This document shows, one piece after another, positions 1 through 64,000 of a stretch of DNA of 64,000 nucleotides (positions are counted from its first letter, which is position 1; the number at the start of each line of letters is the position of its first letter). The stretch is taken from contig NC_007778.1 in the NCBI RefSeq assembly GCF_000013365.1, forward strand, positions 3,720,001-3,784,000, in the 5' to 3' direction. The notes under the pieces were generated by a model. The model was not told the DNA's origin. It made no database searches and saw only the letters and a list, made by a program, of their open reading frames with translations. Position numbers and translations under genes: made by a program. The DNA is from Rhodopseudomonas palustris HaA2 (GTDB lineage Bacteria; Pseudomonadota; Alphaproteobacteria; Rhizobiales; Xanthobacteraceae).

Positions 1-756
1 CAGCACCGAGGCGTCGGCGTAGCGATAGGCCAGCACGACGATCCACTGCCCCATGGTCGAGGCGAGGCCGACCAGCACCCCGATCAGGATGTCGTGCCAG
101 CTCGGCGTCACCCACACGAACGGCACCATCGCGCTGAGCGCCACGAAGCCGACCAGCGCCGAAAACGTCATGGTGACAACGACGCGGTCGGCGCCGCTGA
201 TCATCCGGGTGAGGATCAGGGTGAAGGCCCAGGTCAGCGCCGACAGGATCGGAAAGATCGCCGCCGCGTTGAACGCCGCCGAGCCCGGGCGGATCACGAT
301 CAGGACGCCGAGCAGACCCACCGCGGTCGCCGCCCAGCGGCGGATGCCGATCGCCTCGCCGAGCAGCACGATCGACAGCGCCGTGACGAACAGCGGCGCC
401 ACGAACGATGTCGCGGAAGCTTCCGCGATCGGCAGGAACTGCAATCCGGTGATGAACAGCACCGACGAGGCCACCAGCGCCAGCGCCCGCAGCACCTGCA
501 GCTTCGGCCGCGCCGAGCGCAATGGCGACGCCGACGTCAGCATCACCGGCAGCATGATCAGGAGAAATACCAGGAAACGGATCCAGCCGATCTCGATCGG
601 CGGCAGCGTGCGCCCGAGATATTTCGCCATCGTGTCGGAGCAGGCGAGAAACGCCGTCGAGGCGACGATCAGCGCGATGCCGCGCAACGGATGGTCGGCA
701 TGGCGAGCGGTCAGGCGACGGCTCGATTCATTCGCGGATGGCAAGGTGATGGTCAC
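1..756 (-). CDS. DMT-family (EamA) transporter, C-terminus off window
   Basis: The reverse strand reads a hydrophobic protein of at least 252 residues that continues past the window start. It has a short polar N-terminus and then regularly spaced membrane helices (for example ...LRGIALIVASTAFLAC and the VLVGLASTMGQWIVVLAYRYA region at the edge). This is the pattern of EamA/RhaT drug/metabolite exporters, usually two five-helix repeats of about 300 aa. The only usable start is GTG at 756; an in-frame stop lies at 793-795. The substrate cannot be told from sequence. It stands about 170 bp upstream of nothing on its own strand except the neighbouring aldo/keto reductase end, so operon membership is unclear. 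Confidence 0.8.
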   Translation of the reverse strand, partial: MTITLPSANESSRRLTARHADHPLRGIALIVASTAFLACSDTMAKYLGRTLPPIEIGWIRFLVFLLIMLPVMLTSASPLRSARPKLQVLRALALVASSVLFITGLQFLPIAEASATSFVAPLFVTALSIVLLGEAIGIRRWAATAVGLLGVLIVIRPGSAAFNAAAIFPILSALTWAFTLILTRMISGADRVVVTMTFSALVGFVALSAMVPFVWVTPSWHDILIGVLVGLASTMGQWIVVLAYRYADASVL

Positions 757-923
757 GGATCCAGCAGGGCAATGAAGTGGGAAATCGCTCGGTCATTCAG
801 CGGCAGACCAGTCAAGTAACAATCCGACAAAACGATGTTCGTAGCCGCCGCGCAAGCGCGGAAATCAGGACGCGGCTATGCACGCGGCGACTCGGCGGCG
901 GGCTGCGCCGGCCCCGGCCTCGC

Positions 924-1769
924 TCACAGCATCGGCAGGCTGGCCGGTTCGGGCCCGAGCGGACAGGCCTGGTCGATCGCCGCGATCTCGTCATCGGAGA
1001 GCCGCAGCGATCCGGCCGCGGCATTGTCGGCCGCATGCGCCGGGTCGGCAGCCTTCGGGATCGCGAACAATGACGGCCGCCGGGTCAGAAACGCCAGCGC
1101 CACCTGCCGTGGCGTGGCGCCATGGGCCTCGGCGATCGACTGCAGCAGCCGCCCCTCCGTGCTGCGCGGCAGGGGAAACTCGTCATGACCGAATGGTGAA
1201 TAGGCGGTGACCGCAACGCCGTGCGCCTCGCACCACGGGATCACCGCATGCTCGATCGCGCGCTCGCGCAGATGATACAGCACCTGATTGCAGGCGATCC
1301 TGTCCGGCCCCGCGACCTTGAGCAGTTCCCACAGATCGCCGACGTCGAAATTGCTGACGCCCCATGACCGGATCTTGCCGGCGGCGACCAGTTCCTCGAA
1401 CGCCGCCACGGTTTCCGCCAGCCGATATTGCCCGCGCCAATGCAGCAGATAGCAGTCGAGCCGGTCGGTCTTCAGCCGCTTCAGCGAGCGCTCGCAAGCG
1501 GCGACGGTGCCGCGCCGCGAGGCATTGCTCGGCAGCACCTTCGAGACCAGGAACACCTGGTCCCGCCGGCCGTCGATGGCCTCCGCCACCAGCGGCTCGG
1601 CATCGCCGTACATCTCGGCGGTGTCGATATGCGTCATGCCGAGGTCGAGGCCGCGCCGCAGCGCGGCGATCGCCGCCGTCCGGTCACCCCGGTCGATGTA
1701 CCAGGTGCCCTGTCCGATCGGCGCAATCTCCGGCCCGCCCCGGCCGAATTTGCGCGTGTCCCCACTCAA
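924..1769 (-). CDS. aldo/keto reductase
   Basis: 281-aa protein of the aldo/keto reductase superfamily, cytosolic NAD(P)H-dependent carbonyl reductases with a TIM barrel. The catalytic tetrad is visible: Asp49 and Tyr54 in DTAEMYG, Lys77 in VSKVLP and His110 in LLHW. The NADPH-site elements near the C-terminus (IPKAADPAHAADNAAA) are also present. Length is normal for the family. It lies 15 bp downstream of the intradiol dioxygenase on the same strand, so the two are probably cotranscribed. A role in clearing an aldehyde or keto intermediate of aromatic or acid catabolism is inference only; the substrate is unknown. Confidence 0.88.
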   Translation of the reverse strand: MSGDTRKFGRGGPEIAPIGQGTWYIDRGDRTAAIAALRRGLDLGMTHIDTAEMYGDAEPLVAEAIDGRRDQVFLVSKVLPSNASRRGTVAACERSLKRLKTDRLDCYLLHWRGQYRLAETVAAFEELVAAGKIRSWGVSNFDVGDLWELLKVAGPDRIACNQVLYHLRERAIEHAVIPWCEAHGVAVTAYSPFGHDEFPLPRSTEGRLLQSIAEAHGATPRQVALAFLTRRPSLFAIPKAADPAHAADNAAAGSLRLSDDEIAAIDQACPLGPEPASLPML

Positions 1770-1784
1770 TGCGAGCTCCTGTTG

Positions 1785-2690
1785 TCACTCCGCCGCCGCC
1801 ATCATCGGCTTCGGCGCCGCGCCCCTGCCCGGCTTCAGCCGGAACTCATAGGTCATCAAATGCCACGGCCCCGACGCCGCGCGGCCATCCGGCATCACCG
1901 CATCATCGCGCAATTCAATGGTCGAAATCAGGTCGTCCTTGACGCCGAACACCGCGTCGGACTCGAGATATTTGTCGCCCTCGATGAACACATGCGTGAT
2001 CAGCGGCTCGTAGCCCGGCGCATCGACCAGAAAATGCACGTGCGCCGGCCGCATCGGATGCCGCTGCGAGGCGAGGATCAGTTCGCCGACCGGACCGTCG
2101 ATCGGGATCGGATAGCTGCACGGCAGGATGGTGCGGAACGCGATCCGCCCGTCGCCGTCGGTGACGAACCGCGCGCGCAATGACGGGCCCTCCTCGGCGT
2201 AGGACTGTTTCTGCGAATCATAGAAGCCGTCGTCATCGGCGTGCCAGACGTCGACCGGCACGCCGGCCAACGGATTGCCGGAAAGATCGGTGACACGGCT
2301 CTGGACATACATCCGCTCGCCCTCGACACCTTCGGCAATATCGGCGCCATGCGGCATCGGTTTGTGCTCGCCGACGTAGAACGGCCCCAGCACCGTGGTC
2401 TCCGTGGCGCCGCCGCGCTCGCGATGGTTGACCGCATCGACCAGCATCGAGACGCCGAGCACGTCCGACAGCAGGATGAACTCCTGCCGGCTCGGGGTGC
2501 ATTTCTGCCCGGTACGGGTGAGGAAATCGATCGTTTTCTGCCACTCCTCGAAGGTCAGGCCGGTGCGGCGGACATAGTCGTGCAGCGAACGGACCAGTTC
2601 GCGCATCAGATGCTTGAGCCGCGGATCAGGCGTATCGTCGAAGCTCGCGACGACGGCTTCGGTCAGCTCGGTTTCGTCGAATTGTGGCAT
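1785..2690 (-). CDS. intradiol ring-cleavage dioxygenase (hydroxyquinol/catechol 1,2-dioxygenase type)
   Basis: 301-aa non-haem Fe(III) dioxygenase that opens catechol-type rings between the two hydroxyls. The N-terminal dimerisation domain covers about residues 1-100. The iron ligands of the family are all present: Tyr157 (DGFYDS), Tyr193 (CSYPIP), and His217 and His219 (RPAHVHF). An open frame extends upstream to 2831, but the ATG at 2690 gives the usual N-terminus MPQFDET, preceded by a GGATTGGA stretch; ATG at 2732 is the alternative. The sequence style resembles hydroxyquinol 1,2-dioxygenase more than ortho-pathway catechol enzymes, by recognition rather than alignment. It is paired with the aldo/keto reductase downstream. 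Confidence 0.88.
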   Translation of the reverse strand: MPQFDETELTEAVVASFDDTPDPRLKHLMRELVRSLHDYVRRTGLTFEEWQKTIDFLTRTGQKCTPSRQEFILLSDVLGVSMLVDAVNHRERGGATETTVLGPFYVGEHKPMPHGADIAEGVEGERMYVQSRVTDLSGNPLAGVPVDVWHADDDGFYDSQKQSYAEEGPSLRARFVTDGDGRIAFRTILPCSYPIPIDGPVGELILASQRHPMRPAHVHFLVDAPGYEPLITHVFIEGDKYLESDAVFGVKDDLISTIELRDDAVMPDGRAASGPWHLMTYEFRLKPGRGAAPKPMMAAAE

Positions 2691-2951
2691 ATTCCAATCC
2701 CGGTTGGCGACGGCGAAAGCTACATCAGGCATTCCCATGTGATAAGCGCTGCGCTTGCAGACCGGCCTGCGCGGCCCCTCCTTGCCGGGGGGGCGGATCG
2801 TGTGCTCAAAATCGCACAGACCGACTGCCAACCCGCTTCGCCAAGAGACAATCGCCGCGGATTTTCAGTTACCAGATTCGTGGAACCGCACCGCAAGCTG
2901 CGACGCAACGGTGCGTGAACTGGACATCGTCCTACCGTGATGGAGTATCGA

Positions 2952-4214
2952 ATGCCGGCCCACCCCCAAAAGTCACGCGCTCCCGCGACCGGTTCTGCTG
3001 CCGATGCGGGCATGTCCGAACCCGCGCTGAACCGGATCGACGATCATCTGAAGCGGGTCTATATCGACCCCGGCAAGTTCGCCGGCACCCAGACGCTGGT
3101 CTATCGCCGCGGCCGGATCGTCCACCAATCGTCACTTGGCCACGCCGACCGCGAACGCCAGGTGCCGATCAAGGACGACACAATCTTCCGCATCTATTCG
3201 ATGACCAAGCCGATCACCTCGGTGGCGCTGATGATGCTGTTCGAGGAAGGGCGGATCGCACTCGACGATGCGGTGGCGAAGTACATTCCGGAATGGGCCG
3301 ATCTCGGCGTGTTTCAGGCCGGCATCGGGCCGCTGTTTCTGACGAAGCCGCCGGCGCGCCCGATGCAGATCGTCGATCTGCTGCGGCACACCTCCGGCCT
3401 GACTTACGGCTTCCAGAATCGCACCAATGTCGACGCCGCGTATCGCGACAAGGGCATCGGCGCGTTCGAGAAAGCCGGCACGCTGGACTCGTGGATAGCG
3501 GATCTCGCCCGCATTCCGCTGGAGTTCTCCCCCGGTGAGGCCTGGAACTACTCGGTCTCGACCGACGTGGTCGGCTATATCGTGCAGAAGATCAGCGGCA
3601 TGCCGTTCGAACAGTTCGTCAAGCAGCGCATTCTCGATCCGCTCGGCATGACCGACACCGATTTCCACGTCCCTCCGGAGAAGGCGCACCGCCTCGCCGC
3701 CTGCTATTCCACCGACGGCAAGGGCGGCATGACGCTGCAGGACGATCCGGCGACCAGCAGTTTCCTCGCACCGCCCGACCTGATCTCGGGCGGCGGCGGG
3801 CTGCTCTCGACCTCTGCCGACTATCTGAGATTCTGCCGGGCGCTCTTGAACGGCGGCGAACTCGACGGCGTCCGCCTGATCGGGCCGAAAACGCTGGCGC
3901 TGATGACCACCAACCACCTGCCCGGCAATCGCGACCTCACCGAAATGTCGCGCTCGATGTTCAGCGAGGCGACCAACGCCGGTATCGGCTTCGGTCTCGG
4001 CTTCGCGGTGAACATGAACCCGGCCCTGACGCTGCTGCCCGGCAGCGCCGGCGAGTATTATTGGGGCGGCGCCGCCTCAACCGCGTTCTGGATCGACCCG
4101 GCGGAGGAGCTGATCGCCATCTTCATGACGCAGTTGCTGCCGTCGAGCAGCTATCCGATCCGCCGCGAACTGCGGGCGCTGGTCTACGGCGCGATCACCG
4201 AAAGCAATCTCTGA
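2952..4214 (+). CDS. serine hydrolase, beta-lactamase class C / esterase family
   Basis: 420-aa member of the beta-lactamase/penicillin-binding-like serine hydrolases (Pfam Beta-lactamase), which includes many esterases. The nucleophile motif SMTK is at residues 83-86, a YSVS tyrosine motif follows in GEAWNYSVSTDV, and a C-terminal GG[A]AS block (WGGAASTAFWIDP) supplies the third element. No signal peptide is evident, which favours a cytoplasmic esterase over a true beta-lactamase. The ATG at 2952 has GGAG six bases upstream; GTG 2937 and ATG 2940 are in frame but lack this. It is divergent from the dioxygenase and ends 6 bp from the convergent membrane-protein gene. Confidence 0.85.
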   Translation: MPAHPQKSRAPATGSAADAGMSEPALNRIDDHLKRVYIDPGKFAGTQTLVYRRGRIVHQSSLGHADRERQVPIKDDTIFRIYSMTKPITSVALMMLFEEGRIALDDAVAKYIPEWADLGVFQAGIGPLFLTKPPARPMQIVDLLRHTSGLTYGFQNRTNVDAAYRDKGIGAFEKAGTLDSWIADLARIPLEFSPGEAWNYSVSTDVVGYIVQKISGMPFEQFVKQRILDPLGMTDTDFHVPPEKAHRLAACYSTDGKGGMTLQDDPATSSFLAPPDLISGGGGLLSTSADYLRFCRALLNGGELDGVRLIGPKTLALMTTNHLPGNRDLTEMSRSMFSEATNAGIGFGLGFAVNMNPALTLLPGSAGEYYWGGAASTAFWIDPAEELIAIFMTQLLPSSSYPIRRELRALVYGAITESNL

Positions 4215-4220
4215 GCTCGG

Positions 4221-5717
4221 TCACTGGCGATCGCGCAGATGCACGACGGCGACGTCGTCGGCATAGGCGCGATGCCAGCCGGCGCGGCGATCCATCAGGC
4301 CGATGATCGGCGCGTGCGCCGGCAACAACGTCGCATCGATGTCGTAATCCACGATGAAGCGATCGAGCGCGGCCGTATCGCGGCCCGCAACCGCGCGAAC
4401 CATGTCCATCACCATTCGCTCGCCGTACAATTCGGCGCGGCCGTCGATGAACACCGGAACTCGACGCGAGATCAGATAACCGCCGAACTCGTAGCCGTTG
4501 AGAATACGCTCGGCGCCGTTCCGTTGCGCCGCGGCCAGCGCTTGCTCGGGCATTTGCGTTTCAACGAACTGATAGGTCAGTCGCGGCGCGACCGCGATCG
4601 TCGCACCGACGATCGCCAGCACAGAAGCGACCGCGGCCCAGCCCGGCAGCACGAACTCGGCTTTCGCGCCCGGCGGCGGCGTGCGCCGGGATGCGAGCTG
4701 TTCGGCCCAGGGCCGCGCCAGAGCCAGAGGTGCCAAGAGGGCGAAGCTCTCGATGCTGCGAACATGCGCGAGCGCCATGTGCAACAGCCCGAGCAGCAGC
4801 AGCAGCCGCGGCCACGGCAGCGACAGACCTCGCCACAGCGCCACGCCGATCAGCGCCAGGATACTCGCCTCGAGCGGACCGAACCGACTGAAATCCGCCG
4901 GCGCCCATTCGCCCAGGGTGGTCAGCACCTCGCCGAGGCTGAGGATCTTGCCGGCCGCAATCAGCGTGTTCCAGCCATAGGGCGTGGCGCAGCAACTCGC
5001 CAGCGCCGCGACACCGAATGCGCCCCAACGCAGGGCCAGCGCCACGCGCCGTGCGGGGTCCGCCTGCCGCAGCGCTTCGAGCGCGGCCGGAGCGATCAGC
5101 AGCAGGCCGAGCCCGAAGCCGCCATGAATGTTCGCCCACAGCGCAATGACGATCAGCAGCGCCCATCGTGGCGCCGCCTTGCGATCGGCCGCGTCGATCA
5201 GACCGATGAACCATCCGACCATCAACGGTAGTGCCAGGACGTGCGGCCGTGTCAACAGATGCGGGACCGTCAGCGTCACCGCGAGCATCGTGAGTGCCGT
5301 GGTCACCAAAGCCGACGCGTAGCGCTCGAGATACGCAGCGAACAGCGCAAAGGCCGATGCCGCGGCGAAGGCCGTCACGATCACCGGACCGACCCAGCCC
5401 GCCTTCATCGCGAGCGCGAAGATGACTTGCGCCAGCCAGGACGACGACATCCATGGCGCACCCGCCTTGGTGAACGAAAACACGTCGGTGGTCGGCACCG
5501 CGCCGTGCGCGAGGATCCAGCGTCCGGTCTCGATCTGCCAGAAGGTGTCGGAATCCTGCAGGAAGGAGTCGCCGATCGCAAGCAGGTACACCAATGCGCC
5601 GCAGCCGACCAGCAGCGGCAGCACGCCGCCTTTGCCTGCGGCGGTCTCGGACGATTGGATCGCCTGCAGGGTCACGGCATGGCTCGCAGCACGGGAGAAT
5701 CGCCCCGAATAGGCCAT
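4221..5717 (-). CDS. polytopic membrane protein, possibly GT-C fold glycosyltransferase-like
   Basis: 498-aa integral membrane protein with roughly ten hydrophobic segments. An early luminal loop carries an acidic DSDTFWQIETGRWIL motif, and the C-terminal non-membrane domain contains NGYEFGGYLISRRVPVFIDGRAELYG. An acidic motif after the first helix plus a soluble tail is typical of GT-C type glycosyltransferases using polyprenyl-phosphate sugars, so that is my best guess; no donor or acceptor can be named. It converges on the serine hydrolase with only 6 bp between the stops and no terminator-like hairpin there. The start at 5717 (MAYSGRF) is the first ATG of the frame. Confidence 0.65.
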   Translation of the reverse strand: MAYSGRFSRAASHAVTLQAIQSSETAAGKGGVLPLLVGCGALVYLLAIGDSFLQDSDTFWQIETGRWILAHGAVPTTDVFSFTKAGAPWMSSSWLAQVIFALAMKAGWVGPVIVTAFAAASAFALFAAYLERYASALVTTALTMLAVTLTVPHLLTRPHVLALPLMVGWFIGLIDAADRKAAPRWALLIVIALWANIHGGFGLGLLLIAPAALEALRQADPARRVALALRWGAFGVAALASCCATPYGWNTLIAAGKILSLGEVLTTLGEWAPADFSRFGPLEASILALIGVALWRGLSLPWPRLLLLLGLLHMALAHVRSIESFALLAPLALARPWAEQLASRRTPPPGAKAEFVLPGWAAVASVLAIVGATIAVAPRLTYQFVETQMPEQALAAAQRNGAERILNGYEFGGYLISRRVPVFIDGRAELYGERMVMDMVRAVAGRDTAALDRFIVDYDIDATLLPAHAPIIGLMDRRAGWHRAYADDVAVVHLRDRQ

Positions 5718-5768
5718 ATGCGGCGATAACGTCCGGTTAACCGGACCGTGACCGCAACGAGCGGCGCG

Positions 5769-6548
5769 TCACTTCCCCGGCCAAACCGGCTTGCGCTTCT
5801 CCGCGAAGGCCTTCAGGCCCTCTTTGGCGTCTTCGGTCATCGCCAAGAGCGCAATCTGGCTTTCGGTGTAGGCGATGCTCTCGTCGAACGACATCGACGC
5901 GATCGCCCGCATCGCGTATTTGCCGCGGCGGATCGCGGTCGGTGATTTGTCGGTCAGCCGCTTGACCAGCCAGTCGACCTTGGCGTCGAGCTCGCCGCCC
6001 GGCACCACGTAGTTCAGCAGGCCCGCGTCGCACGCGGTCGGCGCATCGAACGGCTCGCCGGTCAGCGCCCATTCATTGATCAGCCGGCGCGGCGCGATGT
6101 CCTGCAACAGGCTCATCACCTGCATCGGGAACACGCCGACCTTGACCTCCGGCAGCCCGAACAGGACGTGATCCGCCGCCACCGCCATGTCGGTCATGCA
6201 CAGCAGGCCCATGCCGCCGGCCATGCAGGTGCCGTTGACGCGGGCGATCGACGGCTTGGTGGCGTTCTGCGCCAGCCGCAGCAGATCGGCGTAGTCGACA
6301 TTCGGCTTGGAGAAGTCGAACGAGAACGCGGCCCCGGTGGATTGCAGGTCGGCGCCGGCGCAGAACGCCTTGTCACCGGCGCCGGTCAGTACAATCACGC
6401 GCACCGACGGATCGTCATGCGCCTGCTTCCAGCCGGTCCTGATGCCTTCGACCACACCGGCATTGATGGCGTTGCGCTTGTCGGGACGGTTGATGGTGAT
6501 CCACAGCGCCTGATCGCGCTGTTCGATGATCACGGCGTCATTGCTCAT
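5769..6548 (-). CDS. enoyl-CoA hydratase/isomerase (crotonase) family
   Basis: 259-aa crotonase-fold protein. The oxyanion-hole elements CAGADL (63-68) and MAGGMGL (109-115) are present, and one candidate catalytic acid, Glu134, sits in LPEVKVG. The second acid position seems to be replaced in GVFPMQ. The start at 6548 gives MSNDAVIIEQ with GGAC about 10 bases upstream; the longer frame to 6647 reads through a palindromic repeat and is not credible. It follows the biotin-dependent carboxylase genes on the same strand, as methylglutaconyl-CoA or isohexenylglutaconyl-CoA hydratases do in leucine and acyclic terpene pathways. Hydration of the carboxylated enoyl-CoA is therefore the likely role. 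Confidence 0.87.
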   Translation of the reverse strand: MSNDAVIIEQRDQALWITINRPDKRNAINAGVVEGIRTGWKQAHDDPSVRVIVLTGAGDKAFCAGADLQSTGAAFSFDFSKPNVDYADLLRLAQNATKPSIARVNGTCMAGGMGLLCMTDMAVAADHVLFGLPEVKVGVFPMQVMSLLQDIAPRRLINEWALTGEPFDAPTACDAGLLNYVVPGGELDAKVDWLVKRLTDKSPTAIRRGKYAMRAIASMSFDESIAYTESQIALLAMTEDAKEGLKAFAEKRKPVWPGK

Positions 6549-6570
6549 GGTCGGTCTGTCCTCAGGTCTC

Positions 6571-6651
6571 GTCATTGCGAGGAGCGAAGCGACGAAGCAA
6601 TCCAGCTCAGCGCACGGAGCTTCTGGATTGCTTCGCTTCGCTCGCAATGAC
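6571..6651. repeat. palindromic intergenic repeat, type A copy 1
   Basis: An 81-bp imperfect inverted repeat fills the spacer between hydratase and carboxylase alpha genes. Its left arm begins GTCATTGCGAGGAGCGAAGC and its right arm ends TTCGCTCGCAATGAC, with GCAATCCAG/CTGGATTGC in the inner stem. The same element recurs inverted at 17581-17658. Transcribed, it would form a long hairpin between two operon genes. Confidence 0.9.
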
Positions 6652-6674
6652 GGGGCAAATGTTCTTCCGTGCTG

Positions 6675-8654
6675 CTACGAAACTTCGATTTCCGCCACGA
6701 TGCGGCCGGTGGTCACCTGCTCGCCTTCGGCGACGTCGATCGCGATGATGCCCGATGCCGGCGCCAGATGCACGTGCTCCATCTTCATCGCTTCCAGCGT
6801 CAGCACCGGCTGCCCGGCCTCGACGCGGTCGCCGGCCTTGACCAGCACCGCGACGACGCGGCCGTTCAGCGCCGCGCGCAGCTTGCCGTCGCCGCCTGCC
6901 GCCGCCGCGCGCTGCGGCGCCGCGCGCGTCCGATCGACCACGATGTTGCTCACGCCGAGCCGCTGCACGAACAACCGCTCGCCGTCGCGGTGATAGACGG
7001 CGGATTCGCGGAAGTCGCCGGCCTGGAAACGGATGCCGTCGTCGGTGAGGTGCTCGACCGTGAACGAGGTCGCGCGACCGTCATGGCTCACGCGATAACT
7101 GCCGTCCCGCGTGCGAACGACCTCGCAGGTCTGCGTCCGGCCGTCGATCTCGAACCGCAGCGGCGTCGGAAACAGCGCGGCCAGCGAGCGCCCCGGCCGA
7201 TGCGGCGACGCGTGCCGATCGGTGACGTAGAGCAGCAGCCCAGCCAAAGCGGTCGCCGGCACCGCATCGTCCGGCAACGCGCGTGTCAGCGCGTCGCGAT
7301 GCTGCGCAATGAACGCCGTGGTCGCCTCGCCGCGCGCGAACGCCTCGTGCCGCAGGCACGCGGCGAGGAAGCCGCGATTGGTGGTGACGCCGAACGCGAA
7401 GGTGGTGTCGAGGCCGTGGATCAGCTTGCGCCGCGCCTCGTCGCGACTGCGGCCCGTCGCGATGATCTTGGCGATCATCGAGTCGTAGTAAGGCGGGATC
7501 GCCTCGCCGGATTGCAGCGCGTGCTCGACGCGCAGTTCCTCCGGCATCCGCCACAACGCCATCCGGCCGGACTGTGGCATGAAGTCGTGATCGGCGTCTT
7601 CCGAGCACAGCCGCACCTCGATCGCGTGGCCCTTGAACGTGACATCGTCCTGGCGCAGCGGCAACGGCTCGCCGGCGGCGATGCGCAGCTGCAGCTCGAC
7701 CAGATCGAGCCCGGTGATCGCCTCGGTCACCGGATGCTCGACCTGCAGCCGCGTATTCATCTCCATGAAGTAGAACTGGCCCTGCGCGTCGAGCAGAAAT
7801 TCCAGCGTGCCGGCGCCCTCGTAGCCGATCGCCTTCACGGCGTTGACGGCGACCGTGCCCATCTGTTCGCGCAGCGCTTCGGAAACCGCCGGCGACGGCG
7901 CTTCCTCGATCAGCTTCTGGTGGCGGCGCTGCACCGAGCAATCGCGCTCGCCGAGATGGATCGCAGCGCCGTAGCGATCGCCGAACACCTGGATCTCGAT
8001 GTGGCGCGGATCGACGATGGCGCGCTCGAGAATCACGGTCGGATCGCCGAACGCGCCCTGCGCTTCCGAGCGCGCGCTGCGCAGCGCGTCCGGCAGCGCC
8101 GCTGCGTCCTTCACCAGCCGCATGCCGCGACCGCCGCCGCCGGCGACCGCCTTGATCATCACTGGGAAGCCGATCTTGCCGGCCTCCGCGATCATCGCCG
8201 CGTCGCTCTGATCGGCGCCCTGATAGCCGGGCACGCACGGCACGCCAGCCTTCAGCATGATCTCCTTGGCGCCAGCCTTGTTGCCCATCGACGCGATCGA
8301 TTCCGCCGACGGGCCGATGAACACCAGCCCGGCATCGCGGCACGCGGCCGCGAAATCCTCGTTCTCGGCGAGGAAGCCATAGCCCGGATGGACGGCATCG
8401 GCGCCGGCGATCTGGGCGGCTTCGATCAGCACCGGAATGTTGAGATAGGATTGCGACGGCTGCGCGCCGCCGATCGCCACCGCCTCGTCGGCGGCGCGGA
8501 CATGCGCGGCATCGACGTCGGCCTCGGAATAGACCGCGACCACGCCGTAGCCCATCCGGCGTGCGGTGCGCATCACGCGCAGCGCGATCTCGCCGCGATT
8601 GGCGATCAGGATTTTGGTGAAAGGTGTGGATTTCAACATGCGCGTTGCACTCAT
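6675..8654 (-). CDS. biotin-dependent acyl-CoA carboxylase alpha subunit (biotin carboxylase + BCCP)
   Basis: 659-aa subunit that carboxylates its own biotin with ATP and bicarbonate. The biotin carboxylase domain spans roughly 14-460, with the N-terminal ILIANRGEIA, the glycine-rich ATP-grasp loop GGGGRGM and the EMNTRLQVEH signature. A linker domain follows, then the biotinyl domain with Lys at about 624 in LEAMKME. Its stop overlaps the beta-subunit ATG region by 4 bp in the opposite order (beta is upstream, 8651-10273), so the two are translationally coupled. The family includes methylcrotonyl-, propionyl- and geranyl-CoA carboxylases; the substrate cannot be fixed from this chain. Confidence 0.94.
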   Translation of the reverse strand: MSATRMLKSTPFTKILIANRGEIALRVMRTARRMGYGVVAVYSEADVDAAHVRAADEAVAIGGAQPSQSYLNIPVLIEAAQIAGADAVHPGYGFLAENEDFAAACRDAGLVFIGPSAESIASMGNKAGAKEIMLKAGVPCVPGYQGADQSDAAMIAEAGKIGFPVMIKAVAGGGGRGMRLVKDAAALPDALRSARSEAQGAFGDPTVILERAIVDPRHIEIQVFGDRYGAAIHLGERDCSVQRRHQKLIEEAPSPAVSEALREQMGTVAVNAVKAIGYEGAGTLEFLLDAQGQFYFMEMNTRLQVEHPVTEAITGLDLVELQLRIAAGEPLPLRQDDVTFKGHAIEVRLCSEDADHDFMPQSGRMALWRMPEELRVEHALQSGEAIPPYYDSMIAKIIATGRSRDEARRKLIHGLDTTFAFGVTTNRGFLAACLRHEAFARGEATTAFIAQHRDALTRALPDDAVPATALAGLLLYVTDRHASPHRPGRSLAALFPTPLRFEIDGRTQTCEVVRTRDGSYRVSHDGRATSFTVEHLTDDGIRFQAGDFRESAVYHRDGERLFVQRLGVSNIVVDRTRAAPQRAAAAGGDGKLRAALNGRVVAVLVKAGDRVEAGQPVLTLEAMKMEHVHLAPASGIIAIDVAEGEQVTTGRIVAEIEVS

Positions 8655-10273
8655 GCCCGGGACACCGCGAATTGCATACGCTGAGGTTGGCGCGCCTCGC
8701 TTTCGCGACAGATCGCCAGCACCTCGGCCAGCACGGCGCGGGTGTCACGCGGGTCGATCACGCCGTCGTCGAGCATCCGCGCCGAAGTCGCGAACACGTC
8801 CATCTGGCCATTGAACACCGCGGTGATGCCGCCCTTCATCTGGTCGAGCTTGTCGCGGTCGACCGGAATGCCTTTTCGTGCAGCGCCGGCTTCGGCGACG
8901 ATCGCCATGGTCTCCGCCGCCTGCTCACCGCCCATCACCGCGGTCTTGGCGTTCGGCCAGGAAAAGCAGAACCGCGGATGGAAGCCGCGGCCGCACATGC
9001 CGTAATTGCCGGCACCGAACGAGGCGCCGCAATAGATCGTGATCTGCGGCACCGACGCGGAGGTCACCGCCTGGATCATCTTCGAGCCGTGCTTGATCAT
9101 GCCGGCTTCCTCATAGGCCTTGCCGACGATGTAGCCGGTGGTGTTGTTGAGATACAGGATCGGCGTGCGCGACTGGCAGCACGCCTGAATGAAGTGCGTC
9201 GCCTTGTTGGCGCCGGCGGGGTCGAGCGGGCCGTTGTTGGTGATGATGCCGATCGGCTGGCCGACGATCTTGGCGTGGCCGACGACCGTCGCCGGACCGT
9301 AATTCGGCGACATCTCGGTGAAATCGGAATCGTCGACAATCCGCGCGATCACCTGGCGCATATCGACCGGGCGCTTGTGATCCATCGGCATGATGCCGAG
9401 AAGTTCTTCCGGATCGTGCAGCGGCGGGTGATAGGTCGCGGGATCATGCCCCGGTCCCGAGCGATCCCACGGCAGCCCGGCCATGATGTCGCGCGCGATC
9501 CGCAGCGCATCGCGGTCGTCTTCCGCGAGGTAGTCGCCGAGCCCGGAGACCGAGGTGTGCATCTCGGCGCCGCCCAGCTCTTCCTCGGTGGCGATCTCGC
9601 CGGTCGCGGCCTTGAGCAGCGGCGGCCCGGCGAGGAACGCCCGCGTCCGGCCGCGCACCATGACGATGTAGTCGGACAATCCCGTCTGATACGCGCCACC
9701 CGCGGTCGACGAGCCGTGCGTCACCGTCACCACCGGCAGTCCAGCCGCCGACATCAATGCGAGATTGCGGAAAATATTGCCGCCGCGCACGAAGTCCTCG
9801 ACGCGATAGCGCAACAGATTGGCGCCGGCGCTTTCGACCAGTTGCACGAAGGGCAGCTTGTTCTCCAGCGCCAGTTCCTGGATGCGCAGCGTCTTGTCGA
9901 GCCCGTAAGGCTGCAGCGCCCCGGCGTCGATGCCGGAATCGTTGGCGCTGATCATGCAGCGAACGCCGGCGACGTAGCCGATGCCGCCGATCACCCCGCC
10001 ACCCGGAACACTCTTCTCGGCATTCGCCGTGTCGAACATGTAGCCGGCCAGCGTCGAGAGTTCCAGGAACGGCGTTCCGGGATCGAGCACCAGCGCGACG
10101 CGTTCGCGCGGCAGCAATTGTCCGCGCTTATGGAAACGCTCCGAGGATGCGGCGGAAGCGATCCGGGCACGATCCTCCAGCATCCGCATGCGTTCGATCA
10201 GCGCCAGCATGCCGTCGCGGTTGCTCTTGAAGACTTCGCTCCCCGGCGCGACGGTGGATTCGATGATTGCCAT
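8651..10273 (-). CDS. acyl-CoA carboxylase beta subunit (carboxyltransferase), methylcrotonyl/geranyl-CoA type
   Basis: 540-aa carboxyltransferase with tandem crotonase-like halves. The N-half acyl-CoA pocket is at about 110-220 ([22 protein letters not shown]). The C-half biotin pocket is at about 330-480 ([41 protein letters not shown]). The last block is typical of 3-methylcrotonyl-CoA and geranyl-CoA carboxylases, which carboxylate the gamma carbon of a 3-methyl-2-enoyl-CoA, rather than of propionyl-CoA carboxylase. It overlaps the alpha gene by 4 bp. Presence of hydratase, ligase and two acyl-CoA dehydrogenases nearby supports a branched-chain or terpenoid acid pathway. Confidence 0.92.
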
Positions 10274-10332
10274 TCGGTGTTCCTTGTGGTTCCGAGACGC
10301 ATTAGAGCGCCCCGAAATCTCGCCTCTTGTTC

Positions 10333-10435
10333 GTCATTCCGGGGCGCGAACGCAGTTCGCGAACCCGGAATCTCGAAGTGCTCTGAACGTCGGGATTCCG
10401 GGTTCGCACCGCGTCGCGGTGCGCCCCGGAATGAC
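10333..10435. repeat. palindromic intergenic repeat, type B copy 1
   Basis: A 103-bp imperfect inverted repeat with arms beginning GTCATTCCGGGGCGCGAA and ending GCGCCCCGGAATGAC. Inner complementary tracts are GAACCCGGAATC and GGGATTCCGGGTTC. It fills the spacer between the ligase stop and the carboxyltransferase start. A second copy is at 12167-12262. Confidence 0.9.
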
Positions 10436-10442
10436 GCAACAA

Positions 10443-12047
10443 TCACCCCGTCTGCGCCATCGCGAAGTAGTCCGTGAACTGGTTTCGCAGCTCGACCTTG
10501 CGCAGCTTGCCGGTGGCGGTCATCGGCATCTCGTCGACGATGCGCACCAGCTTCGGCACCTGGAAGCCGCCGAGCGTCTTGCGGCAGTGCTCGATGATCT
10601 CGGTCTCGGTCGCTTGAGCCCCCGGCTTGAGCTTGACGAAGCCCGACACCGCCTCGCCCCATTGCGGATGCGGCAGGCCGACCACCGCGGCGTTCATCAC
10701 CGCCGGATGCGCCAGCAGCGTCTCCTCGATCTTGACCGAGGCGACGTTCTCGCCGCCGGATTTGATCATGTCCTTCTTGCGGTCGACGAACAGCACCTCG
10801 CCGTGGGTGTCGATCAGCGCCAGATCGCCGGTGTGGTGCCAGCCGAATTTGCGCGCCGCCTCGGTGGCCTCGGGATCCTTGTAGTAGCCGAGCATGACGT
10901 TGGGGCCGCGATGCACCAGCTCGCCGACTTCACCCGGCGGCAGCAGGTTTCCGGCATCGTCCATGATCGCGGTCTCGTTGACCATGCACGATTCGCCCCA
11001 GTAATTGCCGAAACGAGCGAGCTGGCGGTCCGGCTGCGACATCGTCGTCGCCGGATACATTTCGGTCTGCCCGGACGGCTGGACGAAATTCGGACACAGC
11101 TCGGCAATCGCGCGCTCCAGCAGCGGCCGCGGCATCGGCGCCATAGTGTAGATGCAGCAGCGCAGCGTCGACAGGTCGAATTCCTTGCGCCGCGGATGAT
11201 CGAGGATCACCTGATACATCAGCGGCAGGCCGATGAAGACGGTGAGCTTGTCGCGCTGGATTGCTTCCAGGCAGGCGACCGGGTCGAAGCCGCGCATCAG
11301 CGCCATCTTGCCGCCGACGGCGAGATAGCTCAGCAGCAGCACATGGGCGGCGCAGTGGAACAGCGGAAACTGCCCGGTGATGCCGTCGTTGCGGGTGAGC
11401 TGCAGCTCGATCGCGTTGCTCATCACCGCCATCGTCACCGCGAGGTGGCAATGCATCGCCCCCTTCGGCCGCGAGGTGGTGCCGGACGTGTAGATGATCA
11501 TCGCCAGATCGCGATCGTCGAACGCGACCTCCGGCTCGATCTCGGAGTGTCCGTCGATCAGCTCGTTGAAGCTCCGCAGGCCGGCTTCTTTCGCCTTGCC
11601 GGTGAGGTCGACCGCCACCAGCGCGATGCCGCGGCTCTCCAGCGCGGCGCGGCGCTCGGGCTGGCCGTGCAGATTGTCGTCGATCAGCGCGAACTTCACC
11701 CCGGCATGATCGAGGATGTAGCTCATGTCGTCGGGGCCGAGCATGGTGTTGATCGGCACCCAGACCAGCCCGGCGCGATGAATGCCGAACAGCGCTTTGA
11801 CGAATTCGACCGAGTTGTTGCAGATCGTCGAGATCTTGTCGCCGGGCTTCAGTCCGCGCGACACCAGATAGTTGGCGAAGCGGTTGGCGTCGCGTTCGAG
11901 CTCGGTGTAGCTGACCTGACGCGCGCCCTCGGTCAGCGCGATCCGCGCCGGAAAGCGCAGCGCCGATTTGCGCAGGATGTCGCCGATCGCGACCCGGCCG
12001 ATCCGGCCCGGTCCCGGCACGCCGCCGGTGGCTTCTAGATTGATCAT
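10443..12047 (-). CDS. acyl-CoA ligase (AMP-forming)
   Basis: 534-aa member of the ANL superfamily that activates a carboxylic acid with ATP to the acyl-AMP and then the CoA thioester. The P-loop YTSGTTSRPKG lies at about 186-196 (Ser in place of the more usual Gly after TT), the adenylate motif FVQPSGQTE follows, then TGDLA...DRKKDMIKSGGENV. The C-terminal catalytic Lys is at about 514 (ATGKLRK). The ATG at 12047 has GGGAG seven bases upstream. A TTGGC simple-sequence tract starts 37 bp upstream of that ATG. In context it would start catabolism of the acid that the carboxylase and dehydrogenases process. Confidence 0.9.
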   Translation of the reverse strand: MINLEATGGVPGPGRIGRVAIGDILRKSALRFPARIALTEGARQVSYTELERDANRFANYLVSRGLKPGDKISTICNNSVEFVKALFGIHRAGLVWVPINTMLGPDDMSYILDHAGVKFALIDDNLHGQPERRAALESRGIALVAVDLTGKAKEAGLRSFNELIDGHSEIEPEVAFDDRDLAMIIYTSGTTSRPKGAMHCHLAVTMAVMSNAIELQLTRNDGITGQFPLFHCAAHVLLLSYLAVGGKMALMRGFDPVACLEAIQRDKLTVFIGLPLMYQVILDHPRRKEFDLSTLRCCIYTMAPMPRPLLERAIAELCPNFVQPSGQTEMYPATTMSQPDRQLARFGNYWGESCMVNETAIMDDAGNLLPPGEVGELVHRGPNVMLGYYKDPEATEAARKFGWHHTGDLALIDTHGEVLFVDRKKDMIKSGGENVASVKIEETLLAHPAVMNAAVVGLPHPQWGEAVSGFVKLKPGAQATETEIIEHCRKTLGGFQVPKLVRIVDEMPMTATGKLRKVELRNQFTDYFAMAQTG

Positions 12048-12083
12048 GGTTCACTCCCTCGAGGTGAGGCAGCTCTTGAGGCT

Positions 12084-12143
12084 GCTTGGCTTGGCTTGGC
12101 TTGGCTTGGCTTGGCTTGGCTTGGCTTGGCTTGGCTTGGCTTG
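12084..12143. repeat. pentanucleotide simple-sequence repeat (TTGGC)11
   Basis: Eleven perfect tandem TTGGC units run from 12086 to 12140, with partial units on both sides. On the coding (minus) strand this is a GCCAA tract ending 37 bp before the acyl-CoA ligase ATG and lying downstream of the type B repeat. It is outside any supported gene. Tracts of this kind change copy number by slipped-strand mispairing. Confidence 0.97.
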
Positions 12144-12166
12144 ATTTGGTGTGGACTTATCCACCT

Positions 12167-12262
12167 GTCGTTCCGGGGCGCGCGAAGCGCGAACCCGGAA
12201 CCTGATACGAGCAGAACATCTCGGGTTTCCGGGCTCGCCGCTGCGCGGCGCCCCGGAATGAC
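12167..12262. repeat. palindromic intergenic repeat, type B copy 2
   Basis: A 96-bp imperfect inverted repeat with arms GTCGTTCCGGGGCGCGCGAA and GCGGCGCCCCGGAATGAC, and inner tracts GAACCCGGAA and TTTCCGGGCTCG. It has the same architecture as 10333-10435 and stops 5 bp before the stop codon region of the beta-keto acid cleavage gene. Confidence 0.88.
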
Positions 12263-12267
12263 CGCAA

Positions 12268-13134
12268 CTAATTGAGCACGCCGAAAATCTTGCGCGCCTC
12301 CGCCGGGCTCGCGATCTCGCGCCCTGCCCGCCGCGCGCAGCCGGCGATTTCCTCGATCAATTGCCCGTTCGACGTCACCTTCTCGCCATTGGCGAGATAG
12401 AACGTGTCTTCGAGCCCGGTGCGTAGATGTCCGCCGAGGTCGGCGCACGCCTGGTGCAGCGGCCAGATCTCCGAGCGGCCGATCGCGGTCACCTGCCAAT
12501 GCGCCTCGGGGCGCTTCAGCTTCAGCAGGATCGGCAGCAATTCGGGATCGGCCGGCATGCCGGAGGCGACGCCCATCACGAAATTGTACTCGAGCGGGCC
12601 GTCATACATCCCGGTCTGAACATACATGCCGACGCAGCGCACGATGCCGACGTCGAAACATTCGAATTCGGGGATCGTGCCGGCGTCCCTCATCGCGGCG
12701 AGAAAGTCCTGAATCTTCTCGACCGAATTGTCGAACATCATCGGCGGCCACGCCCAGTTGTTGTCGGACTTGACCTTGAGATAGTTCAGCGAGCCGGCGT
12801 TGCAGGCGGCGATCTCGGGCCTGGTCTCACGGATGCAGGCGAGCGGCCCTTCATAGTGCGGCCCGGAGGTGCCGGAGGTGTGGTTGATGATGACGCCCGG
12901 ACAGGCTTCGCGGATCGCCTGCTGGATTTCGCGCGAGACGGCCACGTCCCAACTCGGCAGGTGGCCCTTGTCGGGCCGCTGGTCGCGCAGATGGATGTGC
13001 ACGATCGCGGCGCCGGCGTCGTAAGCCGCCCTGGCTTCGCGGGCCATCTGCTCCGGCGTCACCGGAACGTGGTGCTGCTTCGGGTCGGTCAGCACGCCGT
13101 TCAGCGAGCAGGTGATCACGGCCTTGTCGCTCAT
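12268..13134 (-). CDS. beta-keto acid cleavage enzyme (BKACE, DUF849)
   Basis: 288-aa zinc TIM-barrel enzyme. Family members transfer the acyl part of a beta-keto acid to acetyl-CoA, giving acetoacetate plus a new acyl-CoA. The metal ligands His46 and His48 (VHIHLRD) and a late Glu-Asp pair in RTGLEDTFY are present. The position that is Glu14 in the 3-keto-5-aminohexanoate cleaving enzyme appears to be Val14 here, which argues against an amino substrate (from memory of that family, not an alignment). It heads the run of genes leading to the ligase, separated from it by repeats. No HMG-CoA lyase gene is seen, so this may provide the C-C cleavage step. Confidence 0.88.
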   Translation of the reverse strand: MSDKAVITCSLNGVLTDPKQHHVPVTPEQMAREARAAYDAGAAIVHIHLRDQRPDKGHLPSWDVAVSREIQQAIREACPGVIINHTSGTSGPHYEGPLACIRETRPEIAACNAGSLNYLKVKSDNNWAWPPMMFDNSVEKIQDFLAAMRDAGTIPEFECFDVGIVRCVGMYVQTGMYDGPLEYNFVMGVASGMPADPELLPILLKLKRPEAHWQVTAIGRSEIWPLHQACADLGGHLRTGLEDTFYLANGEKVTSNGQLIEEIAGCARRAGREIASPAEARKIFGVLN

Positions 13135-13265
13135 TCCAGGTCAGCCCTTCCGGTGATGCTGCGCTCGCGAGACTCGTGATGCGCAAACCATGTCGGACGG
13201 AATGATGCGTGTGCCGCGCGGGCGCTTCTTGCGTGCACGCGCTGTCGTCGGATCGGCGCCTTCGG

Positions 13266-14090
13266 CTAAGGCCGCCCCTGCCGAAATTCCGCGACGCCGG
13301 CGCCATGCGGATCGCTGCGCCAGATCGCCAGATCGCGCGAGCCGGAGAAGATCGCGCGCGGCTGCAGCCCGTAGAAGCGCCGGATCGAATGGCTGAAGTG
13401 GGTCGAATCCGGATAGCCGATGTCCTGCGCCAGATGCGCGAGGTTGATCTCGGCGTTGACGAAGTGCAGCAGGTGCCGCGCCCGCTTCCAGGCGCGTAGC
13501 GCGCGGAAAGAGACGCCGGTCTCGTCCTTGAACAGATGCAGGAAGCGCGACTGCGAGAGGTTCGCGGTGGCGGCGCAATCCTCCGCGGTGACGGCCGCGC
13601 CGGAGACGTCGTTCAGCCTCGCGATCGCGCCGGCGATGCGGCGGTCGATCCTGCGCGCCGGCAGCGATTCGCCGAAGAACAGATCGTCGAATTCCGAAGT
13701 GGTGAAGCCCTCGCGCCGGCCTGTTGCGACCAGCGTCTGATAGGCCCGCCTGATCCGGCCCGCGAGCGGCCCGGCGCCAGCGCCTGCGATCCGTGTGCCG
13801 AGCGCCGCCATCGGCCCGTCGAGGACGCTCTCCGGCTCGATCACCAGAACAATCACCGAGCGACAGTCGCCTTCCACGTTGTGCGTGAGATAGGGCGGCA
13901 CATAGACCATCGCGCCGGCCTGCAAAGGCCGGCCCTCGATCGCGACCCGCAACTCACCTTGCAGCGCAACATAGACGGAAAAGCCGCCGATGCTCCGCCG
14001 CCGCGGGCGGCCCAGCAGGCCGGCGTAAAAGACGCGTTCAGGGCTGATCAGCATCAGGCGTCCGGCATCCGGACATTCGTCGTCGCTCAT
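13266..14090 (-). CDS. AraC-family transcriptional regulator
   Basis: 274-aa regulator with an N-terminal cupin-like sensing half (VYVALQGELRVAIEG, YVPPYLTHNVEGD) and a C-terminal double helix-turn-helix of about 100 residues (VTAEDCAATANLSQSRFLHLFKDE, then LAHLAQDIGYPDSTHFSHSIRRFYG). The ATG at 14090 has a perfect GGGAGGAAC ribosome site; the frame extends to 14171 without one. It lies between the beta-keto acid cleavage gene and a glutathione transferase, all on the minus strand, so it is the likely local regulator of the acyl-CoA genes. The inducer is unknown. Confidence 0.9.
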   Translation of the reverse strand: MSDDECPDAGRLMLISPERVFYAGLLGRPRRRSIGGFSVYVALQGELRVAIEGRPLQAGAMVYVPPYLTHNVEGDCRSVIVLVIEPESVLDGPMAALGTRIAGAGAGPLAGRIRRAYQTLVATGRREGFTTSEFDDLFFGESLPARRIDRRIAGAIARLNDVSGAAVTAEDCAATANLSQSRFLHLFKDETGVSFRALRAWKRARHLLHFVNAEINLAHLAQDIGYPDSTHFSHSIRRFYGLQPRAIFSGSRDLAIWRSDPHGAGVAEFRQGRP

Positions 14091-14254
14091 CGTTCCTCCC
14101 GGGGCGGGGCGCCGCCCTTCTGCCGCATTGCTGCAGGGCTCTCTTGCGGAGCGCCTCGGACAATACAGCAAAGCCCGATGTTGTCACCGGGCGAGATGAC
14201 GCGGAACCGCGCGATGGTGAGCGGCTGCGGAAGCTCCGCGGCCTGTCCCCGGGG

Positions 14255-14905
14255 TCAGGCCCGCCGCGCAACCTTCTGCTCGTCGCCGGCCCGAATCTCC
14301 GCCTCCAGTCCACGAAGATAGCCTTCGCGATTCTGCAGCCGCTGCCAATAGGCCGCAACGTTCGGGCCGAACTGCTTGGCGAGACCGAGATTTTCCGCAA
14401 GCCGCAGCGCGTAGCCGATCGCGACGTCGGCGGCGGTGAAGCGTCCCGCGCACAGCCATTCGGTCTGACCCGCTGCCGCCTCGACCGCGCGCAGCCGGCC
14501 GAGAAACCACTTCGCGTAGTCCTCGACCACCTGCGGCTGCCGCCGCTCGTTCGGCTCCAACGTGCCGTAGCGCAGCACCAGCGTCTGCGGAAAGGTCAGC
14601 GTCGCGTCGCTGAAGAACATCCAGTTGAGGTAGCTGCCGTAGTCGCGCTCGCCGACGTCGAGCACCAGCGGCGTCGGACCATATTTGGTGCCGAGATAAT
14701 GGCAGATGCCGGACGATTCCGTCATCTTGGTGTCGCCGTCGATCATGAACGGGATGGTGCCGAGCGGATTGATCGCCAGATATTCCTTGGCGAACATCCG
14801 CGGCGGGAACGGCAGCATCTTCAGCTCGTAGTCGAGCCCCATCTCCTCCAGCATCCAGAGCGGCCGGAACGAGCGTGCGCCGTGGCAGTGATACAGCGTG
14901 ATCAT
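14255..14905 (-). CDS. glutathione S-transferase
   Basis: 216-aa cytosolic GST. The thioredoxin-like N-domain (about 1-80) shows YHCHGARSFRPLWMLEE, the conserved NPLGTIPFMIDG cis-proline segment and ESSGICHYL, which binds the glutathione gamma-glutamyl group. A helical C-domain ends with FTAADVAIGYAL, the usual hydrophobic-staple region. Detoxification of an electrophilic intermediate of the surrounding catabolic block is plausible but unproven. Its start ATG at 14905 gives the expected MITLYHCHG N-terminus. Confidence 0.9.
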   Translation of the reverse strand: MITLYHCHGARSFRPLWMLEEMGLDYELKMLPFPPRMFAKEYLAINPLGTIPFMIDGDTKMTESSGICHYLGTKYGPTPLVLDVGERDYGSYLNWMFFSDATLTFPQTLVLRYGTLEPNERRQPQVVEDYAKWFLGRLRAVEAAAGQTEWLCAGRFTAADVAIGYALRLAENLGLAKQFGPNVAAYWQRLQNREGYLRGLEAEIRAGDEQKVARRA

Positions 14906-15045
14906 GTGATTGGCGTTTCCCTCGTCATTCTTGGTTTTGGCGCGGTCGACGTCCGGTCGATCGGAACGGCGGTCGGCAGGCTACCCCATAACGCAGCCGC
15001 TCGCGAGCATCTTGCGAGCTTCCGGCTGCGCCATGGTGGCCGCGC

Positions 15046-16269
15046 CTACAGCATCGTCCCCTCGATGACCGCGCCAAAGCGCTTGTAGCCCTGCCCTTCA
15101 AAGCGCTGCAGCTGCATCTGCCGCAGCGGATGATGATTGGTCGGGCTGGTGTTGACCCGAACGCCCGGCAACAACGTGGGCACCTCGACGTTCTTGAGGT
15201 TGTTGGCCTGCGCCATGATGCTCTCGCGGCTGAAATTGCCTTTGCACTGTTCGAGCAGGACGCGCAGCACCGACGCGGCGGTGTAGCCATAGGCATTGAG
15301 GCTTTCCTTGGCGTTTCCGGTCGGGAAGTATTTCGCCATGAACGCCATGTAGTCCTTGATGCCGGGATCGTCGGCCCATGCCGGGTCGGCCGGATCCTTG
15401 GTATAGGTCGACGTGATCAGGCCTTCGGCGCGCTCGGCGCCCACCGGGATGATCGTCGACGCCACGGAGGCCGCGCCGCTGGTGACGAAGTGCATCGGCT
15501 TCCAGCCCAACTCGTAGACCTTGCGGATCGCCTGCGCGGCGAATTTCGACGTGACGCCCGAGATCAGCACGTCGGCATTGGTCGCCCGCAGCGTGACGAT
15601 CTGCGAGTCGATCGTCGGCTCGGTGACCTCGTAGGACAATGCCTTCACGAGCGTGTCGTAGCGATCGCCCAGCACGTCGCGCAGGCCGGCGACGAAATCC
15701 TTGCCGAGGTCGTCGTTCTGATACAGCAGCGCGAACTTCGCATCCGGCTTCTGGCTGAGCGCGTATTTGGCGAACACCTGGGCTTCGGTCCGGGAACTCG
15801 GCGCGAATCCCATCGTCCACGGATAGGTCTTGTAGTCGCCCCATTTGTCGCCGTTCACCGACAGGAACAGATGCGGGACCTTCTGGGCATTGATGTATTT
15901 CACCACGGCCGAATTCGGCGCGGTGCCGAGCATCGAAAACAGGAACGCGACATTGTCGCTCTCGATCAGCCGCCGGGTCTGCTCGACCGTCTTGGAGGGA
16001 TTGAACGCGTCGTCGTACATGATGAAGTTGATCTTGCGGCCGGCGATGCCGCCCTGATCGTTCAGCATCCGGAAATAGGCTTCCTGGCTGCGCGCGATGG
16101 TGCCCAAGGCGGACACCGGGCCGCTCAGCGAGGTCGTGCATCCGATCTTGAGCTCGGTCGCGGTGACGCCCGGCCAATCGTCGGCGCGGGCGTTTCGTGC
16201 GCTTGTCAGCGCGGCGAGACCGGCTGCGGCCGATCGAAGCATCAGCGAACGACGACTGAGCGACGTCAT
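15046..16269 (-). CDS. periplasmic branched-chain amino acid/acid ABC-type binding protein (orphan)
   Basis: 407-aa type I periplasmic binding protein of the LivK/Peripla_BP_6 family. The N-terminus SLSRRSLMLRSAAAGLAALTSARNARA has twin arginines and a short hydrophobic stretch, so export may be by Tat. The mature part begins with DDWPGVTATELKIGCTTSLSGP and includes the fold's NDQGGIAGRKINFIMYDD block. Such proteins bind aliphatic or aromatic carboxylates as well as Leu/Ile/Val. No membrane or ATPase subunit lies nearby, so it must use a distant permease. Its place between the GST and acyl-CoA dehydrogenases hints that it captures the acid degraded here. Confidence 0.88.
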   Translation of the reverse strand: MTSLSRRSLMLRSAAAGLAALTSARNARADDWPGVTATELKIGCTTSLSGPVSALGTIARSQEAYFRMLNDQGGIAGRKINFIMYDDAFNPSKTVEQTRRLIESDNVAFLFSMLGTAPNSAVVKYINAQKVPHLFLSVNGDKWGDYKTYPWTMGFAPSSRTEAQVFAKYALSQKPDAKFALLYQNDDLGKDFVAGLRDVLGDRYDTLVKALSYEVTEPTIDSQIVTLRATNADVLISGVTSKFAAQAIRKVYELGWKPMHFVTSGAASVASTIIPVGAERAEGLITSTYTKDPADPAWADDPGIKDYMAFMAKYFPTGNAKESLNAYGYTAASVLRVLLEQCKGNFSRESIMAQANNLKNVEVPTLLPGVRVNTSPTNHHPLRQMQLQRFEGQGYKRFGAVIEGTML

Positions 16270-16384
16270 GGCTCCCCTCCCTCTGTTGTGCTGGAACTGT
16301 CTGCGTCTTGCGCGCAGTTATCAGGTAGCAGCGTAGGGGACAGTCGCGCACGCTATCTTGCGTCCATACGCTGGACGGCTGGGT

Positions 16385-17542
<1,158 letters not shown>

Positions 17543-17580
17543 CGAGGCGTCTACCTTCTTATTATCGTAACCCTGTCCCC

Positions 17581-17658
17581 GTCATTGCGAGCGAAGCGAA
17601 GCAATCCAGCTCAGTGCACCGACCTGGATTGCTTCGTCGCTTCGCTCCTCGCAATGAC
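17581..17658. repeat. palindromic intergenic repeat, type A copy 2 (inverted)
   Basis: A 78-bp imperfect inverted repeat, GTCATTGCGAGCGAAGCGAAG to TTCGCTCCTCGCAATGAC with GCAATCCAG/CTGGATTGC inside. It is essentially the reverse complement of the copy at 6571-6651 and lies between the two acyl-CoA dehydrogenase genes. Confidence 0.9.
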
Positions 17659-17669
17659 GAAGTGTTTCA

Positions 17670-18809
17670 TCACAATCCCATCTGCCGGCTGGCGAGATCC
17701 TTCATGATCTCCTCGGTGCCGCCGCCGATGGCGTTGACCTTGACCTCGCGATAGATCCGCTCGACCTTGACGCCGCGCATGAAGCCCGCGCCGCCGAAGA
17801 TCTGCACCGCCTCGGAGGCGCAGAACGCCATGGTCTGGGTCGCCTGGTTCTTCAGCATGCAGATTTCGGCGATCGGGCTTTCGCCCTGCTCCACCCGCCA
17901 CGCCAGCAGTTCAAGCATCGCCTGCGACGCGGCGATGCGCTGCGCCATGTCGACCAGCTTGTGGCGGATCACCTGATGCTTGGTCAGCGGCTTGCCGAAG
18001 GTGACGCGCTGCTTGGCGTAAGCCGTCGCCTCGTCGAGGCAGACCTTCGAGGCGGCGATGCAGCCGGCCGCCATCGTCAGTCGCTCGCTGTTGAAGTTCA
18101 TCATGATGATCATGAAGCCGGCGCCTTCCTGCCCGAGCAGATTGCCGGCCGGCACCCGGCAATTGTCGAAATGCAGGGTCGCGGTGTCGGACGCCCACCA
18201 GCCCATCTTCTTCAGCTGCGTCCGCGTCAGCCCCGGCGTGTCGCCGGGGATCAGCAACAGGCTGACGCCGCCCGGGCCCTCGCCGCCGGTGCGCACCGCC
18301 GTGGTGATGTAGTCGGCGCGCATCCCCGAGGTGATGAAGGTTTTCTCGCCGTTGACAATGTAGTGGTCGCCGTCGCGCTTGGCGCTGGTGCGCAGATTGG
18401 CGACGTCGGAGCCGCCGGAGGGCTCGGTGATCGCCAGAGCGGAGATCTTCTTGCCGGCGAGAATATCGGGCAGCACCCGGGCTTTCAGCTCCGGCGTCCC
18501 GGCGCGCGCGATCGGCGGCGCGCCGATCGAATGGCTGTTGAGGCTGGCGCTGACGCCGCCGGCCCCCGCCCGCGCCAGTTCCTGCGTGGCCACGATCCAC
18601 ATGAACTGATCGGTCGGCGTGCCGCCATATTCCTCGGGAAAGCCGAGCCCGAGCAAGCCGATCGCCGCGGCCTTTTCATAAAGCTCTCGCGGAAAGCCGC
18701 CGGCCTCGTCCCATTCGGTGGCGTACGGCTCGATCTCTTTCTGGACGAAGCGGCGCACCACGTCGCGGAAGGCGATGTGGTCAGCGGTATAAAATGGGGA
18801 GTTGGTCAC
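17670..18809 (-). CDS. acyl-CoA dehydrogenase (second copy)
   Basis: 379-aa acyl-CoA dehydrogenase read from GTG 18809 (MTNSPFYTADHIAFRD). The open frame continues to 19127 but that part overlaps the cytochrome gene and lacks family similarity. Signatures are ALAITEPSGGSDVANL (about 125-139) and FGGAGFMRG. As in the neighbouring enzyme, the C-terminal Glu site is Gly (AIGGGTEE), while Glu242 in SERL occupies the isovaleryl-type catalytic position. Two paralogous dehydrogenases side by side suggest either sequential steps or different chain lengths in the same pathway. No clear ribosome site precedes the GTG. Confidence 0.88.
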   Translation of the reverse strand: MTNSPFYTADHIAFRDVVRRFVQKEIEPYATEWDEAGGFPRELYEKAAAIGLLGLGFPEEYGGTPTDQFMWIVATQELARAGAGGVSASLNSHSIGAPPIARAGTPELKARVLPDILAGKKISALAITEPSGGSDVANLRTSAKRDGDHYIVNGEKTFITSGMRADYITTAVRTGGEGPGGVSLLLIPGDTPGLTRTQLKKMGWWASDTATLHFDNCRVPAGNLLGQEGAGFMIIMMNFNSERLTMAAGCIAASKVCLDEATAYAKQRVTFGKPLTKHQVIRHKLVDMAQRIAASQAMLELLAWRVEQGESPIAEICMLKNQATQTMAFCASEAVQIFGGAGFMRGVKVERIYREVKVNAIGGGTEEIMKDLASRQMGL

Positions 18810-18916
18810 TATCGCACCCGGGCCGTTCGCGTGCGGCGAGGATGCCGGGAAAGCCCCGGTCCCACTTGCGTCGAGACGCTGGCCGGAGCGCGACGCGAAG
18901 CCGCCGCGCCAATGCA

Positions 18917-19231
18917 CTACCGGCGTTTCTGCTCGGCGATATAGGCCGCGATGTTCTGCGCCTCGATCCGGCTCAGCGCCATGCTGGACATCTTCGGGTG
19001 CGGCTCGAGCAGGAAGATCGCCAGCTTGTCCTGATCGAATCCGGGCTGCGATGCGATCGACGCAAACGACGCGACCAGGTCGGTGCCCTTGCGCTGGTCC
19101 TCGGAGACGAGGTGACAACTGATGCACCAGCGCTTGGCCAGAGTCTCGCCGTTGGTGGCATCTGCGGCGAATGTGGGGGCGGATGCGCCGGCGAGCAGCA
19201 GCAACGACAGACCGAAGGTCAAAGGGCGCAT
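18917..19231 (-). CDS. small periplasmic c-type cytochrome
   Basis: 104-aa class I cytochrome c. A signal peptide ends at about residue 23 (FAADATNG). The haem site is C36-I-S-C39-H40, and Met81 or Met84 in PHPKMSSM is the likely sixth ligand. The ATG at 19231 has AGAGGA six bases upstream; the alternative at 19249 is a TTG. It stands alone upstream of the dehydrogenase on the same strand with about 107 bp between them. It could carry electrons from a periplasmic dehydrogenase, but no partner is visible. Confidence 0.88.
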   Translation of the reverse strand: MRPLTFGLSLLLLAGASAPTFAADATNGETLAKRWCISCHLVSEDQRKGTDLVASFASIASQPGFDQDKLAIFLLEPHPKMSSMALSRIEAQNIAAYIAEQKRR

Positions 19232-19435
19232 GGCAATCCTCTTCTGCAAGCCCGGCTCACATCCATTGGAACTCGCGAGTCACCATGCTGTTTACTGCAA
19301 TGGTTCCACGAACGATAGGTGTCCCCTGTCGGGGATTTACCGCCTTCCTGATCGGCCGGGCGCAATTGGTTTCCTGCGGCCGGAAAAGGTGCTTAATTGA
19401 AAATCAATGGCAGCTGATTTCGCCCACCCAAGCCA

Positions 19436-21550
19436 ATGCTGACGGCACAACGCGATTCGCTTCGACTGCTGCGTGCAATTCTGGTCGCCTCGGTCGTGCT
19501 ACCGGTGGCGCTGTTCACTTACGCGGCCTGGCTGGCCTATCGCGCCAACGACGACGGTGCCGACCGGCAGATCGACAAGACCCGCGACATCATCACCGAG
19601 CACGCGCTGAAGATCTTCGAATCGGTCGAGCGCTCGATCGCGGAGACCGGCGAGATCATCCGTGACATGACGGACGATCAGATCCGTGCCGGGGAAGGCG
19701 CGCTGCACGCGCGGCTGAAGCGGCTGGCCGCCGGCTCGGAACAGATCAAGTCGATGTGGATCTTCGACAGCAACGGCCAGACGCTGGTCAACACCCTGCT
19801 CTATCCCTCGCCACGAACCGACTTCTCCGATCGGGACTACTTCAAGGCCCATGTCGGAAAGGACATCGGCCTGTTCGTCGGTCGCGCCCTGCAGCCGCGG
19901 CCGCCTTATGGCGGAGCTCCGTTCTTCGGCGTCAGCGTGCGGCGCAACATGCCTGACGGGAGCTTCGCCGGGACCATTCAGAGTTCGGTGCTGCCGAACT
20001 ATTTCGAGGGCTTTTACGCCAAAGTCGGGCGTGAGAACGGCAGCTACGCCGCGCTCGTCCGTGAAGACGGCGCCATTCTCGCCCGCTTCCCCGCGATCGA
20101 GCATGCCGATGCAACGATCAAATCCGACGGTCTGATCGGGCGGGCCATGCGCGCCGGGAGTACCGAAGGCACACTGACACACGTGTCGGCGCTGGACGGC
20201 ATCGAGCGGCGCATCGCCTATCGCAAGCTGCCGAACCTGCCGGTCTACGTGTATGCCGGGCTGGAGACCGAGGCGATCCGCAGGATGTGGCTGTCGCAAC
20301 TCGGCGCCTATCTGCTGGTCGGCCTGCCCGCCACCGCCGCCCTGATCGCGATCGTGGTGCTGGCATTGCGGCGGACGCGGCGGCTCTACGAGGAGGCCGG
20401 CCGGCGCGCCGCTGCGGAAAACGCGCTGAAGCAGTCGCAGCGCCTCGAATCGCTGGGGCGCCTCACCGGCGGTGTCGCCCACGATTTCAACAATCTGCTG
20501 ATGGTGGTCGGCGGCTCGGTGCAGAAGCTGCGGCGGCGGCATCACGATTTGCAGGACCGCCGGACCTTCGACATGATCGACTCCGCCGTGGCGAAGGGTG
20601 CCGGCCTCACCCGCCAATTGCTGTCGTTTTCGCGCCGCCACAACGTCGCGGCCAAGCTGGTCGATCTCGGCGATGCCGTGATGAAATTCGCCGACGTGCT
20701 GCGGCAATCCGTCCGCAGCGACATCGCCATCGCGATCGAGCCGCCAACGGAGCCGGTCGTGGTCCAGATCGATCCCAACGAATTCGAGATCGCCCTGCTC
20801 AACCTCGCCCTCAACGCACGCGACGCGATGCCGGACGGCGGGCGCATCACGATCTCGATCCGGACCGAGACGCTGAAAAATTTCGGACCACGCCGGCTGA
20901 CGGGCGACTACGCCATTCTCGGGTTCGCCGACACCGGTATCGGCATTGCCGAGGAGATTCGCGACCGGATCTTCGAGCCGTTCTTCACCACCAAGCCGGT
21001 CGATCGCGGCACGGGGCTGGGCCTCAGCCAGATCTACGGTTTCATCCAGCAATCGAACGGCGCGATCACGGTGGAGAGCACGGTCGGCGGCGGCACCCGC
21101 TTCGACCTGTTCCTGCCCCGCTCGACCGAGAGCCCGATACTGGACGCGGATGTCGCGGAGGCCGCCTCGCTCCAGCCGAGCAAACAGGCGACGCTGCTGC
21201 TGGTGGAAGATCATCCCGACGTCGCCGCCGTCGCCGCCGACTATGCCGAACAATGCGGCTTCACCGTCGTCACGGTCGGGACCGCCGAAGCCGCGATCGA
21301 GCTTCTCAACAAGCGCAAGGACATCGACCTGGTGTTCAGCGACATCGTGATGCCGGGTATGAGCGGCCTCGAGCTCGGTCGGCTGATCCGCGAGCATCAT
21401 CCCGAAACCCCGGTCGTGCTGGCGTCGGGCTACAGCGACCGCAGCGCATCGGCGCTGAGCGAAGGCTTCCCGCTGCTGCAGAAGCCCTACACGCTCGATG
21501 CGCTGCGCAAGGCACTCGTCCAGGCCCTGCAGGGCGCCGCGGCGAAATGA
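19436..21550 (+). CDS. hybrid sensor histidine kinase with C-terminal receiver
   Basis: 704-aa membrane sensor. One helix lies at about 13-35, then a periplasmic double-Cache-like (PDC) domain (about 36-285, with [10 protein letters not shown] and DRDYFKAH), then a second helix (about 288-312). The cytoplasmic kinase has the HisKA phosphoacceptor His349 in [11 protein letters not shown], an N box ([12 protein letters not shown]) and G boxes ([17 protein letters not shown]). A receiver domain follows with phospho-Asp636 ([12 protein letters not shown]). No separate response regulator lies beside it, so output is through the fused receiver or a distant partner. PDC sensors of this type often bind small carboxylates or amino acids; the ligand here is unknown. 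Confidence 0.9.
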
Positions 21551-21614
21551 ACCCTGCCGCCCGGCTCAAATCGCATCGCGAAAGGGCGAGACCCCGGCGC
21601 AAGCTGCCGCCGGA

Positions 21615-21848
21615 TCACCGTCGCCGTTGAGCGCGATCCGTGCCCGACGACCGATCGAAGTCGGGCGATGGGCCGTCTCGGTGCGACATCGCGAGACACC
21701 GCATGATCGCCAGCAGCGGAATCGAGAGCGCCACCCAGCTCGCTACCAACCAGATGCCGCCTTCGCCGACCAGCGCGGCGAACAGTCCGAAAACCGTCAG
21801 TGCGGCCAGGACCACCGGCCACGACCATTGCCGCCTGAAGCCGTTCAT
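21615..21848 (-). CDS. small membrane protein coupled to PepSY gene
   Basis: 77-aa protein starting MNGFRRQWSWP, with two hydrophobic segments (about 11-28 and 33-50) and a polar arginine-rich tail. The ATG at 21848 overlaps the stop of the PepSY gene by 4 bp (ATGA), so it is translationally coupled to it. Small proteins of this kind commonly follow PepSY proteins in siderophore receptor operons, but I cannot assign a function. The larger open frame to 22040 is only the shadow of the upstream gene. Confidence 0.7.
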   Translation of the reverse strand: MNGFRRQWSWPVVLAALTVFGLFAALVGEGGIWLVASWVALSIPLLAIMRCLAMSHRDGPSPDFDRSSGTDRAQRRR

Positions 21849-22966
21849 CGGCCGCCCCCAACGACGCCAGCGGACGCGGAACCGGCGCGCCGGCGTCGTT
21901 TGACCCACCAGAGATACAGTCCGCTGACGAGAACGACGATCGTCACGATGTCGAGCAGCGCCCAGATGATCTTCAGCGGTAGCCCGCCATAGTCCCCGAA
22001 ATGCAGCGGCTGCGACAAGAACAACATCGTCGCGTACCACGGCATGTCACGCACCGCGACCACATCACCGCTCGATGCATCGACCAATGCGGGCTTCAGA
22101 ATCCGGCTGGTGATCGGCGTGCTGCCGGTGAGAAACAAGGCCACGTGCGACGGGGTGGCGAACGGCGTTCCCGGAAACGCGACCGTCATCACATTCATGC
22201 CGGGAACAGCCGCGCGCACCTCGCGGAGCACATCGTCGATCGAGGCCCGCCTATCGCCGTTCTCGACCGGCCTGGCCTGCGTCGACATCTCGACGAGCTG
22301 ATTGGCCTGCCAGGCCAGTTCGATCGGAGCTGCCAGCGTGTTGATCACGCCGGTGAAGGTCACCACCCCGAACCAGGCCAAGGTGACGATGCCGAGCAGA
22401 TTGTGCAGGTCCAGCCACGCTCGATGTCGCCCGCCACCCCTGCGGACCACCCCGAAATCGAGACGCCGGGTGAAGGGGCCGTAAAGCACCACGCCCGATA
22501 CGATCGCAACTACCAGCAGCAATCCCATGAAGCCGAGAAACAGCGTGCCCTGCACGCCGGCAAACAGGTCGAGATGCAACCGCAGCATCACGTACATGAA
22601 GCCTTCATTGGGCTGCGGAACGTCGAGTTGTCGTCCGGTTCGGGTATCGAACACCTGATAGTGGAATGCCGCAGGGTCGGTCGTCATCGACGGCGCGGTC
22701 GGCACTTTCACGATCGGCTGGTCGCGATCGAAGAACAGATACGGCACCACCTCTCCCGGACGCGCGGCCTGCGCCCGGGCGATCATCGACTCCAATGACG
22801 AGGTCGCGGCGCCTCCCGCGACATCCTCGAGCCCGAGATCGGGACCGAGTTCGTCCTTGAAGATCAGCGGCAGGCCGGTCAGGCAGAGCAGAAGTGCGAA
22901 GACCGTACAGACCAGACTGCTCCACCGATGAATCCACGACCAGACCCGGACGGTGCGCGGCGTCAT
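21845..22966 (-). CDS. PepSY-associated transmembrane protein (iron uptake reductase-like)
   Basis: 373-aa inner-membrane protein with the PepSY_TM architecture. The N-terminal RVWSWIHRWSSLVCTVFALLLCLTGLPLIF helix is followed by a periplasmic loop, two central helices around residues 135-160 and 200-220 with conserved His in WLDLHNLLG, and a C-terminal helix IIWALLDIVTIVVLVSGLYLWWVKRR. Such proteins accompany TonB siderophore receptors and are thought to act in reductive release of iron at the inner membrane. It lies 28 bp downstream of the TonB receptor and overlaps the 77-aa gene. Confidence 0.87.
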   Translation of the reverse strand: MTPRTVRVWSWIHRWSSLVCTVFALLLCLTGLPLIFKDELGPDLGLEDVAGGAATSSLESMIARAQAARPGEVVPYLFFDRDQPIVKVPTAPSMTTDPAAFHYQVFDTRTGRQLDVPQPNEGFMYVMLRLHLDLFAGVQGTLFLGFMGLLLVVAIVSGVVLYGPFTRRLDFGVVRRGGGRHRAWLDLHNLLGIVTLAWFGVVTFTGVINTLAAPIELAWQANQLVEMSTQARPVENGDRRASIDDVLREVRAAVPGMNVMTVAFPGTPFATPSHVALFLTGSTPITSRILKPALVDASSGDVVAVRDMPWYATMLFLSQPLHFGDYGGLPLKIIWALLDIVTIVVLVSGLYLWWVKRRRRAGSASAGVVGGGR

Positions 22967-22994
22967 CGGACCGACAGCTCCCGGCTTCGGCGGC

Positions 22995-25247
22995 TCACCA
23001 TCGATACCGGAGCCCGGCCAGGATCGTTCGGCGGTTGCCGAACTGGCAGTAGTAAGTCGACGAACAGCTCGAATAGTACTCCTTGTCGAACAGATTGTTG
23101 ACGTTGAGCGTCAAGGCCGTGCCTTTCAGGCGGGGCGAGAGATACTCGAGCTCATACTTCAGCGCCGCATCCACGAGGGTGTAGGCCGACGTCTGCAGCG
23201 TGTTGGCGTCGTCGCCGTAACTCGCGCCGACATGCCGGATGCCGCCACCGACCGACAATCCGCCCACGGGACCGGACCGGAAAGTGTAATTTGCCCAGAC
23301 AGAGCCGAAGAAGTCGGGCACCGCTTGCGGCCGATTGCCGATGATCGACGTGGTCGTCGACTGCGTGACGCGCGTGTCGAGGAACGTCACGGCGCCGATC
23401 AATTCGAGGCCGTCTGTGACGTTGCCGCGCGCCTCCAATTCGACCCCGGTCGACCGAACTTCACCCTGCTGGACGTTAAAGCCCGCAACGGCGGACGGCG
23501 TCAGCACGTTCTGCTGCCGGATATCGAAGACCGATGCCGTCAGCAGGATCGGCAGGGCATTCGGCTGATACTTGATGCCACCTTCATATTGCTCCGCCGT
23601 CGTCGGGATGAACGGCGAACCGTCGACACCGACGCCGGCCACCGGCTCGAACGAGGTCGAGTAGCTGACATAGGGCGCGACACCATTGTCGAAGAGATAC
23701 AGCAGACCGGCGCGGTACGTCGTCTTGTCGGCGGATTGGCTGGTGCCGGAGCCTGCGAGGCGGTTGTCCGTGCTCTGCTCGGTCCAGTCGTGGCGGGCGC
23801 CGAGGGTCGCGCGCCATTGACCGAGGCTGATCTGATCCTGCGCGTACAGACCGGTCTGGGACAGGTCCTGCCCGCTGTTGATCAGCGACGTGAGCGTTCC
23901 GACCGTCTGGCCGTAGACCGGATTGATCACGTTCAGGGACGTCGCCGCGCCGAGTTGATAGACCCAGTCGCTCCGGGATTGCTGATAGTCGGCGCCGGTG
24001 ATGATCTTGTGCTGAAGTGCGCCGGTGGAGAGGTCGAACTGCACCCGGTTATCGGTCGACAATCCGCCGACATTCTCGATGGAGCGCACCGCCCAGCGCG
24101 GCAACTGGCCGGTCGCCGTGAGCGGCGCGTTCATCTGCAGCGACTGCATATCGATATCGACGTGCGAATAGCGCAGGCTCGACCGAACGCTGACGACGCT
24201 GTTGAGGCGTTTGTCGAACTGATAACCGATGCCGTATTGCTCGCGCTGGAACGCATCGAAGCTCGGGTCACCGACATTCAGCTTGGAGTTCAGGAACGAC
24301 TGGTACTGCGCCGGCGCCAGCGATCTGGCATACAGCGAATTGAAATAGCCGCCCTTCGGATCGCGCTGATAGTAGCTCTGCACCGTCAAGCTGGTGTCGG
24401 CGTCCGGCGTCCAGGTGACGGCGGGCGCGACGGCGTAGCGCTGTTCGTCGACGCCGTCGTAGCGCGTGCCGGACGAGCGGCCGATGGCGCTCAGGCTGTA
24501 GAGCCAGTGCCCGTCTTTATCCAGGGCGCCCTGGCTGGTGACCCCCGACTGGATGCGGCCGTAGGTGCCGCCCTCGATCCTGACTTCGTTGTAGGGCACG
24601 GCGCTGGGCAGCCGGCTGACCTGGTTGACGAGGCCGCCGGGGCTGGTCTGGCCGTAGAGAACCGCCGAGGGCCCCTTCAACACCTCGACGCGGTCGAGCA
24701 GGAACGGGTCGATCGACGTGTTGGCGAAGGCCTGGCCGCGCGGCAGCTTCAGACCGTCGAGGAAACTGACGTAGTTGGTCGCGGTGCCGAACGCGCCGAA
24801 GCCGCGAATGAAGATGCTGTCGTAGCGCGCATTGGAATCGGCATCAGAGAGGACACCCGCCGTATAGCGAAGGGCATTGCCGACCGTCTGGGCGTTCTGA
24901 TCGTCCATCTGCCGGCGTGTGATCGTCGAGATCGACTGCGGCGTCTCCAGCACGGGCGTGTCGGTCTTCGTCGCTGCGGTCGAACGCCGGTCGAGATAGC
25001 GATCCGACGTGTTGCTGACGCTGGTGACCGCGCGGGGCGCGACCGGCGCGGTCCTCGGCGCCGGTACCGGCTTTGCTGCGCGACGACGCGGAGCGGACCG
25101 GCTCGAAGCGCGCTGTGCCGGGCTCACCGTCACGGCCGGAAGCGCAACCGACTCCGCCTGCGAAGACGGCTGCGCCATCGCCTCCGGCACGCACATCGAA
25201 GCGGCGGTGAGAGCCGCAAGAACAATTGTATCGCGATAGAGCCCCAT
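22995..25247 (-). CDS. TonB-dependent siderophore receptor
   Basis: 750-aa outer-membrane receptor. A signal peptide ends near AMAQ (about residue 26). The N-terminal plug (TPQSISTITRRQMDDQNAQTVGNALRYTAGV) is followed by a 22-strand barrel ending in GLRYRW with the usual terminal aromatic. The plug motif and the late EYYSSC cysteines match TIGR01783-type ferric siderophore receptors; a ferrioxamine/ferrichrome-like hydroxamate ligand is a guess. The ATG at 25247 (MGLYRDTI) starts the signal peptide; the frame to 25283 begins with TTG. No classical Fur box was recognised upstream; the divergent TetR and a palindrome at 25291-25304 suggest TetR control. Confidence 0.92.
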   Translation of the reverse strand: MGLYRDTIVLAALTAASMCVPEAMAQPSSQAESVALPAVTVSPAQRASSRSAPRRRAAKPVPAPRTAPVAPRAVTSVSNTSDRYLDRRSTAATKTDTPVLETPQSISTITRRQMDDQNAQTVGNALRYTAGVLSDADSNARYDSIFIRGFGAFGTATNYVSFLDGLKLPRGQAFANTSIDPFLLDRVEVLKGPSAVLYGQTSPGGLVNQVSRLPSAVPYNEVRIEGGTYGRIQSGVTSQGALDKDGHWLYSLSAIGRSSGTRYDGVDEQRYAVAPAVTWTPDADTSLTVQSYYQRDPKGGYFNSLYARSLAPAQYQSFLNSKLNVGDPSFDAFQREQYGIGYQFDKRLNSVVSVRSSLRYSHVDIDMQSLQMNAPLTATGQLPRWAVRSIENVGGLSTDNRVQFDLSTGALQHKIITGADYQQSRSDWVYQLGAATSLNVINPVYGQTVGTLTSLINSGQDLSQTGLYAQDQISLGQWRATLGARHDWTEQSTDNRLAGSGTSQSADKTTYRAGLLYLFDNGVAPYVSYSTSFEPVAGVGVDGSPFIPTTAEQYEGGIKYQPNALPILLTASVFDIRQQNVLTPSAVAGFNVQQGEVRSTGVELEARGNVTDGLELIGAVTFLDTRVTQSTTTSIIGNRPQAVPDFFGSVWANYTFRSGPVGGLSVGGGIRHVGASYGDDANTLQTSAYTLVDAALKYELEYLSPRLKGTALTLNVNNLFDKEYYSSCSSTYYCQFGNRRTILAGLRYRW

Positions 25248-25290
25248 GCCGCCGTCCCCGGTGTTGACAATTCGTCGCGGCAATAAAACG

Positions 25291-25304
25291 GGACGGGACC
25301 GTCC
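25291..25304. promoter_or_regulatory. operator-like palindrome between TonB receptor and tetR
   Basis: GGACGG-GA-CCGTCC is a perfect 6-bp inverted repeat around a 2-bp centre, in the shared upstream region of the receptor (minus) and the TetR gene (plus). Its size and place fit a TetR-family operator controlling both genes. Binding is inferred. Confidence 0.45.
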
Positions 25305-25416
25305 TGTCTAGTGCGATTGCAAAGCCAACGCGAACATGAGACTGGAATAGTTCGAAGACCCGCGAGGGTCGGACGAGTTCGAACTGGAAGCTCGGACGGT
25401 GGTGCGGAACGTATCC

Positions 25417-26049
25417 ATGACACAAAAAGGCGGTCGTCCGCGCAAAGCCGACGGCGAGGCCAAATCGATTCACATCATCGAGACGGCGTCGCGGTTGTTT
25501 GCGCAGCAAGGCTACGCGGCGACGTCGGTCGAACAGGTCGTCGCGGCGTGCGGGGTCGGCAAGGACACGGTGTATCGCCGGTTTCCGTCGAAGCTCGCGC
25601 TGTTCGAAGGCGTCGTCGAGCATGCGCGTATCCAGACGCAAGCGCATTTCCATTCGACGATGGCGGCGGCGGAGAAAGGCGACGTGCTGACACAGTTGCG
25701 CGCGGCCGCGCGCTGGCTGCTCGCGGTCAATCTCGATCCGACCCTGATCGCTTTCAAACGGATTGCCTTCAGTGAGGCGCTGGTGGTCGGACAATCGGTC
25801 GCCGGCAACAAGCACGATCCGATCATGGATCGACTGTTCGCCCTGATCAAAGAGGCGCAGCGCACCGGCGATCTCGCGCCCGGCGACGTGTCCTTCCTCG
25901 CGATGCATCTGCTGAACTGCGTGGCCGTGGGCCCGATGATCGACGCCATGCTCGGCCGCACGACCTACGCGTCGACGCGGGCGCAGAACGCCTATTTCGA
26001 GACCGCCTGGAAGCTGTTCCTGAACGGAGCTCGTCGCGGCGCGTCGTGA
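25417..26049 (+). CDS. TetR-family repressor
   Basis: 210-aa regulator. The N-terminal helix-turn-helix occupies about 25-60 (ATSVEQVVAACGVGKDTVYRRFPSK, with the TetR-type F/Y-x-x-F-x-S-K turn) and a helical ligand domain with C-terminal TetR_C features follows. ATG 25417 (MTQKGGRPRK) is preferred over GTG 25399. It is divergent from the siderophore receptor with a palindromic site between them, so autoregulation and control of the receptor operon are likely. The ligand is unknown. Confidence 0.87.
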   Translation: MTQKGGRPRKADGEAKSIHIIETASRLFAQQGYAATSVEQVVAACGVGKDTVYRRFPSKLALFEGVVEHARIQTQAHFHSTMAAAEKGDVLTQLRAAARWLLAVNLDPTLIAFKRIAFSEALVVGQSVAGNKHDPIMDRLFALIKEAQRTGDLAPGDVSFLAMHLLNCVAVGPMIDAMLGRTTYASTRAQNAYFETAWKLFLNGARRGAS

Positions 26050-26118
26050 TCCGTAAGGAGGAGCCCCTCCCCGCGCGGCGCGTCCGGCGGAGCTGACGAA
26101 ACACTCTCACGTGGGGCC

Positions 26119-26158
26119 GAAAAAGACTGAAGGCGGCAGCGTTGCCGCTACCGCCTTC
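26119..26158 (-). terminator. Rho-independent terminator of the YG-rich protein gene
   Basis: On the minus strand GAAGGCGG...CCGCCTTC forms an 8-bp stem, extended inside by AGCG/CGCT. It is followed within 4 bases by CTTTTTC. It lies 45 bp past the stop of the YG-rich gene at 26203. Confidence 0.75.
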
Positions 26159-26202
26159 GATCATGATGTATCCGCGATCGATCCGATCGCCGAAGAAGGT
26201 GT

Positions 26203-26685
26203 TTACCAGCGGCGATGGATGTGTCGGTGACCGTAACGCGGACCACCGAAGCGCGGGCCACCGATGTAGCCGGCCCGGATCACGGGCGATCCAGCGTAAC
26301 CGTAGGACTGGCGATAGCCGCCATACGGACGATAGCCGCCGCCGTAGTAGACCGCACGGGGACGCGCGTAGTAGCGCGGACCGCCATATCCCCAGCCGCC
26401 GCCGCCGTAGTAGCGCGGGCCGCCGTAGTAGCTAACGACGCGGGGAGCATAATACGGCGAGCCATAGTACGGTCCACCGCCATAACCATAGCCGTAGCCA
26501 TACCCAGGACCGTAACCATAAGCACTGGAAGCTGCACCTGCGATCAGCGCGCCGGCGGCAAGGCCGCCGATCAAAGCGGGACCGAAACCGTGTCCGTGTC
26601 CATACCGCTGAGCCTGCGCGGGAGCCGATGCGGTGGCCACCGCAAGGGCAGCTACCGCACCAAGAACCAAGCCTGTCTTCTTCAT
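26203..26685 (-). CDS. secreted glycine/tyrosine-rich protein
   Basis: 160-aa protein with a clear signal peptide (MKKTGLVLGAVAALAVATASAPAQAQ). A short hydrophobic glycine-rich segment follows (GFGPALIGGLAAGALIAGAA), and then a low-complexity region of about 95 residues rich in Tyr and Gly, ending in an RYGHRHIHRRW tail rich in His and Arg. The ribosome site AAGGAAAA is close to the ATG. Similar YG-rich proteins are common in Bradyrhizobium relatives and have no settled function; a surface or envelope-associated role is inferred. It has its own terminator and no cotranscribed neighbour. Confidence 0.85.
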   Translation of the reverse strand: MKKTGLVLGAVAALAVATASAPAQAQRYGHGHGFGPALIGGLAAGALIAGAASSAYGYGPGYGYGYGYGGGPYYGSPYYAPRVVSYYGGPRYYGGGGWGYGGPRYYARPRAVYYGGGYRPYGGYRQSYGYAGSPVIRAGYIGGPRFGGPRYGHRHIHRRW

Positions 26686-26843
26686 TTCATTTTCCTTCGC
26701 GACGTTGCACTGGGCCGATAACGACGAGGATTTTCAAAAGTTGCTGGAACCAATGCAGGACACGCACAAAAAGTGGTGTTTCGATGCAGGTTGACACCTG
26801 AAAACCGCGACACGTCGCCGCGATGCGCTATCGAGGCGGCGCC

Positions 26844-27665
26844 TCAGGGTTTGGCCGGCGGCGCCGCGGCCAGCGGGGTGACGATCTTCAGGGCCTGCAA
26901 TTCGTCCCGTTTGAACACGAACAGCCGGTCCTTCGGCGTTTCCATGGCGTGGATCCAGACCTGCAGGTCGATCCCCATGTCGCCGAGATAGCGCTGGCAG
27001 CGCGCGGAGATCCGCTGCGCGTCGCTCATCGCGTCGCGCGTCGCGGGCGCAGCGGTCGCGCTCTTGGCCGCGAACACCTGATGCACGCCGATCGCCGCCT
27101 TATCGCCGGCGTGGCGTTCGATGCCGCCGAAGAACACCAGCGGACAGGACGACGCGCAGTATTTTCCGGCCTCGACCAGCGTGGCGAGTTTGCGGTCGCG
27201 GATCAACCGCCCCATCGCGAGCGCGTCGCTGACCGAACCGCCGGGCGAATTCAGCACCACCGTCTTGATGTACTCGCCGTGCCGTTCGATCGCCTTGGCG
27301 AAAGCCTCGGAGATGCCCGGCGTGATCGTGCCGGTCGCTTTGAGCCTGCCGCCGCTGATCAGTTCAAACGTCATCGCCTTGCCGAGCGCGCCGTCCGGCT
27401 GCGGCAGCGGCGCGAGCCGGTCGCCACCGGGTAGCCATGGCGACAGGATCGCCGGCAGCGTCGGCAATCCGCTCGGCGGGTTGTCGCGCTGGTCCGCCGG
27501 AGCCCGCGCACCATCGATCGGCGCAACCCAGCCATTGGCGCCGGCGAGATCGAATGTCAGGGCAGCGATCGAGACCACGACCAGCCCGCGAAACACCAGG
27601 CGCAGCACCGCGTCGTCCGGATTGCCGGCCAGCCAGGCATGGAAGCGTTGCGTCAGACCGCCCAT
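26844..27665 (-). CDS. membrane-anchored ClpP-like (COG3904-type) protein
   Basis: 273-aa protein with one membrane helix at about 22-44 and then an extracytoplasmic ClpP/crotonase-fold domain. Visible blocks are VVLNSPGGSVSDALAMG (substrate-binding strand), KYCASSCPLVFFGG (Ser in the position of the ClpP nucleophile) and IGVHQVF (candidate catalytic His). These match the COG3904 predicted periplasmic protein group. The ATG at 27665 follows the stop of the four-helix membrane protein by 10 bp, so the pair is almost surely one transcription unit. The substrate is unknown and catalysis is inferred. Confidence 0.78.
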   Translation of the reverse strand: MGGLTQRFHAWLAGNPDDAVLRLVFRGLVVVSIAALTFDLAGANGWVAPIDGARAPADQRDNPPSGLPTLPAILSPWLPGGDRLAPLPQPDGALGKAMTFELISGGRLKATGTITPGISEAFAKAIERHGEYIKTVVLNSPGGSVSDALAMGRLIRDRKLATLVEAGKYCASSCPLVFFGGIERHAGDKAAIGVHQVFAAKSATAAPATRDAMSDAQRISARCQRYLGDMGIDLQVWIHAMETPKDRLFVFKRDELQALKIVTPLAAAPPAKP

Positions 27666-27675
27666 CGCACCACGC

Positions 27676-29058
27676 TTACTTGACGTGCCGCGCCGACGAC
27701 AGCGCGGTGACGTTTTCGTCGGCCGCAGCGACGGCAGGCTCATCCGCGGTCGCTGGCGCCTTGAAAGGCTCGTTCACTTTCGGCTCGGCCGGCGGTCGCA
27801 ACGCCTGGCTCGCCAGCTCGACCTCGCGCGCCATCCTGAGCGCCGCCATCATCTCGGCCGCCGTCATCGCCGACGCGCTCGCCGCCGGCAGCCCCTCGCG
27901 CCTGATCGCGGCGTGCACCACGCACAGGATCAGCACCAGCACTGCCGGCATCAGGTCGATCGAGATCGCACCGGCCCAGCTCGGAATGAAGTCGCCGGCA
28001 TAGCGCAGCACGGCTTCGGCCGGTGACAGCGTCTGAAACCGGGCGGGTTCGATCCGCGGCATCTCGAGGATCTTGTCGGCCGCCCCCGCCAGCGATGCCG
28101 CCTGCGCGGCGATCGCGCCTTCGACCTTGCCGACCACAGCGGTCTGGCGCTCGGCCAGATCGGCGCTGCGACCACCGGCCGCGGGCGCGATGAACGACGA
28201 CGACAGCGACGCCGCCGCGCGCTTCACGGCCGGCGCCACCGAGGTCTGCTGCAGATTGGCGATCACCCCCATCAGCGCCAGGGATTCGGTGGCGAAGCCG
28301 TCGCTGCGCTCGCTGATCGGGCCGCGCTCCGACACCATCTCGCGCATTCTGGCGAGGTGCTTGCCGCCTTCCTCGAACAGCGACGAGACGCGCTTGCCCG
28401 AGGCCTCGACTTCCTTGCCGAGACTATCGAGCTGCCCCGACATCTGTGTCAGCAATTGCACCACGGTGCCGGAGCCCGACGTACCGGTGAGCGAGCCGGC
28501 GCGCTCCGCATCCGCCAGCTTGGCGAAGCGCGACGACGCGATCTGGATGTCGGGCAGCAGCCCCTGCGCCGCGATGGCGTTGCTGTTCGCCGCGTCGAGA
28601 TCGCGGGTGTAGTCCTGCACGGTGATCGCGAGGTGCTGCCGGATCGCCGCGCCGCCGGCCAGCGCCGAGGCGTTCAGCCAGGACGACATCGCCACGATCA
28701 TCAGCGAGCCGAAAACCATGCAGCCGAACATCAGCACGCGGCCGGTCCGGTCCACGACGTGCGGCATGAACTGCATCAGGAACACCCAGAAGGCGTAGAT
28801 GCCGACCGACACCGCGACCGAATAGATCAGCGCGGCAAAGAACACCGTGGTCGGGCTGCCGTCGAGCAGTTCGCGCACGCCGAGATAAGTATAGACGCCA
28901 GCGGCCAGCGCCAGGATCGCCGTGGTGAGTTTGAGCATCACCTCCAGCCGGGCGACGCCGCGCGACAACAACAGCGACGCTGGAACCGCCGCGCCAGTCG
29001 AATGCAGGGGCGTGCGCGAGGACGAAGCGGCCGGGTCGGCGGCAAGGGGCATGGGCAT
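27676..29058 (-). CDS. four-helix membrane protein of unknown function
   Basis: 460-aa protein from ATG 29058 (ATG 29052 also possible; the frame to 29424 is upstream read-through). Hydrophobic helices lie near residues 40-60, 70-95 and 105-125. A long Ala/Ser/Glu-rich region of about 200 residues follows (QLLTQMSGQLDSLGKEVEAS...FEEGGKHLARMREMVSE), probably helical and coiled-coil. A further helix is at about 380-400 (ISIDLMPAVLVLILCVVHAAI), and the tail is Pro/Ala-rich and cytoplasmic. I do not recognise the family. It is cotranscribed with the ClpP-like protein. Confidence 0.7.
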   Translation of the reverse strand: MPMPLAADPAASSSRTPLHSTGAAVPASLLLSRGVARLEVMLKLTTAILALAAGVYTYLGVRELLDGSPTTVFFAALIYSVAVSVGIYAFWVFLMQFMPHVVDRTGRVLMFGCMVFGSLMIVAMSSWLNASALAGGAAIRQHLAITVQDYTRDLDAANSNAIAAQGLLPDIQIASSRFAKLADAERAGSLTGTSGSGTVVQLLTQMSGQLDSLGKEVEASGKRVSSLFEEGGKHLARMREMVSERGPISERSDGFATESLALMGVIANLQQTSVAPAVKRAAASLSSSFIAPAAGGRSADLAERQTAVVGKVEGAIAAQAASLAGAADKILEMPRIEPARFQTLSPAEAVLRYAGDFIPSWAGAISIDLMPAVLVLILCVVHAAIRREGLPAASASAMTAAEMMAALRMAREVELASQALRPPAEPKVNEPFKAPATADEPAVAAADENVTALSSARHVK

Positions 29059-29320
29059 ATCCGGATGACGTGACGCTGCGCACGACCAACGCCCCCGTAT
29101 GCTCGTACTCGCAACGATTAGTTGCAGAATCGGACCAGATTGTGGTCGTGCCGAGCTGCGTCTCCCGGAACCGTGCCCGCAGGTCGAGGCTCGCAAAACG
29201 GCTGTGGGCCACCGCGACGCGCCGTCCCCCTCGCTGCCGGGATGTCGTACGGTGCCATCGATTCGCCGCTCAGCCGGCGCTTCATCGACACACCGTGCCC
29301 ATTGTTTCGAGAGACCTCCA

Positions 29321-31651
29321 GTGCCGAAAATCGCGTCCATCATCGCCGCCGAACTCGCCGTCCGTGAAGAACAGGTCCAGGCCGCCATCGACCTGCTCGA
29401 CGGCGGGTCGACCGTTCCGTTCATCGCGCGCTATCGCAAGGAAGCGACCGGGATGCTGGACGACGTGCAGTTGCGCGCGCTGGAAGAGCGGCTCGGCTAT
29501 CTGCGCGAGATGGACGCGCGCCGGATCGCGATCATCGACAGCATCAAGCAGCAGGGCAAGCTGACGCCCGAGATCGAGAAGGCGCTGCTCGCGGCCGACA
29601 CCAAGGCCCGGCTCGAGGACATCTATCTGCCGTTCAAGGAAAAGCGCCGGACCAAGGCGCAGATTGCGCGCGAGGCCGGGCTCGAGCCGCTGGCCGAGAT
29701 GCTGCTGACGAATCCCGACAAGCATCCCGAGACCGAGGCGGCGGCCTTCGTGAAGACCGACGGCGAGCATCCGGTCGCCGACGTCAAGGCGGCGCTGGAA
29801 GGCGCGCGCGCCATTCTGGTCGAACGCTTCTCCGAACACGCCGACCTCACCGGCAGCCTGCGCGAAGCGATCTGGAGCCGCGGCCAGCTCAAGGCGAGCG
29901 TTCGCACCGGCAAGAAAACCGAAGGCGCGAAATTCGCCGACTATTTCGACTTTTCCGAGCCTTACCAGAAGCTGCCGTCGCATCGCATTCTCGCGTTGCT
30001 ACGTGGCGAGAAAGAGGAAATCCTGACGCTTGATTTCGGCGACGGCGAGGATCCCGACTCCAAGGAGCCGACGCAATACGAAAACCGCATCGCGGCGACC
30101 TTCGGCATCGCGCGCAAGGGACGCCCCGGCGACGCCTTCCTGTCGGATTGCGTGCGCTGGGCCTGGCGCACCCGGATCAAGACCGGGCTCGCGCTCGATA
30201 CACGGATGCGCCTCTGGCAGCAGGCCGAGAAGGAAGCGGTGCGCGTGTTCGCCGCCAATCTGCGCGACCTGCTGCTCGCCGCGCCCGCCGGAGGCCGCGC
30301 GACGCTCGGCCTCGATCCCGGCTTCCGCACCGGCGTCAAGGTCGCGGTGATCGACCAGACCGGCAAGTTCGTCGACCACACCACGATCTATCCGCACGAG
30401 CCGGCGCGGAAGTGGAACGAGAGCATGCTCGAGCTGGCGCAGCTCTGCATCAAGCATCGCATCGAGCTGGTCGCGATCGGCAACGGTACCGCGTCGCGCG
30501 AAACCGAAAAGCTCGTCACCGACCTGATGAAGCTGAAGCCCGAGCTGAAACTCACCAAGGCGATCGTCTCCGAGGCCGGCGCCTCGGTGTATTCGGCCTC
30601 CGAATTCGCCTCCAAGGAATTCCCGGATCTCGACGTCTCGATCCGCGGCGCGGTCTCGATCGCGCGGCGGCTGCAGGACCCGCTCGGCGAACTGGTGAAG
30701 GTGCCGCCGCAATCGATCGGCGTCGGCCAGTATCAGCACGACCTCAACCAGCATGTGCTGTCGCGCGCGCTCGACGCCACCGTCGAGGATTGCGTCAACG
30801 CCGTCGGCGTCGATCTCAACACCGCATCGGCGCCGCTGCTGGAGCGCGTCTCCGGCATCGGCGAAACGCTGGCGGCGAACATCGTCGCCCACCGCGACGG
30901 CAACGGCCCCTTCCCGAGCCGCGCCAAGCTCAAGGAAGTGCCGCGGCTCGGCCCCAAGGCGTTCGAGCAATGCGCCGGCTTCCTGCGGATTCGCGACGGC
31001 GAGAATCCGCTCGACGCCTCCGGCGTGCATCCGGAAGCCTACCCGCTGGTGAAGAAGATTCTGGCGGCGACCAAGAGCGACATCAAGGCGATCATCGGCC
31101 AGACCAAGACGCTGCAGTCGCTGCAGCCCGCGTCCTTCGCGGACGACAAATTCGGCATCCCCACGGTGACCGACATCCTGAAGGAATTGGAGAAGCCCGG
31201 CCGCGATCCGCGGCCGGAATTCAAGACCGCGACGTTCCAGGAGGGCGTCGAGAAGATCACCGACCTCAAGCCCGGCATGATCCTCGAGGCGACGGTGACC
31301 AACGTCGCCGCGTTCGGTGCCTTCGCCGACATCGGCGTGCATCAGGACGGGCTGATCCACATCTCGGCGATGTCGGAACGGCGGATCAACGACCCGCGCG
31401 AAGTCGTCAAGCCGGGCCAGGTGGTGAAGGTGAAGGTGCTCGAGGTCGACGTGCCGCGCAACCGGATCGGGCTGACGCTGCGGCTGTCGGATCCCATTCC
31501 GGCGCCCGGCGAGCGACGCAAGGACGGCGGCGGCAACGCCAAGCTGGTCGATCGCTATCGCCCCAAGCCCGAGCCGAAGAGCACCGGCGGCGGCGCCTTC
31601 GCGGCCGCGCTGGCAAAGGCGGCCGAGAACAGCAAGGGCCGCTCGAAGTAA
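29321..31651 (+). CDS. tex: Tex family RNA-binding transcription accessory protein
   Basis: 776-aa Tex protein, a cytoplasmic nucleic-acid-binding factor related to Spt6. In order it has an N-terminal helical Tex domain, a YqgF/RNase H-like domain around 325-450 (TLGLDPGFRTGVKVAV), helix-hairpin-helix motifs around 500-560 (LLERVSGIGETLAANIVAHR) and a C-terminal S1 domain at about 648-718 (GMILEATVTNVAAFGAFADIG). GTG 29321 gives the standard N-terminus VPKIASIIAAELAV; the frame open from 29099 upstream is spurious. Length is typical. Two strong hairpins follow the stop. Confidence 0.95.
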   Translation: MPKIASIIAAELAVREEQVQAAIDLLDGGSTVPFIARYRKEATGMLDDVQLRALEERLGYLREMDARRIAIIDSIKQQGKLTPEIEKALLAADTKARLEDIYLPFKEKRRTKAQIAREAGLEPLAEMLLTNPDKHPETEAAAFVKTDGEHPVADVKAALEGARAILVERFSEHADLTGSLREAIWSRGQLKASVRTGKKTEGAKFADYFDFSEPYQKLPSHRILALLRGEKEEILTLDFGDGEDPDSKEPTQYENRIAATFGIARKGRPGDAFLSDCVRWAWRTRIKTGLALDTRMRLWQQAEKEAVRVFAANLRDLLLAAPAGGRATLGLDPGFRTGVKVAVIDQTGKFVDHTTIYPHEPARKWNESMLELAQLCIKHRIELVAIGNGTASRETEKLVTDLMKLKPELKLTKAIVSEAGASVYSASEFASKEFPDLDVSIRGAVSIARRLQDPLGELVKVPPQSIGVGQYQHDLNQHVLSRALDATVEDCVNAVGVDLNTASAPLLERVSGIGETLAANIVAHRDGNGPFPSRAKLKEVPRLGPKAFEQCAGFLRIRDGENPLDASGVHPEAYPLVKKILAATKSDIKAIIGQTKTLQSLQPASFADDKFGIPTVTDILKELEKPGRDPRPEFKTATFQEGVEKITDLKPGMILEATVTNVAAFGAFADIGVHQDGLIHISAMSERRINDPREVVKPGQVVKVKVLEVDVPRNRIGLTLRLSDPIPAPGERRKDGGGNAKLVDRYRPKPEPKSTGGGAFAAALAKAAENSKGRSK

Positions 31652-31727
31652 GCGGGAGCCGCCCCCCTTCGGCGGGCCCGCTCCCGCCTGGGTGGCGCCG
31701 TGCCTCCGGCAGGATCGCCGGAGGCAC
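31652..31727. terminator. two adjacent hairpins between tex and a convergent gene
   Basis: 31652-31687 forms GCGGGAGC/GCTCCCGC with an inner CCGCC/GGCGG stem, starting right at the tex stop. 31700-31727 forms the 11-bp perfect stem GTGCCTCCGGC/GCCGGAGGCAC with a 6-base loop. Neither has a clear U tract, but their place between convergent genes suggests bidirectional termination. Confidence 0.5.
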
Positions 31728-31741
31728 GAGGACGCAAGCTG

Positions 31742-32494
31742 TTACTTGATGTTCCGCTGCACGAAGGCGTGAACCTCGGCGGCGATCAGATCCTTGTCGT
31801 GATCGATCGTCGCCACGTGATAGGAACGATTGAGCCACAGCAACTCGATGCGATCGGAGCCGACATTGTTGGCGATCAGGTTGGCGTTGTTGGTCGACAG
31901 CACGTGGTCGACCCGCGAATTGATCACGAAGGTCGGGCATTTGATCCGCGGCAGCAATGCGCGTGCGGTGGCCGCGAGGCCCAGCGCATGCTTCATGCAG
32001 ACCACCGGCACCTCCGGATAGGCGAGTTCTTTGGTCTCGGTATCCATCATGTCGGAACCGATGCCGGGGATCGTCTCCGGCAGGCCACGCGCATAGGCGA
32101 TCGACGCCATGTCAGGCGATTCGATCTGCGCCGCCGCGTTGATCGGGATCACGCCGCTGACCTTGTCCGGATGCATCGCCGCCAGATACAGCGACAACGT
32201 GCCGCCCATCGACAGGCCCGCGACGAACACCTTGTCGCATTTGGCTGAGATTTCAGCGAGCGCGTCTTCGGCGGCAGCGGCCCAGTCGGCCGCGGTCGTC
32301 TTCGCCATCGCCGCGGGCGAGACGCCGTGCCCGGGAAGACGCGGGCCGAGCACGGTGTAGCCCTGCTCGCCCAGACGTTCGCCGAGATAGCGCATGCTCT
32401 GCGGACTGCCGGTGAAGCCGTGCACCAGCAGGACGCCGATCTTGTTGCCGTCGAAGGAAAACGCTTCTGCGCCGGGTAGGACCTCGTCGCTCAT
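31742..32494 (-). CDS. alpha/beta hydrolase, monoacylglycerol lipase/carboxylesterase type
   Basis: 250-aa alpha/beta hydrolase. The oxyanion segment is LLVHGFTGSPQSMRYL, the nucleophile elbow GLSMGG carries the Ser, an Asp lies in SRVDHVLS and the His in SYHVATIDHDKD. The cap is short, as in the Geobacillus Est30-type carboxylesterases and bacterial monoglyceride lipases. The ATG at 32494 has GGAGG five bases upstream; the frame from 32596 has no such site. Cytoplasmic, no signal peptide. It is convergent with tex and divergent from the metal-chelate binding protein. Confidence 0.87.
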   Translation of the reverse strand: MSDEVLPGAEAFSFDGNKIGVLLVHGFTGSPQSMRYLGERLGEQGYTVLGPRLPGHGVSPAAMAKTTAADWAAAAEDALAEISAKCDKVFVAGLSMGGTLSLYLAAMHPDKVSGVIPINAAAQIESPDMASIAYARGLPETIPGIGSDMMDTETKELAYPEVPVVCMKHALGLAATARALLPRIKCPTFVINSRVDHVLSTNNANLIANNVGSDRIELLWLNRSYHVATIDHDKDLIAAEVHAFVQRNIK

Positions 32495-32711
32495 CTCGAC
32501 CTCCATGTCGTGTTGCCACCGATCTTTGCCGGTTCGAGGAATGAATAGGCGATCACCGCGACGACCACAAATCAGCCCCGTCACCGCATCCGACACCGAC
32601 GAGCATCATGGAGCCGGTCCGGGGCTGCCGCCATGGCTTGCTTTAGATCAAATTCGGCAATGCTTCGACGTGCTTAGTATTGCATTCCCCTCAAGGAACA
32701 CGCCCCTCGTC

Positions 32712-33602
32712 ATGACCCACCCGACCGGACTGCGGACACGGGGCCTGCTCGGCGCGCTCGCCCTGGCCCTCGGCCTCGTGCTGCCGAACACGTCGGTCGC
32801 CGGCGCCGCCCGGATCGCGTCGATCAACATGTGCACGGATCAGATTCTGATCGCGGTGGCCGATCCGACGCAGATCGTCGGCCTCGGCCCCTACGCCCGC
32901 GATCCGCATCTGTCATGGTCTGCGACGCAGGCGCGCGACTACCCGCAGCTGTCGGGTGAAGCCGAAGACCTGCTGCTGCTGGCGCCCGATCTGGTGCTCG
33001 CCGGCCGTTACGGCAAGGCGGCGACGCGCGAGCTGCTCCGGCACCAGGCAATCGCCGTCGAAGAGTTCGATGTCCCGAACAGCATCGACGATGTGAAGCA
33101 GCAGATCCGTCGTGTCGGCGACCTCACCGGCCACTCCGAACGCGCCGATGCGATCATCGACCGGATCGATCGATCGGTGGCCCGCACCCGCGCGGTCACG
33201 GCGCGGTGGCGCGACCGCATTCTTCCCGTATCGCGACGCGGATGGGTCGCGGGCAACGACGGCTTGCTCAGTTCGCTGCTGGAGGTCGCCGGTCTGTCCA
33301 ACGCGGCGACGGAGATCGGCCTCACCCACGGCGGCTTCGCGTCGCTGGAGGCGATCGTCGCCTCCCGCCCGGATCTGCTGCTCGTCGCCGACGACAAGGC
33401 TTTCGCGGAAGATCAGGGCAAGGCGCTGCTGTTGCATCCCGCGATCCAGCAAGCCTATCCGCCGAGCCGTCGCCTGGTGTTTCCGGATCAGCTGACGATG
33501 TGCGGCGGGCCGATGCTACCCGCAGCACTCGATCAGCTCGCCGATTCGATCGAGCGGATTCACCGCGAGGATGGCGCATCCCTGCCGCGGCAGCGCCCCT
33601 GA
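32712..33602 (+). CDS. periplasmic metal-chelate (cobalamin/iron complex) binding protein, BtuF-like
   Basis: 296-aa type III periplasmic binding protein (Peripla_BP_2). A signal peptide covers about 1-31 (GLLGALALALGLVLPNTSVAGAA). The two lobes start with RIASINMCTDQILIAVADPTQIVGLG and end with a QLTMCGGPMLPAALDQL segment, linked by a long helix. The family delivers cobalamin, haem or ferric siderophores. The neighbouring cobalamin genes make a corrinoid plausible, but no ABC permease or B12 riboswitch is attached to this gene, so the ligand is open. The open frame extends upstream to 32394 without signal-peptide features. Confidence 0.82.
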   Translation: MTHPTGLRTRGLLGALALALGLVLPNTSVAGAARIASINMCTDQILIAVADPTQIVGLGPYARDPHLSWSATQARDYPQLSGEAEDLLLLAPDLVLAGRYGKAATRELLRHQAIAVEEFDVPNSIDDVKQQIRRVGDLTGHSERADAIIDRIDRSVARTRAVTARWRDRILPVSRRGWVAGNDGLLSSLLEVAGLSNAATEIGLTHGGFASLEAIVASRPDLLLVADDKAFAEDQGKALLLHPAIQQAYPPSRRLVFPDQLTMCGGPMLPAALDQLADSIERIHREDGASLPRQRP

Positions 33603-33636
33603 CCGGCGCCTTCGCGCGTCGCGCAGCAACCAAGCA

Positions 33637-33963
33637 TCACTCCGAAGACGCTTCCTTGATGCGCTTCGGATCCTGATCGCCACCATCCCACAATTTCGGT
33701 TTTTCGAGCCAACGCTGGATGAAATTCCAGGAGCGGCGATAGCCGTTGTGCGGCAGCGTGCAGGCGCTGCAATCCTTGCGCTTCAGGCCGTTGCGATCGG
33801 TGAACACCTGGTACGGACCAGGGCACTCATAGGCGATCAGCGGGCAGTAGCAGAATAGGCAGTTGAACTCCCGCGCCACGCCGGGATGGCACGGCAGGAA
33901 GGGGCAGGCCTCGTTGGTGAAGCCCTTGAAGGCCTCGTTTGTCGTGGTGTCTTTGGGTTCCAT
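33637..33963 (-). CDS. small cysteine-rich protein preceded by a cobalamin riboswitch
   Basis: 108-aa protein with eight Cys: C20, C25, C35, C38, C40, C47, C65 and C68 (ACPFLPCHPG, FNCLFCYCPL, KDCSACTLPHN). This matches the cysteine-rich small domain (zf-like, PF04071) that occurs in or near cobalamin genes, and it probably binds a metal or Fe-S cluster. ATG 33963 has GGAGTGGGC directly upstream. A B12 riboswitch (34187-34368, same strand) lies about 220 nt upstream, so expression should fall when adenosylcobalamin is plentiful. Its exact task is not known; lower-ligand or metal handling in B12 synthesis is a guess. Confidence 0.82.
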   Translation of the reverse strand: MEPKDTTTNEAFKGFTNEACPFLPCHPGVAREFNCLFCYCPLIAYECPGPYQVFTDRNGLKRKDCSACTLPHNGYRRSWNFIQRWLEKPKLWDGGDQDPKRIKEASSE

Positions 33964-34121
33964 GCCCACTCCATGGCGAAGCCATTAGCGGCCCCGCATT
34001 GGCGCACAGGCGTGCGTCGTGCGGCCCGCCCGATCAGGGTGGCGAGCAACGCGCGACAATGACCGCCCGCGACGCCGATCGATCTGGCGATATCAGCAAT
34101 CTGCGCTGCGACGACGGCGAA

Positions 34122-34139
34122 CTACGTCCGATTGATCAT
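34122..34139 (-). other. five-codon ORF with ribosome site in riboswitch leader
   Basis: Downstream of the minus-strand B12 riboswitch, GGAG is followed after 6 bases by ATG and only four more codons before TAG (MINRT). It has no coding value as a protein. It sits where a riboswitch-controlled start codon would be expected. Confidence 0.4.
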
Positions 34140-34186
34140 GGAATTCTCCGCTGTCGACCCACCCGTCGACATCAAGTGGACGATTG

Positions 34187-34368
34187 CCTGCGGCCGGTCT
34201 CCTGGCTCGCGGATATGGTCCGGATCGCCTTCCCGAGCGCAAAACGATCGCTCAGTGGCAGCTTGATCGCGGACGATCCGCCTACAGTTGCGGGGGCAGC
34301 CGCGGAATTGGCGAAAGCTCGCCGCACCGCATTCCCTGTTTCACCTCTCTTTCGAGAGGCACCGAAGG
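34187..34368 (-). ncRNA. cobalamin (B12) riboswitch, minus strand
   Basis: Read on the minus strand it holds the conserved blocks in order: GGTGCC and GAGGTGAAACAGGGAA, CCGCGGCTGCCCCCGCAACTG, TGCCACTGAG, GGGAAGGCGATC and the B12 box GCGAGCCAGGAGACCGGCC. A hairpin GTCGAC-GGGTGG-GTCGAC (34153-34170) follows 17 nt later. It faces the cysteine-rich protein gene. Confidence 0.93.
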
Positions 34369-34549
34369 CATGGCAAACAGAGCACGCCTCGCATCCACGC
34401 GCAAGCGCGATGCGGTTTCGGGAGCGACTACCAACATGCGCGGTGACGTCCACCGCGCACGGCAGGGAGCATTTGCACCTTCGTCGTAGAGCCCGACTCT
34501 CGCCTCCTCTCATCTTGCGTCCGGCGGGTCGTCGTGCTCTTGTCGGATC

Positions 34550-34732
34550 GTCTACGGTGCCTCTCGCGAGAGAGGTGAAACAGGGAATGCGGTACGGCGC
34601 GAAAGCGCCAAAGCCGCGGCTGCCCCCGCAACTGTAAGCGGATCGTCGCCGATCACATGCGCCACTGAGTCCGCCAAGACGGCCTCGGGAAGGCGATCGG
34701 GACAACATCCGCGAGCCAGGAGACCGGCCGTA
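34550..34732 (+). ncRNA. cobalamin (B12) riboswitch, plus strand
   Basis: Conserved blocks in order: GGTGCCTCTCG, GAGGTGAAACAGGGAA, CCGCGGCTGCCCCCGCAACTG, GCCACTGAG, GGGAAGGCGATCGGG and GCGAGCCAGGAGACCGGCC. It is strikingly similar to the divergent copy at 34187-34368. It faces cobT-cobS. A hairpin TTCGAC-GGTGG-GTCGAA (34749-34765) follows 17 nt downstream. Confidence 0.95.
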
Positions 34733-34778
34733 GATTCGTGCAATGCCATTCGACGGTGGGTCGAAGAAGGACGTTCAG

Positions 34779-34802
34779 ATGCCGCATCAGCTTTCCACGT
34801 AG
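34779..34802 (+). other. seven-codon ORF with ribosome site in cobT leader
   Basis: After the plus-strand riboswitch and its hairpin, GAAGG is followed 8 bases later by ATG and six more codons before TAG (MPHQLST). It mirrors the five-codon ORF behind the divergent riboswitch. About 117 nt of leader without other signals remain before cobT. Confidence 0.4.
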
Positions 34803-34919
34803 TTCTCACCGCATCGCAATCGGTTTCGCTTCGTCGTGCTGCCCGAGCTTGCTCGCAACGGCGCGAGGAGACGTCCGTCCGATCACCTCGACGCGTCCAC
34901 CGCGCAGGCGGAGGCACGC

Positions 34920-36017
34920 GTGCGTCCGTTGCTATCAACCCATCGCGGTCTCATGCACGCTCCACGTTCCAGCCCGCCATTCTGCGCCATCGCTCCGGTC
35001 GATCACGCGCTCGAACCGACCCTGCGCGCCCGGATCGACGCCAAGGCCAAGCCGCCCGGCTCGCTCGGCCGGCTGGAAGATCTCGCCGTGCAACTCGGGC
35101 TGATCTGGCATCCGGCGCCACCGCGCGCGGACCGCGCCACGGTGTTCGTGTTCGCCGCAGATCATGGTCTCGCCGCCGAAAGCGTGTCGCCCTATCCGGC
35201 GAGCGTGACGCGGTCGATGGTCCGCGCCTATCTCGCCGGCTGCGTCGGCGTGAACGTGCTGGCGAAAGCCGCCTTCACCGACCTCTGCGTCGTCGATGCG
35301 GGCATCGACGATGACCTGCCGCCCTGCCCCGGGCTGATCGATCGCAAGATCCGGCGCGGCACCCGCAATGCGAGCCGCGAGCCGGCGATGTCGATCGACG
35401 AGGCGCGGCGCGCGATCGACGCCGCCGTCGCGCTGGTCAGCGACGCGATCGACGGCGGCGTCGACATCGTGGCGATCGGCGAGATGGGCATCGGCAACAC
35501 CACCTCGGCCGCGCTGATCACCCATCGTCTCGCCGCAGCGCCGATCGCCGACTGCGTCGGCCGCGGCGCGGGGCTCGACGCCGCCGGCGTCGCCCACAAG
35601 CTCGCGATCGCGGAGAAGGCGTCAGCGCGCACCACGGCCACCGCCCCGCTCGACGTGCTCGCCGAATTCGGCGGCTTTGAAATCGCGATGATGGCCGGCG
35701 CCGTTCTGGCGGCGGCGGCGCGGCGCCGTCCGGTGGTGATCGACGGCTTCATCGCCAGCGCCGCAGCGCTGGTCGCGGTGCGGCTGCATCCCGAGGCGCG
35801 GGACTATTGCGTGTTCTCGCATCGCTCGGCCGAGCGCGGCCACAAGGTCCTGCTCGAGACGATGGCGGCGACGCCCTATCTCGATCTCGGCCTGCGGCTC
35901 GGCGAAGGCACCGGCGCGCTGATGGCGATTCCGCTGGTGCGCGCCGCCGCCGGAATCCTCACCGACTTCGCCGACCTCTCCGACGTTCTGGCCGGCACCA
36001 TCGGCACGCCGTCGTGA
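34920..36017 (+). CDS. cobT: nicotinate-nucleotide:dimethylbenzimidazole phosphoribosyltransferase CobT
   Basis: 365-aa enzyme (family length about 350) that makes alpha-ribazole-phosphate from nicotinate mononucleotide and 5,6-dimethylbenzimidazole for the lower ligand of B12. Recognised blocks are KPPGSLGRLEDLA, FAADHG, GEMGIGNTTSAA and the C-terminal LRLGEGTGA with the catalytic Glu. GTG 34920 has GGAGG five bases upstream; ATG 34953 (MHAPRSS) is the alternative and gives 354 aa. It is controlled by the plus-strand B12 riboswitch and overlaps cobS by 4 bp. Confidence 0.94.
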   Translation: MRPLLSTHRGLMHAPRSSPPFCAIAPVDHALEPTLRARIDAKAKPPGSLGRLEDLAVQLGLIWHPAPPRADRATVFVFAADHGLAAESVSPYPASVTRSMVRAYLAGCVGVNVLAKAAFTDLCVVDAGIDDDLPPCPGLIDRKIRRGTRNASREPAMSIDEARRAIDAAVALVSDAIDGGVDIVAIGEMGIGNTTSAALITHRLAAAPIADCVGRGAGLDAAGVAHKLAIAEKASARTTATAPLDVLAEFGGFEIAMMAGAVLAAAARRRPVVIDGFIASAAALVAVRLHPEARDYCVFSHRSAERGHKVLLETMAATPYLDLGLRLGEGTGALMAIPLVRAAAGILTDFADLSDVLAGTIGTPS

Positions 36018-36790
36018 CCGAACGCATCCGGCCGCTGCTGAACGCGATTCAGTTCATGACGGTGTTGCCGACGCGGGGAGCCGCGCGCCTCGACGCCGAT
36101 TGGGTGTTGTCCGCAGTCAAGTACTTCCCCCTCGTCGGCGCAATGATCGGCTTCGTCTGCGCCGGCGTGTTGCTGATCGCCTCGACGATCTGGACCGGGA
36201 CTGTGGCCGCCACGCTGGCGATTCTCGCGGGCGTGATCCTCACCGGCGCATTGCACGAAGACGGCGTCGCCGACACCGCCGACGGCTTGTTCGGTGGCCG
36301 CACGCGCGAGCAGCGTCTGCTGATCATCAAGGACAGCCGGATCGGCAGCTACGGCGCGGTGACGCTGGTCGCGAGCCTGCTCCTCCGCATCGTGGTGCTC
36401 GCGAGCCTGCCCCCCTGGCTCGGCGCAGCCGCATTGGTGGCCGGCCACAGCCTCGGTCGCGCCGGCATCGTGCTGGTGATGTCGGTGCTGCCCTATGCTG
36501 GCAACGTCGCGACCGCCAAGCTGAACTACCCGACGCAGCGGATCGGCACCGCCGACGCCATCGTGGCCGCGGCGTTCACGGCGCTGGGGATGATGTGGCT
36601 GGTGATCGGCGATGCCGGTGCGGCGGCCTGCGGGCTGGCGGGCGCCGTGATCGCGGGGCTGCTACCTGCTCTGGCGGCGCATCGTCTGCTCGGCGGCTAT
36701 GTCGGCGACGTACTCGGCGCGACCGAACAACTCGCCCAGATCGGACTGTTGCTCGGCGTCGCGGCGATTGCAGGCGGGAGTCAGATCTGA
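36014..36790 (+). CDS. cobS: adenosylcobinamide-GDP ribazoletransferase CobS (cobalamin synthase)
   Basis: 258-aa inner-membrane enzyme that joins adenosylcobinamide-GDP to alpha-ribazole(-phosphate). It starts at GTG 36014 overlapping the cobT stop (GTGA). The CobS motif LTGALHEDGVADTADGLFGGRTREQRLLIIKDSRIGSYG region is intact (HEDGxADxxDG metal site), with about six membrane helices around it. The last 10 bp overlap the convergent phosphatase gene. It completes the nucleotide-loop assembly pair with cobT. Confidence 0.95.
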   Translation: MTERIRPLLNAIQFMTVLPTRGAARLDADWVLSAVKYFPLVGAMIGFVCAGVLLIASTIWTGTVAATLAILAGVILTGALHEDGVADTADGLFGGRTREQRLLIIKDSRIGSYGAVTLVASLLLRIVVLASLPPWLGAAALVAGHSLGRAGIVLVMSVLPYAGNVATAKLNYPTQRIGTADAIVAAAFTALGMMWLVIGDAGAAACGLAGAVIAGLLPALAAHRLLGGYVGDVLGATEQLAQIGLLLGVAAIAGGSQI

Positions 36791-37374
36791 TGCGCCGGAC
36801 CATCGCGCCAGTCGAGCCGCAAGCAGAACGGCGCGGCGTCGCCGTCATACTCGACTCCCCGCCCGATGTGCTCGATCGCCTCGACCATGCGACCGTTGCG
36901 CGCGAGAATGTCATCCGCAATCGCCACCATCAGCCGGTTCGGCGTCGCCACCGGCGAACAGCGGCGCAATTCCTCGGCGATCGCGTGCTCGTCGCCCGGC
37001 GCGCGCGCGCAGGCGATGATATAGGCCGCGGCCGGCGAGCGGCTGACGCCCATCCAGCAATGCACCAGAACGTCCTGACCGCTTTCACAGCCGTGCGCGA
37101 ATTCGATGATGCTGCGCACGATCGCATCATCCGGCGCGACATGGACGGAGCCGGTCTCGACGACGTCGTTGAAAGCGAGGATCAGCCGTTGTTCGGGCAG
37201 CCAGGCCTCGTTGAAGACGACTCGCTGCCACGGCGCCATCAAGGACAGCGACCGCGCCGGCCGCAGCCGCGCGACGAGATCCTGAGCATGGCTGAGGGCG
37301 CTGACGATGATCACGCCGGCGTCGTATCGCCGACGCGGCGTCTGCGTCAAGCCGGCTTCGCGTTGCATCGCCAT
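36781..37374 (-). CDS. dual-specificity/tyrosine phosphatase-like protein
   Basis: 197-aa protein with the cysteine phosphatase loop [11 protein letters not shown] (Cys106, Arg112) and an upstream general-acid region (AFNDVVET). This is the DSP/PTP fold annotated in alphaproteobacteria as protein tyrosine phosphatase. ATG 37374 (MAMQREAG) is chosen so that it does not overlap cobQ; the frame goes on to 37425. It lies inverted between cobS and cobQ and overlaps the cobS 3' end by 10 bp. Substrate unknown; a phosphatase acting on a small phosphorylated compound is also possible. Confidence 0.8.
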
Positions 37375-37415
37375 TCGTCCGCCCGCTCCTGCTTCCCCTC
37401 CTATCGAGTTTCCCG

Positions 37416-38993
37416 ATGACCACACCCGACGTCGATGAGTTGATCTCCCGCATCCATTTCACGCCGCGCGCGACCGCAGGTCCGCGGCGCGCCCGCGCGC
37501 TGATGATCCAGGGCACCAGCAGCGACGTCGGCAAGAGCATGGTGGTCGCCGGCCTGTGCCGCGCCTACAGCCGCCGCGGGCTCGTGGTGCGTCCGTTCAA
37601 GGCGCAGAACATGAGCAACAACGCGGCGGTCGCCGACGATCCCGATCTGCCGCCCGGCCCCGACGGCGAGGCCGCGCGCGGCGAGATCGGCCGCGCCCAG
37701 GCGCTGCAGGCGCGCGCGTGCCGCACGACGCCGTCGATCCACATGAACCCGGTGCTGCTCAAGCCGCAGACCGAGATCGGCGCGCAGGTGGTGCTGCGCG
37801 GCCGCGTGCTCGGCAATTGTCCGGCGCGGATCTATCACCACATGCGGCAGCGGCTGATCCCCGCGGTGCTCGACAGTTTCGAGCGGCTGGCCGACGAGGC
37901 CGACCTCGTGCTGGTGGAAGGCGCCGGCAGCGGCGCCGAGGTGTATCTGCGCGCCTCCGACATCACCAATATGCGTTTCGCCGAAGCCGCCGATCTGCCA
38001 GTCGTGTTCCTGTCCGACATCGACCGCGGCGGCACGATGGCGGCGCTGGTCGGCAGCTACGTGCTGCTGAACGACGGCGATCGCGCCCGCGTCGCCGGCT
38101 ATCTGATCAACAAATTCCGCGGCGACTTCTCACTGTTCGAGCCCGGCTGCCGCACCATCACCGAGCAGACCGGCTGGCCGTTTCTCGGCGTGCTGCGCTG
38201 GTTTCCGGGCGCCGACCGATTGCCGGCGGAAGACTCGCTGGCGCTGGAGCGGGCGGCGGCCGCGAGCCGCGGCCGGATCAGGATCGCGGTGCCGCGGCTG
38301 CAGCGCGTGGCGAATTTCGACGATCTCGATCCGCTGGCGGCCGAGCCCGACGTCGATCTGCGCTGGATCCAGCCCGGCTCGCCGATCCCCGGCGACGTCG
38401 ACGTCGTGGTGCTGCCCGGCTCGAAAGCGACGCGCACCGAACTCGATCTGATCCGGCGCGAAGGCTGGGATATCGATATCCTGGCGCATGTCCGCCGCGG
38501 CGGTCGCGTCGTCGGCCTGTGCGCGGGCTTCCAGATGCTGGGACGGGTCGTCCGCGACCCGAGGGGCATCGAGGGACCGCCCGGTGAAACGCCTGGCTTG
38601 GGTCTGCTCGATGTCGAGACGGAAATTTCGGACGACAAGCGGCTGATCGAAATCGAAGCCGTCGACCTCAACGGCGGCTGTCGCGTCACCGGTTACGAGA
38701 TGCACATGGGCCGGACTACCGGAGCCGGTCTGGCGCGGCCGTGGTTGCTGCTCGACGACGGGCGCGACGAATCACGACCGGAGGGTGCGGTGTCGGCGGA
38801 CGGCCGCGTCATGGGCGCCTATCTGCACGGCCTGTTCGTCGGCGACGCGTTTCGCTCGGCCTGGCTCGGCGAACTCGGTGCGGCGAGGTCCGGCCTCGAC
38901 TTCGAGCGCCGCATCGAAGACGCGCTCGACGCGCTCGCCGACCATTGCGAAGACAATCTCGATCTCGACGCGCTGCTGGCGCTGGCGCGCTAG
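37416..38993 (+). CDS. cobQ: cobyric acid synthase CobQ
   Basis: 525-aa glutamine-dependent amidotransferase that amidates carboxyls b, d, e and g of adenosylcobyrinate a,c-diamide. The N-terminal synthetase domain has the P-loop GTSSDVGKS at 33-41 and [10 protein letters not shown]. The C-terminal class I glutaminase domain has Cys369 in [10 protein letters not shown] and the His in GAYLHGLF. Length is typical. It lies 40 bp from the start of the divergent phosphatase and so has its own promoter or depends on cobT-cobS read-through. Confidence 0.95.
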
Positions 38994-39080
38994 CGACGGA
39001 GGATTGCCGCGTAGCGCGCCGATGCCACGCGGCGCCTGCGATCGATCGATGACCTTGCGCGACGCGTCCGCGCCGGCGAT

Positions 39081-39617
39081 TCAGAGATGCATCACGCCGA
39101 GACCGATCCGCTCGTGGTTGGTCTCGGGCAGAAACGCCGATTCTCCATAGGCGGCTACGACCACCCAATGCCCGTCGGCGATGATGACGACCTTCACCTT
39201 CAGGCTGCTGTCGCCGGGAACGGTGGGAATCAGTCCGCTCAGCGCCTCGAGACCGGCGTGGATCAGCGCGTGCGTGGCTCCGGATCGATCCTCGATGGTG
39301 CCGTGTTTCAGCGCCGCATTGAGAATGCTGCGTGGAAACGTCTTGTTGATCTCGGTCTTGCGACCGCTCACCCAGGTCACCGAGAACTTGTAGTTCGTCT
39401 CTTTCGATATTTTCGCCTTGAAGCTGGCTTCCTCTTCTTCAGAGGTCATCGCGAGCATAATCGCCACCTTGCCGATCCGATCGGCACTGAGCTCCAATTG
39501 CAACGGCTTGTTCCTTTGTATCGTGGCGTACAATTCGGCGCGAACCTGACACCGGGCCGGACCGCCGTCAAGTAAGTACGAGCGGTCCGCGCACGGCAGA
39601 AACGCCGTGACACACAC
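39081..39617 (-). CDS. hypothetical protein
   Basis: 178-aa open frame that I do not recognise. It starts at GTG 39617 without a clear ribosome site, so the true N-terminus could be shorter. The composition is mixed (SEEEEASFKAKISKETNYKFSVTWVSGRKTEINKTFP, KVKVVIIADGHWVVVAAYGES), compatible with a small soluble alpha/beta domain. No membrane helix or motif is visible. It sits alone between cobQ and bioY in the opposite direction to cobQ. Codon use looks like genuine coding sequence. Confidence 0.5.
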   Translation of the reverse strand: MCVTAFLPCADRSYLLDGGPARCQVRAELYATIQRNKPLQLELSADRIGKVAIMLAMTSEEEEASFKAKISKETNYKFSVTWVSGRKTEINKTFPRSILNAALKHGTIEDRSGATHALIHAGLEALSGLIPTVPGDSSLKVKVVIIADGHWVVVAAYGESAFLPETNHERIGLGVMHL

Positions 39618-39756
39618 GATATATTGGACGGATGAACTTCCGTTGTGGTTACTCGGTTTGATACATGTCTAATCGCCTCCGATCCGCTTGCAGGCCGTGC
39701 AAATCACACGCGCTCATTGCGCGACGCCGGTCATCGAGGCCTCGCCGAGGCCGGAA

Positions 39757-40335
39757 TCAGAGCCTCGGCAAAGTCAGCATCGCCTCGACCCGCTGCACGA
39801 TCAGGACGGTGAGCACGGCCTTGATCAGATCGCCCGGCAAGAACGCCAGCGAGCCCAACATCACCGTCGCGACGTTGATGTGACTGACCGCTGCGAGCCA
39901 CAGAATGCCGCCGAGGTGAAGAACGATGATCCCTCCGAAGATCGTCGCCGCCAGATAGGCGATCCCGCGCCACAATGGCCGCTGCAACGCCTCGGCACGC
40001 ATCGCCAGGAAGCCGACGGCATAGGCCGCCGGCGCCCAGGCGAGCAGATAGCCGACGGTGGGACCGGCGAACACCGCCAGTCCGCCGCGACCGCCGGCCA
40101 GGACCGGCAGGCCCGCAGCGACCAGCGCCAGCACCGTGAGGCAGGCGAGCGCCCCGCGTTTCGGCCCGAACATCAGACCGACCAACATCACGCCCAACGA
40201 CTGCAGCGTGATCGGCACCGGCAACACGCCGACGACGATCGGCGGAATGGCTCCGAGCGCCATGATCAGGCCGGCGCCGAGGCCGACCAGGGCGAGATCG
40301 CGGGTGCCGAAACGCGCGGCGGATTGTGACATCAT
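39757..40335 (-). CDS. bioY: biotin ECF transporter S component BioY
   Basis: 192-aa membrane protein with about six helices, the substrate-binding S component for biotin. The family block GAIPPIVVGVLPVPITLQSLGVMLVGLMFGPKRGAL and GRGGLAVFAGPTVGYLLAW are clear. The ATG at 40335 overlaps the bioN stop by 4 bp. Last gene of bioM-bioN-bioY, directly downstream of the biotin-dependent malonate decarboxylase genes. Confidence 0.95.
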   Translation of the reverse strand: MMSQSAARFGTRDLALVGLGAGLIMALGAIPPIVVGVLPVPITLQSLGVMLVGLMFGPKRGALACLTVLALVAAGLPVLAGGRGGLAVFAGPTVGYLLAWAPAAYAVGFLAMRAEALQRPLWRGIAYLAATIFGGIIVLHLGGILWLAAVSHINVATVMLGSLAFLPGDLIKAVLTVLIVQRVEAMLTLPRL

Positions 40336-41081
40336 GGTGCAGTGTCTCCTCTCTTGCCGCCCCCGACCTCGAGAGCCGAAACGTCGTAGGGCACGGCGCC
40401 ACACGCGCGACGCGCTGCGCGACGCTGCGCACGGCTCTCGGCCGACGCCGCCACGGCCACCGGCTGCCGGCCTTGACGCGGCGGCGGACCACGCAGGTCG
40501 ATCGCGTCGGCCAGATCCTGCGCGCGCAGGATGATCTTGACGACCAGCGGCACCGCCAGCGCGACGATCGAACGATCCAGTCCCCGCACCCGCTGGGCCT
40601 CACGGATCGCGGCGATTTCGTCCAGGATCAGCGGCACGAACCGGATCGCCAGGGTCAGCGTCAAGCCGGCCCGCTCGGCATCGAGCAGCCCGATCCATTG
40701 CAGCGGACGCAGCGCCGTTTCGATCGCGGCCGTCATCGCCGGCACCGTCGAACTCGTCGTTACCGCCTGGGCAAATCCGATCAGGATCATCAGTCGCGTG
40801 GTGACGGCGGCGGCGGACGCGAGACCATGGCTCCAGTAGTCGAACAGTCCGATGCATCCGACGATGATCGTCGTCCCCTTGAGCCCCGCCCACAGCGCGC
40901 GGGGCGAGGCGCCGGTCAGCATCAACGCGCAGGCGGCCGAAGCGACGCCGCACGCCAGCATCCACGGTCTGTCGATGAAGGCGACGCTTGCACCCAGGAG
41001 TGCGAGCAACGCGAGCTTCCAGCCGACCGGAACGGCGACGAGCGGCGCCGAGGCGCCCCAGCGTCGCACAGCACCGATCAT
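40332..41081 (-). CDS. bioN: biotin transporter transmembrane component BioN (EcfT)
   Basis: 249-aa EcfT-type membrane protein that couples the ATPase to BioY. Helices lie in the N-terminal 110 residues, and the cytoplasmic coupling helices carry the Ala-Arg-Gly type motifs AQRVRGLD and ADAIDLRG. ATG 41081 overlaps the bioM stop (ATGA); GTG 41087 is the alternative. It is longer at the C-terminus than many EcfT proteins, with an Arg/Ala-rich tail. Confidence 0.92.
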   Translation of the reverse strand: MIGAVRRWGASAPLVAVPVGWKLALLALLGASVAFIDRPWMLACGVASAACALMLTGASPRALWAGLKGTTIIVGCIGLFDYWSHGLASAAAVTTRLMILIGFAQAVTTSSTVPAMTAAIETALRPLQWIGLLDAERAGLTLTLAIRFVPLILDEIAAIREAQRVRGLDRSIVALAVPLVVKIILRAQDLADAIDLRGPPPRQGRQPVAVAASAESRAQRRAARRACGAVPYDVSALEVGGGKRGDTAP

Positions 41082-41848
41082 CGGCACAGCTCCCGGTAGC
41101 GCGCGATGGCCTCCGCCGGCGCCGCATCGACGACGACGCGCCCGGACTCGATCACCAGCACGCGGTCGAAATCCTCGACCAATTCAAGATCGTGGGTCGC
41201 GACGATCGCCTGTTCTGACATCCCGGCCAGCAGCCTGCGAAACCGATTGCGGTTGGCGAGATCGAGCTGCGACGTCGGCTCGTCGAACAGGATAGTCGGC
41301 GGTTCGCGCGTCAGCACGCCGGCCAAGGCGACGAGTTGCCGCTCGCCGCCCGACAATTCATGAACCCTTCGCGCCGCCAGATCGCCGATGCCGAGCCGGT
41401 CCAGACTAGCCGCGATCCGCGCGGACACCATCTGACGCGACAGGCCCCTCGCCTTCAGGCCGAAGGCGAGATCTTCGTGGACGATCGGATACACGATCTG
41501 GTTGTCGGGCGTCTGGAACAGAAAGCCCATGCGGTCGCGCACCGCGACGCAGTCGTGATGCGGATCGAGGCCACCGACCGTTACCCGCCCCTGCGACGGA
41601 GCGATCAGTCCGATCATCATCCGCAGCAATGTCGACTTGCCGGATCCGTTTTGCCCGAGGATGCCGATCCGGGCCTCGTCGATGCGAAAATCGACTCGGC
41701 GAAGAACCTCGCGCCCGTCGCGAGCCAAACGCACGTCGGAGAACACGATCGCCTGGGCGCCCGGCGTCGTCGACATCGGGGCTCGCCGCGCGAGCGCGTC
41801 CGCGCCAGATCGACCGACCTCGCAGTGAGCCGTTGAAGTGATACCCAT
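41078..41848 (-). CDS. bioM: biotin transporter ATPase BioM (EcfA)
   Basis: 256-aa ABC ATPase with Walker A GQNGSGKST (65-73), Q-loop FLFQTPDNQIV (a typical ECF ATPase form), signature LSGGERQ, Walker B TILFDEPTSQLD and the H-loop ATHDLE. ATG 41848 has GAGG six bases upstream; ATG 41776 is the alternative. It is 101 bp downstream of madM on the same strand with a hairpin between, so it may be partly cotranscribed with the malonate decarboxylase genes whose BCCP needs biotin. Confidence 0.93.
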   Translation of the reverse strand: MGITSTAHCEVGRSGADALARRAPMSTTPGAQAIVFSDVRLARDGREVLRRVDFRIDEARIGILGQNGSGKSTLLRMMIGLIAPSQGRVTVGGLDPHHDCVAVRDRMGFLFQTPDNQIVYPIVHEDLAFGLKARGLSRQMVSARIAASLDRLGIGDLAARRVHELSGGERQLVALAGVLTREPPTILFDEPTSQLDLANRNRFRRLLAGMSEQAIVATHDLELVEDFDRVLVIESGRVVVDAAPAEAIARYRELCR

Positions 41849-41899
41849 GGCAACCTCAAGAGCAGCGACGGCTTTCGCCGCAAGTCCTACTGGGCGAAC

Positions 41900-41926
41900 G
41901 GCCGCGGCGAACGCATCGCCACGGCC
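41900..41926 (-). terminator. hairpin between madM and bioM
   Basis: On the minus strand GGCCGTGGCG and CGCCGCGGCC pair over 10 bp (one G-U) around a 7-base loop, 24 bp past the madM stop. No U tract follows, so it may be a weak terminator or an mRNA processing/stability structure separating mad and bio segments. Confidence 0.4.
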
Positions 41927-41949
41927 GATCTTGTCGTCAGTACGTCAGA

Positions 41950-42714
41950 TCAGCCGAAGATGGCCTTCATGACGAGGTAGAGGATCGATGGACACACCAG
42001 GCAGCCGAAGCCGGTGTAGAACGTCGCCGTCAAGGCACCGTAGGGCACCAGGCGAACGTCGGTGGCGGCCAGACCCGCGGCGGTGCCGCTGGTGGTGCCC
42101 ATCAGACCGCCATAGACCATCGCGGCGGCCGGATTGGTCAGGCCGAACGGCTTGGCCAGGAACGGCGTCAGGATCATCACCGCGATCGACTTGACGACCC
42201 CGGCGGCGATCGACAGCGCGATCACATCCGAGGTCGCGCCGAGCGCCGAACCGGTCACCGGGCCGACGATGAAGGTCACCGAGCCGGCACCGATCGTGGT
42301 GAGCGAGACGGTGTCACGATAGCCGAACGCATAGGCGACGCCGACACCGACGATGAACGCCAGCACGGTGCCGATGACCAGCGCCAGAACGCCGCCGAGG
42401 CCGGCCTTCTTCAGCTCTTCGAGGCGCACGCCGAAGGCGGTCGACACGATGCAGAAGTCGCGCAGCATCGCGCCGCCCATCAGGGCGAAGCCGGCGAACA
42501 CCGAGATGTCGGCGATGCCCCTCTTGCCGCCGGTGCTGATGCCGCCGTAATAGGCCAGCGCCAGACCGATGATGATCGCCACCGCCGAACCGTGGATGCG
42601 GTTCTTGGTGACGTGTTTGGAGAACGCGTAGCACAGCCAGGTCAGCAGGCCGACCAGAACGAAGGCGAAGATCAGCTGACGCGGGCCGATCAGGTCATTG
42701 ATGAAATGTGTCAT
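41950..42714 (-). CDS. madM: malonate transporter subunit MadM
   Basis: 254-aa inner-membrane protein with about eight helices, the large subunit of the two-protein MadL/MadM malonate importer. Recognised stretches are YYGGISTGGKRGIADISVFAGFALMGGAMLRDFCIVSTAFG and GPVTGSALGATSDVIALSIAAGVVKS. ATG 42714 has AGGAG eight bases upstream. It is the last mad gene, 14 bp after madL. Confidence 0.94.
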   Translation of the reverse strand: MTHFINDLIGPRQLIFAFVLVGLLTWLCYAFSKHVTKNRIHGSAVAIIIGLALAYYGGISTGGKRGIADISVFAGFALMGGAMLRDFCIVSTAFGVRLEELKKAGLGGVLALVIGTVLAFIVGVGVAYAFGYRDTVSLTTIGAGSVTFIVGPVTGSALGATSDVIALSIAAGVVKSIAVMILTPFLAKPFGLTNPAAAMVYGGLMGTTSGTAAGLAATDVRLVPYGALTATFYTGFGCLVCPSILYLVMKAIFG

Positions 42715-42728
42715 GTCATTGCTCCTGA

Positions 42729-43154
42729 TCAAGCTGCCTTAGCGGGCTTTGCTGCCGATTCCGTCGGCGCGGCGGCTTCATCGCCGAACGACGATGTCTT
42801 CGATCCGGCGAGGATCGACAGCGGCCGGATCAACGCGAAGCAGATCACGACCGACGCCAATCCAGCGATGAACGCGATCCATCCACCCGACATCGCCGCG
42901 GCGACGTTCTGAGTGGCGGCCATTGCGATCACGACCGGAATGTACATTGCGTTCCAGAACATGATGCCGTCTTCCGACGCCTTCGGAAACCAGCCCATCT
43001 TCTTGAACCAGGGCGTCGTGAACACCAGCAACAGCATGGCGAAACCGACACCGCCGATATCCCCGGGAATGCCCAGCGCCAAGCCGAGGCCGAGGCCTAT
43101 CGACGTGCCGATGAACATGCAGAGACCGAGGACCATCACACCATAGATGACCAT
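42729..43154 (-). CDS. madL: malonate transporter subunit MadL
   Basis: 141-aa inner-membrane protein with about four helices (VIYGVMVLGLCMFIGTSIGLGLGLALG, FWNAMYIPVVIAMAATQNVAAAMSGG). It is the small partner of MadM in Na+-coupled malonate uptake in Malonomonas-type clusters. The C-terminus is a polar Ala/Lys tail. A 168-bp spacer without a gene separates it from madF upstream. Confidence 0.93.
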   Translation of the reverse strand: MVIYGVMVLGLCMFIGTSIGLGLGLALGIPGDIGGVGFAMLLLVFTTPWFKKMGWFPKASEDGIMFWNAMYIPVVIAMAATQNVAAAMSGGWIAFIAGLASVVICFALIRPLSILAGSKTSSFGDEAAAPTESAAKPAKAA

Positions 43155-43322
43155 TTCAATTACTCCCCCACACTGAGTGCGGCCGATCGAGCCAGTGCGT
43201 CGGTCACGATCTCAGGTTAAGCTTCAGCATTCACGCGCGAGCCAACTCGTGCGTGTCGGATGGAACGTATTGCTGCCGAGGCGGCGGCCTGCGCGATGCA
43301 GACCGACGCCCCGGCAGTTCGC

Positions 43323-43532
43323 TTACTCGACGACGACGATCAGGGCGCCGGGTTTAACCCTGTCACCGACGGCGACTGCGATCGATTTGACGGTGCCGTC
43401 GATCGGACAGACCAACGGGCTCTTCATCTTCATGGCTTCCAACACCGCGACGGGCGTACCCGACTTGATCACGTCGCCGACGGCGACTGCGATCGACTCG
43501 ACCTTGCTCGGCATTTTCGCTTTCAGATCCAT
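43323..43532 (-). CDS. madF: biotin carboxyl carrier protein MadF of malonate decarboxylase
   Basis: 69-aa protein that is nothing but a biotinyl domain: the biotin Lys35 is in VLEAMKMKSP and the hairpin halves flank it. It carries the carboxyl group from the MadC/MadD transferase to the membrane decarboxylase MadB. It is unusually short, without the Pro/Ala linker common in other BCCPs. The two halves are nearly repeated (VESIAVAVGDVIKSG and VKSIAVAVGDRVKPG). ATG 43532 has AGGAG eight bases upstream. Confidence 0.94.
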   Translation of the reverse strand: MDLKAKMPSKVESIAVAVGDVIKSGTPVAVLEAMKMKSPLVCPIDGTVKSIAVAVGDRVKPGALIVVVE

Positions 43533-43533
43533 T

Positions 43534-44268
43534 TCAATTCTCCTCAGTGGTGATGAGCTCGTCCGATCTGAACGAGCATTCGGATTGGTCCAGGGCGCGC
43601 ATGACGGTCGCCTTGTCCAGCAGATGGACGCCATCGATGCCGCGGCCGAGGACCGTGGCTGTTGACGACATCAGTTCGTCGAGCTTGATGCCGAGACCAT
43701 TCGGCAACGTCACTTCGACGTCGAACTTGCGACCGTGTTCGATGCGCAGGTGTGCGACACCGGCGTGCAGAGATCGAAGCGCGGCGCAATTTCTCGGGCG
43801 CACGACAGCGTCGACGTCCGAAGTCGATTCCAGATAAGGCAGCCCTGTCAGCACCTGCAGCGCGGCCGAGCCGAACAGGCCGACCACGATGCCGAGCGAG
43901 TCGCACAGCCCGCGTAGCGCCAGCAGCGCGGCGGCCGCCTCGAAGCGCGCCGGCCGCAACCGCGCCGCCACGTCGTAGGGCGAATGCGCCCGACCGATGC
44001 GGCTCGGCGGCAATGCGAACGACGCACGGACCCGCACGCCGTCGTAGCGGAACGGAAACGACACACCGAGCTGGACGTAGCCGTCCGGCAACGGCCCCTT
44101 CGGCGCACAGACGATGCCGGGTATCGCCTCGGCGGCGAACGTCCGGTGCACCATCGCTTCGAGGTCCGGCAGCCTGAACGGCGCGGGCAATCCGCGACAG
44201 ACGGTCTCGGCGGAACGAAGTCGTTCCTCGACCGAGAACTCCACCATGGTATGTCGTCGTCCCAACAT
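43534..44268 (-). CDS. madK: phosphoribosyl-dephospho-CoA (holo-ACP) transferase MadK
   Basis: 244-aa MdcG/MadK-like nucleotidyltransferase that attaches 2'-(5''-triphosphoribosyl)-3'-dephospho-CoA to the serine of the ACP MadE. The polymerase-beta-type site is GSAALQ...TSDVDAVV (Gly-Ser and two Asp) around residues 130-155. ATG 44268 has GAGGACG just upstream; the frame continues to a TTG at 44334. It ends 1 bp before the madF start. Confidence 0.85.
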   Translation of the reverse strand: MLGRRHTMVEFSVEERLRSAETVCRGLPAPFRLPDLEAMVHRTFAAEAIPGIVCAPKGPLPDGYVQLGVSFPFRYDGVRVRASFALPPSRIGRAHSPYDVAARLRPARFEAAAALLALRGLCDSLGIVVGLFGSAALQVLTGLPYLESTSDVDAVVRPRNCAALRSLHAGVAHLRIEHGRKFDVEVTLPNGLGIKLDELMSSTATVLGRGIDGVHLLDKATVMRALDQSECSFRSDELITTEEN

Positions 44269-44335
44269 CGTCCTCAACTCCGTCGCGATCGTCACAGCGA
44301 CCGCGCATGAACCGGCTCCTCGCCGGCCGCTCAAC

Positions 44336-45433
44336 TCAGCGCTTCTTGGCCCAGACCGGATCGGTCTTGGAGGTCGACTGGACGTCCAGCTGGGCTTTGA
44401 CCAGATCGTCGAAGGCCTGCGTCTTCACAGGGCCGGTGATACGTAGTCGTACGGGGTCGATCGTCTCGGCACCGGCTCCGGGCACCAGGCGCAGCTCAGT
44501 GGCATCGCACGAGGTCTGAAGATTCCGTGAAACTCTCACCACGCGGCTCTTGATACGAAGAATGGTGCGCGCGGCACGCTCGATAGTCTCGTGCGAGGCG
44601 ACGGGCGTCTTCTCGACGACGATTTCGTATTCCGGATAGGTGCGTCGTCGACGATAGGTGATGATCTTCCCCGCCGGATCGCAGACGTGGCCCGTTTCGG
44701 AGATCGGGAAACTGTCGCCCATCGGCAGCCCGCCGACCACCAATTCGCAAAACCCCTCGCCCGCCGGCGACGGCACCAACGACAGGTCGTCGCGCATCGG
44801 CTTGCCGTCGAGCGTCAGCCAGCCGAATTCCTGGCAGCCGTAGAGATCGTGGACTTGGTAGTTCTGCACGGCGACCTCGGCGATCAGCTCGAGATCGAGC
44901 GGCGTGCCGGCCACCACGATCCGACAGCTCGGCGGCAGATCGGCGGCGAGGCCGAGTTGCTTGGCCTCGGCAAGGCTCGCGCGAATGAACGACGACTCGC
45001 CGAGCACGATCTGCGGACGCTCGCGACAGAACGCGGTGATGAAAGCCGCCCGGCTCGAGCGCTCGAGGAAGAACCATTCGATGCCGCAGCGATCGAGGGC
45101 TTCTTTCGAAAACACGTTCACCAGCGGTGGATAGGTCACGAACATCCGGTCGCCCGGTTTCGCGCCGATCGCCGCCATCACCCGACGCGTCGCTTCGCAA
45201 CGCGCCTCGATCTCGCTGTGTGCGACGCCGACGATGTTCTGGAACGCGGACGATCCGGTCGTGAACGTCACGTAAGCGAGGTTGAAGGGGGTGTGGATTT
45301 CTTCGATCACGTGCGCCGCTGTCGGACCGGAGATGCCTTTCGCCGTGAGGTTGCGGCGGGGCATTTCGGCAAGTGTCGGCGCCGTGCTGAAGCTGTCAGC
45401 CGCGGCTTCGTAGCGATCAAGTGCGTCGGACAT
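44336..45433 (-). CDS. madH: acetate:ACP-SH ligase MadH
   Basis: 365-aa protein of the MadH type, distantly like AMP-forming ligases (TFTTGSSAFQNIVG, VVAGTPLDLELIAEVA, LYGCQEFGWLTLDG). In the Malonomonas system it acetylates the thiol of MadE's prosthetic group with acetate and ATP, making the active acetyl-ACP that exchanges acetyl for malonyl. ATG 45433 (MSDALDRY) has GGGGGAG upstream; the frame extends to 45460 over the madD end. Confidence 0.88.
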   Translation of the reverse strand: MSDALDRYEAAADSFSTAPTLAEMPRRNLTAKGISGPTAAHVIEEIHTPFNLAYVTFTTGSSAFQNIVGVAHSEIEARCEATRRVMAAIGAKPGDRMFVTYPPLVNVFSKEALDRCGIEWFFLERSSRAAFITAFCRERPQIVLGESSFIRASLAEAKQLGLAADLPPSCRIVVAGTPLDLELIAEVAVQNYQVHDLYGCQEFGWLTLDGKPMRDDLSLVPSPAGEGFCELVVGGLPMGDSFPISETGHVCDPAGKIITYRRRRTYPEYEIVVEKTPVASHETIERAARTILRIKSRVVRVSRNLQTSCDATELRLVPGAGAETIDPVRLRITGPVKTQAFDDLVKAQLDVQSTSKTDPVWAKKR

Positions 45434-45456
45434 GAAACCCACTCCCCCTTCAGCTC

Positions 45457-46341
45457 TCAATTCGCCTGCGGCCGGAAACGGGCCTGCACCGCTGCGAATT
45501 CAGCGTTGAGACGCTCCAGCACGTGCGGGCGAACCTTGCGCCCGCCGCGCTCGACGCCGAGCTTTCCGCGACCACGCGGACCGACCACGTCGAGCCCCGC
45601 TGCCTTGGCTCGACGTATCTCGTCGACATGCTTGATGATGGCCGCTCGCATCGCCGGAATTTCGGACACGAGCTCCTCGACGCCGCCGAGCTGATGGAAG
45701 AACGACGGGCCGGCTGCGAACACCGGGTTGCTCTTGGCCAGTTCCTCGAGCGTCTCGATGTCCTTCTTGATGATCCTTGAAACCGACGTGATCGGCATGA
45801 CGTGGATCATGGTCTGGAATTTCGCGTCCAGCGACAGGATGCGATCGGCCTGCAACCCATGGCAGAGGAAGGCCCCGGAGATCGCGCGACCGATCACCAT
45901 GGCGACGATCGGGTGACCGGCGAGACGCGCTTCGGCCAGCGCCAGTTGATACGCACCGGTCGCCTTGTTCATGCCGAAGATCTCTTCGACCTTGCCGGGA
46001 CCGTTGCCGGGCGTGTCGACGATCAGCACGATCGCACGCTTGTCGGCGAGGCGCTTGTCGGCATCGGCCGCGAGGGTGGCATAGACGGCCTGCGCCATCT
46101 TGTAGCCCTCCTCCATCCCGATGATCCCCGAATACACCACCGGGAATTTCTCGTTGAAGGCTTCCGCATCCGACGCGATCACCGTGACCAGTTCGCCGTC
46201 GAGCTTGGCTTCACCGACCACCGCGCCGGGGCCGAAGGTCGGATCGCCGAACGTCGTGGCGCCGACCTTGTCCTGCGCGAAGCTTTCCGGATCGACGATC
46301 AGATCGACCGCCTCCCGGCCTTTTCCTAACAGAGTGTCCAT
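45457..46341 (-). CDS. madD: malonate decarboxylase carboxyltransferase subunit MadD
   Basis: 294-aa crotonase-fold carboxyltransferase half (gamma-like), pairing with MadC. Blocks KRAIVLIVDTPGNGPGKVEEIFGMNKATGAYQLALAEARLAGHPIVAMVIGRAISGAFLCHG lie in order and hold the oxyanion region. Together with MadC it moves the carboxyl of malonyl-ACP to biotin on MadF, leaving acetyl-ACP. AGGAGA precedes the ATG. Confidence 0.93.
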   Translation of the reverse strand: MDTLLGKGREAVDLIVDPESFAQDKVGATTFGDPTFGPGAVVGEAKLDGELVTVIASDAEAFNEKFPVVYSGIIGMEEGYKMAQAVYATLAADADKRLADKRAIVLIVDTPGNGPGKVEEIFGMNKATGAYQLALAEARLAGHPIVAMVIGRAISGAFLCHGLQADRILSLDAKFQTMIHVMPITSVSRIIKKDIETLEELAKSNPVFAAGPSFFHQLGGVEELVSEIPAMRAAIIKHVDEIRRAKAAGLDVVGPRGRGKLGVERGGRKVRPHVLERLNAEFAAVQARFRPQAN

Positions 46342-46354
46342 GTTCGTCTCCTAA

Positions 46355-47311
46355 TCACAGAACCAGGCGTTGCACGGTCTTGCGGAAGTCCGCGAGGGGA
46401 CCATCGGCGAGACCGACGGGATCGTTGTTGCCGGCGTATCGCCAGACGTCGCGGGAATCGGTCGGGGCGATCTCGACGGCGAGCGCGACGCCGCGCAGTT
46501 GCTTCTCGACGAGCGCCTCCGAACCGATGCGGCGCATCGGCTCGAACTCCTCGATCGTCAGCTCGGTCAGTTCGGTGAGCTGGGCGCGGAACGCCGCGAC
46601 GGTGTCGTCGACCAGGAAGTTGCAGTCGCCCATCACGTATTTGTGGCGGCCGCCGGTGGTGCGATAGACCAGCGCGCGGTTCGAACTGTCGAACTCGTCC
46701 TTGCCCATCTCCTGCTCGATCACTTCAGGACCGGTCAGGCCGAGACGGCCGAATTCGCTCATGATGATCGCGTCGGTCGAGGCGGCGACGAAACCCATGC
46801 CGCCGAAGCATCCGATCCGCGACCCGATCAGCGAGACGATCGGCACCTTGTGTCGGGCACGCTGAATCGCGTCCATCACTTCGGCGTGGGCCAGGAGACC
46901 GGCATTGGCTTCGTGCAGCCGCACGCCGCCGGTTTCGAACGAGATCGCCACGATCGGCCGCTGCGACGCCGGCAGCCGCGGGAATTCGGCGATCAGCGCG
47001 TCGTAGAAATCGATCGCCTGATCGATCGTACCGACCATCTTGGCGCCGCTGACTTCGCCGACGGAGCCGCCGATGAAGCGGCCTTCCTGCGAGATCACGA
47101 ACACCGGACGTTCGCCGATCCGACCGACGCCGGTGACGATGCCGTCGTCGAATTCGACGGCCTCGCCGAGCGTGATCAGATGCGGGCTGCAGAACCGGTC
47201 GATCGGGCCGACCAGTTCGACGAAGCTACCTTCGTCGACCAGTCCGAGCGCACGCTCGCGCGCATTGCTCTCGAAGAAGGAGCTGGTTTGTATCTTGTTC
47301 CAGTTGGGCAT
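46355..47311 (-). CDS. madC: malonate decarboxylase carboxyltransferase subunit MadC
   Basis: 318-aa carboxyltransferase half (beta-like, AccD/MdcD fold). Blocks include GIVTGVGRIGERPVFVISQEGRFIGGSVGEVSGAKMVG, SFETGGVRLHEANAGLLAH and SLIGSRIGCFGGMGFVAASTDAIIMSEFGRLGLTGPEVIE. ATG 47311 (MPNWNKIQ) has GAGGAT seven bases upstream. It sits between madE and madD with 13-16 bp gaps. Confidence 0.94.
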   Translation of the reverse strand: MPNWNKIQTSSFFESNARERALGLVDEGSFVELVGPIDRFCSPHLITLGEAVEFDDGIVTGVGRIGERPVFVISQEGRFIGGSVGEVSGAKMVGTIDQAIDFYDALIAEFPRLPASQRPIVAISFETGGVRLHEANAGLLAHAEVMDAIQRARHKVPIVSLIGSRIGCFGGMGFVAASTDAIIMSEFGRLGLTGPEVIEQEMGKDEFDSSNRALVYRTTGGRHKYVMGDCNFLVDDTVAAFRAQLTELTELTIEEFEPMRRIGSEALVEKQLRGVALAVEIAPTDSRDVWRYAGNNDPVGLADGPLADFRKTVQRLVL

Positions 47312-47327
47312 GATTGATCCTCGTTGC

Positions 47328-47642
47328 TCAGGCCGACGCTTCAGCAAGCGCCTGACGCAGCCGCAGAGCGACCACGGCCGGCGAGGCGTTGTTGTCGTTG
47401 ATCTCGACCAGCGCGTCGGTCAGACCGGTCTCGTTGGCGAAATGCGTGAGCACCCGCCGCCACAAATCCTCGAAGCCTTTCACCGGCGTCACGATGCGCA
47501 CCTGCAGTTTGCCGGACTTGCCGATCGGCGAGACCAGCACCTCGAGGTCGCCGGAGCCGACGACGCCGTGGTGGACGGGCGCGGCGACGCGCCGTGGCGT
47601 GCCCGTGCTGTTGAGTTCGAATTCGATCGTTTGAAGAGCCAT
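47328..47642 (-). CDS. madE: malonate decarboxylase acyl carrier protein MadE
   Basis: 104-aa MdcC/MadE-type acyl carrier protein. Its prosthetic group is not 4'-phosphopantetheine but 2'-(5''-phosphoribosyl)-3'-dephospho-CoA, attached to Ser30 in VVGSGDLEVLV. GGGGGAAG precedes the ATG. The larger open frame up to 47867 is a shadow of madA. Confidence 0.93.
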   Translation of the reverse strand: MALQTIEFELNSTGTPRRVAAPVHHGVVGSGDLEVLVSPIGKSGKLQVRIVTPVKGFEDLWRRVLTHFANETGLTDALVEINDNNASPAVVALRLRQALAEASA

Positions 47643-47655
47643 GTCTTCCCCCTGA

Positions 47656-49320
47656 TCACCAGTTGCGGAAACGAGTCGGCGGGTTGTAGAGCCCACCGGA
47701 AATGTCGACGAGGTCGCGCATCGAGCGCGCGGCCAAGAGGTCGCGGTTGGCGCGCGAACGATCGATGCCGAGGTCTTCCGGCGTCTGGAAGATCTTGGCT
47801 TCGCGCAGCCTCTTGGTTTCCGCCGGGTCTTCCGCGAGGCCGATCTCGGTGTAGCCGGCGACGGCACGGATCGCGGCCATGCGGACGTCCATGTTCGGCG
47901 CGCGGTTCAGGTACGCGATGCCGTCTTCGGTGATGATGTGGGTGACGTCGTCGCCGTAGATCATCACCGGCGGCAGATCGAGCTTGGCGTTCTCGGCCAG
48001 CTTCCAGGCGTCGAGCTTGTCGACGAAGCTCGGCGCGCGGGCTTCACCGAAGGTCTCCACCCCCTGCACCACCAGGCGCTTGCCGCGCGGCATGTCGCCG
48101 ATCAGGTCGTGCATGTTCGGCACTTCCTGGCCGCACTTCAGCCAGCTGTCGGTGACGTGACGACGACCTTTGGAGTCGCAGCCCATGTTCGGCGCTCCGC
48201 CGAAGCCGGCGACGCGGTTGGCCGTGGCCGTCGAGGAGTTGCCGAACTTGTCGATCTGCAGCGTGCCGCCGATGAACATGTCGAGCGCGTAGTGACCGGC
48301 GGTCTGCGCGAAAGCGCGGTTGGAACGCAGAGATCCGTCGGGGCCGGTGAAGAACACGTCGGAGCGGGCGCGGACGTACTCTTCCATGCCGAGCTCACCG
48401 CCGAAGCAGTGAATGGTGTCGACCCAGCCGGCCTCGATCGCGGGGATCATGGTCGGGTGCGGGTTCAGCACCATGTGGGTGCAGCATTCCCCCTTCAGCC
48501 CAAGTTCCTCACCATAGGTCGGCAGAATCAGTTCGATCGCCGAGGTGAGAAAGCCGATGCCGTGGTTGAGGCGCTTGACCTTGTACTCGCCGTAGATGCC
48601 CTTCAGCGCCATCATGGCCAGCAGAATGTGGTTGTCGGTCACCAGCCCCGGATCGCGCGTGAACAGCGGCTCGATGAAGAACGGCTTCGGGCTCTCGATG
48701 ACGGCGTCGACCCAGCCGGCCGGAATATCGACGCGCGGCAGCTTGTCGACGATCTTGTTGACCTGGGCGATCACGATGCCCTGGCGGAACTTGGTCGCCT
48801 CGACGATCACCGGCGTGTCTTCGGTGTTGAAGCCGGTGTAGAGATTGCCCTCACGATCGGCCTCGTAGGCGCAGATCAGCGACACCCGCGGCGTCAGATC
48901 GAGGAAGTAGCGGCCGAACAGTTCGAGATAGGTGTGAATTGCGCCCAGCTCGATCTTGCCCTCGCGGATGAACTTGGCGACCCGCGCGGCCTGCGGCCCT
49001 CCGAACGCGAAGTCCAGACGCTTGGCGATCCCCTTCTCGAACATGTCCAGATGCGAGGCCAGCGGCACGCAGGACTGCACCATGTGCAGATTGTTGATCT
49101 CGGCCGGATCGACCTGCAGCAGACAGTCGGCGAGGAAATCCGCCTGCTTCTGATTGTTGCCCTCGATGTTGACGCGATCGAAGGAGCGGATCACCGACTT
49201 CAGCAGCGCGACGGTGTCTTCCTTCTTCACCTGCTTGCCGGGGCCGATGTAGCGCGCCGCGGCCTCCATTCGCTGGCGTGTATCCGATGCCAGCGTGTCC
49301 CATTTGCGTTCGGTCTTCAT
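47656..49320 (-). CDS. madA: malonate decarboxylase alpha subunit, acetyl-ACP:malonate ACP transferase MadA
   Basis: 554-aa MdcA/MadA protein of the CoA-transferase fold, exchanging acetyl-ACP and malonate to give malonyl-ACP plus acetate. Family blocks include KRLDFAFGGPQAARVAKFIREGKIELG, NTEDTPVIVEATKFRQGIVIAQVN, NGxxxF-like ITEDGIAYLNRAPNMDVRMAAIRAVAGY. Length matches family members (about 550). Its ATG region is overlapped by the birA stop (4 bp). Confidence 0.95.
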   Translation of the reverse strand: MKTERKWDTLASDTRQRMEAAARYIGPGKQVKKEDTVALLKSVIRSFDRVNIEGNNQKQADFLADCLLQVDPAEINNLHMVQSCVPLASHLDMFEKGIAKRLDFAFGGPQAARVAKFIREGKIELGAIHTYLELFGRYFLDLTPRVSLICAYEADREGNLYTGFNTEDTPVIVEATKFRQGIVIAQVNKIVDKLPRVDIPAGWVDAVIESPKPFFIEPLFTRDPGLVTDNHILLAMMALKGIYGEYKVKRLNHGIGFLTSAIELILPTYGEELGLKGECCTHMVLNPHPTMIPAIEAGWVDTIHCFGGELGMEEYVRARSDVFFTGPDGSLRSNRAFAQTAGHYALDMFIGGTLQIDKFGNSSTATANRVAGFGGAPNMGCDSKGRRHVTDSWLKCGQEVPNMHDLIGDMPRGKRLVVQGVETFGEARAPSFVDKLDAWKLAENAKLDLPPVMIYGDDVTHIITEDGIAYLNRAPNMDVRMAAIRAVAGYTEIGLAEDPAETKRLREAKIFQTPEDLGIDRSRANRDLLAARSMRDLVDISGGLYNPPTRFRNW

Positions 49321-50180
49321 GAGCTTACACCCGTGTGCTTCGTGGAGATGTAGTCGGGCCCCCGGCCAACGGAGATGCCCGTGGCGATTTCGCCGGAGTG
49401 AACGAGGCGGGTGACGCCCGTCTCGTCTAGAATTCGAAGAGCGCCATCGTCGGCGAGGCCGATCAGTCGTGCCGTGACGGGTTCGTCACCGTCGGTGACG
49501 CGAACCATTTGGCCGAGATGTTCGGCGTGCCGGGTCCAGGTGCCGGCGAACGACGCGACACCGTCGCGTTCCCACAGCGGCAGCCACACCCCGAGCGACT
49601 CCAGGAAGCCTCTCAGCAGTCCGATCGGATCGATCGGCCGACCCGCCAGCGCCGCGAGCGACGCTGCAGAACGACGTAGCTCTTCGGGAAACTCCGCCTG
49701 CGCGATCGCGACGTTCAGGCCAAAGCCGAGCACGACGAAGTCGAGCTCGCCCGCGCCGTCGGTGTGCGCTTCGGCCAGGATGCCGCAGATCTTGCGGCCG
49801 TCGACCAACAGGTCGTTCGGCCATTTGATGCCGGCGGCAACGCCGGTGTGGGCCGCGATCGCTTCCCACAGCGCGACGGCGCCGAGCAGGGCCAATTGCG
49901 GCGCCTCCTCGATCGGCCGCGCGGTGCGGATCAGTGTCGAGACACACAGACTTCCCGACGGCTGGGAAAACCAGGCGCGGCTGCCCTTGCCGCGGCCGCG
50001 GGTCTGATGATCGGCGACGAGGACGGTGCCGTGGTCGGCGCCGGCCTTGCCGAGATCGATCAGAGCCCGATTGGTGCTGTCGATCTCGGCGACGTGGAGA
50101 ACGGTCCGCCCGATGCCATCGGCCTGCTCGACCGCAGCGAGGCGCTTTGCGTTCGGGATGATGTCAGCGAAGCGGACCAT
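49317..50180 (-). CDS. birA: biotin-protein ligase inside the malonate decarboxylase cluster
   Basis: 287-aa ligase of the short type without a DNA-binding N-terminus. The biotinyl-AMP loop is RGRGKGSRAW (61-70), followed by KWPNDLLVDGRKICGILAE (119-137) and a C-terminal SH3-like domain. It would biotinylate MadF. It lies between madB and madA with a 4-bp overlap to madA, a location not in the 14-gene Malonomonas rubra order as I recall it. Whether it is the cell's only ligase cannot be told from this window. Confidence 0.92.
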   Translation of the reverse strand: MVRFADIIPNAKRLAAVEQADGIGRTVLHVAEIDSTNRALIDLGKAGADHGTVLVADHQTRGRGKGSRAWFSQPSGSLCVSTLIRTARPIEEAPQLALLGAVALWEAIAAHTGVAAGIKWPNDLLVDGRKICGILAEAHTDGAGELDFVVLGFGLNVAIAQAEFPEELRRSAASLAALAGRPIDPIGLLRGFLESLGVWLPLWERDGVASFAGTWTRHAEHLGQMVRVTDGDEPVTARLIGLADDGALRILDETGVTRLVHSGEIATGISVGRGPDYISTKHTGVSS

Positions 50181-50208
50181 GATCGTTCTCCAGCTTTCCC
50201 GATGCGGC

Positions 50209-51423
50209 TCAGTGCGGTGCCACGAGGGAGATCGTCGAGGCGAAGATGCCGACCGCGATGGCGGAGACGATCACGCCGCAGATGTTGGCGCCCATCGCCA
50301 CCGGGAAGATCATCGCGTAGGGATTGTCCTCGGCGGCGATCTTCTGAGCGAGCTTGGCGGTCGTCGGGATGCAGGACACGCCGGCGATGCCGATCAGCGG
50401 ATTGAAGGCCTTCTTGCTGATCAGATAGACGAACCAGCCGCCGATCAGACCACCGACACCGGAGATCAGCAGCGCGGTGATGCCGAGCACCAGCAGGATC
50501 AGCACGCGGCTGTCGAGCAGCGTCGAGGCTTCGCACAGCACGCCGAGCACCAGGCCGAGCATCAGCGTCGACATGTAGGTGACGGTCTTCTCGAGCAGAT
50601 CCTGGTAGACTTCGATCTGGGCTTCCTTGATGGCGACGCCGAGGAAGAACGACAGGATCAGCGGCGACGCGACGGGCAGCAGGAGGCAGAGCAGCGCGGC
50701 GGCGACGATGGTGAAGACGAACTTCGCCTTCTGCGAGACGTCCGGGAATTCCATCTCGACGTCCATGGCCCGATACTTCTTCGGCACCAGGAGCTTCATC
50801 AGATACGGATAACCCGCATAGGTCAGCGACAGATAGAGGTAGGCGATGATCGAGATCGGGACGAACAGGTCCTTGGCCAGCATCAGCGAGGTGAACAGCA
50901 CCATCGGGCCGTCGGCGCCGCCGATCGTTCCGACTGCGGCCGCCTCACCCGGCGTCAGACCGCAATAGTAGCCGATCACCAGCGTTGCGAAGGTTCCCAT
51001 TTCGGCGAAGATCGCGCAGGTGATCACCGCCCAGGGACGGGCGAGAATGAAGGAGATGTCCGACATCGAGCCGATGCCGAAGAACAGCATGCAGGCGACC
51101 AGCGAGTTCGAGAACGCGAAGTTGTAAACCGGCTGCAGGAAGTAGATCTGCATCTCGTTGACGAGCTTGATCGGGTCCGAGATCATCGGATCGAGCATCA
51201 GGGTGCCGATGTGATTGCCCTCGAGGAACATCACGCCGGCATTGACGCACATCATCGCAACGCCCATCGGCACCATGATCAGCGGCTCCAGCGTGCGCTT
51301 GAAGCCGAGATAGGCGAGAAAGAATCCGCCGACGATCAGGAAGAGCCTTGCGAAGGCGATTGACGGCTCCTGCACGAACATCGTGCCGATGCCGGGAAAG
51401 ACCGTGAAGAGTTGCTGTAGCAT
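50209..51423 (-). CDS. madB: membrane carboxybiotin decarboxylase MadB (Na+-pump type)
   Basis: 404-aa polytopic membrane protein of the OadB/MmdB/GcdB beta-subunit family, which decarboxylates carboxybiotin and exports Na+. The conserved AAAVGTIGGADGPMVL block carries Asp171, aligned with the ion-coupling Asp of OadB (Asp203 in that protein). The SNSLVACMLFFGIGSMSDISFILARP region and the C-terminal NPYAMIFPVAMGANICGVIVSAI also match. Na+ rather than H+ coupling is inferred from family knowledge. Confidence 0.93.
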   Translation of the reverse strand: MLQQLFTVFPGIGTMFVQEPSIAFARLFLIVGGFFLAYLGFKRTLEPLIMVPMGVAMMCVNAGVMFLEGNHIGTLMLDPMISDPIKLVNEMQIYFLQPVYNFAFSNSLVACMLFFGIGSMSDISFILARPWAVITCAIFAEMGTFATLVIGYYCGLTPGEAAAVGTIGGADGPMVLFTSLMLAKDLFVPISIIAYLYLSLTYAGYPYLMKLLVPKKYRAMDVEMEFPDVSQKAKFVFTIVAAALLCLLLPVASPLILSFFLGVAIKEAQIEVYQDLLEKTVTYMSTLMLGLVLGVLCEASTLLDSRVLILLVLGITALLISGVGGLIGGWFVYLISKKAFNPLIGIAGVSCIPTTAKLAQKIAAEDNPYAMIFPVAMGANICGVIVSAIAVGIFASTISLVAPH

Positions 51424-51444
51424 CTGAGGTTGTCCCGTATTCGA

Positions 51445-51570
51445 TCAGGCGGTTTCGGAAGATTCGTTTTCGCCGAGCAACTTGCTGAGCAGAACGATGA
51501 CGCCGATCACGGCGTATGAGATTGTCGCTGTGAGCGCGTAGGCCATCAGCGCGTAGACGATGATGTTCAT
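51445..51570 (-). CDS. 41-residue single-helix membrane peptide between madG and madB
   Basis: Starts at ATG 51570, overlapping the madG stop by 4 bp (ATGA), with GGAG seven bases upstream. The sequence is a membrane helix (about 4-34, IIVYALMAYALTATISYAVIGVIVLLSKLL) with a short acidic tail. It is far shorter than OadG gamma subunits but shares their plan of one N-terminal helix and a polar C-terminus. It may stabilise MadB or be the counterpart of the small Malonomonas proteins encoded upstream of madG. Function unproven. Confidence 0.7.
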   Translation of the reverse strand: MNIIVYALMAYALTATISYAVIGVIVLLSKLLGENESSETA

Positions 51571-52529
51571 GGGTGGTCTCCTGTGGCGTGAAGCGTTTCG
51601 AATCCGGCCGTCGCCGACGACGGAAACGTTCGGTGTTCGATGAGGTGGACGGCGATGGTGACAGCGAGCAGATCGGCGGCGCCGCCGGCGCTGATCCGGC
51701 GCGCGACGCATTCCGCGCCGAAGGCGTGGATCGCTTCGACGCCGCGCGACGTCAGCCCGCCGCCGAGGTCGCGAATGCGCCGGGCTTCGCCCTGGACGAA
51801 AGCCAGTGCGTCGGGACCACCGCGCCAGAGCACGGTGGAATCCTCGGCTTCGGCGATCAGCTCGATCAGGGTGTGAACCAGCGCGCGGTTCAGTCCGTGC
51901 CCGGCGGCGATGGCGGCGCGCAGCGTCGGCAGACCGTGCCGCGCGACCGCCGGGAAGCCGTCCTCGACCTCGCCGCGAATGCCCCGCGTGCCGTGCCGCG
52001 CGTAGAGTTTCTCGCCGGCCGTCACGGGATCGGTCCGCCGATCGATCAGCTCGCGCTGAACCATCCCGCTGGTGATCGCTGCGACCTCGGCGAAGATCCG
52101 GTGTGCGCTCGGCGCCGCATCGTCACGCGCGGCGCGTCCTGCGGCGGCGGCGGTGACACCGAGCGCGAACAGTGCGCCGCGTTGGGTGTTCACGCCGTTC
52201 GACGCCGCCATCAACAGTGCGTCGTACTCGCGGCCGACCGCGCGTACCAGCGGCAGCGCACTGACGGCATCGCCGCGATGGCTGAAGCCGATCGACGCGC
52301 AGCGGTGGAAGCACGGCGCGATGGCAGCCGACGTCAGCATGAACGTCTGCTGATCCATGTCGGTGTGCGCACCCATCGAACGCGGCGTCACCAGACCCGG
52401 CTTCGGATGAGTTGCTACTTCGAGGAGAATGCCGCTGAGACAGGCCGACCCTATCGTCCAAGCCTTCGGAGCCAATCCGTCGGCGAAATAGGGCGCGATA
52501 TCCGCGGCGTGAAATGGTGAACAGTCCAT
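51567..52529 (-). CDS. madG: triphosphoribosyl-dephospho-CoA synthase MadG (MdcB/CitG family)
   Basis: 320-aa helical enzyme that makes the ACP prosthetic-group precursor from ATP and dephospho-CoA. The family markers EVATHPKPGLVTPRSMGAHTDMD (KPGLV-x-DH-like metal/ATP site), GVNTQRGALFALG and a C-terminal AADLLAVTIAVHLIE are present. It is the first gene of the mad cluster; 475 bp upstream lies the divergent oxidoreductase. Confidence 0.92.
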   Translation of the reverse strand: MDCSPFHAADIAPYFADGLAPKAWTIGSACLSGILLEVATHPKPGLVTPRSMGAHTDMDQQTFMLTSAAIAPCFHRCASIGFSHRGDAVSALPLVRAVGREYDALLMAASNGVNTQRGALFALGVTAAAAGRAARDDAAPSAHRIFAEVAAITSGMVQRELIDRRTDPVTAGEKLYARHGTRGIRGEVEDGFPAVARHGLPTLRAAIAAGHGLNRALVHTLIELIAEAEDSTVLWRGGPDALAFVQGEARRIRDLGGGLTSRGVEAIHAFGAECVARRISAGGAADLLAVTIAVHLIEHRTFPSSATAGFETLHATGDHP

Positions 52530-53004
52530 GACGACGATCCGGACGACCGGGCGTTTCGGAGGCGCAAGCCTCGAGAAACATCCGTTCGCAGCACGTTGCC
52601 TGGAGCGGCACGTGCCTTCAGCAGAACGCCATCACGGGTTCGAAGTCACTTGGCGGGGCTTCCCGACTACGCCCCATTCGTTGGAAAGGCGAGCCGGAGA
52701 AGAGACGATGTGGTCGATCACGAAGCTCTCTGAGCTGATCTCCTCGACCGAGACAATCAGCGTGAAACTGCTATGTCACCGGCGTTCGACAGGGTCAACG
52801 CTACTTTGGCCTCATCCGCAATCATACGGAGGTCGCGCCGATACAACCCGGAGAATGAGCCGGACGACCGACGCAATCGTCCGAAACGGGTTCGCGCGCG
52901 ATGCCGGACTCGCACGGATAGCAGCCGATCGCGCGCGCCTCATCGCGGGCTCCCACGTCTCCCGCTCGATTGCGGATCGGCGCGGCGACGACTAGGTTGG
53001 CGCG
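52530..53004. promoter_or_regulatory. 475-bp divergent intergenic region upstream of the mad cluster
   Basis: No supported gene is seen here and no regulator gene (such as the LysR-type madN of Malonomonas) adjoins the cluster. The mad promoter on the minus strand and the oxidoreductase promoter on the plus strand should lie within. A small GAGGC-GCAA-GCCTC hairpin is at 52559-52572. No clear -35/-10 pair or strong operator palindrome stood out. Confidence 0.4.
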
Positions 53005-55098
53005 ATGAACCAGACACGCGCGAACATCACGATCGGCAGAACGGTTTGTCCGCACGACTGCCCCTCGGCGTGCGCACTCGACGTCGAACTGCTCGATGAC
53101 GACCGCATCGGGCGCATCCGCGGCGCCCGCGACAACTCCTACACGCTCGGCGTGATCTGCGAGAAAGTCGCGCGCTACGCCGAGCGCTTTCATCATCCAG
53201 ACCGTCTGCTACATCCCCTGAAACGCCGCGGTCCCAAGGGGACCGGCGATTTCGTACGCATTTCCTGGGAGGAAGCGCTCGATCTCACCGCGACGGCATT
53301 CACGACGGCCGAGCGGGACCACGGCGCCGAAAGCGTCTGGCCGTTCTACTTCGCCGGCACGATGGGCCTCGTCATGCGCGACGGAATCGAACGGCTGCGC
53401 AATGCCAAGGGCTATTCCGGCATGTACGCCACCTATTGCACGCCGTTGTCGTGGGCGGGTTACTACGCGGGCGTCGGCCGGCTGACAGGGGTCGACCCGC
53501 GCGAGATGAGGCACTCGGACCTGATCGTGGTCTGGGGCGGCAATCCGGTGAACACGCAGGTCAACGTGATGACGCATGTGGGCATCGCCCGCAAGACTCG
53601 CGGCGCCAAGCTCGCCTGCGTCGACGTCTACGACACCGGCACCATGAAGCAGGCCGATATCAAGCTGCTGATCCGGCCGGGCACCGATGGTGCGCTGGCC
53701 TGCGCGGTGATGCACGTACTGTTTCGCGACGGCTACGCGGATCGCGAATATCTGCATCGGTACACCGATTGCCCGGATGCGTTCGAGCGCCACCTCGACG
53801 ACAAGACGCCGCAATGGGCGTCGCGCATCTGCGATATCCCGGCGACCGAGATCGAGGCTTTCGCGGCGCTCATCGGCGCCACACCCCGCAGCTTCTTCCG
53901 GATCGGTTACGGCTTCACCCGCTCGCGCAACGGTGCCGTGAACATTCATGCGGTGAGTTCGATTCCGGCCGTCACCGGTGCATGGCGCCACCAAGGCGGC
54001 GGCGCGCTGCATACCAACAGCGGCCTCTACAAATGGGACAAGACCTTGATCGAGGGTCGCGACGCCGGCGTCGCGCCGGCCCGGATGCTCGATCAATCAC
54101 GGATCGGCGCGGTTCTGCTGGGCGATCCACACGACCTCCAGGGCGGCCCGCCGGTCAAGGCGATGCTGATCCAGAACACCAACCCCGCATCGGTGGCGCC
54201 CGATCAGACCAGCGTGAAACGCGGACTGGCGCGTGACGACCTGTTTGTCTGCGTGCACGAACAGTTCATGACCGAAACCGCGCGCTATGCCGATGTCGTT
54301 TTGCCGGCGACGATGTTCCTCGAGCACGACGACGTCTATCAGGGAGGCGGCCACCAGCACATCCTGCTCGGCCGCCGGCTGGTCCCGCCAGCCGGCGAGT
54401 GCCGCAGCAATCACGAGGTGATCAGCGCCATCGCCGATCGTGTCGGCGCGACGCATCGCGGATTCGCGATGACTCCGCGCGACATCATCGAGGCGACGCT
54501 CGCGGCGTCACACCGGCCGGGGCTCGATCGGCTGGAGGTCGACGGCTGGCTCGACGTTCAGACCGACTTCGCGACGGCGCACAACCTCGATGGGTTCGGC
54601 CATCCCGACGGCAAGTATCACTTCAAGCCGGATTGGCAGCAGACCGCCGCCTATCTCGGAACCCGCACGCTCGGTCCGTGGGAGGCCCTGCCCCCGTTTC
54701 CGGATCATTGCTCGCTGATCGAAGACGCCACCGACGAATATCCGTTCCGCCTCGCCACCAGTCCGGCCCGCACCTTCCTCAATTCGACGTTCAACGAGAC
54801 GGCAACGAGCAAGACGCGCGAGGGCCGCCCCACCGTGATGGTGCATCCCGCCGATCTCACCGCCCTCGGCCTGACCTCCGGAGACAAGGTGAAGCTCGGA
54901 AGCGCGCGCGGCGAGGTCACGCTGCATTGCCGGGCCAACGAGGGCCAGCGCCGCGGCGTGCTGATCGCCGAATCGATCTGGCCCAACGACGCCCACGAGG
55001 ACGGGTGCGGCATCAACACCCTGACCGGCGCCGACCAGTCGGCCCCGGCCGGCGGCGGCAGTTTCCACGACAACCGGGTGTGGATCAGGAAGGCTTGA
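53005..55098 (+). CDS. molybdopterin-dependent oxidoreductase (formate dehydrogenase/DMSO reductase family)
   Basis: 697-aa member of the Mo/W-bis-MGD family. An N-terminal [4Fe-4S] site Cys15, Cys19, Cys23 and Cys52 (CPHDCPSAC ... GVICEK) precedes the cofactor-binding domains (VVWGGNPVNTQVN; NTNPASVAP) and the C-terminal MGD-dinucleotide domain (RTFLNSTFNETATSK, VMVHPADLTALGLTSGDKVKL). No Tat signal, so it is likely cytoplasmic. No small Fe-S or membrane subunit lies next to it, and the substrate is unknown. It converges with the RND gene with a 14-bp overlap. Confidence 0.88.
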   Translation: MNQTRANITIGRTVCPHDCPSACALDVELLDDDRIGRIRGARDNSYTLGVICEKVARYAERFHHPDRLLHPLKRRGPKGTGDFVRISWEEALDLTATAFTTAERDHGAESVWPFYFAGTMGLVMRDGIERLRNAKGYSGMYATYCTPLSWAGYYAGVGRLTGVDPREMRHSDLIVVWGGNPVNTQVNVMTHVGIARKTRGAKLACVDVYDTGTMKQADIKLLIRPGTDGALACAVMHVLFRDGYADREYLHRYTDCPDAFERHLDDKTPQWASRICDIPATEIEAFAALIGATPRSFFRIGYGFTRSRNGAVNIHAVSSIPAVTGAWRHQGGGALHTNSGLYKWDKTLIEGRDAGVAPARMLDQSRIGAVLLGDPHDLQGGPPVKAMLIQNTNPASVAPDQTSVKRGLARDDLFVCVHEQFMTETARYADVVLPATMFLEHDDVYQGGGHQHILLGRRLVPPAGECRSNHEVISAIADRVGATHRGFAMTPRDIIEATLAASHRPGLDRLEVDGWLDVQTDFATAHNLDGFGHPDGKYHFKPDWQQTAAYLGTRTLGPWEALPPFPDHCSLIEDATDEYPFRLATSPARTFLNSTFNETATSKTREGRPTVMVHPADLTALGLTSGDKVKLGSARGEVTLHCRANEGQRRGVLIAESIWPNDAHEDGCGINTLTGADQSAPAGGGSFHDNRVWIRKA

Positions 55099-58000
55099 CC
55101 GGCGCCGGATGCGCGCCGGGCGCGGAGTCGCGCGATCCCTGGGCGCTCGGCGCGACGGGATCGATGGTCGCCTCATCGTGCTGCGTCAGCGGGCGGTTGC
55201 CGGCCAGCGCGCGCAGAGCCACGTAGAACATCGGCGTGAAGAAGATGCCGAAGGCGGTGACACCGATCATGCCTGCGAACACCGCGACGCCCATCGCGTG
55301 CCGCATCTCGGAGCCCGCGCCCGACGACGTCACCAGCGGCACGACGCCCATGATGAACGCCATCGACGTCATCAGGATCGGACGCAGCCGCAGCCGGCTG
55401 GCCTCGATCGCCGCCCGCACCGGCGTTCGCCCGGCGAATTCCAGTTCGCGCGCGAACTCCACGATCAGGATCGCGTTCTTGGCCGACAGTCCGACCAGCA
55501 CGATCAACCCGATCTGGGTGAAGACGTTGTTGTCGCCCTTGCTGATCCAGACGCCGAACATCGCGGCCAGCAGCCCCATCGGCACGATCATGATGATCGA
55601 CAGCGGCAGCGTCAGGCTCTCGTATTGCGCGGCGAGCACGAGGAACACCAGCAACAGCGCCACCGGAAACACGATCAGCGACGAGTTTCCGGCGATGATC
55701 TCCTGATAGGTCAGCTCGGTCCATTCATAGGAGATGCCTTTCGGGAACGTCTCCTTGGCGACGCGCGCGATCGCGTCCTGCGCCTGCCCGGTCGAATAGC
55801 CCGGCGCCGCGCCGCCGTTGAGATCGGCGGTGAGAAAGCCGTTGTAGCGCATCGCCCGCTCCGGCCCGGCGCTCTCCTTGACGCGCAGCAGCGTCGACAG
55901 CGGAATCATCTCGTTGCTGTCGGAGCGCACCTTGAGCTGGCCGATGTCGTCGGCGCGCGCCCGATATTTGGCGTCGGCCTGCACCCGCACCGAATAGGTG
56001 CGGCCGAATTTGTTGAAGTCGTTGACGTAGAGCGAGCCGAGATAGATCTGCATGGTGTCGAACACCGATGTCACCGGCACGTTGAGCTGCCGCGCCTTGG
56101 TGCGATCGACGTCGGCATAGAGCTGCGGCACGTTGATCTGGTAGCTGGTGAACAGCCCGGCCAGCTCCTTCTGCGCCGAGGCCTTCTTGACGAACGCCTG
56201 GGTGGCGTCGTTCAGCGCCTCGTAGCCGAGACCGGCACGGTCCTCGATCTGCAGTTTGAAGCCGCCGATGGTGCCGAGACCGGCGACCGGCGGCGGTGGG
56301 AACATGGCGATGAAGGCGTCCTGGATGCCGGCGAACTTCTTGTTCAGCGACAATGCGATCGCGTTGCCGCTGAGCGACTTGTCCTTGCGGTCCGCAAAAT
56401 CCTTCAGGCCGATGAAGACGATGCCGGAGTTCGACGAGTTGGTGAAGCCGTTGATCGACAGGCCGGGAAACTGGATCGAGTTCTCGACCCCCGGCTCCTG
56501 CTGGGCGATCTCGCCCATCCGCCGGATCACCTCTTCGGTGCGGTCGAGCGTGGCGCCGTCCGGCAATTGCGCGAAGCCGACCAGATATTGCTTGTCCTGG
56601 CCCGGCACGAAGCCGCCCGGCACCGCGTGGAACAGATACCCGGTGACGCCGACCAGCAGCAGATACACCGCCATGCCGATCGCGCGACGCGAGATCACCC
56701 GCCTGACGCCACCGCCATAGGCCTCCGAACTCCGCGCGAAAAACCGGTTGAAGCGGACGAAGAACCAGCCGAGCGTCCTGTCCATGAACCGCGTCAGCAC
56801 ATCCTTCGGCGCGTCGTGGCCCTTCAGCAGCAGCGCGGCGAGCGCCGGCGACAGCGTCAGCGAGTTGAACGCCGAGATCACCGTCGAGATCGCCACCGTC
56901 AGGGCAAACTGCTTGTAGAACTGCCCGGTCAGGCCGGTGATGAAGGCCAGCGGCACGAACACCGCGACCAGCACCAGCGCGATCGCGATGATCGGCCCCG
57001 TGACTTCGCGCATCGCCTGATAGGCGGCGTCCTTCGGGGTCAGCCCGCGCTCGATGTTGCGTTCGACATTCTCGACCACGACGATGGCGTCGTCGACCAC
57101 GATGCCGATCGCCAGCACCAGCCCGAACAGGGTCAGCGCATTGATCGAGAATCCGAACACGTGCATCACCGCGAAGGTGCCGATCACGGAGACCGGGACC
57201 GCGATCAGCGGAATGATCGAGGCGCGCCAGGTCTGCAGGAACAGGATCACCACCAGCACCACCAGCGCGATGGCTTCGAGCAGCGTGTGGATCACCGCCT
57301 CGATCGAGGCGCGGACGAATTGCGTCGGATCGTAGACGATGTCGTAGGCGACGCCGTCCGGCATGTTCTGCTGCAGTTCCTTCATCGTCGCGCGGACATT
57401 GTCGGAAATCTGGATCGCGTTCGAGCCCGGCGACTGGAAGATCGGAATCGCGACCGCGGATTTGTTGTTGAGCAGCGAACGCAGCGCGTAGTCGGCGGCG
57501 CCGAGTTCGATCCGCGCGACGTCGCGCAGCCGTACCACTTCGCCGTTGTCGCCGTTCTTGACGATGATGTCGCCGAACTCCTCTTCGGTCTGCAGCCGCC
57601 CCTGGGCGTTGATCGACAACTGCAGATCGAGCCCCGGCTGGCTCGGCGAGCTGCCGACCTGCCCGGCCGCCGCCTGCACGTTCTGGGCGCGGATCTCGGC
57701 CACGACGTCGCTCGGCGACAGCCCGCGCTCGGCGACCTTCTGCGGATCGAGCCAGACCCGCATCGAGTAGTCGCCGGAGCCGAACAGCTGCACCTGGCCG
57801 ACGCCCTCGATCCGCGCCAGCCGGTCCTTGACGTTGAGCACCGCGTAGTTGCGCAAGTAAGTCATGTCGTAGCGGTCGTTCGGTGACATCAGATGCACGA
57901 CCATGGTCAAATCGGGCGCGCTCTTGATGGTGGTGACGCCGAGCGCGCGGACTTCCGCCGGCAACCGCGGCTCGGCCTGCGAGACGCGGTTCTGCACCAG

Positions 58001-58321
58001 CTGCTGCGCCTTGTCAGGATCGGTGCCGAGGCGGAACGTGACGTTGAGCGTCATCCGGCCGTCGGTGGTCGCCTGGCTGCTCATGTAAAGCATGTTCTCG
58101 ACGCCGTTGATCTGCTCCTCGATCGGCGTCGACACCGTTTCGGCGATCACCTTGGGATTGGCACCCGGATAGTTGGCGGTCACCACGATGGTGGGCGGCG
58201 CGACTTCGGGATATTCGGAGATCGGCAGCACCGGCAGCGACAGCAGGCCGGCGAGGAAGATCAGGGCCGACAAGACGCCGGCGAAGATCGGGCGATCGAT
58301 GAAGAACTTGGAAAAATTCAT
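55085..58321 (-). CDS. RND multidrug efflux permease (AcrB/MexB family, HAE1)
   Basis: 1078-aa inner-membrane proton/drug antiporter with two halves, each of a membrane part and a large porter loop. The N-terminus is FFIDRPIFAGVLSALIFLAG. The proton-relay Asp410-Asp411 in GIVVDDAIVVVENVE and the C-half helix MTSMAFIMGVVPLVTSSGAGSEMRHAMG are standard. It forms a trimer that works with the upstream adaptor and an outer-membrane channel; no TolC-like gene is adjacent. The 3' end overlaps the convergent oxidoreductase. Confidence 0.95.
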   Translation of the reverse strand: MNFSKFFIDRPIFAGVLSALIFLAGLLSLPVLPISEYPEVAPPTIVVTANYPGANPKVIAETVSTPIEEQINGVENMLYMSSQATTDGRMTLNVTFRLGTDPDKAQQLVQNRVSQAEPRLPAEVRALGVTTIKSAPDLTMVVHLMSPNDRYDMTYLRNYAVLNVKDRLARIEGVGQVQLFGSGDYSMRVWLDPQKVAERGLSPSDVVAEIRAQNVQAAAGQVGSSPSQPGLDLQLSINAQGRLQTEEEFGDIIVKNGDNGEVVRLRDVARIELGAADYALRSLLNNKSAVAIPIFQSPGSNAIQISDNVRATMKELQQNMPDGVAYDIVYDPTQFVRASIEAVIHTLLEAIALVVLVVILFLQTWRASIIPLIAVPVSVIGTFAVMHVFGFSINALTLFGLVLAIGIVVDDAIVVVENVERNIERGLTPKDAAYQAMREVTGPIIAIALVLVAVFVPLAFITGLTGQFYKQFALTVAISTVISAFNSLTLSPALAALLLKGHDAPKDVLTRFMDRTLGWFFVRFNRFFARSSEAYGGGVRRVISRRAIGMAVYLLLVGVTGYLFHAVPGGFVPGQDKQYLVGFAQLPDGATLDRTEEVIRRMGEIAQQEPGVENSIQFPGLSINGFTNSSNSGIVFIGLKDFADRKDKSLSGNAIALSLNKKFAGIQDAFIAMFPPPPVAGLGTIGGFKLQIEDRAGLGYEALNDATQAFVKKASAQKELAGLFTSYQINVPQLYADVDRTKARQLNVPVTSVFDTMQIYLGSLYVNDFNKFGRTYSVRVQADAKYRARADDIGQLKVRSDSNEMIPLSTLLRVKESAGPERAMRYNGFLTADLNGGAAPGYSTGQAQDAIARVAKETFPKGISYEWTELTYQEIIAGNSSLIVFPVALLLVFLVLAAQYESLTLPLSIIMIVPMGLLAAMFGVWISKGDNNVFTQIGLIVLVGLSAKNAILIVEFARELEFAGRTPVRAAIEASRLRLRPILMTSMAFIMGVVPLVTSSGAGSEMRHAMGVAVFAGMIGVTAFGIFFTPMFYVALRALAGNRPLTQHDEATIDPVAPSAQGSRDSAPGAHPAPVKPS

Positions 58322-58448
58322 GGCTGTGGTCCGTGCCGATCGGCCCGCGCGGGGCGCAGAGATCCCTGCGCGGCCGAGGATGCGGCTGCGCTGCTGTCGG
58401 TCTGTGAATGAAAGACGCCCCGCCGCGCTCGGACGCGACGGGTGACGA

Positions 58449-59639
58449 TTAGTTCTGCGCCACCGCGCTGCCGGATGCGGCGTCGATCGCCACCGTCTCC
58501 GGCTTGATGGTCACGCCCGGGCGGACGCGCTGCAGGCCGTTGACCACGATGCGCTCGCCGGCCTTCAGGCCGGAGGCGACGACGCGCAACCCCTCCACCG
58601 AGGCGCCGAGCGTGACTTCGCGATATTCGGCCTGGTTCCTGGCATCGACCACCATCACGAACTTCTTGTTCTGGTCGGTGCCGACCGCGCGCTCGCTGAC
58701 CAGCAGCGCCGGCTGCGGCTTCGGCTGGCCCATCGACAGCCGCGCGAATTGGCCCGGCATCAGCCGGCCATCGGCATTGTCGAACACCGCGCGCACCCGA
58801 ATCGTGCCGGAGCGCGGATCGACCTGATTGTCGATGAACTGCATCCGGCCCTTCACCGGCGCACCGCCCGCTCCGGTCGTCATCTGCACCGGAATGCGGT
58901 CGATCGCCGTCGGCGCACGCTCGTCGGCCAGCGTCTTCAGCGCACGCGTCACCACCTGCTCGTCGGCATTGAAGCTGGCATAGATCGGATCGACCGACAC
59001 CAGCGTGGTCAGCAGCGGCGAACTCGGTCCGGCGGCGATCAGATTGCCCACCGTAATCTCCACCTTGCCGACCCGGCCGGACACCGGCGCGCGGATATTG
59101 GTGTAGCCGAGGTTGAGTTCGGCGGTCTTCAGCGCCGCCTCGGCGGTTCTGAGGCTGGCCTCCGCCTCGCGATAGGCGTTGGCCCGGGTGTCGAGCTCGC
59201 GCTGGGTGATGCTCGAGCTCGACAGCTGCTGCCCCCGCTCGAAATCGGCCTTTGCCAGCGTCAGGCGGGCGCGCGCAGACGAGAGCTGCGCCTGCGCGCG
59301 ATCGACGTCGGCGGCGTAGAGCGACGGATCGATCACCACCAGCAGGTCGCCCTTGGTCACCAGCGCGCCTTCGCGGAATCGGATCTCCTGCACCGCGCCG
59401 GCGACGCGCGAGCGGATCTCGACCCGCTCGACGGCTTCGAGCCGCCCCGAAAACTCATCGGCGGCCATGGTCGGCCTGGTCTCGACGGTGGCCACAGCAG
59501 CAGCCACGGCGGGCGGCGCCGGGGTGTCCCGGGCGGCCGCGCCAGAGCGGTCGATCAGCGTCGCGCCACCGGCGACGGCGGCGAAGAGCGCCACAAGGCC
59601 GGCCCCCAGCGAGACGTTTCGAGCGGATTTGCTGGCCAT
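58449..59639 (-). CDS. RND efflux periplasmic adaptor (AcrA/MexA family)
   Basis: 396-aa membrane fusion protein with an N-terminal signal/anchor helix (about 10-30), lipoyl halves flanking a coiled-coil hairpin (QAQLSSARARLTLAKADFERGQQL...) and a beta-barrel domain (GRVGKVEITVGNLI, GRMQFIDNQVDPRSGTIRVRAVF). ATG 59639 has AGAGGTTCAG directly upstream; the frame from 59780 runs through the operator region. It is transcribed with the permease 127 bp downstream. Confidence 0.93.
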   Translation of the reverse strand: MASKSARNVSLGAGLVALFAAVAGGATLIDRSGAAARDTPAPPAVAAAVATVETRPTMAADEFSGRLEAVERVEIRSRVAGAVQEIRFREGALVTKGDLLVVIDPSLYAADVDRAQAQLSSARARLTLAKADFERGQQLSSSSITQRELDTRANAYREAEASLRTAEAALKTAELNLGYTNIRAPVSGRVGKVEITVGNLIAAGPSSPLLTTLVSVDPIYASFNADEQVVTRALKTLADERAPTAIDRIPVQMTTGAGGAPVKGRMQFIDNQVDPRSGTIRVRAVFDNADGRLMPGQFARLSMGQPKPQPALLVSERAVGTDQNKKFVMVVDARNQAEYREVTLGASVEGLRVVASGLKAGERIVVNGLQRVRPGVTIKPETVAIDAASGSAVAQN

Positions 59640-59750
59640 CTGAACCTCTTTGATCGTTGCGACTTGCACCAAGCCGCGCAATTTCAGTAACTGGGATGCT
59701 CTTCCGACAACGGGGAGCATCATCACACCATGCTGCGATGCACACATTCG

Positions 59751-59762
59751 TACCGCCCGGTA
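59751..59762. promoter_or_regulatory. TetR operator-like palindrome, site 1
   Basis: TACCGCCCGGTA, a perfect TACCG/CGGTA inverted repeat. It overlaps the -10 side of the minus-strand promoter candidate of the efflux genes. It shares the TACC-N4-GGTA plan with site 2, 48 bp away. Confidence 0.55.
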
Positions 59763-59790
59763 TAGATGGGCCATCGACATCCCCTGTCAA
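59761..59790 (-). promoter_or_regulatory. candidate promoter of the RND efflux operon
   Basis: On the minus strand TTGACA (59785-59790) is followed 18 bp later by TCTATA (59761-59766), about 120 bp before the adaptor ATG. Palindromes lie at the -10 and just upstream of the -35, as expected for repression. Confidence 0.45.
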
Positions 59791-59798
59791 GAGACTTA

Positions 59799-59814
59799 TC
59801 TACCGATTGGTAGA
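59799..59814. promoter_or_regulatory. TetR operator-like palindrome, site 2
   Basis: TCTACCGATTGGTAGA, 6-bp perfect arms around a 4-bp centre, 19 bp before the TetR start codon. The TACC-N4-GGTA core is the same as in site 1. Confidence 0.6.
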
Positions 59815-59833
59815 AATCTCTGGAGGCGCCGAT

Positions 59834-60421
59834 ATGGTTATGGGACGACCGCGCGAATTCGACGTCGACAAGGCGCTCGACCTCGCTTTGCACGTCTTCT
59901 GGCGCAAGGGCTATGAAGGCACCTCGATGTCCGATCTGACCGAGGCGATGGGGATCACCAAGCCGAGCCTGTACGCCGCGTTCGGCAACAAGGAAGATCT
60001 GTTCCGCAAGGCGTTCGACCGCTACGTCGACGGACCCGGCGGCTATTTCCAGGCCGGATTGCTGCAGCCCACCGCCCGCAAGGTGGTGGAGCACATCCTG
60101 TACGGAGCGGTCGAGGCGATGACCGATCCGAACAATCCCGGATGTCTCGCCGTTCAGGGAGCGTTGTGCTGTGGCGAGGCCGCCGAGACGATCAAGCAGG
60201 AACTGACCGCGCGCCGGGCGAAAGGTGAACAGGAGCTCTGCGAACGTTTCGACCGCGCCATCGCCGACGGCGATCTGCCCGCCGAGTCCAATGCCGGCGA
60301 TCTGGCGCGCTATGTCTCGGCTATTCTGCAGGGCATGGCGGTGCAAGCCGCCGGCGCCGCCACGCCCGAGCAGCTCCGCAAGCTCGCCGACATGGCGCTA
60401 CGCGGCTGGCCGCCGGCCTGA
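59834..60421 (+). CDS. TetR-family regulator divergent from the RND pump
   Basis: 195-aa repressor. The helix-turn-helix covers about 10-50 (EGTSMSDLTEAMGITKPSLYAAFGNKEDLF) and the C-terminal helical domain has TetR_C_16/AefR-like features (NPGCLAVQGALCCGEAAE). ATG 59834 has GGAGG eight bases upstream; the frame continues to 59657 but through the operators. Divergent placement and the two shared palindromes indicate that it represses itself and the pump until an exported compound binds. Confidence 0.9.
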   Translation: MVMGRPREFDVDKALDLALHVFWRKGYEGTSMSDLTEAMGITKPSLYAAFGNKEDLFRKAFDRYVDGPGGYFQAGLLQPTARKVVEHILYGAVEAMTDPNNPGCLAVQGALCCGEAAETIKQELTARRAKGEQELCERFDRAIADGDLPAESNAGDLARYVSAILQGMAVQAAGAATPEQLRKLADMALRGWPPA

Positions 60422-60641
60422 CGACCGATCAGTTCGCACCAACGCAACCGAGCGGCCGTTCGAGCTCTGCGCGATCGGCAGCATGGGCGTCCGCTGACCA
60501 TGCGCACTGATGATGAGATCGGCTGATGGGATCCAAACATCACGCCAGATGAACCGGCGTGGACAACCGAAGCCGCCGTTCGAACCAACCGCTCGCACGC
60601 GGTCGGTCCGAGGGGTCTATCGATCTTGAGTCTGGATGGAA

Positions 60642-60694
60642 TGGTGGGCGCACCAGGGCTCGAACCTGGGACCCGCTGATTAAGAGTCAGCTGC
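60642..60694 (-). tRNA. 3' fragment of tRNA-Lys(CTT), attachment site (attL) of an integrated element
   Basis: On the minus strand the 53 bp give the anticodon arm (CTGACTCTTAATCAG, anticodon CTT), variable loop, T arm (GGTTCGAGCC) and the 3' acceptor strand ending GCGCCCACCA. The 5' half (acceptor strand and D arm) is missing: upstream of GCAG the sequence departs into unrelated, more AT-rich DNA. A tyrosine integrase follows 185 bp away. It is therefore a partial duplicate at an att site; the intact gene should be at the other end of the element. Confidence 0.85.
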
Positions 60695-60878
60695 ATTCAA
60701 CTTTCATGACGCGTCAGCACGTCCCAATATATGCAGCACAATTCTCTTTTCTCGTTTACAAACAATATTTTAATGGCCTATCAAGGTTCAACGCAACCCT
60801 AGGTGTCTCAACGCCAGTCAAGATGCAGGTGTCCCCTCAGGTGTCCCCGAGGCGTCCCTGGTCGTAAGCGAGAAATCC

Positions 60879-62231
60879 ATGCCATCACAACCCGCGCCCC
60901 TAACGCCATTTGCGATCGCCAACGCCAAGCCCAAGCCGACCCGGTATGAGATCAGCGACGGCGGACACGCCGGCCTGCGCGTTATCGTGCAGCCGTCTGG
61001 CATCAAGTCGTTCGTGTTCCGATACAAACGAGGGACGGGGGAAGCTGCGAAAAATGTGCGGATTATGTTGGGTCGCGCAGCCGGTCCCGGCGCGCTCACC
61101 TTGCGGCAGGCACGCGAAGCGGCCGACTCCCACCGCCGGCTCAAGCTGACGGGGGCGGACCCTGCCGACCAGCGCAGAGTGGAACGGGCCGCAAATCTTG
61201 CGCGAATCAGGGCCGAAGAGATCGAAAATCGCCGGAAAGACGACACCGTTGCGCTCGTCTTGGAACGCTACTTCAAGAGTCATGTTAACGGCCTTCTCTC
61301 TGCTCGGGAGACGAAACGTATTTTGACGCGCGAACTAAGCGGTTGGGCACGGCGGCGGATCGATCATGTTTCGCGTGCCGATGCCGTCAAATTACTTGAA
61401 GCAATCCAAGAGCGAGACAAACCCATCCTCGCGAACCGGACCCGCGCGCACGCAAGTAAGTTCTTCAAGTGGTGTATTGAGAAGGGGTTGCTTGAGATCA
61501 ATCCATTCGAACACACCACGCGGGCAGCCAAGGAAATCGCTCGTGATCGCGTCTTGAGCGATGCCGAGCTGCGCATTTTGTTGCTTGCGAACGACCGCCT
61601 TGAATGGCCATGGCGAGAGTACATTGCGGTTCTGCTCATGCTCGGCCAGCGCCGCGAGGAGGTTGCCGGGATGCGCTGGGACGCGCTGGACCTTGATTGT
61701 GCCGAACCGGTGTGGCTGATGGCCGCGTCGCGATACAAGAACGGCCAACCTCACGCCGTTCCCCTCCCCGCCGCTGTCGTCTCGATCCTCCGCAGCATCG
61801 GTCGGATGCACTTCACTGAGATCATTGACGGTGCGCCGACGCTCAAGGAGTCGCCGTTCGTTTTCACGACGACGGGCCGCACCGCAATTAGCGGCTTCTC
61901 GAAAGCGAAAGTTCAACTCACCGGAATCATGCACGAAATAGCTTGTGGTGAAGCGAAGGCCCGGGGCGAATCCACCGCTACCATTGAAAAGATCGAATGG
62001 CGTCTGCACGACCTGCGGCGCACAATGGCAACGACCATGGCACGCCTAAAAATTAACGTTGTAACGATTGAACGCGTCTTGGGGCACAAGATGCAAGGTG
62101 TCATGGCCGTCTATCAGCGGTACGACTACCTACCCGAAAAGCTCCACGCACTCACCGTTTGGAATGACCATATTGCGAGGATAGTAGCTCCTCAGCAATC
62201 GAATGTCGTTCGCATGACCGTCGCAGGCTGA
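60879..62231 (+). CDS. tyrosine recombinase (P4-type integrase)
   Basis: 450-aa integrase. An N-terminal arm-binding domain (DUF4102-like, TRYEISDGGHAGLRVIVQPSGIKSFVFRYK) precedes the core and catalytic domains. The catalytic residues are visible: Arg258 (GQRREEV), Lys287 (RYKNGQPH), His377 and Arg380 (HDLRR), His403 (LGHK) and Tyr412 (VYQRYDY). It lies just inside the tRNA-Lys fragment and points away from it. This is the gene that would have integrated the element into the tRNA 3' end. It looks intact. Confidence 0.95.
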   Translation: MPSQPAPLTPFAIANAKPKPTRYEISDGGHAGLRVIVQPSGIKSFVFRYKRGTGEAAKNVRIMLGRAAGPGALTLRQAREAADSHRRLKLTGADPADQRRVERAANLARIRAEEIENRRKDDTVALVLERYFKSHVNGLLSARETKRILTRELSGWARRRIDHVSRADAVKLLEAIQERDKPILANRTRAHASKFFKWCIEKGLLEINPFEHTTRAAKEIARDRVLSDAELRILLLANDRLEWPWREYIAVLLMLGQRREEVAGMRWDALDLDCAEPVWLMAASRYKNGQPHAVPLPAAVVSILRSIGRMHFTEIIDGAPTLKESPFVFTTTGRTAISGFSKAKVQLTGIMHEIACGEAKARGESTATIEKIEWRLHDLRRTMATTMARLKINVVTIERVLGHKMQGVMAVYQRYDYLPEKLHALTVWNDHIARIVAPQQSNVVRMTVAG

Positions 62232-62232
62232 T

Positions 62233-62685
62233 ATGGCAAAGATCGACTTAATTGGCTCCGAAATCGAGAACCTTACGGATTACTTCAACCGCACCAGCAA
62301 CCCGGCTGCAGCTTGGCGCGTGTTCAGCCTGTGCCGCAAAACCGACCGGCCGGTGCCAGCGGTCATCACCGCCGAGATTGATCGGTTTGCGGAGGGCGTC
62401 GCCGACGCGGCCGAACAGGCGATGATGGCGGAAGTCGGCGCAAAGCCAGTTCAATTCCGACCCGCAGAACTCGGCAAGCTTTGGCGCGGGCCCTGCAAAG
62501 GCAATCCTGTTGGCGCGATGCAGGACGAATGGCGCGACTACCAGATTTATTGGGCTGTGCGGGGGCTTGTGAACAACGGTACGAAGGTGGGGGACGCGCA
62601 GGAGGCTGTCGCGAAACGGAAGGGCGTCGGGCTGAGCAAAGACACCGTCGACCGCATTTGGAAGCGCCACAACCGAAACGGATAG
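62233..62685 (+). CDS. hypothetical protein of the integrated element
   Basis: 150-aa protein starting 1 bp after the integrase stop, so probably cotranscribed. The sequence is soluble and helical; the C-terminal part (DEWRDYQIYWAVRGLVNNGTKVGDAQEAVAKRKGVGLSKDTVDRIWKRHNR) looks like a small helix-turn-helix (the GLSKDTVDRIWKRH segment). It could bind the iterated sites that begin 4 bp after its stop, but this is speculative. Confidence 0.72.
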   Translation: MAKIDLIGSEIENLTDYFNRTSNPAAAWRVFSLCRKTDRPVPAVITAEIDRFAEGVADAAEQAMMAEVGAKPVQFRPAELGKLWRGPCKGNPVGAMQDEWRDYQIYWAVRGLVNNGTKVGDAQEAVAKRKGVGLSKDTVDRIWKRHNRNG

Positions 62686-62688
62686 TGC

Positions 62689-62743
62689 CGGATCATCCGT
62701 TGCCGCAACGGATCATCCGGTGCGTTCGACGGACCATCCGTTG
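62689..62743. repeat. three iterated sites (iterons) upstream of alpA
   Basis: CGGAYCATCCGKTG occurs at 62689-62702, 62709-62722 and 62730-62743, spaced 20 and 21 bp, about two helical turns. Each core GGATCATCC is itself palindromic (GGACCATCC in the third). A degenerate fourth trace follows near 62749. Confidence 0.85.
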
Positions 62744-62805
62744 ATTTGGGATCAAATCCGTTGGTCGTTTTTGACCGCGAAAGATCCAGCCTACCCCGCT
62801 ATCTC

Positions 62806-62827
62806 TTGATGCGTCACCACGCATCAA
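62806..62827 (+). promoter_or_regulatory. inverted repeat overlapping the alpA ribosome site
   Basis: TTGATGCG-TCACCA-CGCATCAA is an 8-bp perfect inverted repeat whose right arm runs into the AAGGAG ribosome site of the next gene. It could be an operator or an mRNA hairpin that limits translation. Confidence 0.5.
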
Positions 62828-62840
62828 GGAGTTTTGGACA

Positions 62841-63062
62841 GTGGCACGGTACACCAAAGCAAACGAACTTCTCGCCTATCTGGGATTCAGCCGTTCAACG
62901 CTGAGTCGGCATATCGCCAATGATCCGACGTTCCCGCGTCCTATTTTCATCGGCCGGACTCGGCGTTTCGACCTGGACCAGGTCGAAGCATGGCTGGCGG
63001 CGCGCCCGACGACGGCAACGGCAGCCAACGAAAACGCGCGCGGGGCCACCCATGCCGCCTGA
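62841..63062 (+). CDS. AlpA-family excisionase/regulator
   Basis: 73-aa small winged-helix DNA-binding protein (GTG start, AAGGAG nine bases upstream). The AlpA/MerR-like helix-turn-helix is LLAYLGFSRSTLSRHIANDPTFPRPIFIGRTRRFDLDQVEAWLA. Such proteins act as excision directionality factors or activate the integrase in P4-like elements. It is preceded by the iterons and an inverted repeat, and its end overlaps the next small ORF. Confidence 0.85.
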   Translation: MARYTKANELLAYLGFSRSTLSRHIANDPTFPRPIFIGRTRRFDLDQVEAWLAARPTTATAANENARGATHAA

Positions 63063-63216
63063 AATCACGACCAAGATCAATGAACCGGCCTACCTGATCG
63101 AACTCGCGGACGCGCTCGACGGCGCGGACGAAACCACCTTGGGGCCGACCGACTCCCGTCTCGCTGCTGAGGCGCTACGGCTTCACGCCGCCTACCTCGA
63201 TAGCGTAGCGCCCTAA
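63052..63216 (+). CDS. small hypothetical protein of the element
   Basis: 54-aa ORF from ATG 63052, overlapping the alpA stop by 11 bp (MPPEITTKINEPAYLIELADAL...). It is acidic and helical, with no recognised domain. The tight overlap supports translation after alpA. Confidence 0.6.
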   Translation: MPPEITTKINEPAYLIELADALDGADETTLGPTDSRLAAEALRLHAAYLDSVAP

Positions 63217-63328
63217 GACCTCGCGCCAGCTACGCCCGACGCTCCCCACCACCCCAACAATCCGAACTGCCCCCCGTCGCCGGACGCTCTGGCGCGAACG
63301 ATGGCGCCCGCGCGCCCAAAGGAAAGCT

Positions 63329-63547
63329 ATGGACACGTATCTGACGAAATTCGCTACCGACCGCGAAATCGCCTTCGGCGCGCTCGGCATCATTGAGGCC
63401 GAACGCGAAACCTACCCGCCGGGCAGTCCGGCCGCCGAAGCCGGTGCGGCGGCGTCGGAGAAGGCAAAACGCGATCCCGCGGCGGGAATGGCCGGCATCG
63501 TCGCGGTTGAGGCCGGCTTGGCCGTGCAGTTGAACTCCAATTGCTGA
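63329..63547 (+). CDS. small hypothetical protein of the element
   Basis: 72-aa ORF with AGGAAAG close to the ATG. Sequence MDTYLTKFATDREIAFGALGIIEAERETYP then a Gly/Ala-rich part. No known domain. The 112 bp before it hold no gene. Confidence 0.6.
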   Translation: MDTYLTKFATDREIAFGALGIIEAERETYPPGSPAAEAGAAASEKAKRDPAAGMAGIVAVEAGLAVQLNSNC

Positions 63548-63615
63548 GGGGAGATCGGAATGGGCTGTTAGACCCGGTGTCCGGCTCCGAAACTTCCCAA
63601 CAAAACTCAAAAAGA

Positions 63616-63640
63616 AGCCCCGGCATTGGGTGCCGGGGCT
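63616..63640. terminator. strong hairpin between two small genes of the element
   Basis: AGCCCCGGCA-TTGGG-TGCCGGGGCT is a perfect 10-bp stem. On the minus strand it is followed by TCTTTTTGAG, a terminator-like U tract; on the plus strand no U tract follows. No minus-strand gene lies nearby, so its direction is uncertain. Confidence 0.5.
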
Positions 63641-63649
63641 GTGAGTCAG

Positions 63650-64000
63650 ATGACGAAGGAAGATGACGTGAATAACGATGCTCCCCCCGCACCCGCGCGA
63701 CAAGGCTATACGGATCGCCCGAAGCGTTACCGCCTTCGCACGCGGCGTGGCTGGGAAATCTACCTTCCGCCGACCGGTGAACCGGTCCCGTTTGCTGTTG
63801 AGCATCGCGGCGAAATTTGCCTCGTACATAGCGTCGTCAGCGACGCGCAATACTTCGCCAAGTATCCGGAAGCGCGGTATCGCTTCACGGTGCGCATTGA
63901 CAACGAGGCGATGGATTGGACTTTCGTGACGCGCCAGGGCGGCACGATCAGTGGCGATCGATACGATCTCTTCTGTCGGTTGCAACACGACAGACACGGC
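63650..64000 (+). CDS. hypothetical protein of the element, C-terminus off window
   Basis: An open frame of 117 codons from ATG 63650 (MTKEDDVNNDAPPAPARQGY) runs off the window end without a stop. It has a basic stretch RPKRYRLRTRRGWEIYLPPTG, then mixed residues typical of a globular domain. AAGGAAG-like ribosome sites lie inside the start region; GTG 63668 is an alternative start. No family recognised. Confidence 0.55.
   Translation, partial: MTKEDDVNNDAPPAPARQGYTDRPKRYRLRTRRGWEIYLPPTGEPVPFAVEHRGEICLVHSVVSDAQYFAKYPEARYRFTVRIDNEAMDWTFVTRQGGTISGDRYDLFCRLQHDRHG

Follow-up and report, generated by a model that had tools for sequence, protein, structure and literature searches.

In Rhodopseudomonas palustris HaA2, the mad genes form what we believe to be the operon of a biotin-dependent, Na+-pumping malonate decarboxylase, supplemented by an additional biotin ligase and ECF importer dedicated to it, and placed under post-initiation control by a HutP-family protein encoded next to it; we give this reading a probability of about two in three. 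Gene content, linkage, the HutP fold with its histidine triad, and a conserved stem-loop in the leader are all read from the sequence of a 64,000-nucleotide stretch, here called the window, and of its relatives elsewhere.

Nine mad clusters were compared: eight alphaproteobacterial ones and one in a Klebsiella pneumoniae record, which is in the cluster count and was left out of the leader set. The nine are a sample, because the contig scan, which returned five loci, used two peptide patterns only. Among 198 genomes of the family, HutP occurs in exactly the four that carry mad, and a larger family sample gave no further mad cluster (4 of 318 genomes, the same four). MadB-like matches under the TIGR03136 cut-off were not counted as mad clusters, and neither were ten plasmid-collection records with <60% identity; in three such loci (L053–L055), searches with the window proteins gave MadB-like frames at 50–54% identity and no match to hutP, madA, or madE, with L054 and L055 also having weak madC-like and madF-like matches. 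The Klebsiella stretch has no near match in the E. coli genomes, and viral contigs scanned for HutP and MadB yielded no relative. The distribution of mad is sporadic, and in R. capsulatus the cluster is borne on plasmid pRCB133, where hutP, madG, madS, madB, birA, the mad genes, and bioMNY share a single stretch as they do here; unlike in the present locus, hutP is there upstream and codirectional.

The gene order of the first-pass annotation, with its unnamed small peptide here called madS, is madG–madS–madB–birA–madA–E–C–D–H–K–F–L–M–bioM–N–Y on one strand, and this stands: each gene is an open frame, and the strand is the minus one. In the family-model search MadG, MadB, BirA, MadA, MadE, MadC, MadD, and MadK all score above the TIGR cut-offs. 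The triphosphoribosyl-dephospho-CoA synthase gene madG (51567..52529; TIGR03132, 326.7 bits against a cut-off of 282.35) is followed by the small madS and by madB (50209..51423), the predicted Na+-pumping carboxybiotin decarboxylase (TIGR03136, “Na+-transporting malonate decarboxylase,” 797.9 bits, cut-off 596.9). After birA come madA (47656..49320; malonate decarboxylase alpha, the ACP transferase, TIGR01110), madE (47328..47642; malonate ACP, TIGR03130), the carboxyltransferase subunits madC (46355..47347; TIGR03133) and madD (45457..46341; TIGR03134), madH (44336..45460), the MdcG-type holo-ACP synthase madK (43534..44334; TIGR03135), and madF (43323..43532), a 69-residue biotin carrier with the Pfam Biotin_lipoyl domain and an EAMKM motif. 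The malonate transporter madL (42729..43154; PF03817, TIGR00807) and the malonate/Na+ symporter madM (41950..42732; PF03818, TIGR00808) precede the bio genes. MadH is a candidate acetate:ACP ligase, with a weak match to Pfam AMP-binding (27.0 bits, under the cut-off of 29.9); its position is kept in 9/9 clusters, with a counterpart 57–85% identical over at least 97% of the length in seven of the eight others and a partial frame in the Klebsiella record. The range flagged in the first pass, 39757..52529, covers the mad and bio genes and ends just before hutP on one side and the operon leader (about 52530–52800) on the other; neither the hutP gene nor the leader RNA appeared in that annotation.

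The core order is the one that we take Malonomonas rubra to have for its Na+-translocating malonate decarboxylase, to which the locus is likened: in common are the MadB equivalog family, a separate ACP, carboxyltransferase subunits, a biotin carrier, and MadLM, whereas birA, bioMNY, and hutP at the locus and a Rhodopseudomonas-like alphaproteobacterial host set the present system apart. MadA, MadC, MadD, MadE, MadG, and MadK also match models of the Mdc enzyme, which is biotin-independent (PMC5534430); in contrast to Mdc, the present locus has MadB and the carrier MadF with its EAMKM motif, and the biotin-dependent type assigned at first sight is thereby borne out. The Na+-site residues, which the first-pass annotation had named as a point to check, are in place: in OadB (PMC7274780), changing Asp203 or Ser382 abolished Na+ binding and changing Asn412 had a milder effect, and Asp171, Ser350, and Asn380 of MadB align with these two essential positions and the third, contributing one. 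In one relative, G825, position 380 is serine.

The small peptide noted between madG and madB is real. We name its gene madS (51445..51570, 41 residues in the window); in 9/9 clusters it encodes a hydrophobic peptide of 37–41 residues directly 5′ of madB, eight of the copies being detected by tblastn and the Klebsiella one by reading the madG–madB gap. Neither Pfam nor NCBIfam has a family that matches it. Read by its sequence, it may be a single membrane helix, and it is a candidate gamma/delta-like small subunit of the malonate pump: like OadG, and like the delta subunits of other Na+-pumping decarboxylases, it is a short hydrophobic protein with its gene beside that of the beta subunit, although at 37–41 residues it is nearly tail-less and matches no family.

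Biotin supply at the locus comprises the ligase gene birA (49317..50180; TIGR00121, 156.6 bits against a cut-off of 83.1), for which Pfam gives the BPL-family and BPL_C domains only, with no match to a DNA-binding domain, and an ECF importer made up of the ATPase bioM (41078..41848; ABC_tran, PF00005), the T component bioN (40332..41087; CbiQ, PF02361), and the biotin S component bioY (39757..40404; PF02632). The top NCBIfam match of BioM, ECF_ATPase_1, does not reach its cut-off (183.1 of 315). Elsewhere the genome encodes another BPL-family match, which follows frames that look by eye like nuo genes, and another BioY, so that the supply encoded with mad is an extra one; in a sample of 15 other Rhodopseudomonas genomes, 11 have one BioY (a count of BioY, orthology aside). 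The earlier statement that every supply step is present at the locus is overstated in that it does not generalize, birA being found in 7/9 clusters and bioMNY in 5/9. That these genes adjoin mad merely by chance in this strain is very improbable. Within the stretches examined bioMNY is indeed missing from 4/9 clusters and birA from 2/9, yet linkage recurs across genera and on pRCB133, with the same gene order in Azospirillum, Pseudovibrio, R. capsulatus, and G825, alongside the separate genomic BPL match and BioY, and on this recurrence chance clustering was rejected. A BioR-like box, whose consensus we take to be TTATNNATAA, was found 0 times in the window at up to one mismatch, against 1.24 expected.

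The gene next to bioY (39081..39617, minus strand; start codon uncertain, domain at about 39090–39476) encodes a HutP-family RNA-binding regulator, assigned to PF09021 by sequence family (E 1e-30) and by fold. In all nine clusters hutP adjoins mad, in five different arrangements; in the K. pneumoniae record a LysR gene lies beside it. The seven other alphaproteobacterial HutPs are 45–85% identical to that of the window, and 8/8 keep the histidine triad, presumably the metal ligands, which is absent from the Klebsiella protein. Compared with HutP of the Bacillus hut antiterminator, a hexamer that binds RNA on activation by its ligand, the window protein is linked to malonate genes, scores below the NCBIfam NF002838 cut-off (38.5 of 155 bits), and has two shortened segments; Arg88 is absent and the neighboring segment changed in 8/8, a region that we assume to form the histidine pocket. 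In those parts of the open-licence literature covered, HutP is tied to histidine use, and no paper was found that joins HutP to malonate or to alphaproteobacteria, or that treats malonate with a leader RNA in a way bearing on such a link (the primary HutP structure papers fell outside the results).

These features bear on the reading that HutP at mad has kept histidine as its ligand, or is a decayed hut regulator that travelled with a horizontally transferred mad island. The sporadic, partly plasmid-borne distribution of mad and the degenerate look of the Klebsiella HutP would suit it; conservation among the other seven HutPs while the gene shifts position in the cluster, the altered Arg88 region, and the lack of any hut gene among those listed (in incomplete tables) for the stretches of R. 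capsulatus and Klebsiella speak against it, and we regard it as improbable.

The candidate binding site for HutP is a stem-loop (in the window CGCC-AA-GUGA-...-GUGA-U-GGCG, 52627..52655, minus strand) that is found in 8/8 alphaproteobacterial leaders 95–108 nucleotides upstream of the madG start codon, with G[U/C]GA motifs at steps of about 8 nucleotides. Six leaders have three motifs, while the window and its nearest relative have two clear ones; the central copy is degenerate both in the window and in G825. The leaders in which the motif was spotted by eye were also those used to test it. With a model of the site (R1), the stem-loop is the best match in each of seven alphaproteobacterial genomes and in the R. 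capsulatus plasmid, which are its own training set; on leaving one out, the site ranked first in 6/8, by a narrow margin in R. elegans (E 2.7 vs. 2.8), second in R. capsulatus, and outside the three best in Pseudovibrio. Covariation in the stem is weak, the same level being reached in 33 of 500 shuffles, and a stem-plus-repeats descriptor matches other sites of the loci as well, in 4/9 on the plus strand and twice on one minus strand. The Klebsiella record, under stricter filters, gave no leader match (best E 5.8). The classical NAG repeat was rejected as the site, since 0/9 leaders (about 334 nucleotides each) have three NAG at period 7; one hut operon examined does contain UAG-N4-UAG-N4-UAG, in a 16.4 kb locus that holds 10 runs of three NAG with this period. 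Compared with the Bacillus hut system the motif is GUGA instead of NAG, and a consensus scan of the window leader (52400–53010) found no intrinsic terminator.

Further upstream, a possible but weak promoter, TTGACC-N17-CATAGC (52770..52798, minus strand), was picked out by eye, as was TTGAC[A/C] with a 17-nucleotide spacer in 6/8 alphaproteobacterial leaders; the consensus scan for a sigma-70 site in 52400–53010 found none. Between promoter and stem-loop lies a 5′ hairpin (52707..52764, minus strand), the loop of which, GGTCGA, could pair with a downstream TCGACC in a possible pseudoknot. A complement search finds such pairs at similar offsets in five leaders though the letters differ (TGTGGCCG/CGGCCACA, CGTGGCCG/CGGCCACG), with mononucleotide-shuffle p from 0.01 to 0.27 per leader; none was seen by eye in the other three alphaproteobacterial leaders.

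This hairpin favors taking the locus for an ordinary mad operon, in which the linked hutP has another function (for example, acting in trans on a different RNA) and the stem-loop has some other binding partner or forms part of a riboswitch that responds directly to malonate or biotin, for hairpin and possible pseudoknot resemble an aptamer-like structure. The window leader has no Rfam match at E up to 1, though a riboswitch of an unknown family would also give none. Against an ordinary operon, the number of repeats and their 4-nucleotide spacers parallel a hut HutP site, and the leader and a HutP with the triad occur together in 8/8, the sole cluster without a leader match being the one with a triad-less HutP. 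We consider the ordinary operon unlikely, though less so than a histidine-sensing or decayed regulator.

As we prefer to read the locus, HutP would bind the stem-loop in response to an effector, with a direction and level of control as follows; we infer a metal-dependent RNA switch that acts on mad through a variant of HutP and perhaps senses malonate. HutP would take up a divalent metal on the conserved triad, where a small effector, at best guess malonate, could fill the metal-chelating place of histidine; so loaded, it would grip the G[U/C]GA motifs about 100 nucleotides 5′ of madG and turn the operon on, either by freeing the translation start or by preventing attenuation. A switch between an arm of the leader and the start codon is tentative. 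Pairing of the two varies from leader to leader (individual shuffle p 0.002 to 0.49), and permutation of own pairs gives p of 0.005 with all eight leaders, 0.003–0.006 with each of two six-leader sets, and 0.125 with a set of only four; among 65 windows the arm comes 2nd (tied best), 4th, 28th, 27th, 9th, 18th, 60th, and 21st in the individual leaders, and is the sole best in 0/8.

For the biology of these bacteria, the locus exemplifies how cofactor supply is repeatedly bundled with an enzyme that depends on the cofactor, and madS is offered as a candidate for the small subunit that the malonate pump has so far lacked. The wider view, to which we give somewhat less than even odds, is that HutP is a general RNA-binding fold switched by metal plus metabolite and no antiterminator for histidine alone, its proteobacterial variant sensing malonate on a histidine-held metal and activating mad through the GUGA motifs of the leader, possibly by freeing the madG start, which would be translational and not terminator control. 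If true, HutP has a second, metabolically unrelated partner, with the metal ligands kept, the ligand pocket changed, and an RNA site that is changed but equally repetitive. Such a case would illustrate how an RNA-binding protein that is switched by a ligand can change both effector and target, and malonate sensing would gain a mechanism at the level of RNA.

All of the genes claimed for the malonate decarboxylase (mad) locus in the first-pass annotation are there, on the minus strand and in the order madG–madS–madB–birA–madA–E–C–D–H–K–F–L–M–bioM–N–Y (madS being our name for the small peptide gene), and family models assign them to malonate decarboxylation, transport, and the ligation and import of biotin, with the exception of MadH (27.0 bits, below the cut-off of 29.9) and the small peptide, which no family model matched. 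At 797.9 bits, MadB clears the cut-off of 596.9 for the Na+-transporting malonate decarboxylase model. The small peptide noticed before madB does recur: in 9/9 clusters (eight by tblastn, Klebsiella by gap reading) a hydrophobic peptide of 37–41 aa lies immediately 5′ of madB, in the window at 51445–51570 (41 aa), and it may serve the malonate pump as a small subunit. The locus is an already known kind of system. A molybdopterin oxidoreductase gene (53005–55098), divergent from madG, adjoins madG also in the window's nearest relative, G825 (82.5% identity).

Na+ binding by OadB is lost on the substitutions D203A or S382A, and N412A has a milder effect (PMC7274780). Aligning MadB with the OadB chain, the check that had been proposed for Na+ coupling, finds all three predicted counterparts, Asp171, Ser350, and Asn380; Asp171 and Ser350 are unchanged across the four family MadBs, and position 380 is serine in G825.

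The system is rare, with MadB above the cut-off in 1/385 class genomes, 1/398 phylum genomes, and 4/198 and 4/318 genomes in two samples of the family. Our nine clusters are a sample, since one contributing scan relied on two peptide patterns: four are from family genomes (the window, G825, Rhodoplanes tepidamans, and Rhodoplanes elegans), and the others are from Azospirillum sp. TSO35-2, Pseudovibrio flavus, an alphaproteobacterial MAG, Rhodobacter capsulatus pRCB133, and a Klebsiella pneumoniae record, labelled a plasmid yet 5.37 Mb long. The proposed linkage of biotin supply to mad holds in part: within the stretches covered, birA is found in 7/9 clusters (absent from the MAG and Klebsiella) and bioMNY in 5/9 (window, G825, Azospirillum, Pseudovibrio, and R. 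capsulatus), neither being present in all. The recurrent bundle of mad and biotin-supply genes is a variant. Elsewhere, the window genome has a second BPL-family match, next after frames judged by eye to be nuo genes, and a second BioY (G000:C1:3434460–3434885); among 15 other Rhodopseudomonas genomes sampled, 11 have one BioY and four none.

MadB-like proteins under the TIGR03136 cut-off (50–54% identity) occur at loci L054 (4946–6121), L055 (3696–4856), and L053 (12598–13788), and similarly scoring matches occur in other families of the phylum. Those of L054 and L055 adjoin weak carboxyltransferase-like and biotin-carrier-like matches, with no madA or madE match beside them; the three are perhaps another Na+-pumping decarboxylase.

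Reading 5′ of madG in the nine loci revealed an element common to the eight alphaproteobacterial leaders: a 3–5 bp stem with a loop of ≈ 21–24 nt, carrying G[U/C]GA-like motifs every ≈ 8 nt, 95–108 nt from the madG start in 8/8 (start codons picked by eye). Six leaders have three motifs by a strict pattern, which also accepts a final U; the middle motif is degenerate in the window and G825. GCGA forms all three motifs in R. elegans and one of three in R. tepidamans, as expected if one protein reads all motifs. Stem covariation is confined to one pair, with a score reached by 33/500 shuffles. Five leaders have a further 5′ hairpin, its loop complementary to downstream sequence. For the window leader, neither an intrinsic terminator nor an Rfam family was found, and the open-licence literature yielded no account of the element or of a link between HutP and mad. 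In R. capsulatus a small hypothetical protein (L061, 14425–14595; 171 bases annotated) lies between hutP and the leader.

Across the nine loci, the strict pattern matches 6/8 leaders and one other place on the plus strand, with two matches on the minus strands. A stem-plus-three-motif descriptor finds 5/8 leaders (shuffled rate 0.022 per kb), and outside them matches the plus strand in 4/9 loci and one minus strand twice. A covariance model, trained on these same leaders and scoring at most 150 candidates per genome, places the mad leader top in 7/7 alphaproteobacterial genomes and the R. capsulatus plasmid (E 4e-8 to 4e-4; runners-up 0.09 or weaker). With each leader and its nearest relatives left out, the true site ranks first in 6/8, in R. 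elegans only narrowly (E 2.7 vs. 2.8), second in R. capsulatus, and outside the best three in Pseudovibrio.

The design resembles that of the hut HutP site, although the motif differs. HutP is described as binding clusters of three NAG repeats (review, PMC7430163), and the Peptoclostridium hut operon fits this, having TAG-N4-TAG-N4-TAG between hutP and hutH just 5′ of an intrinsic-terminator-like hairpin; the comparison is with one operon, whose 16.4-kb locus holds ten threefold NAG runs with the same spacing. In the mad leaders, NAG repeated three times at period 7 is found in 0/9. The K. pneumoniae HutP (L062, 22518–22949), within a biotin-dependent mad cluster and adjoined by a LysR gene, lacks the His triad.

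We infer that HutP, with a metal and an effector, would bind the leader motifs and turn mad on. The output may be translational, through pairing of the third motif and 3′ arm with the start region, which in the window can form at least 10 pairs. Over eight leaders, own pairing is better than swapped (p 0.005; 0.003–0.006 in two sets of six, 0.125 in a set of four). This switch is tentative, because the arm, 2nd (tied best), 4th, and 9th among 65 windows in three leaders, ranks only 18th to 60th in five. The effector, we would guess from the logic of the operon and the chelating chemistry of the compound, may be malonate itself.
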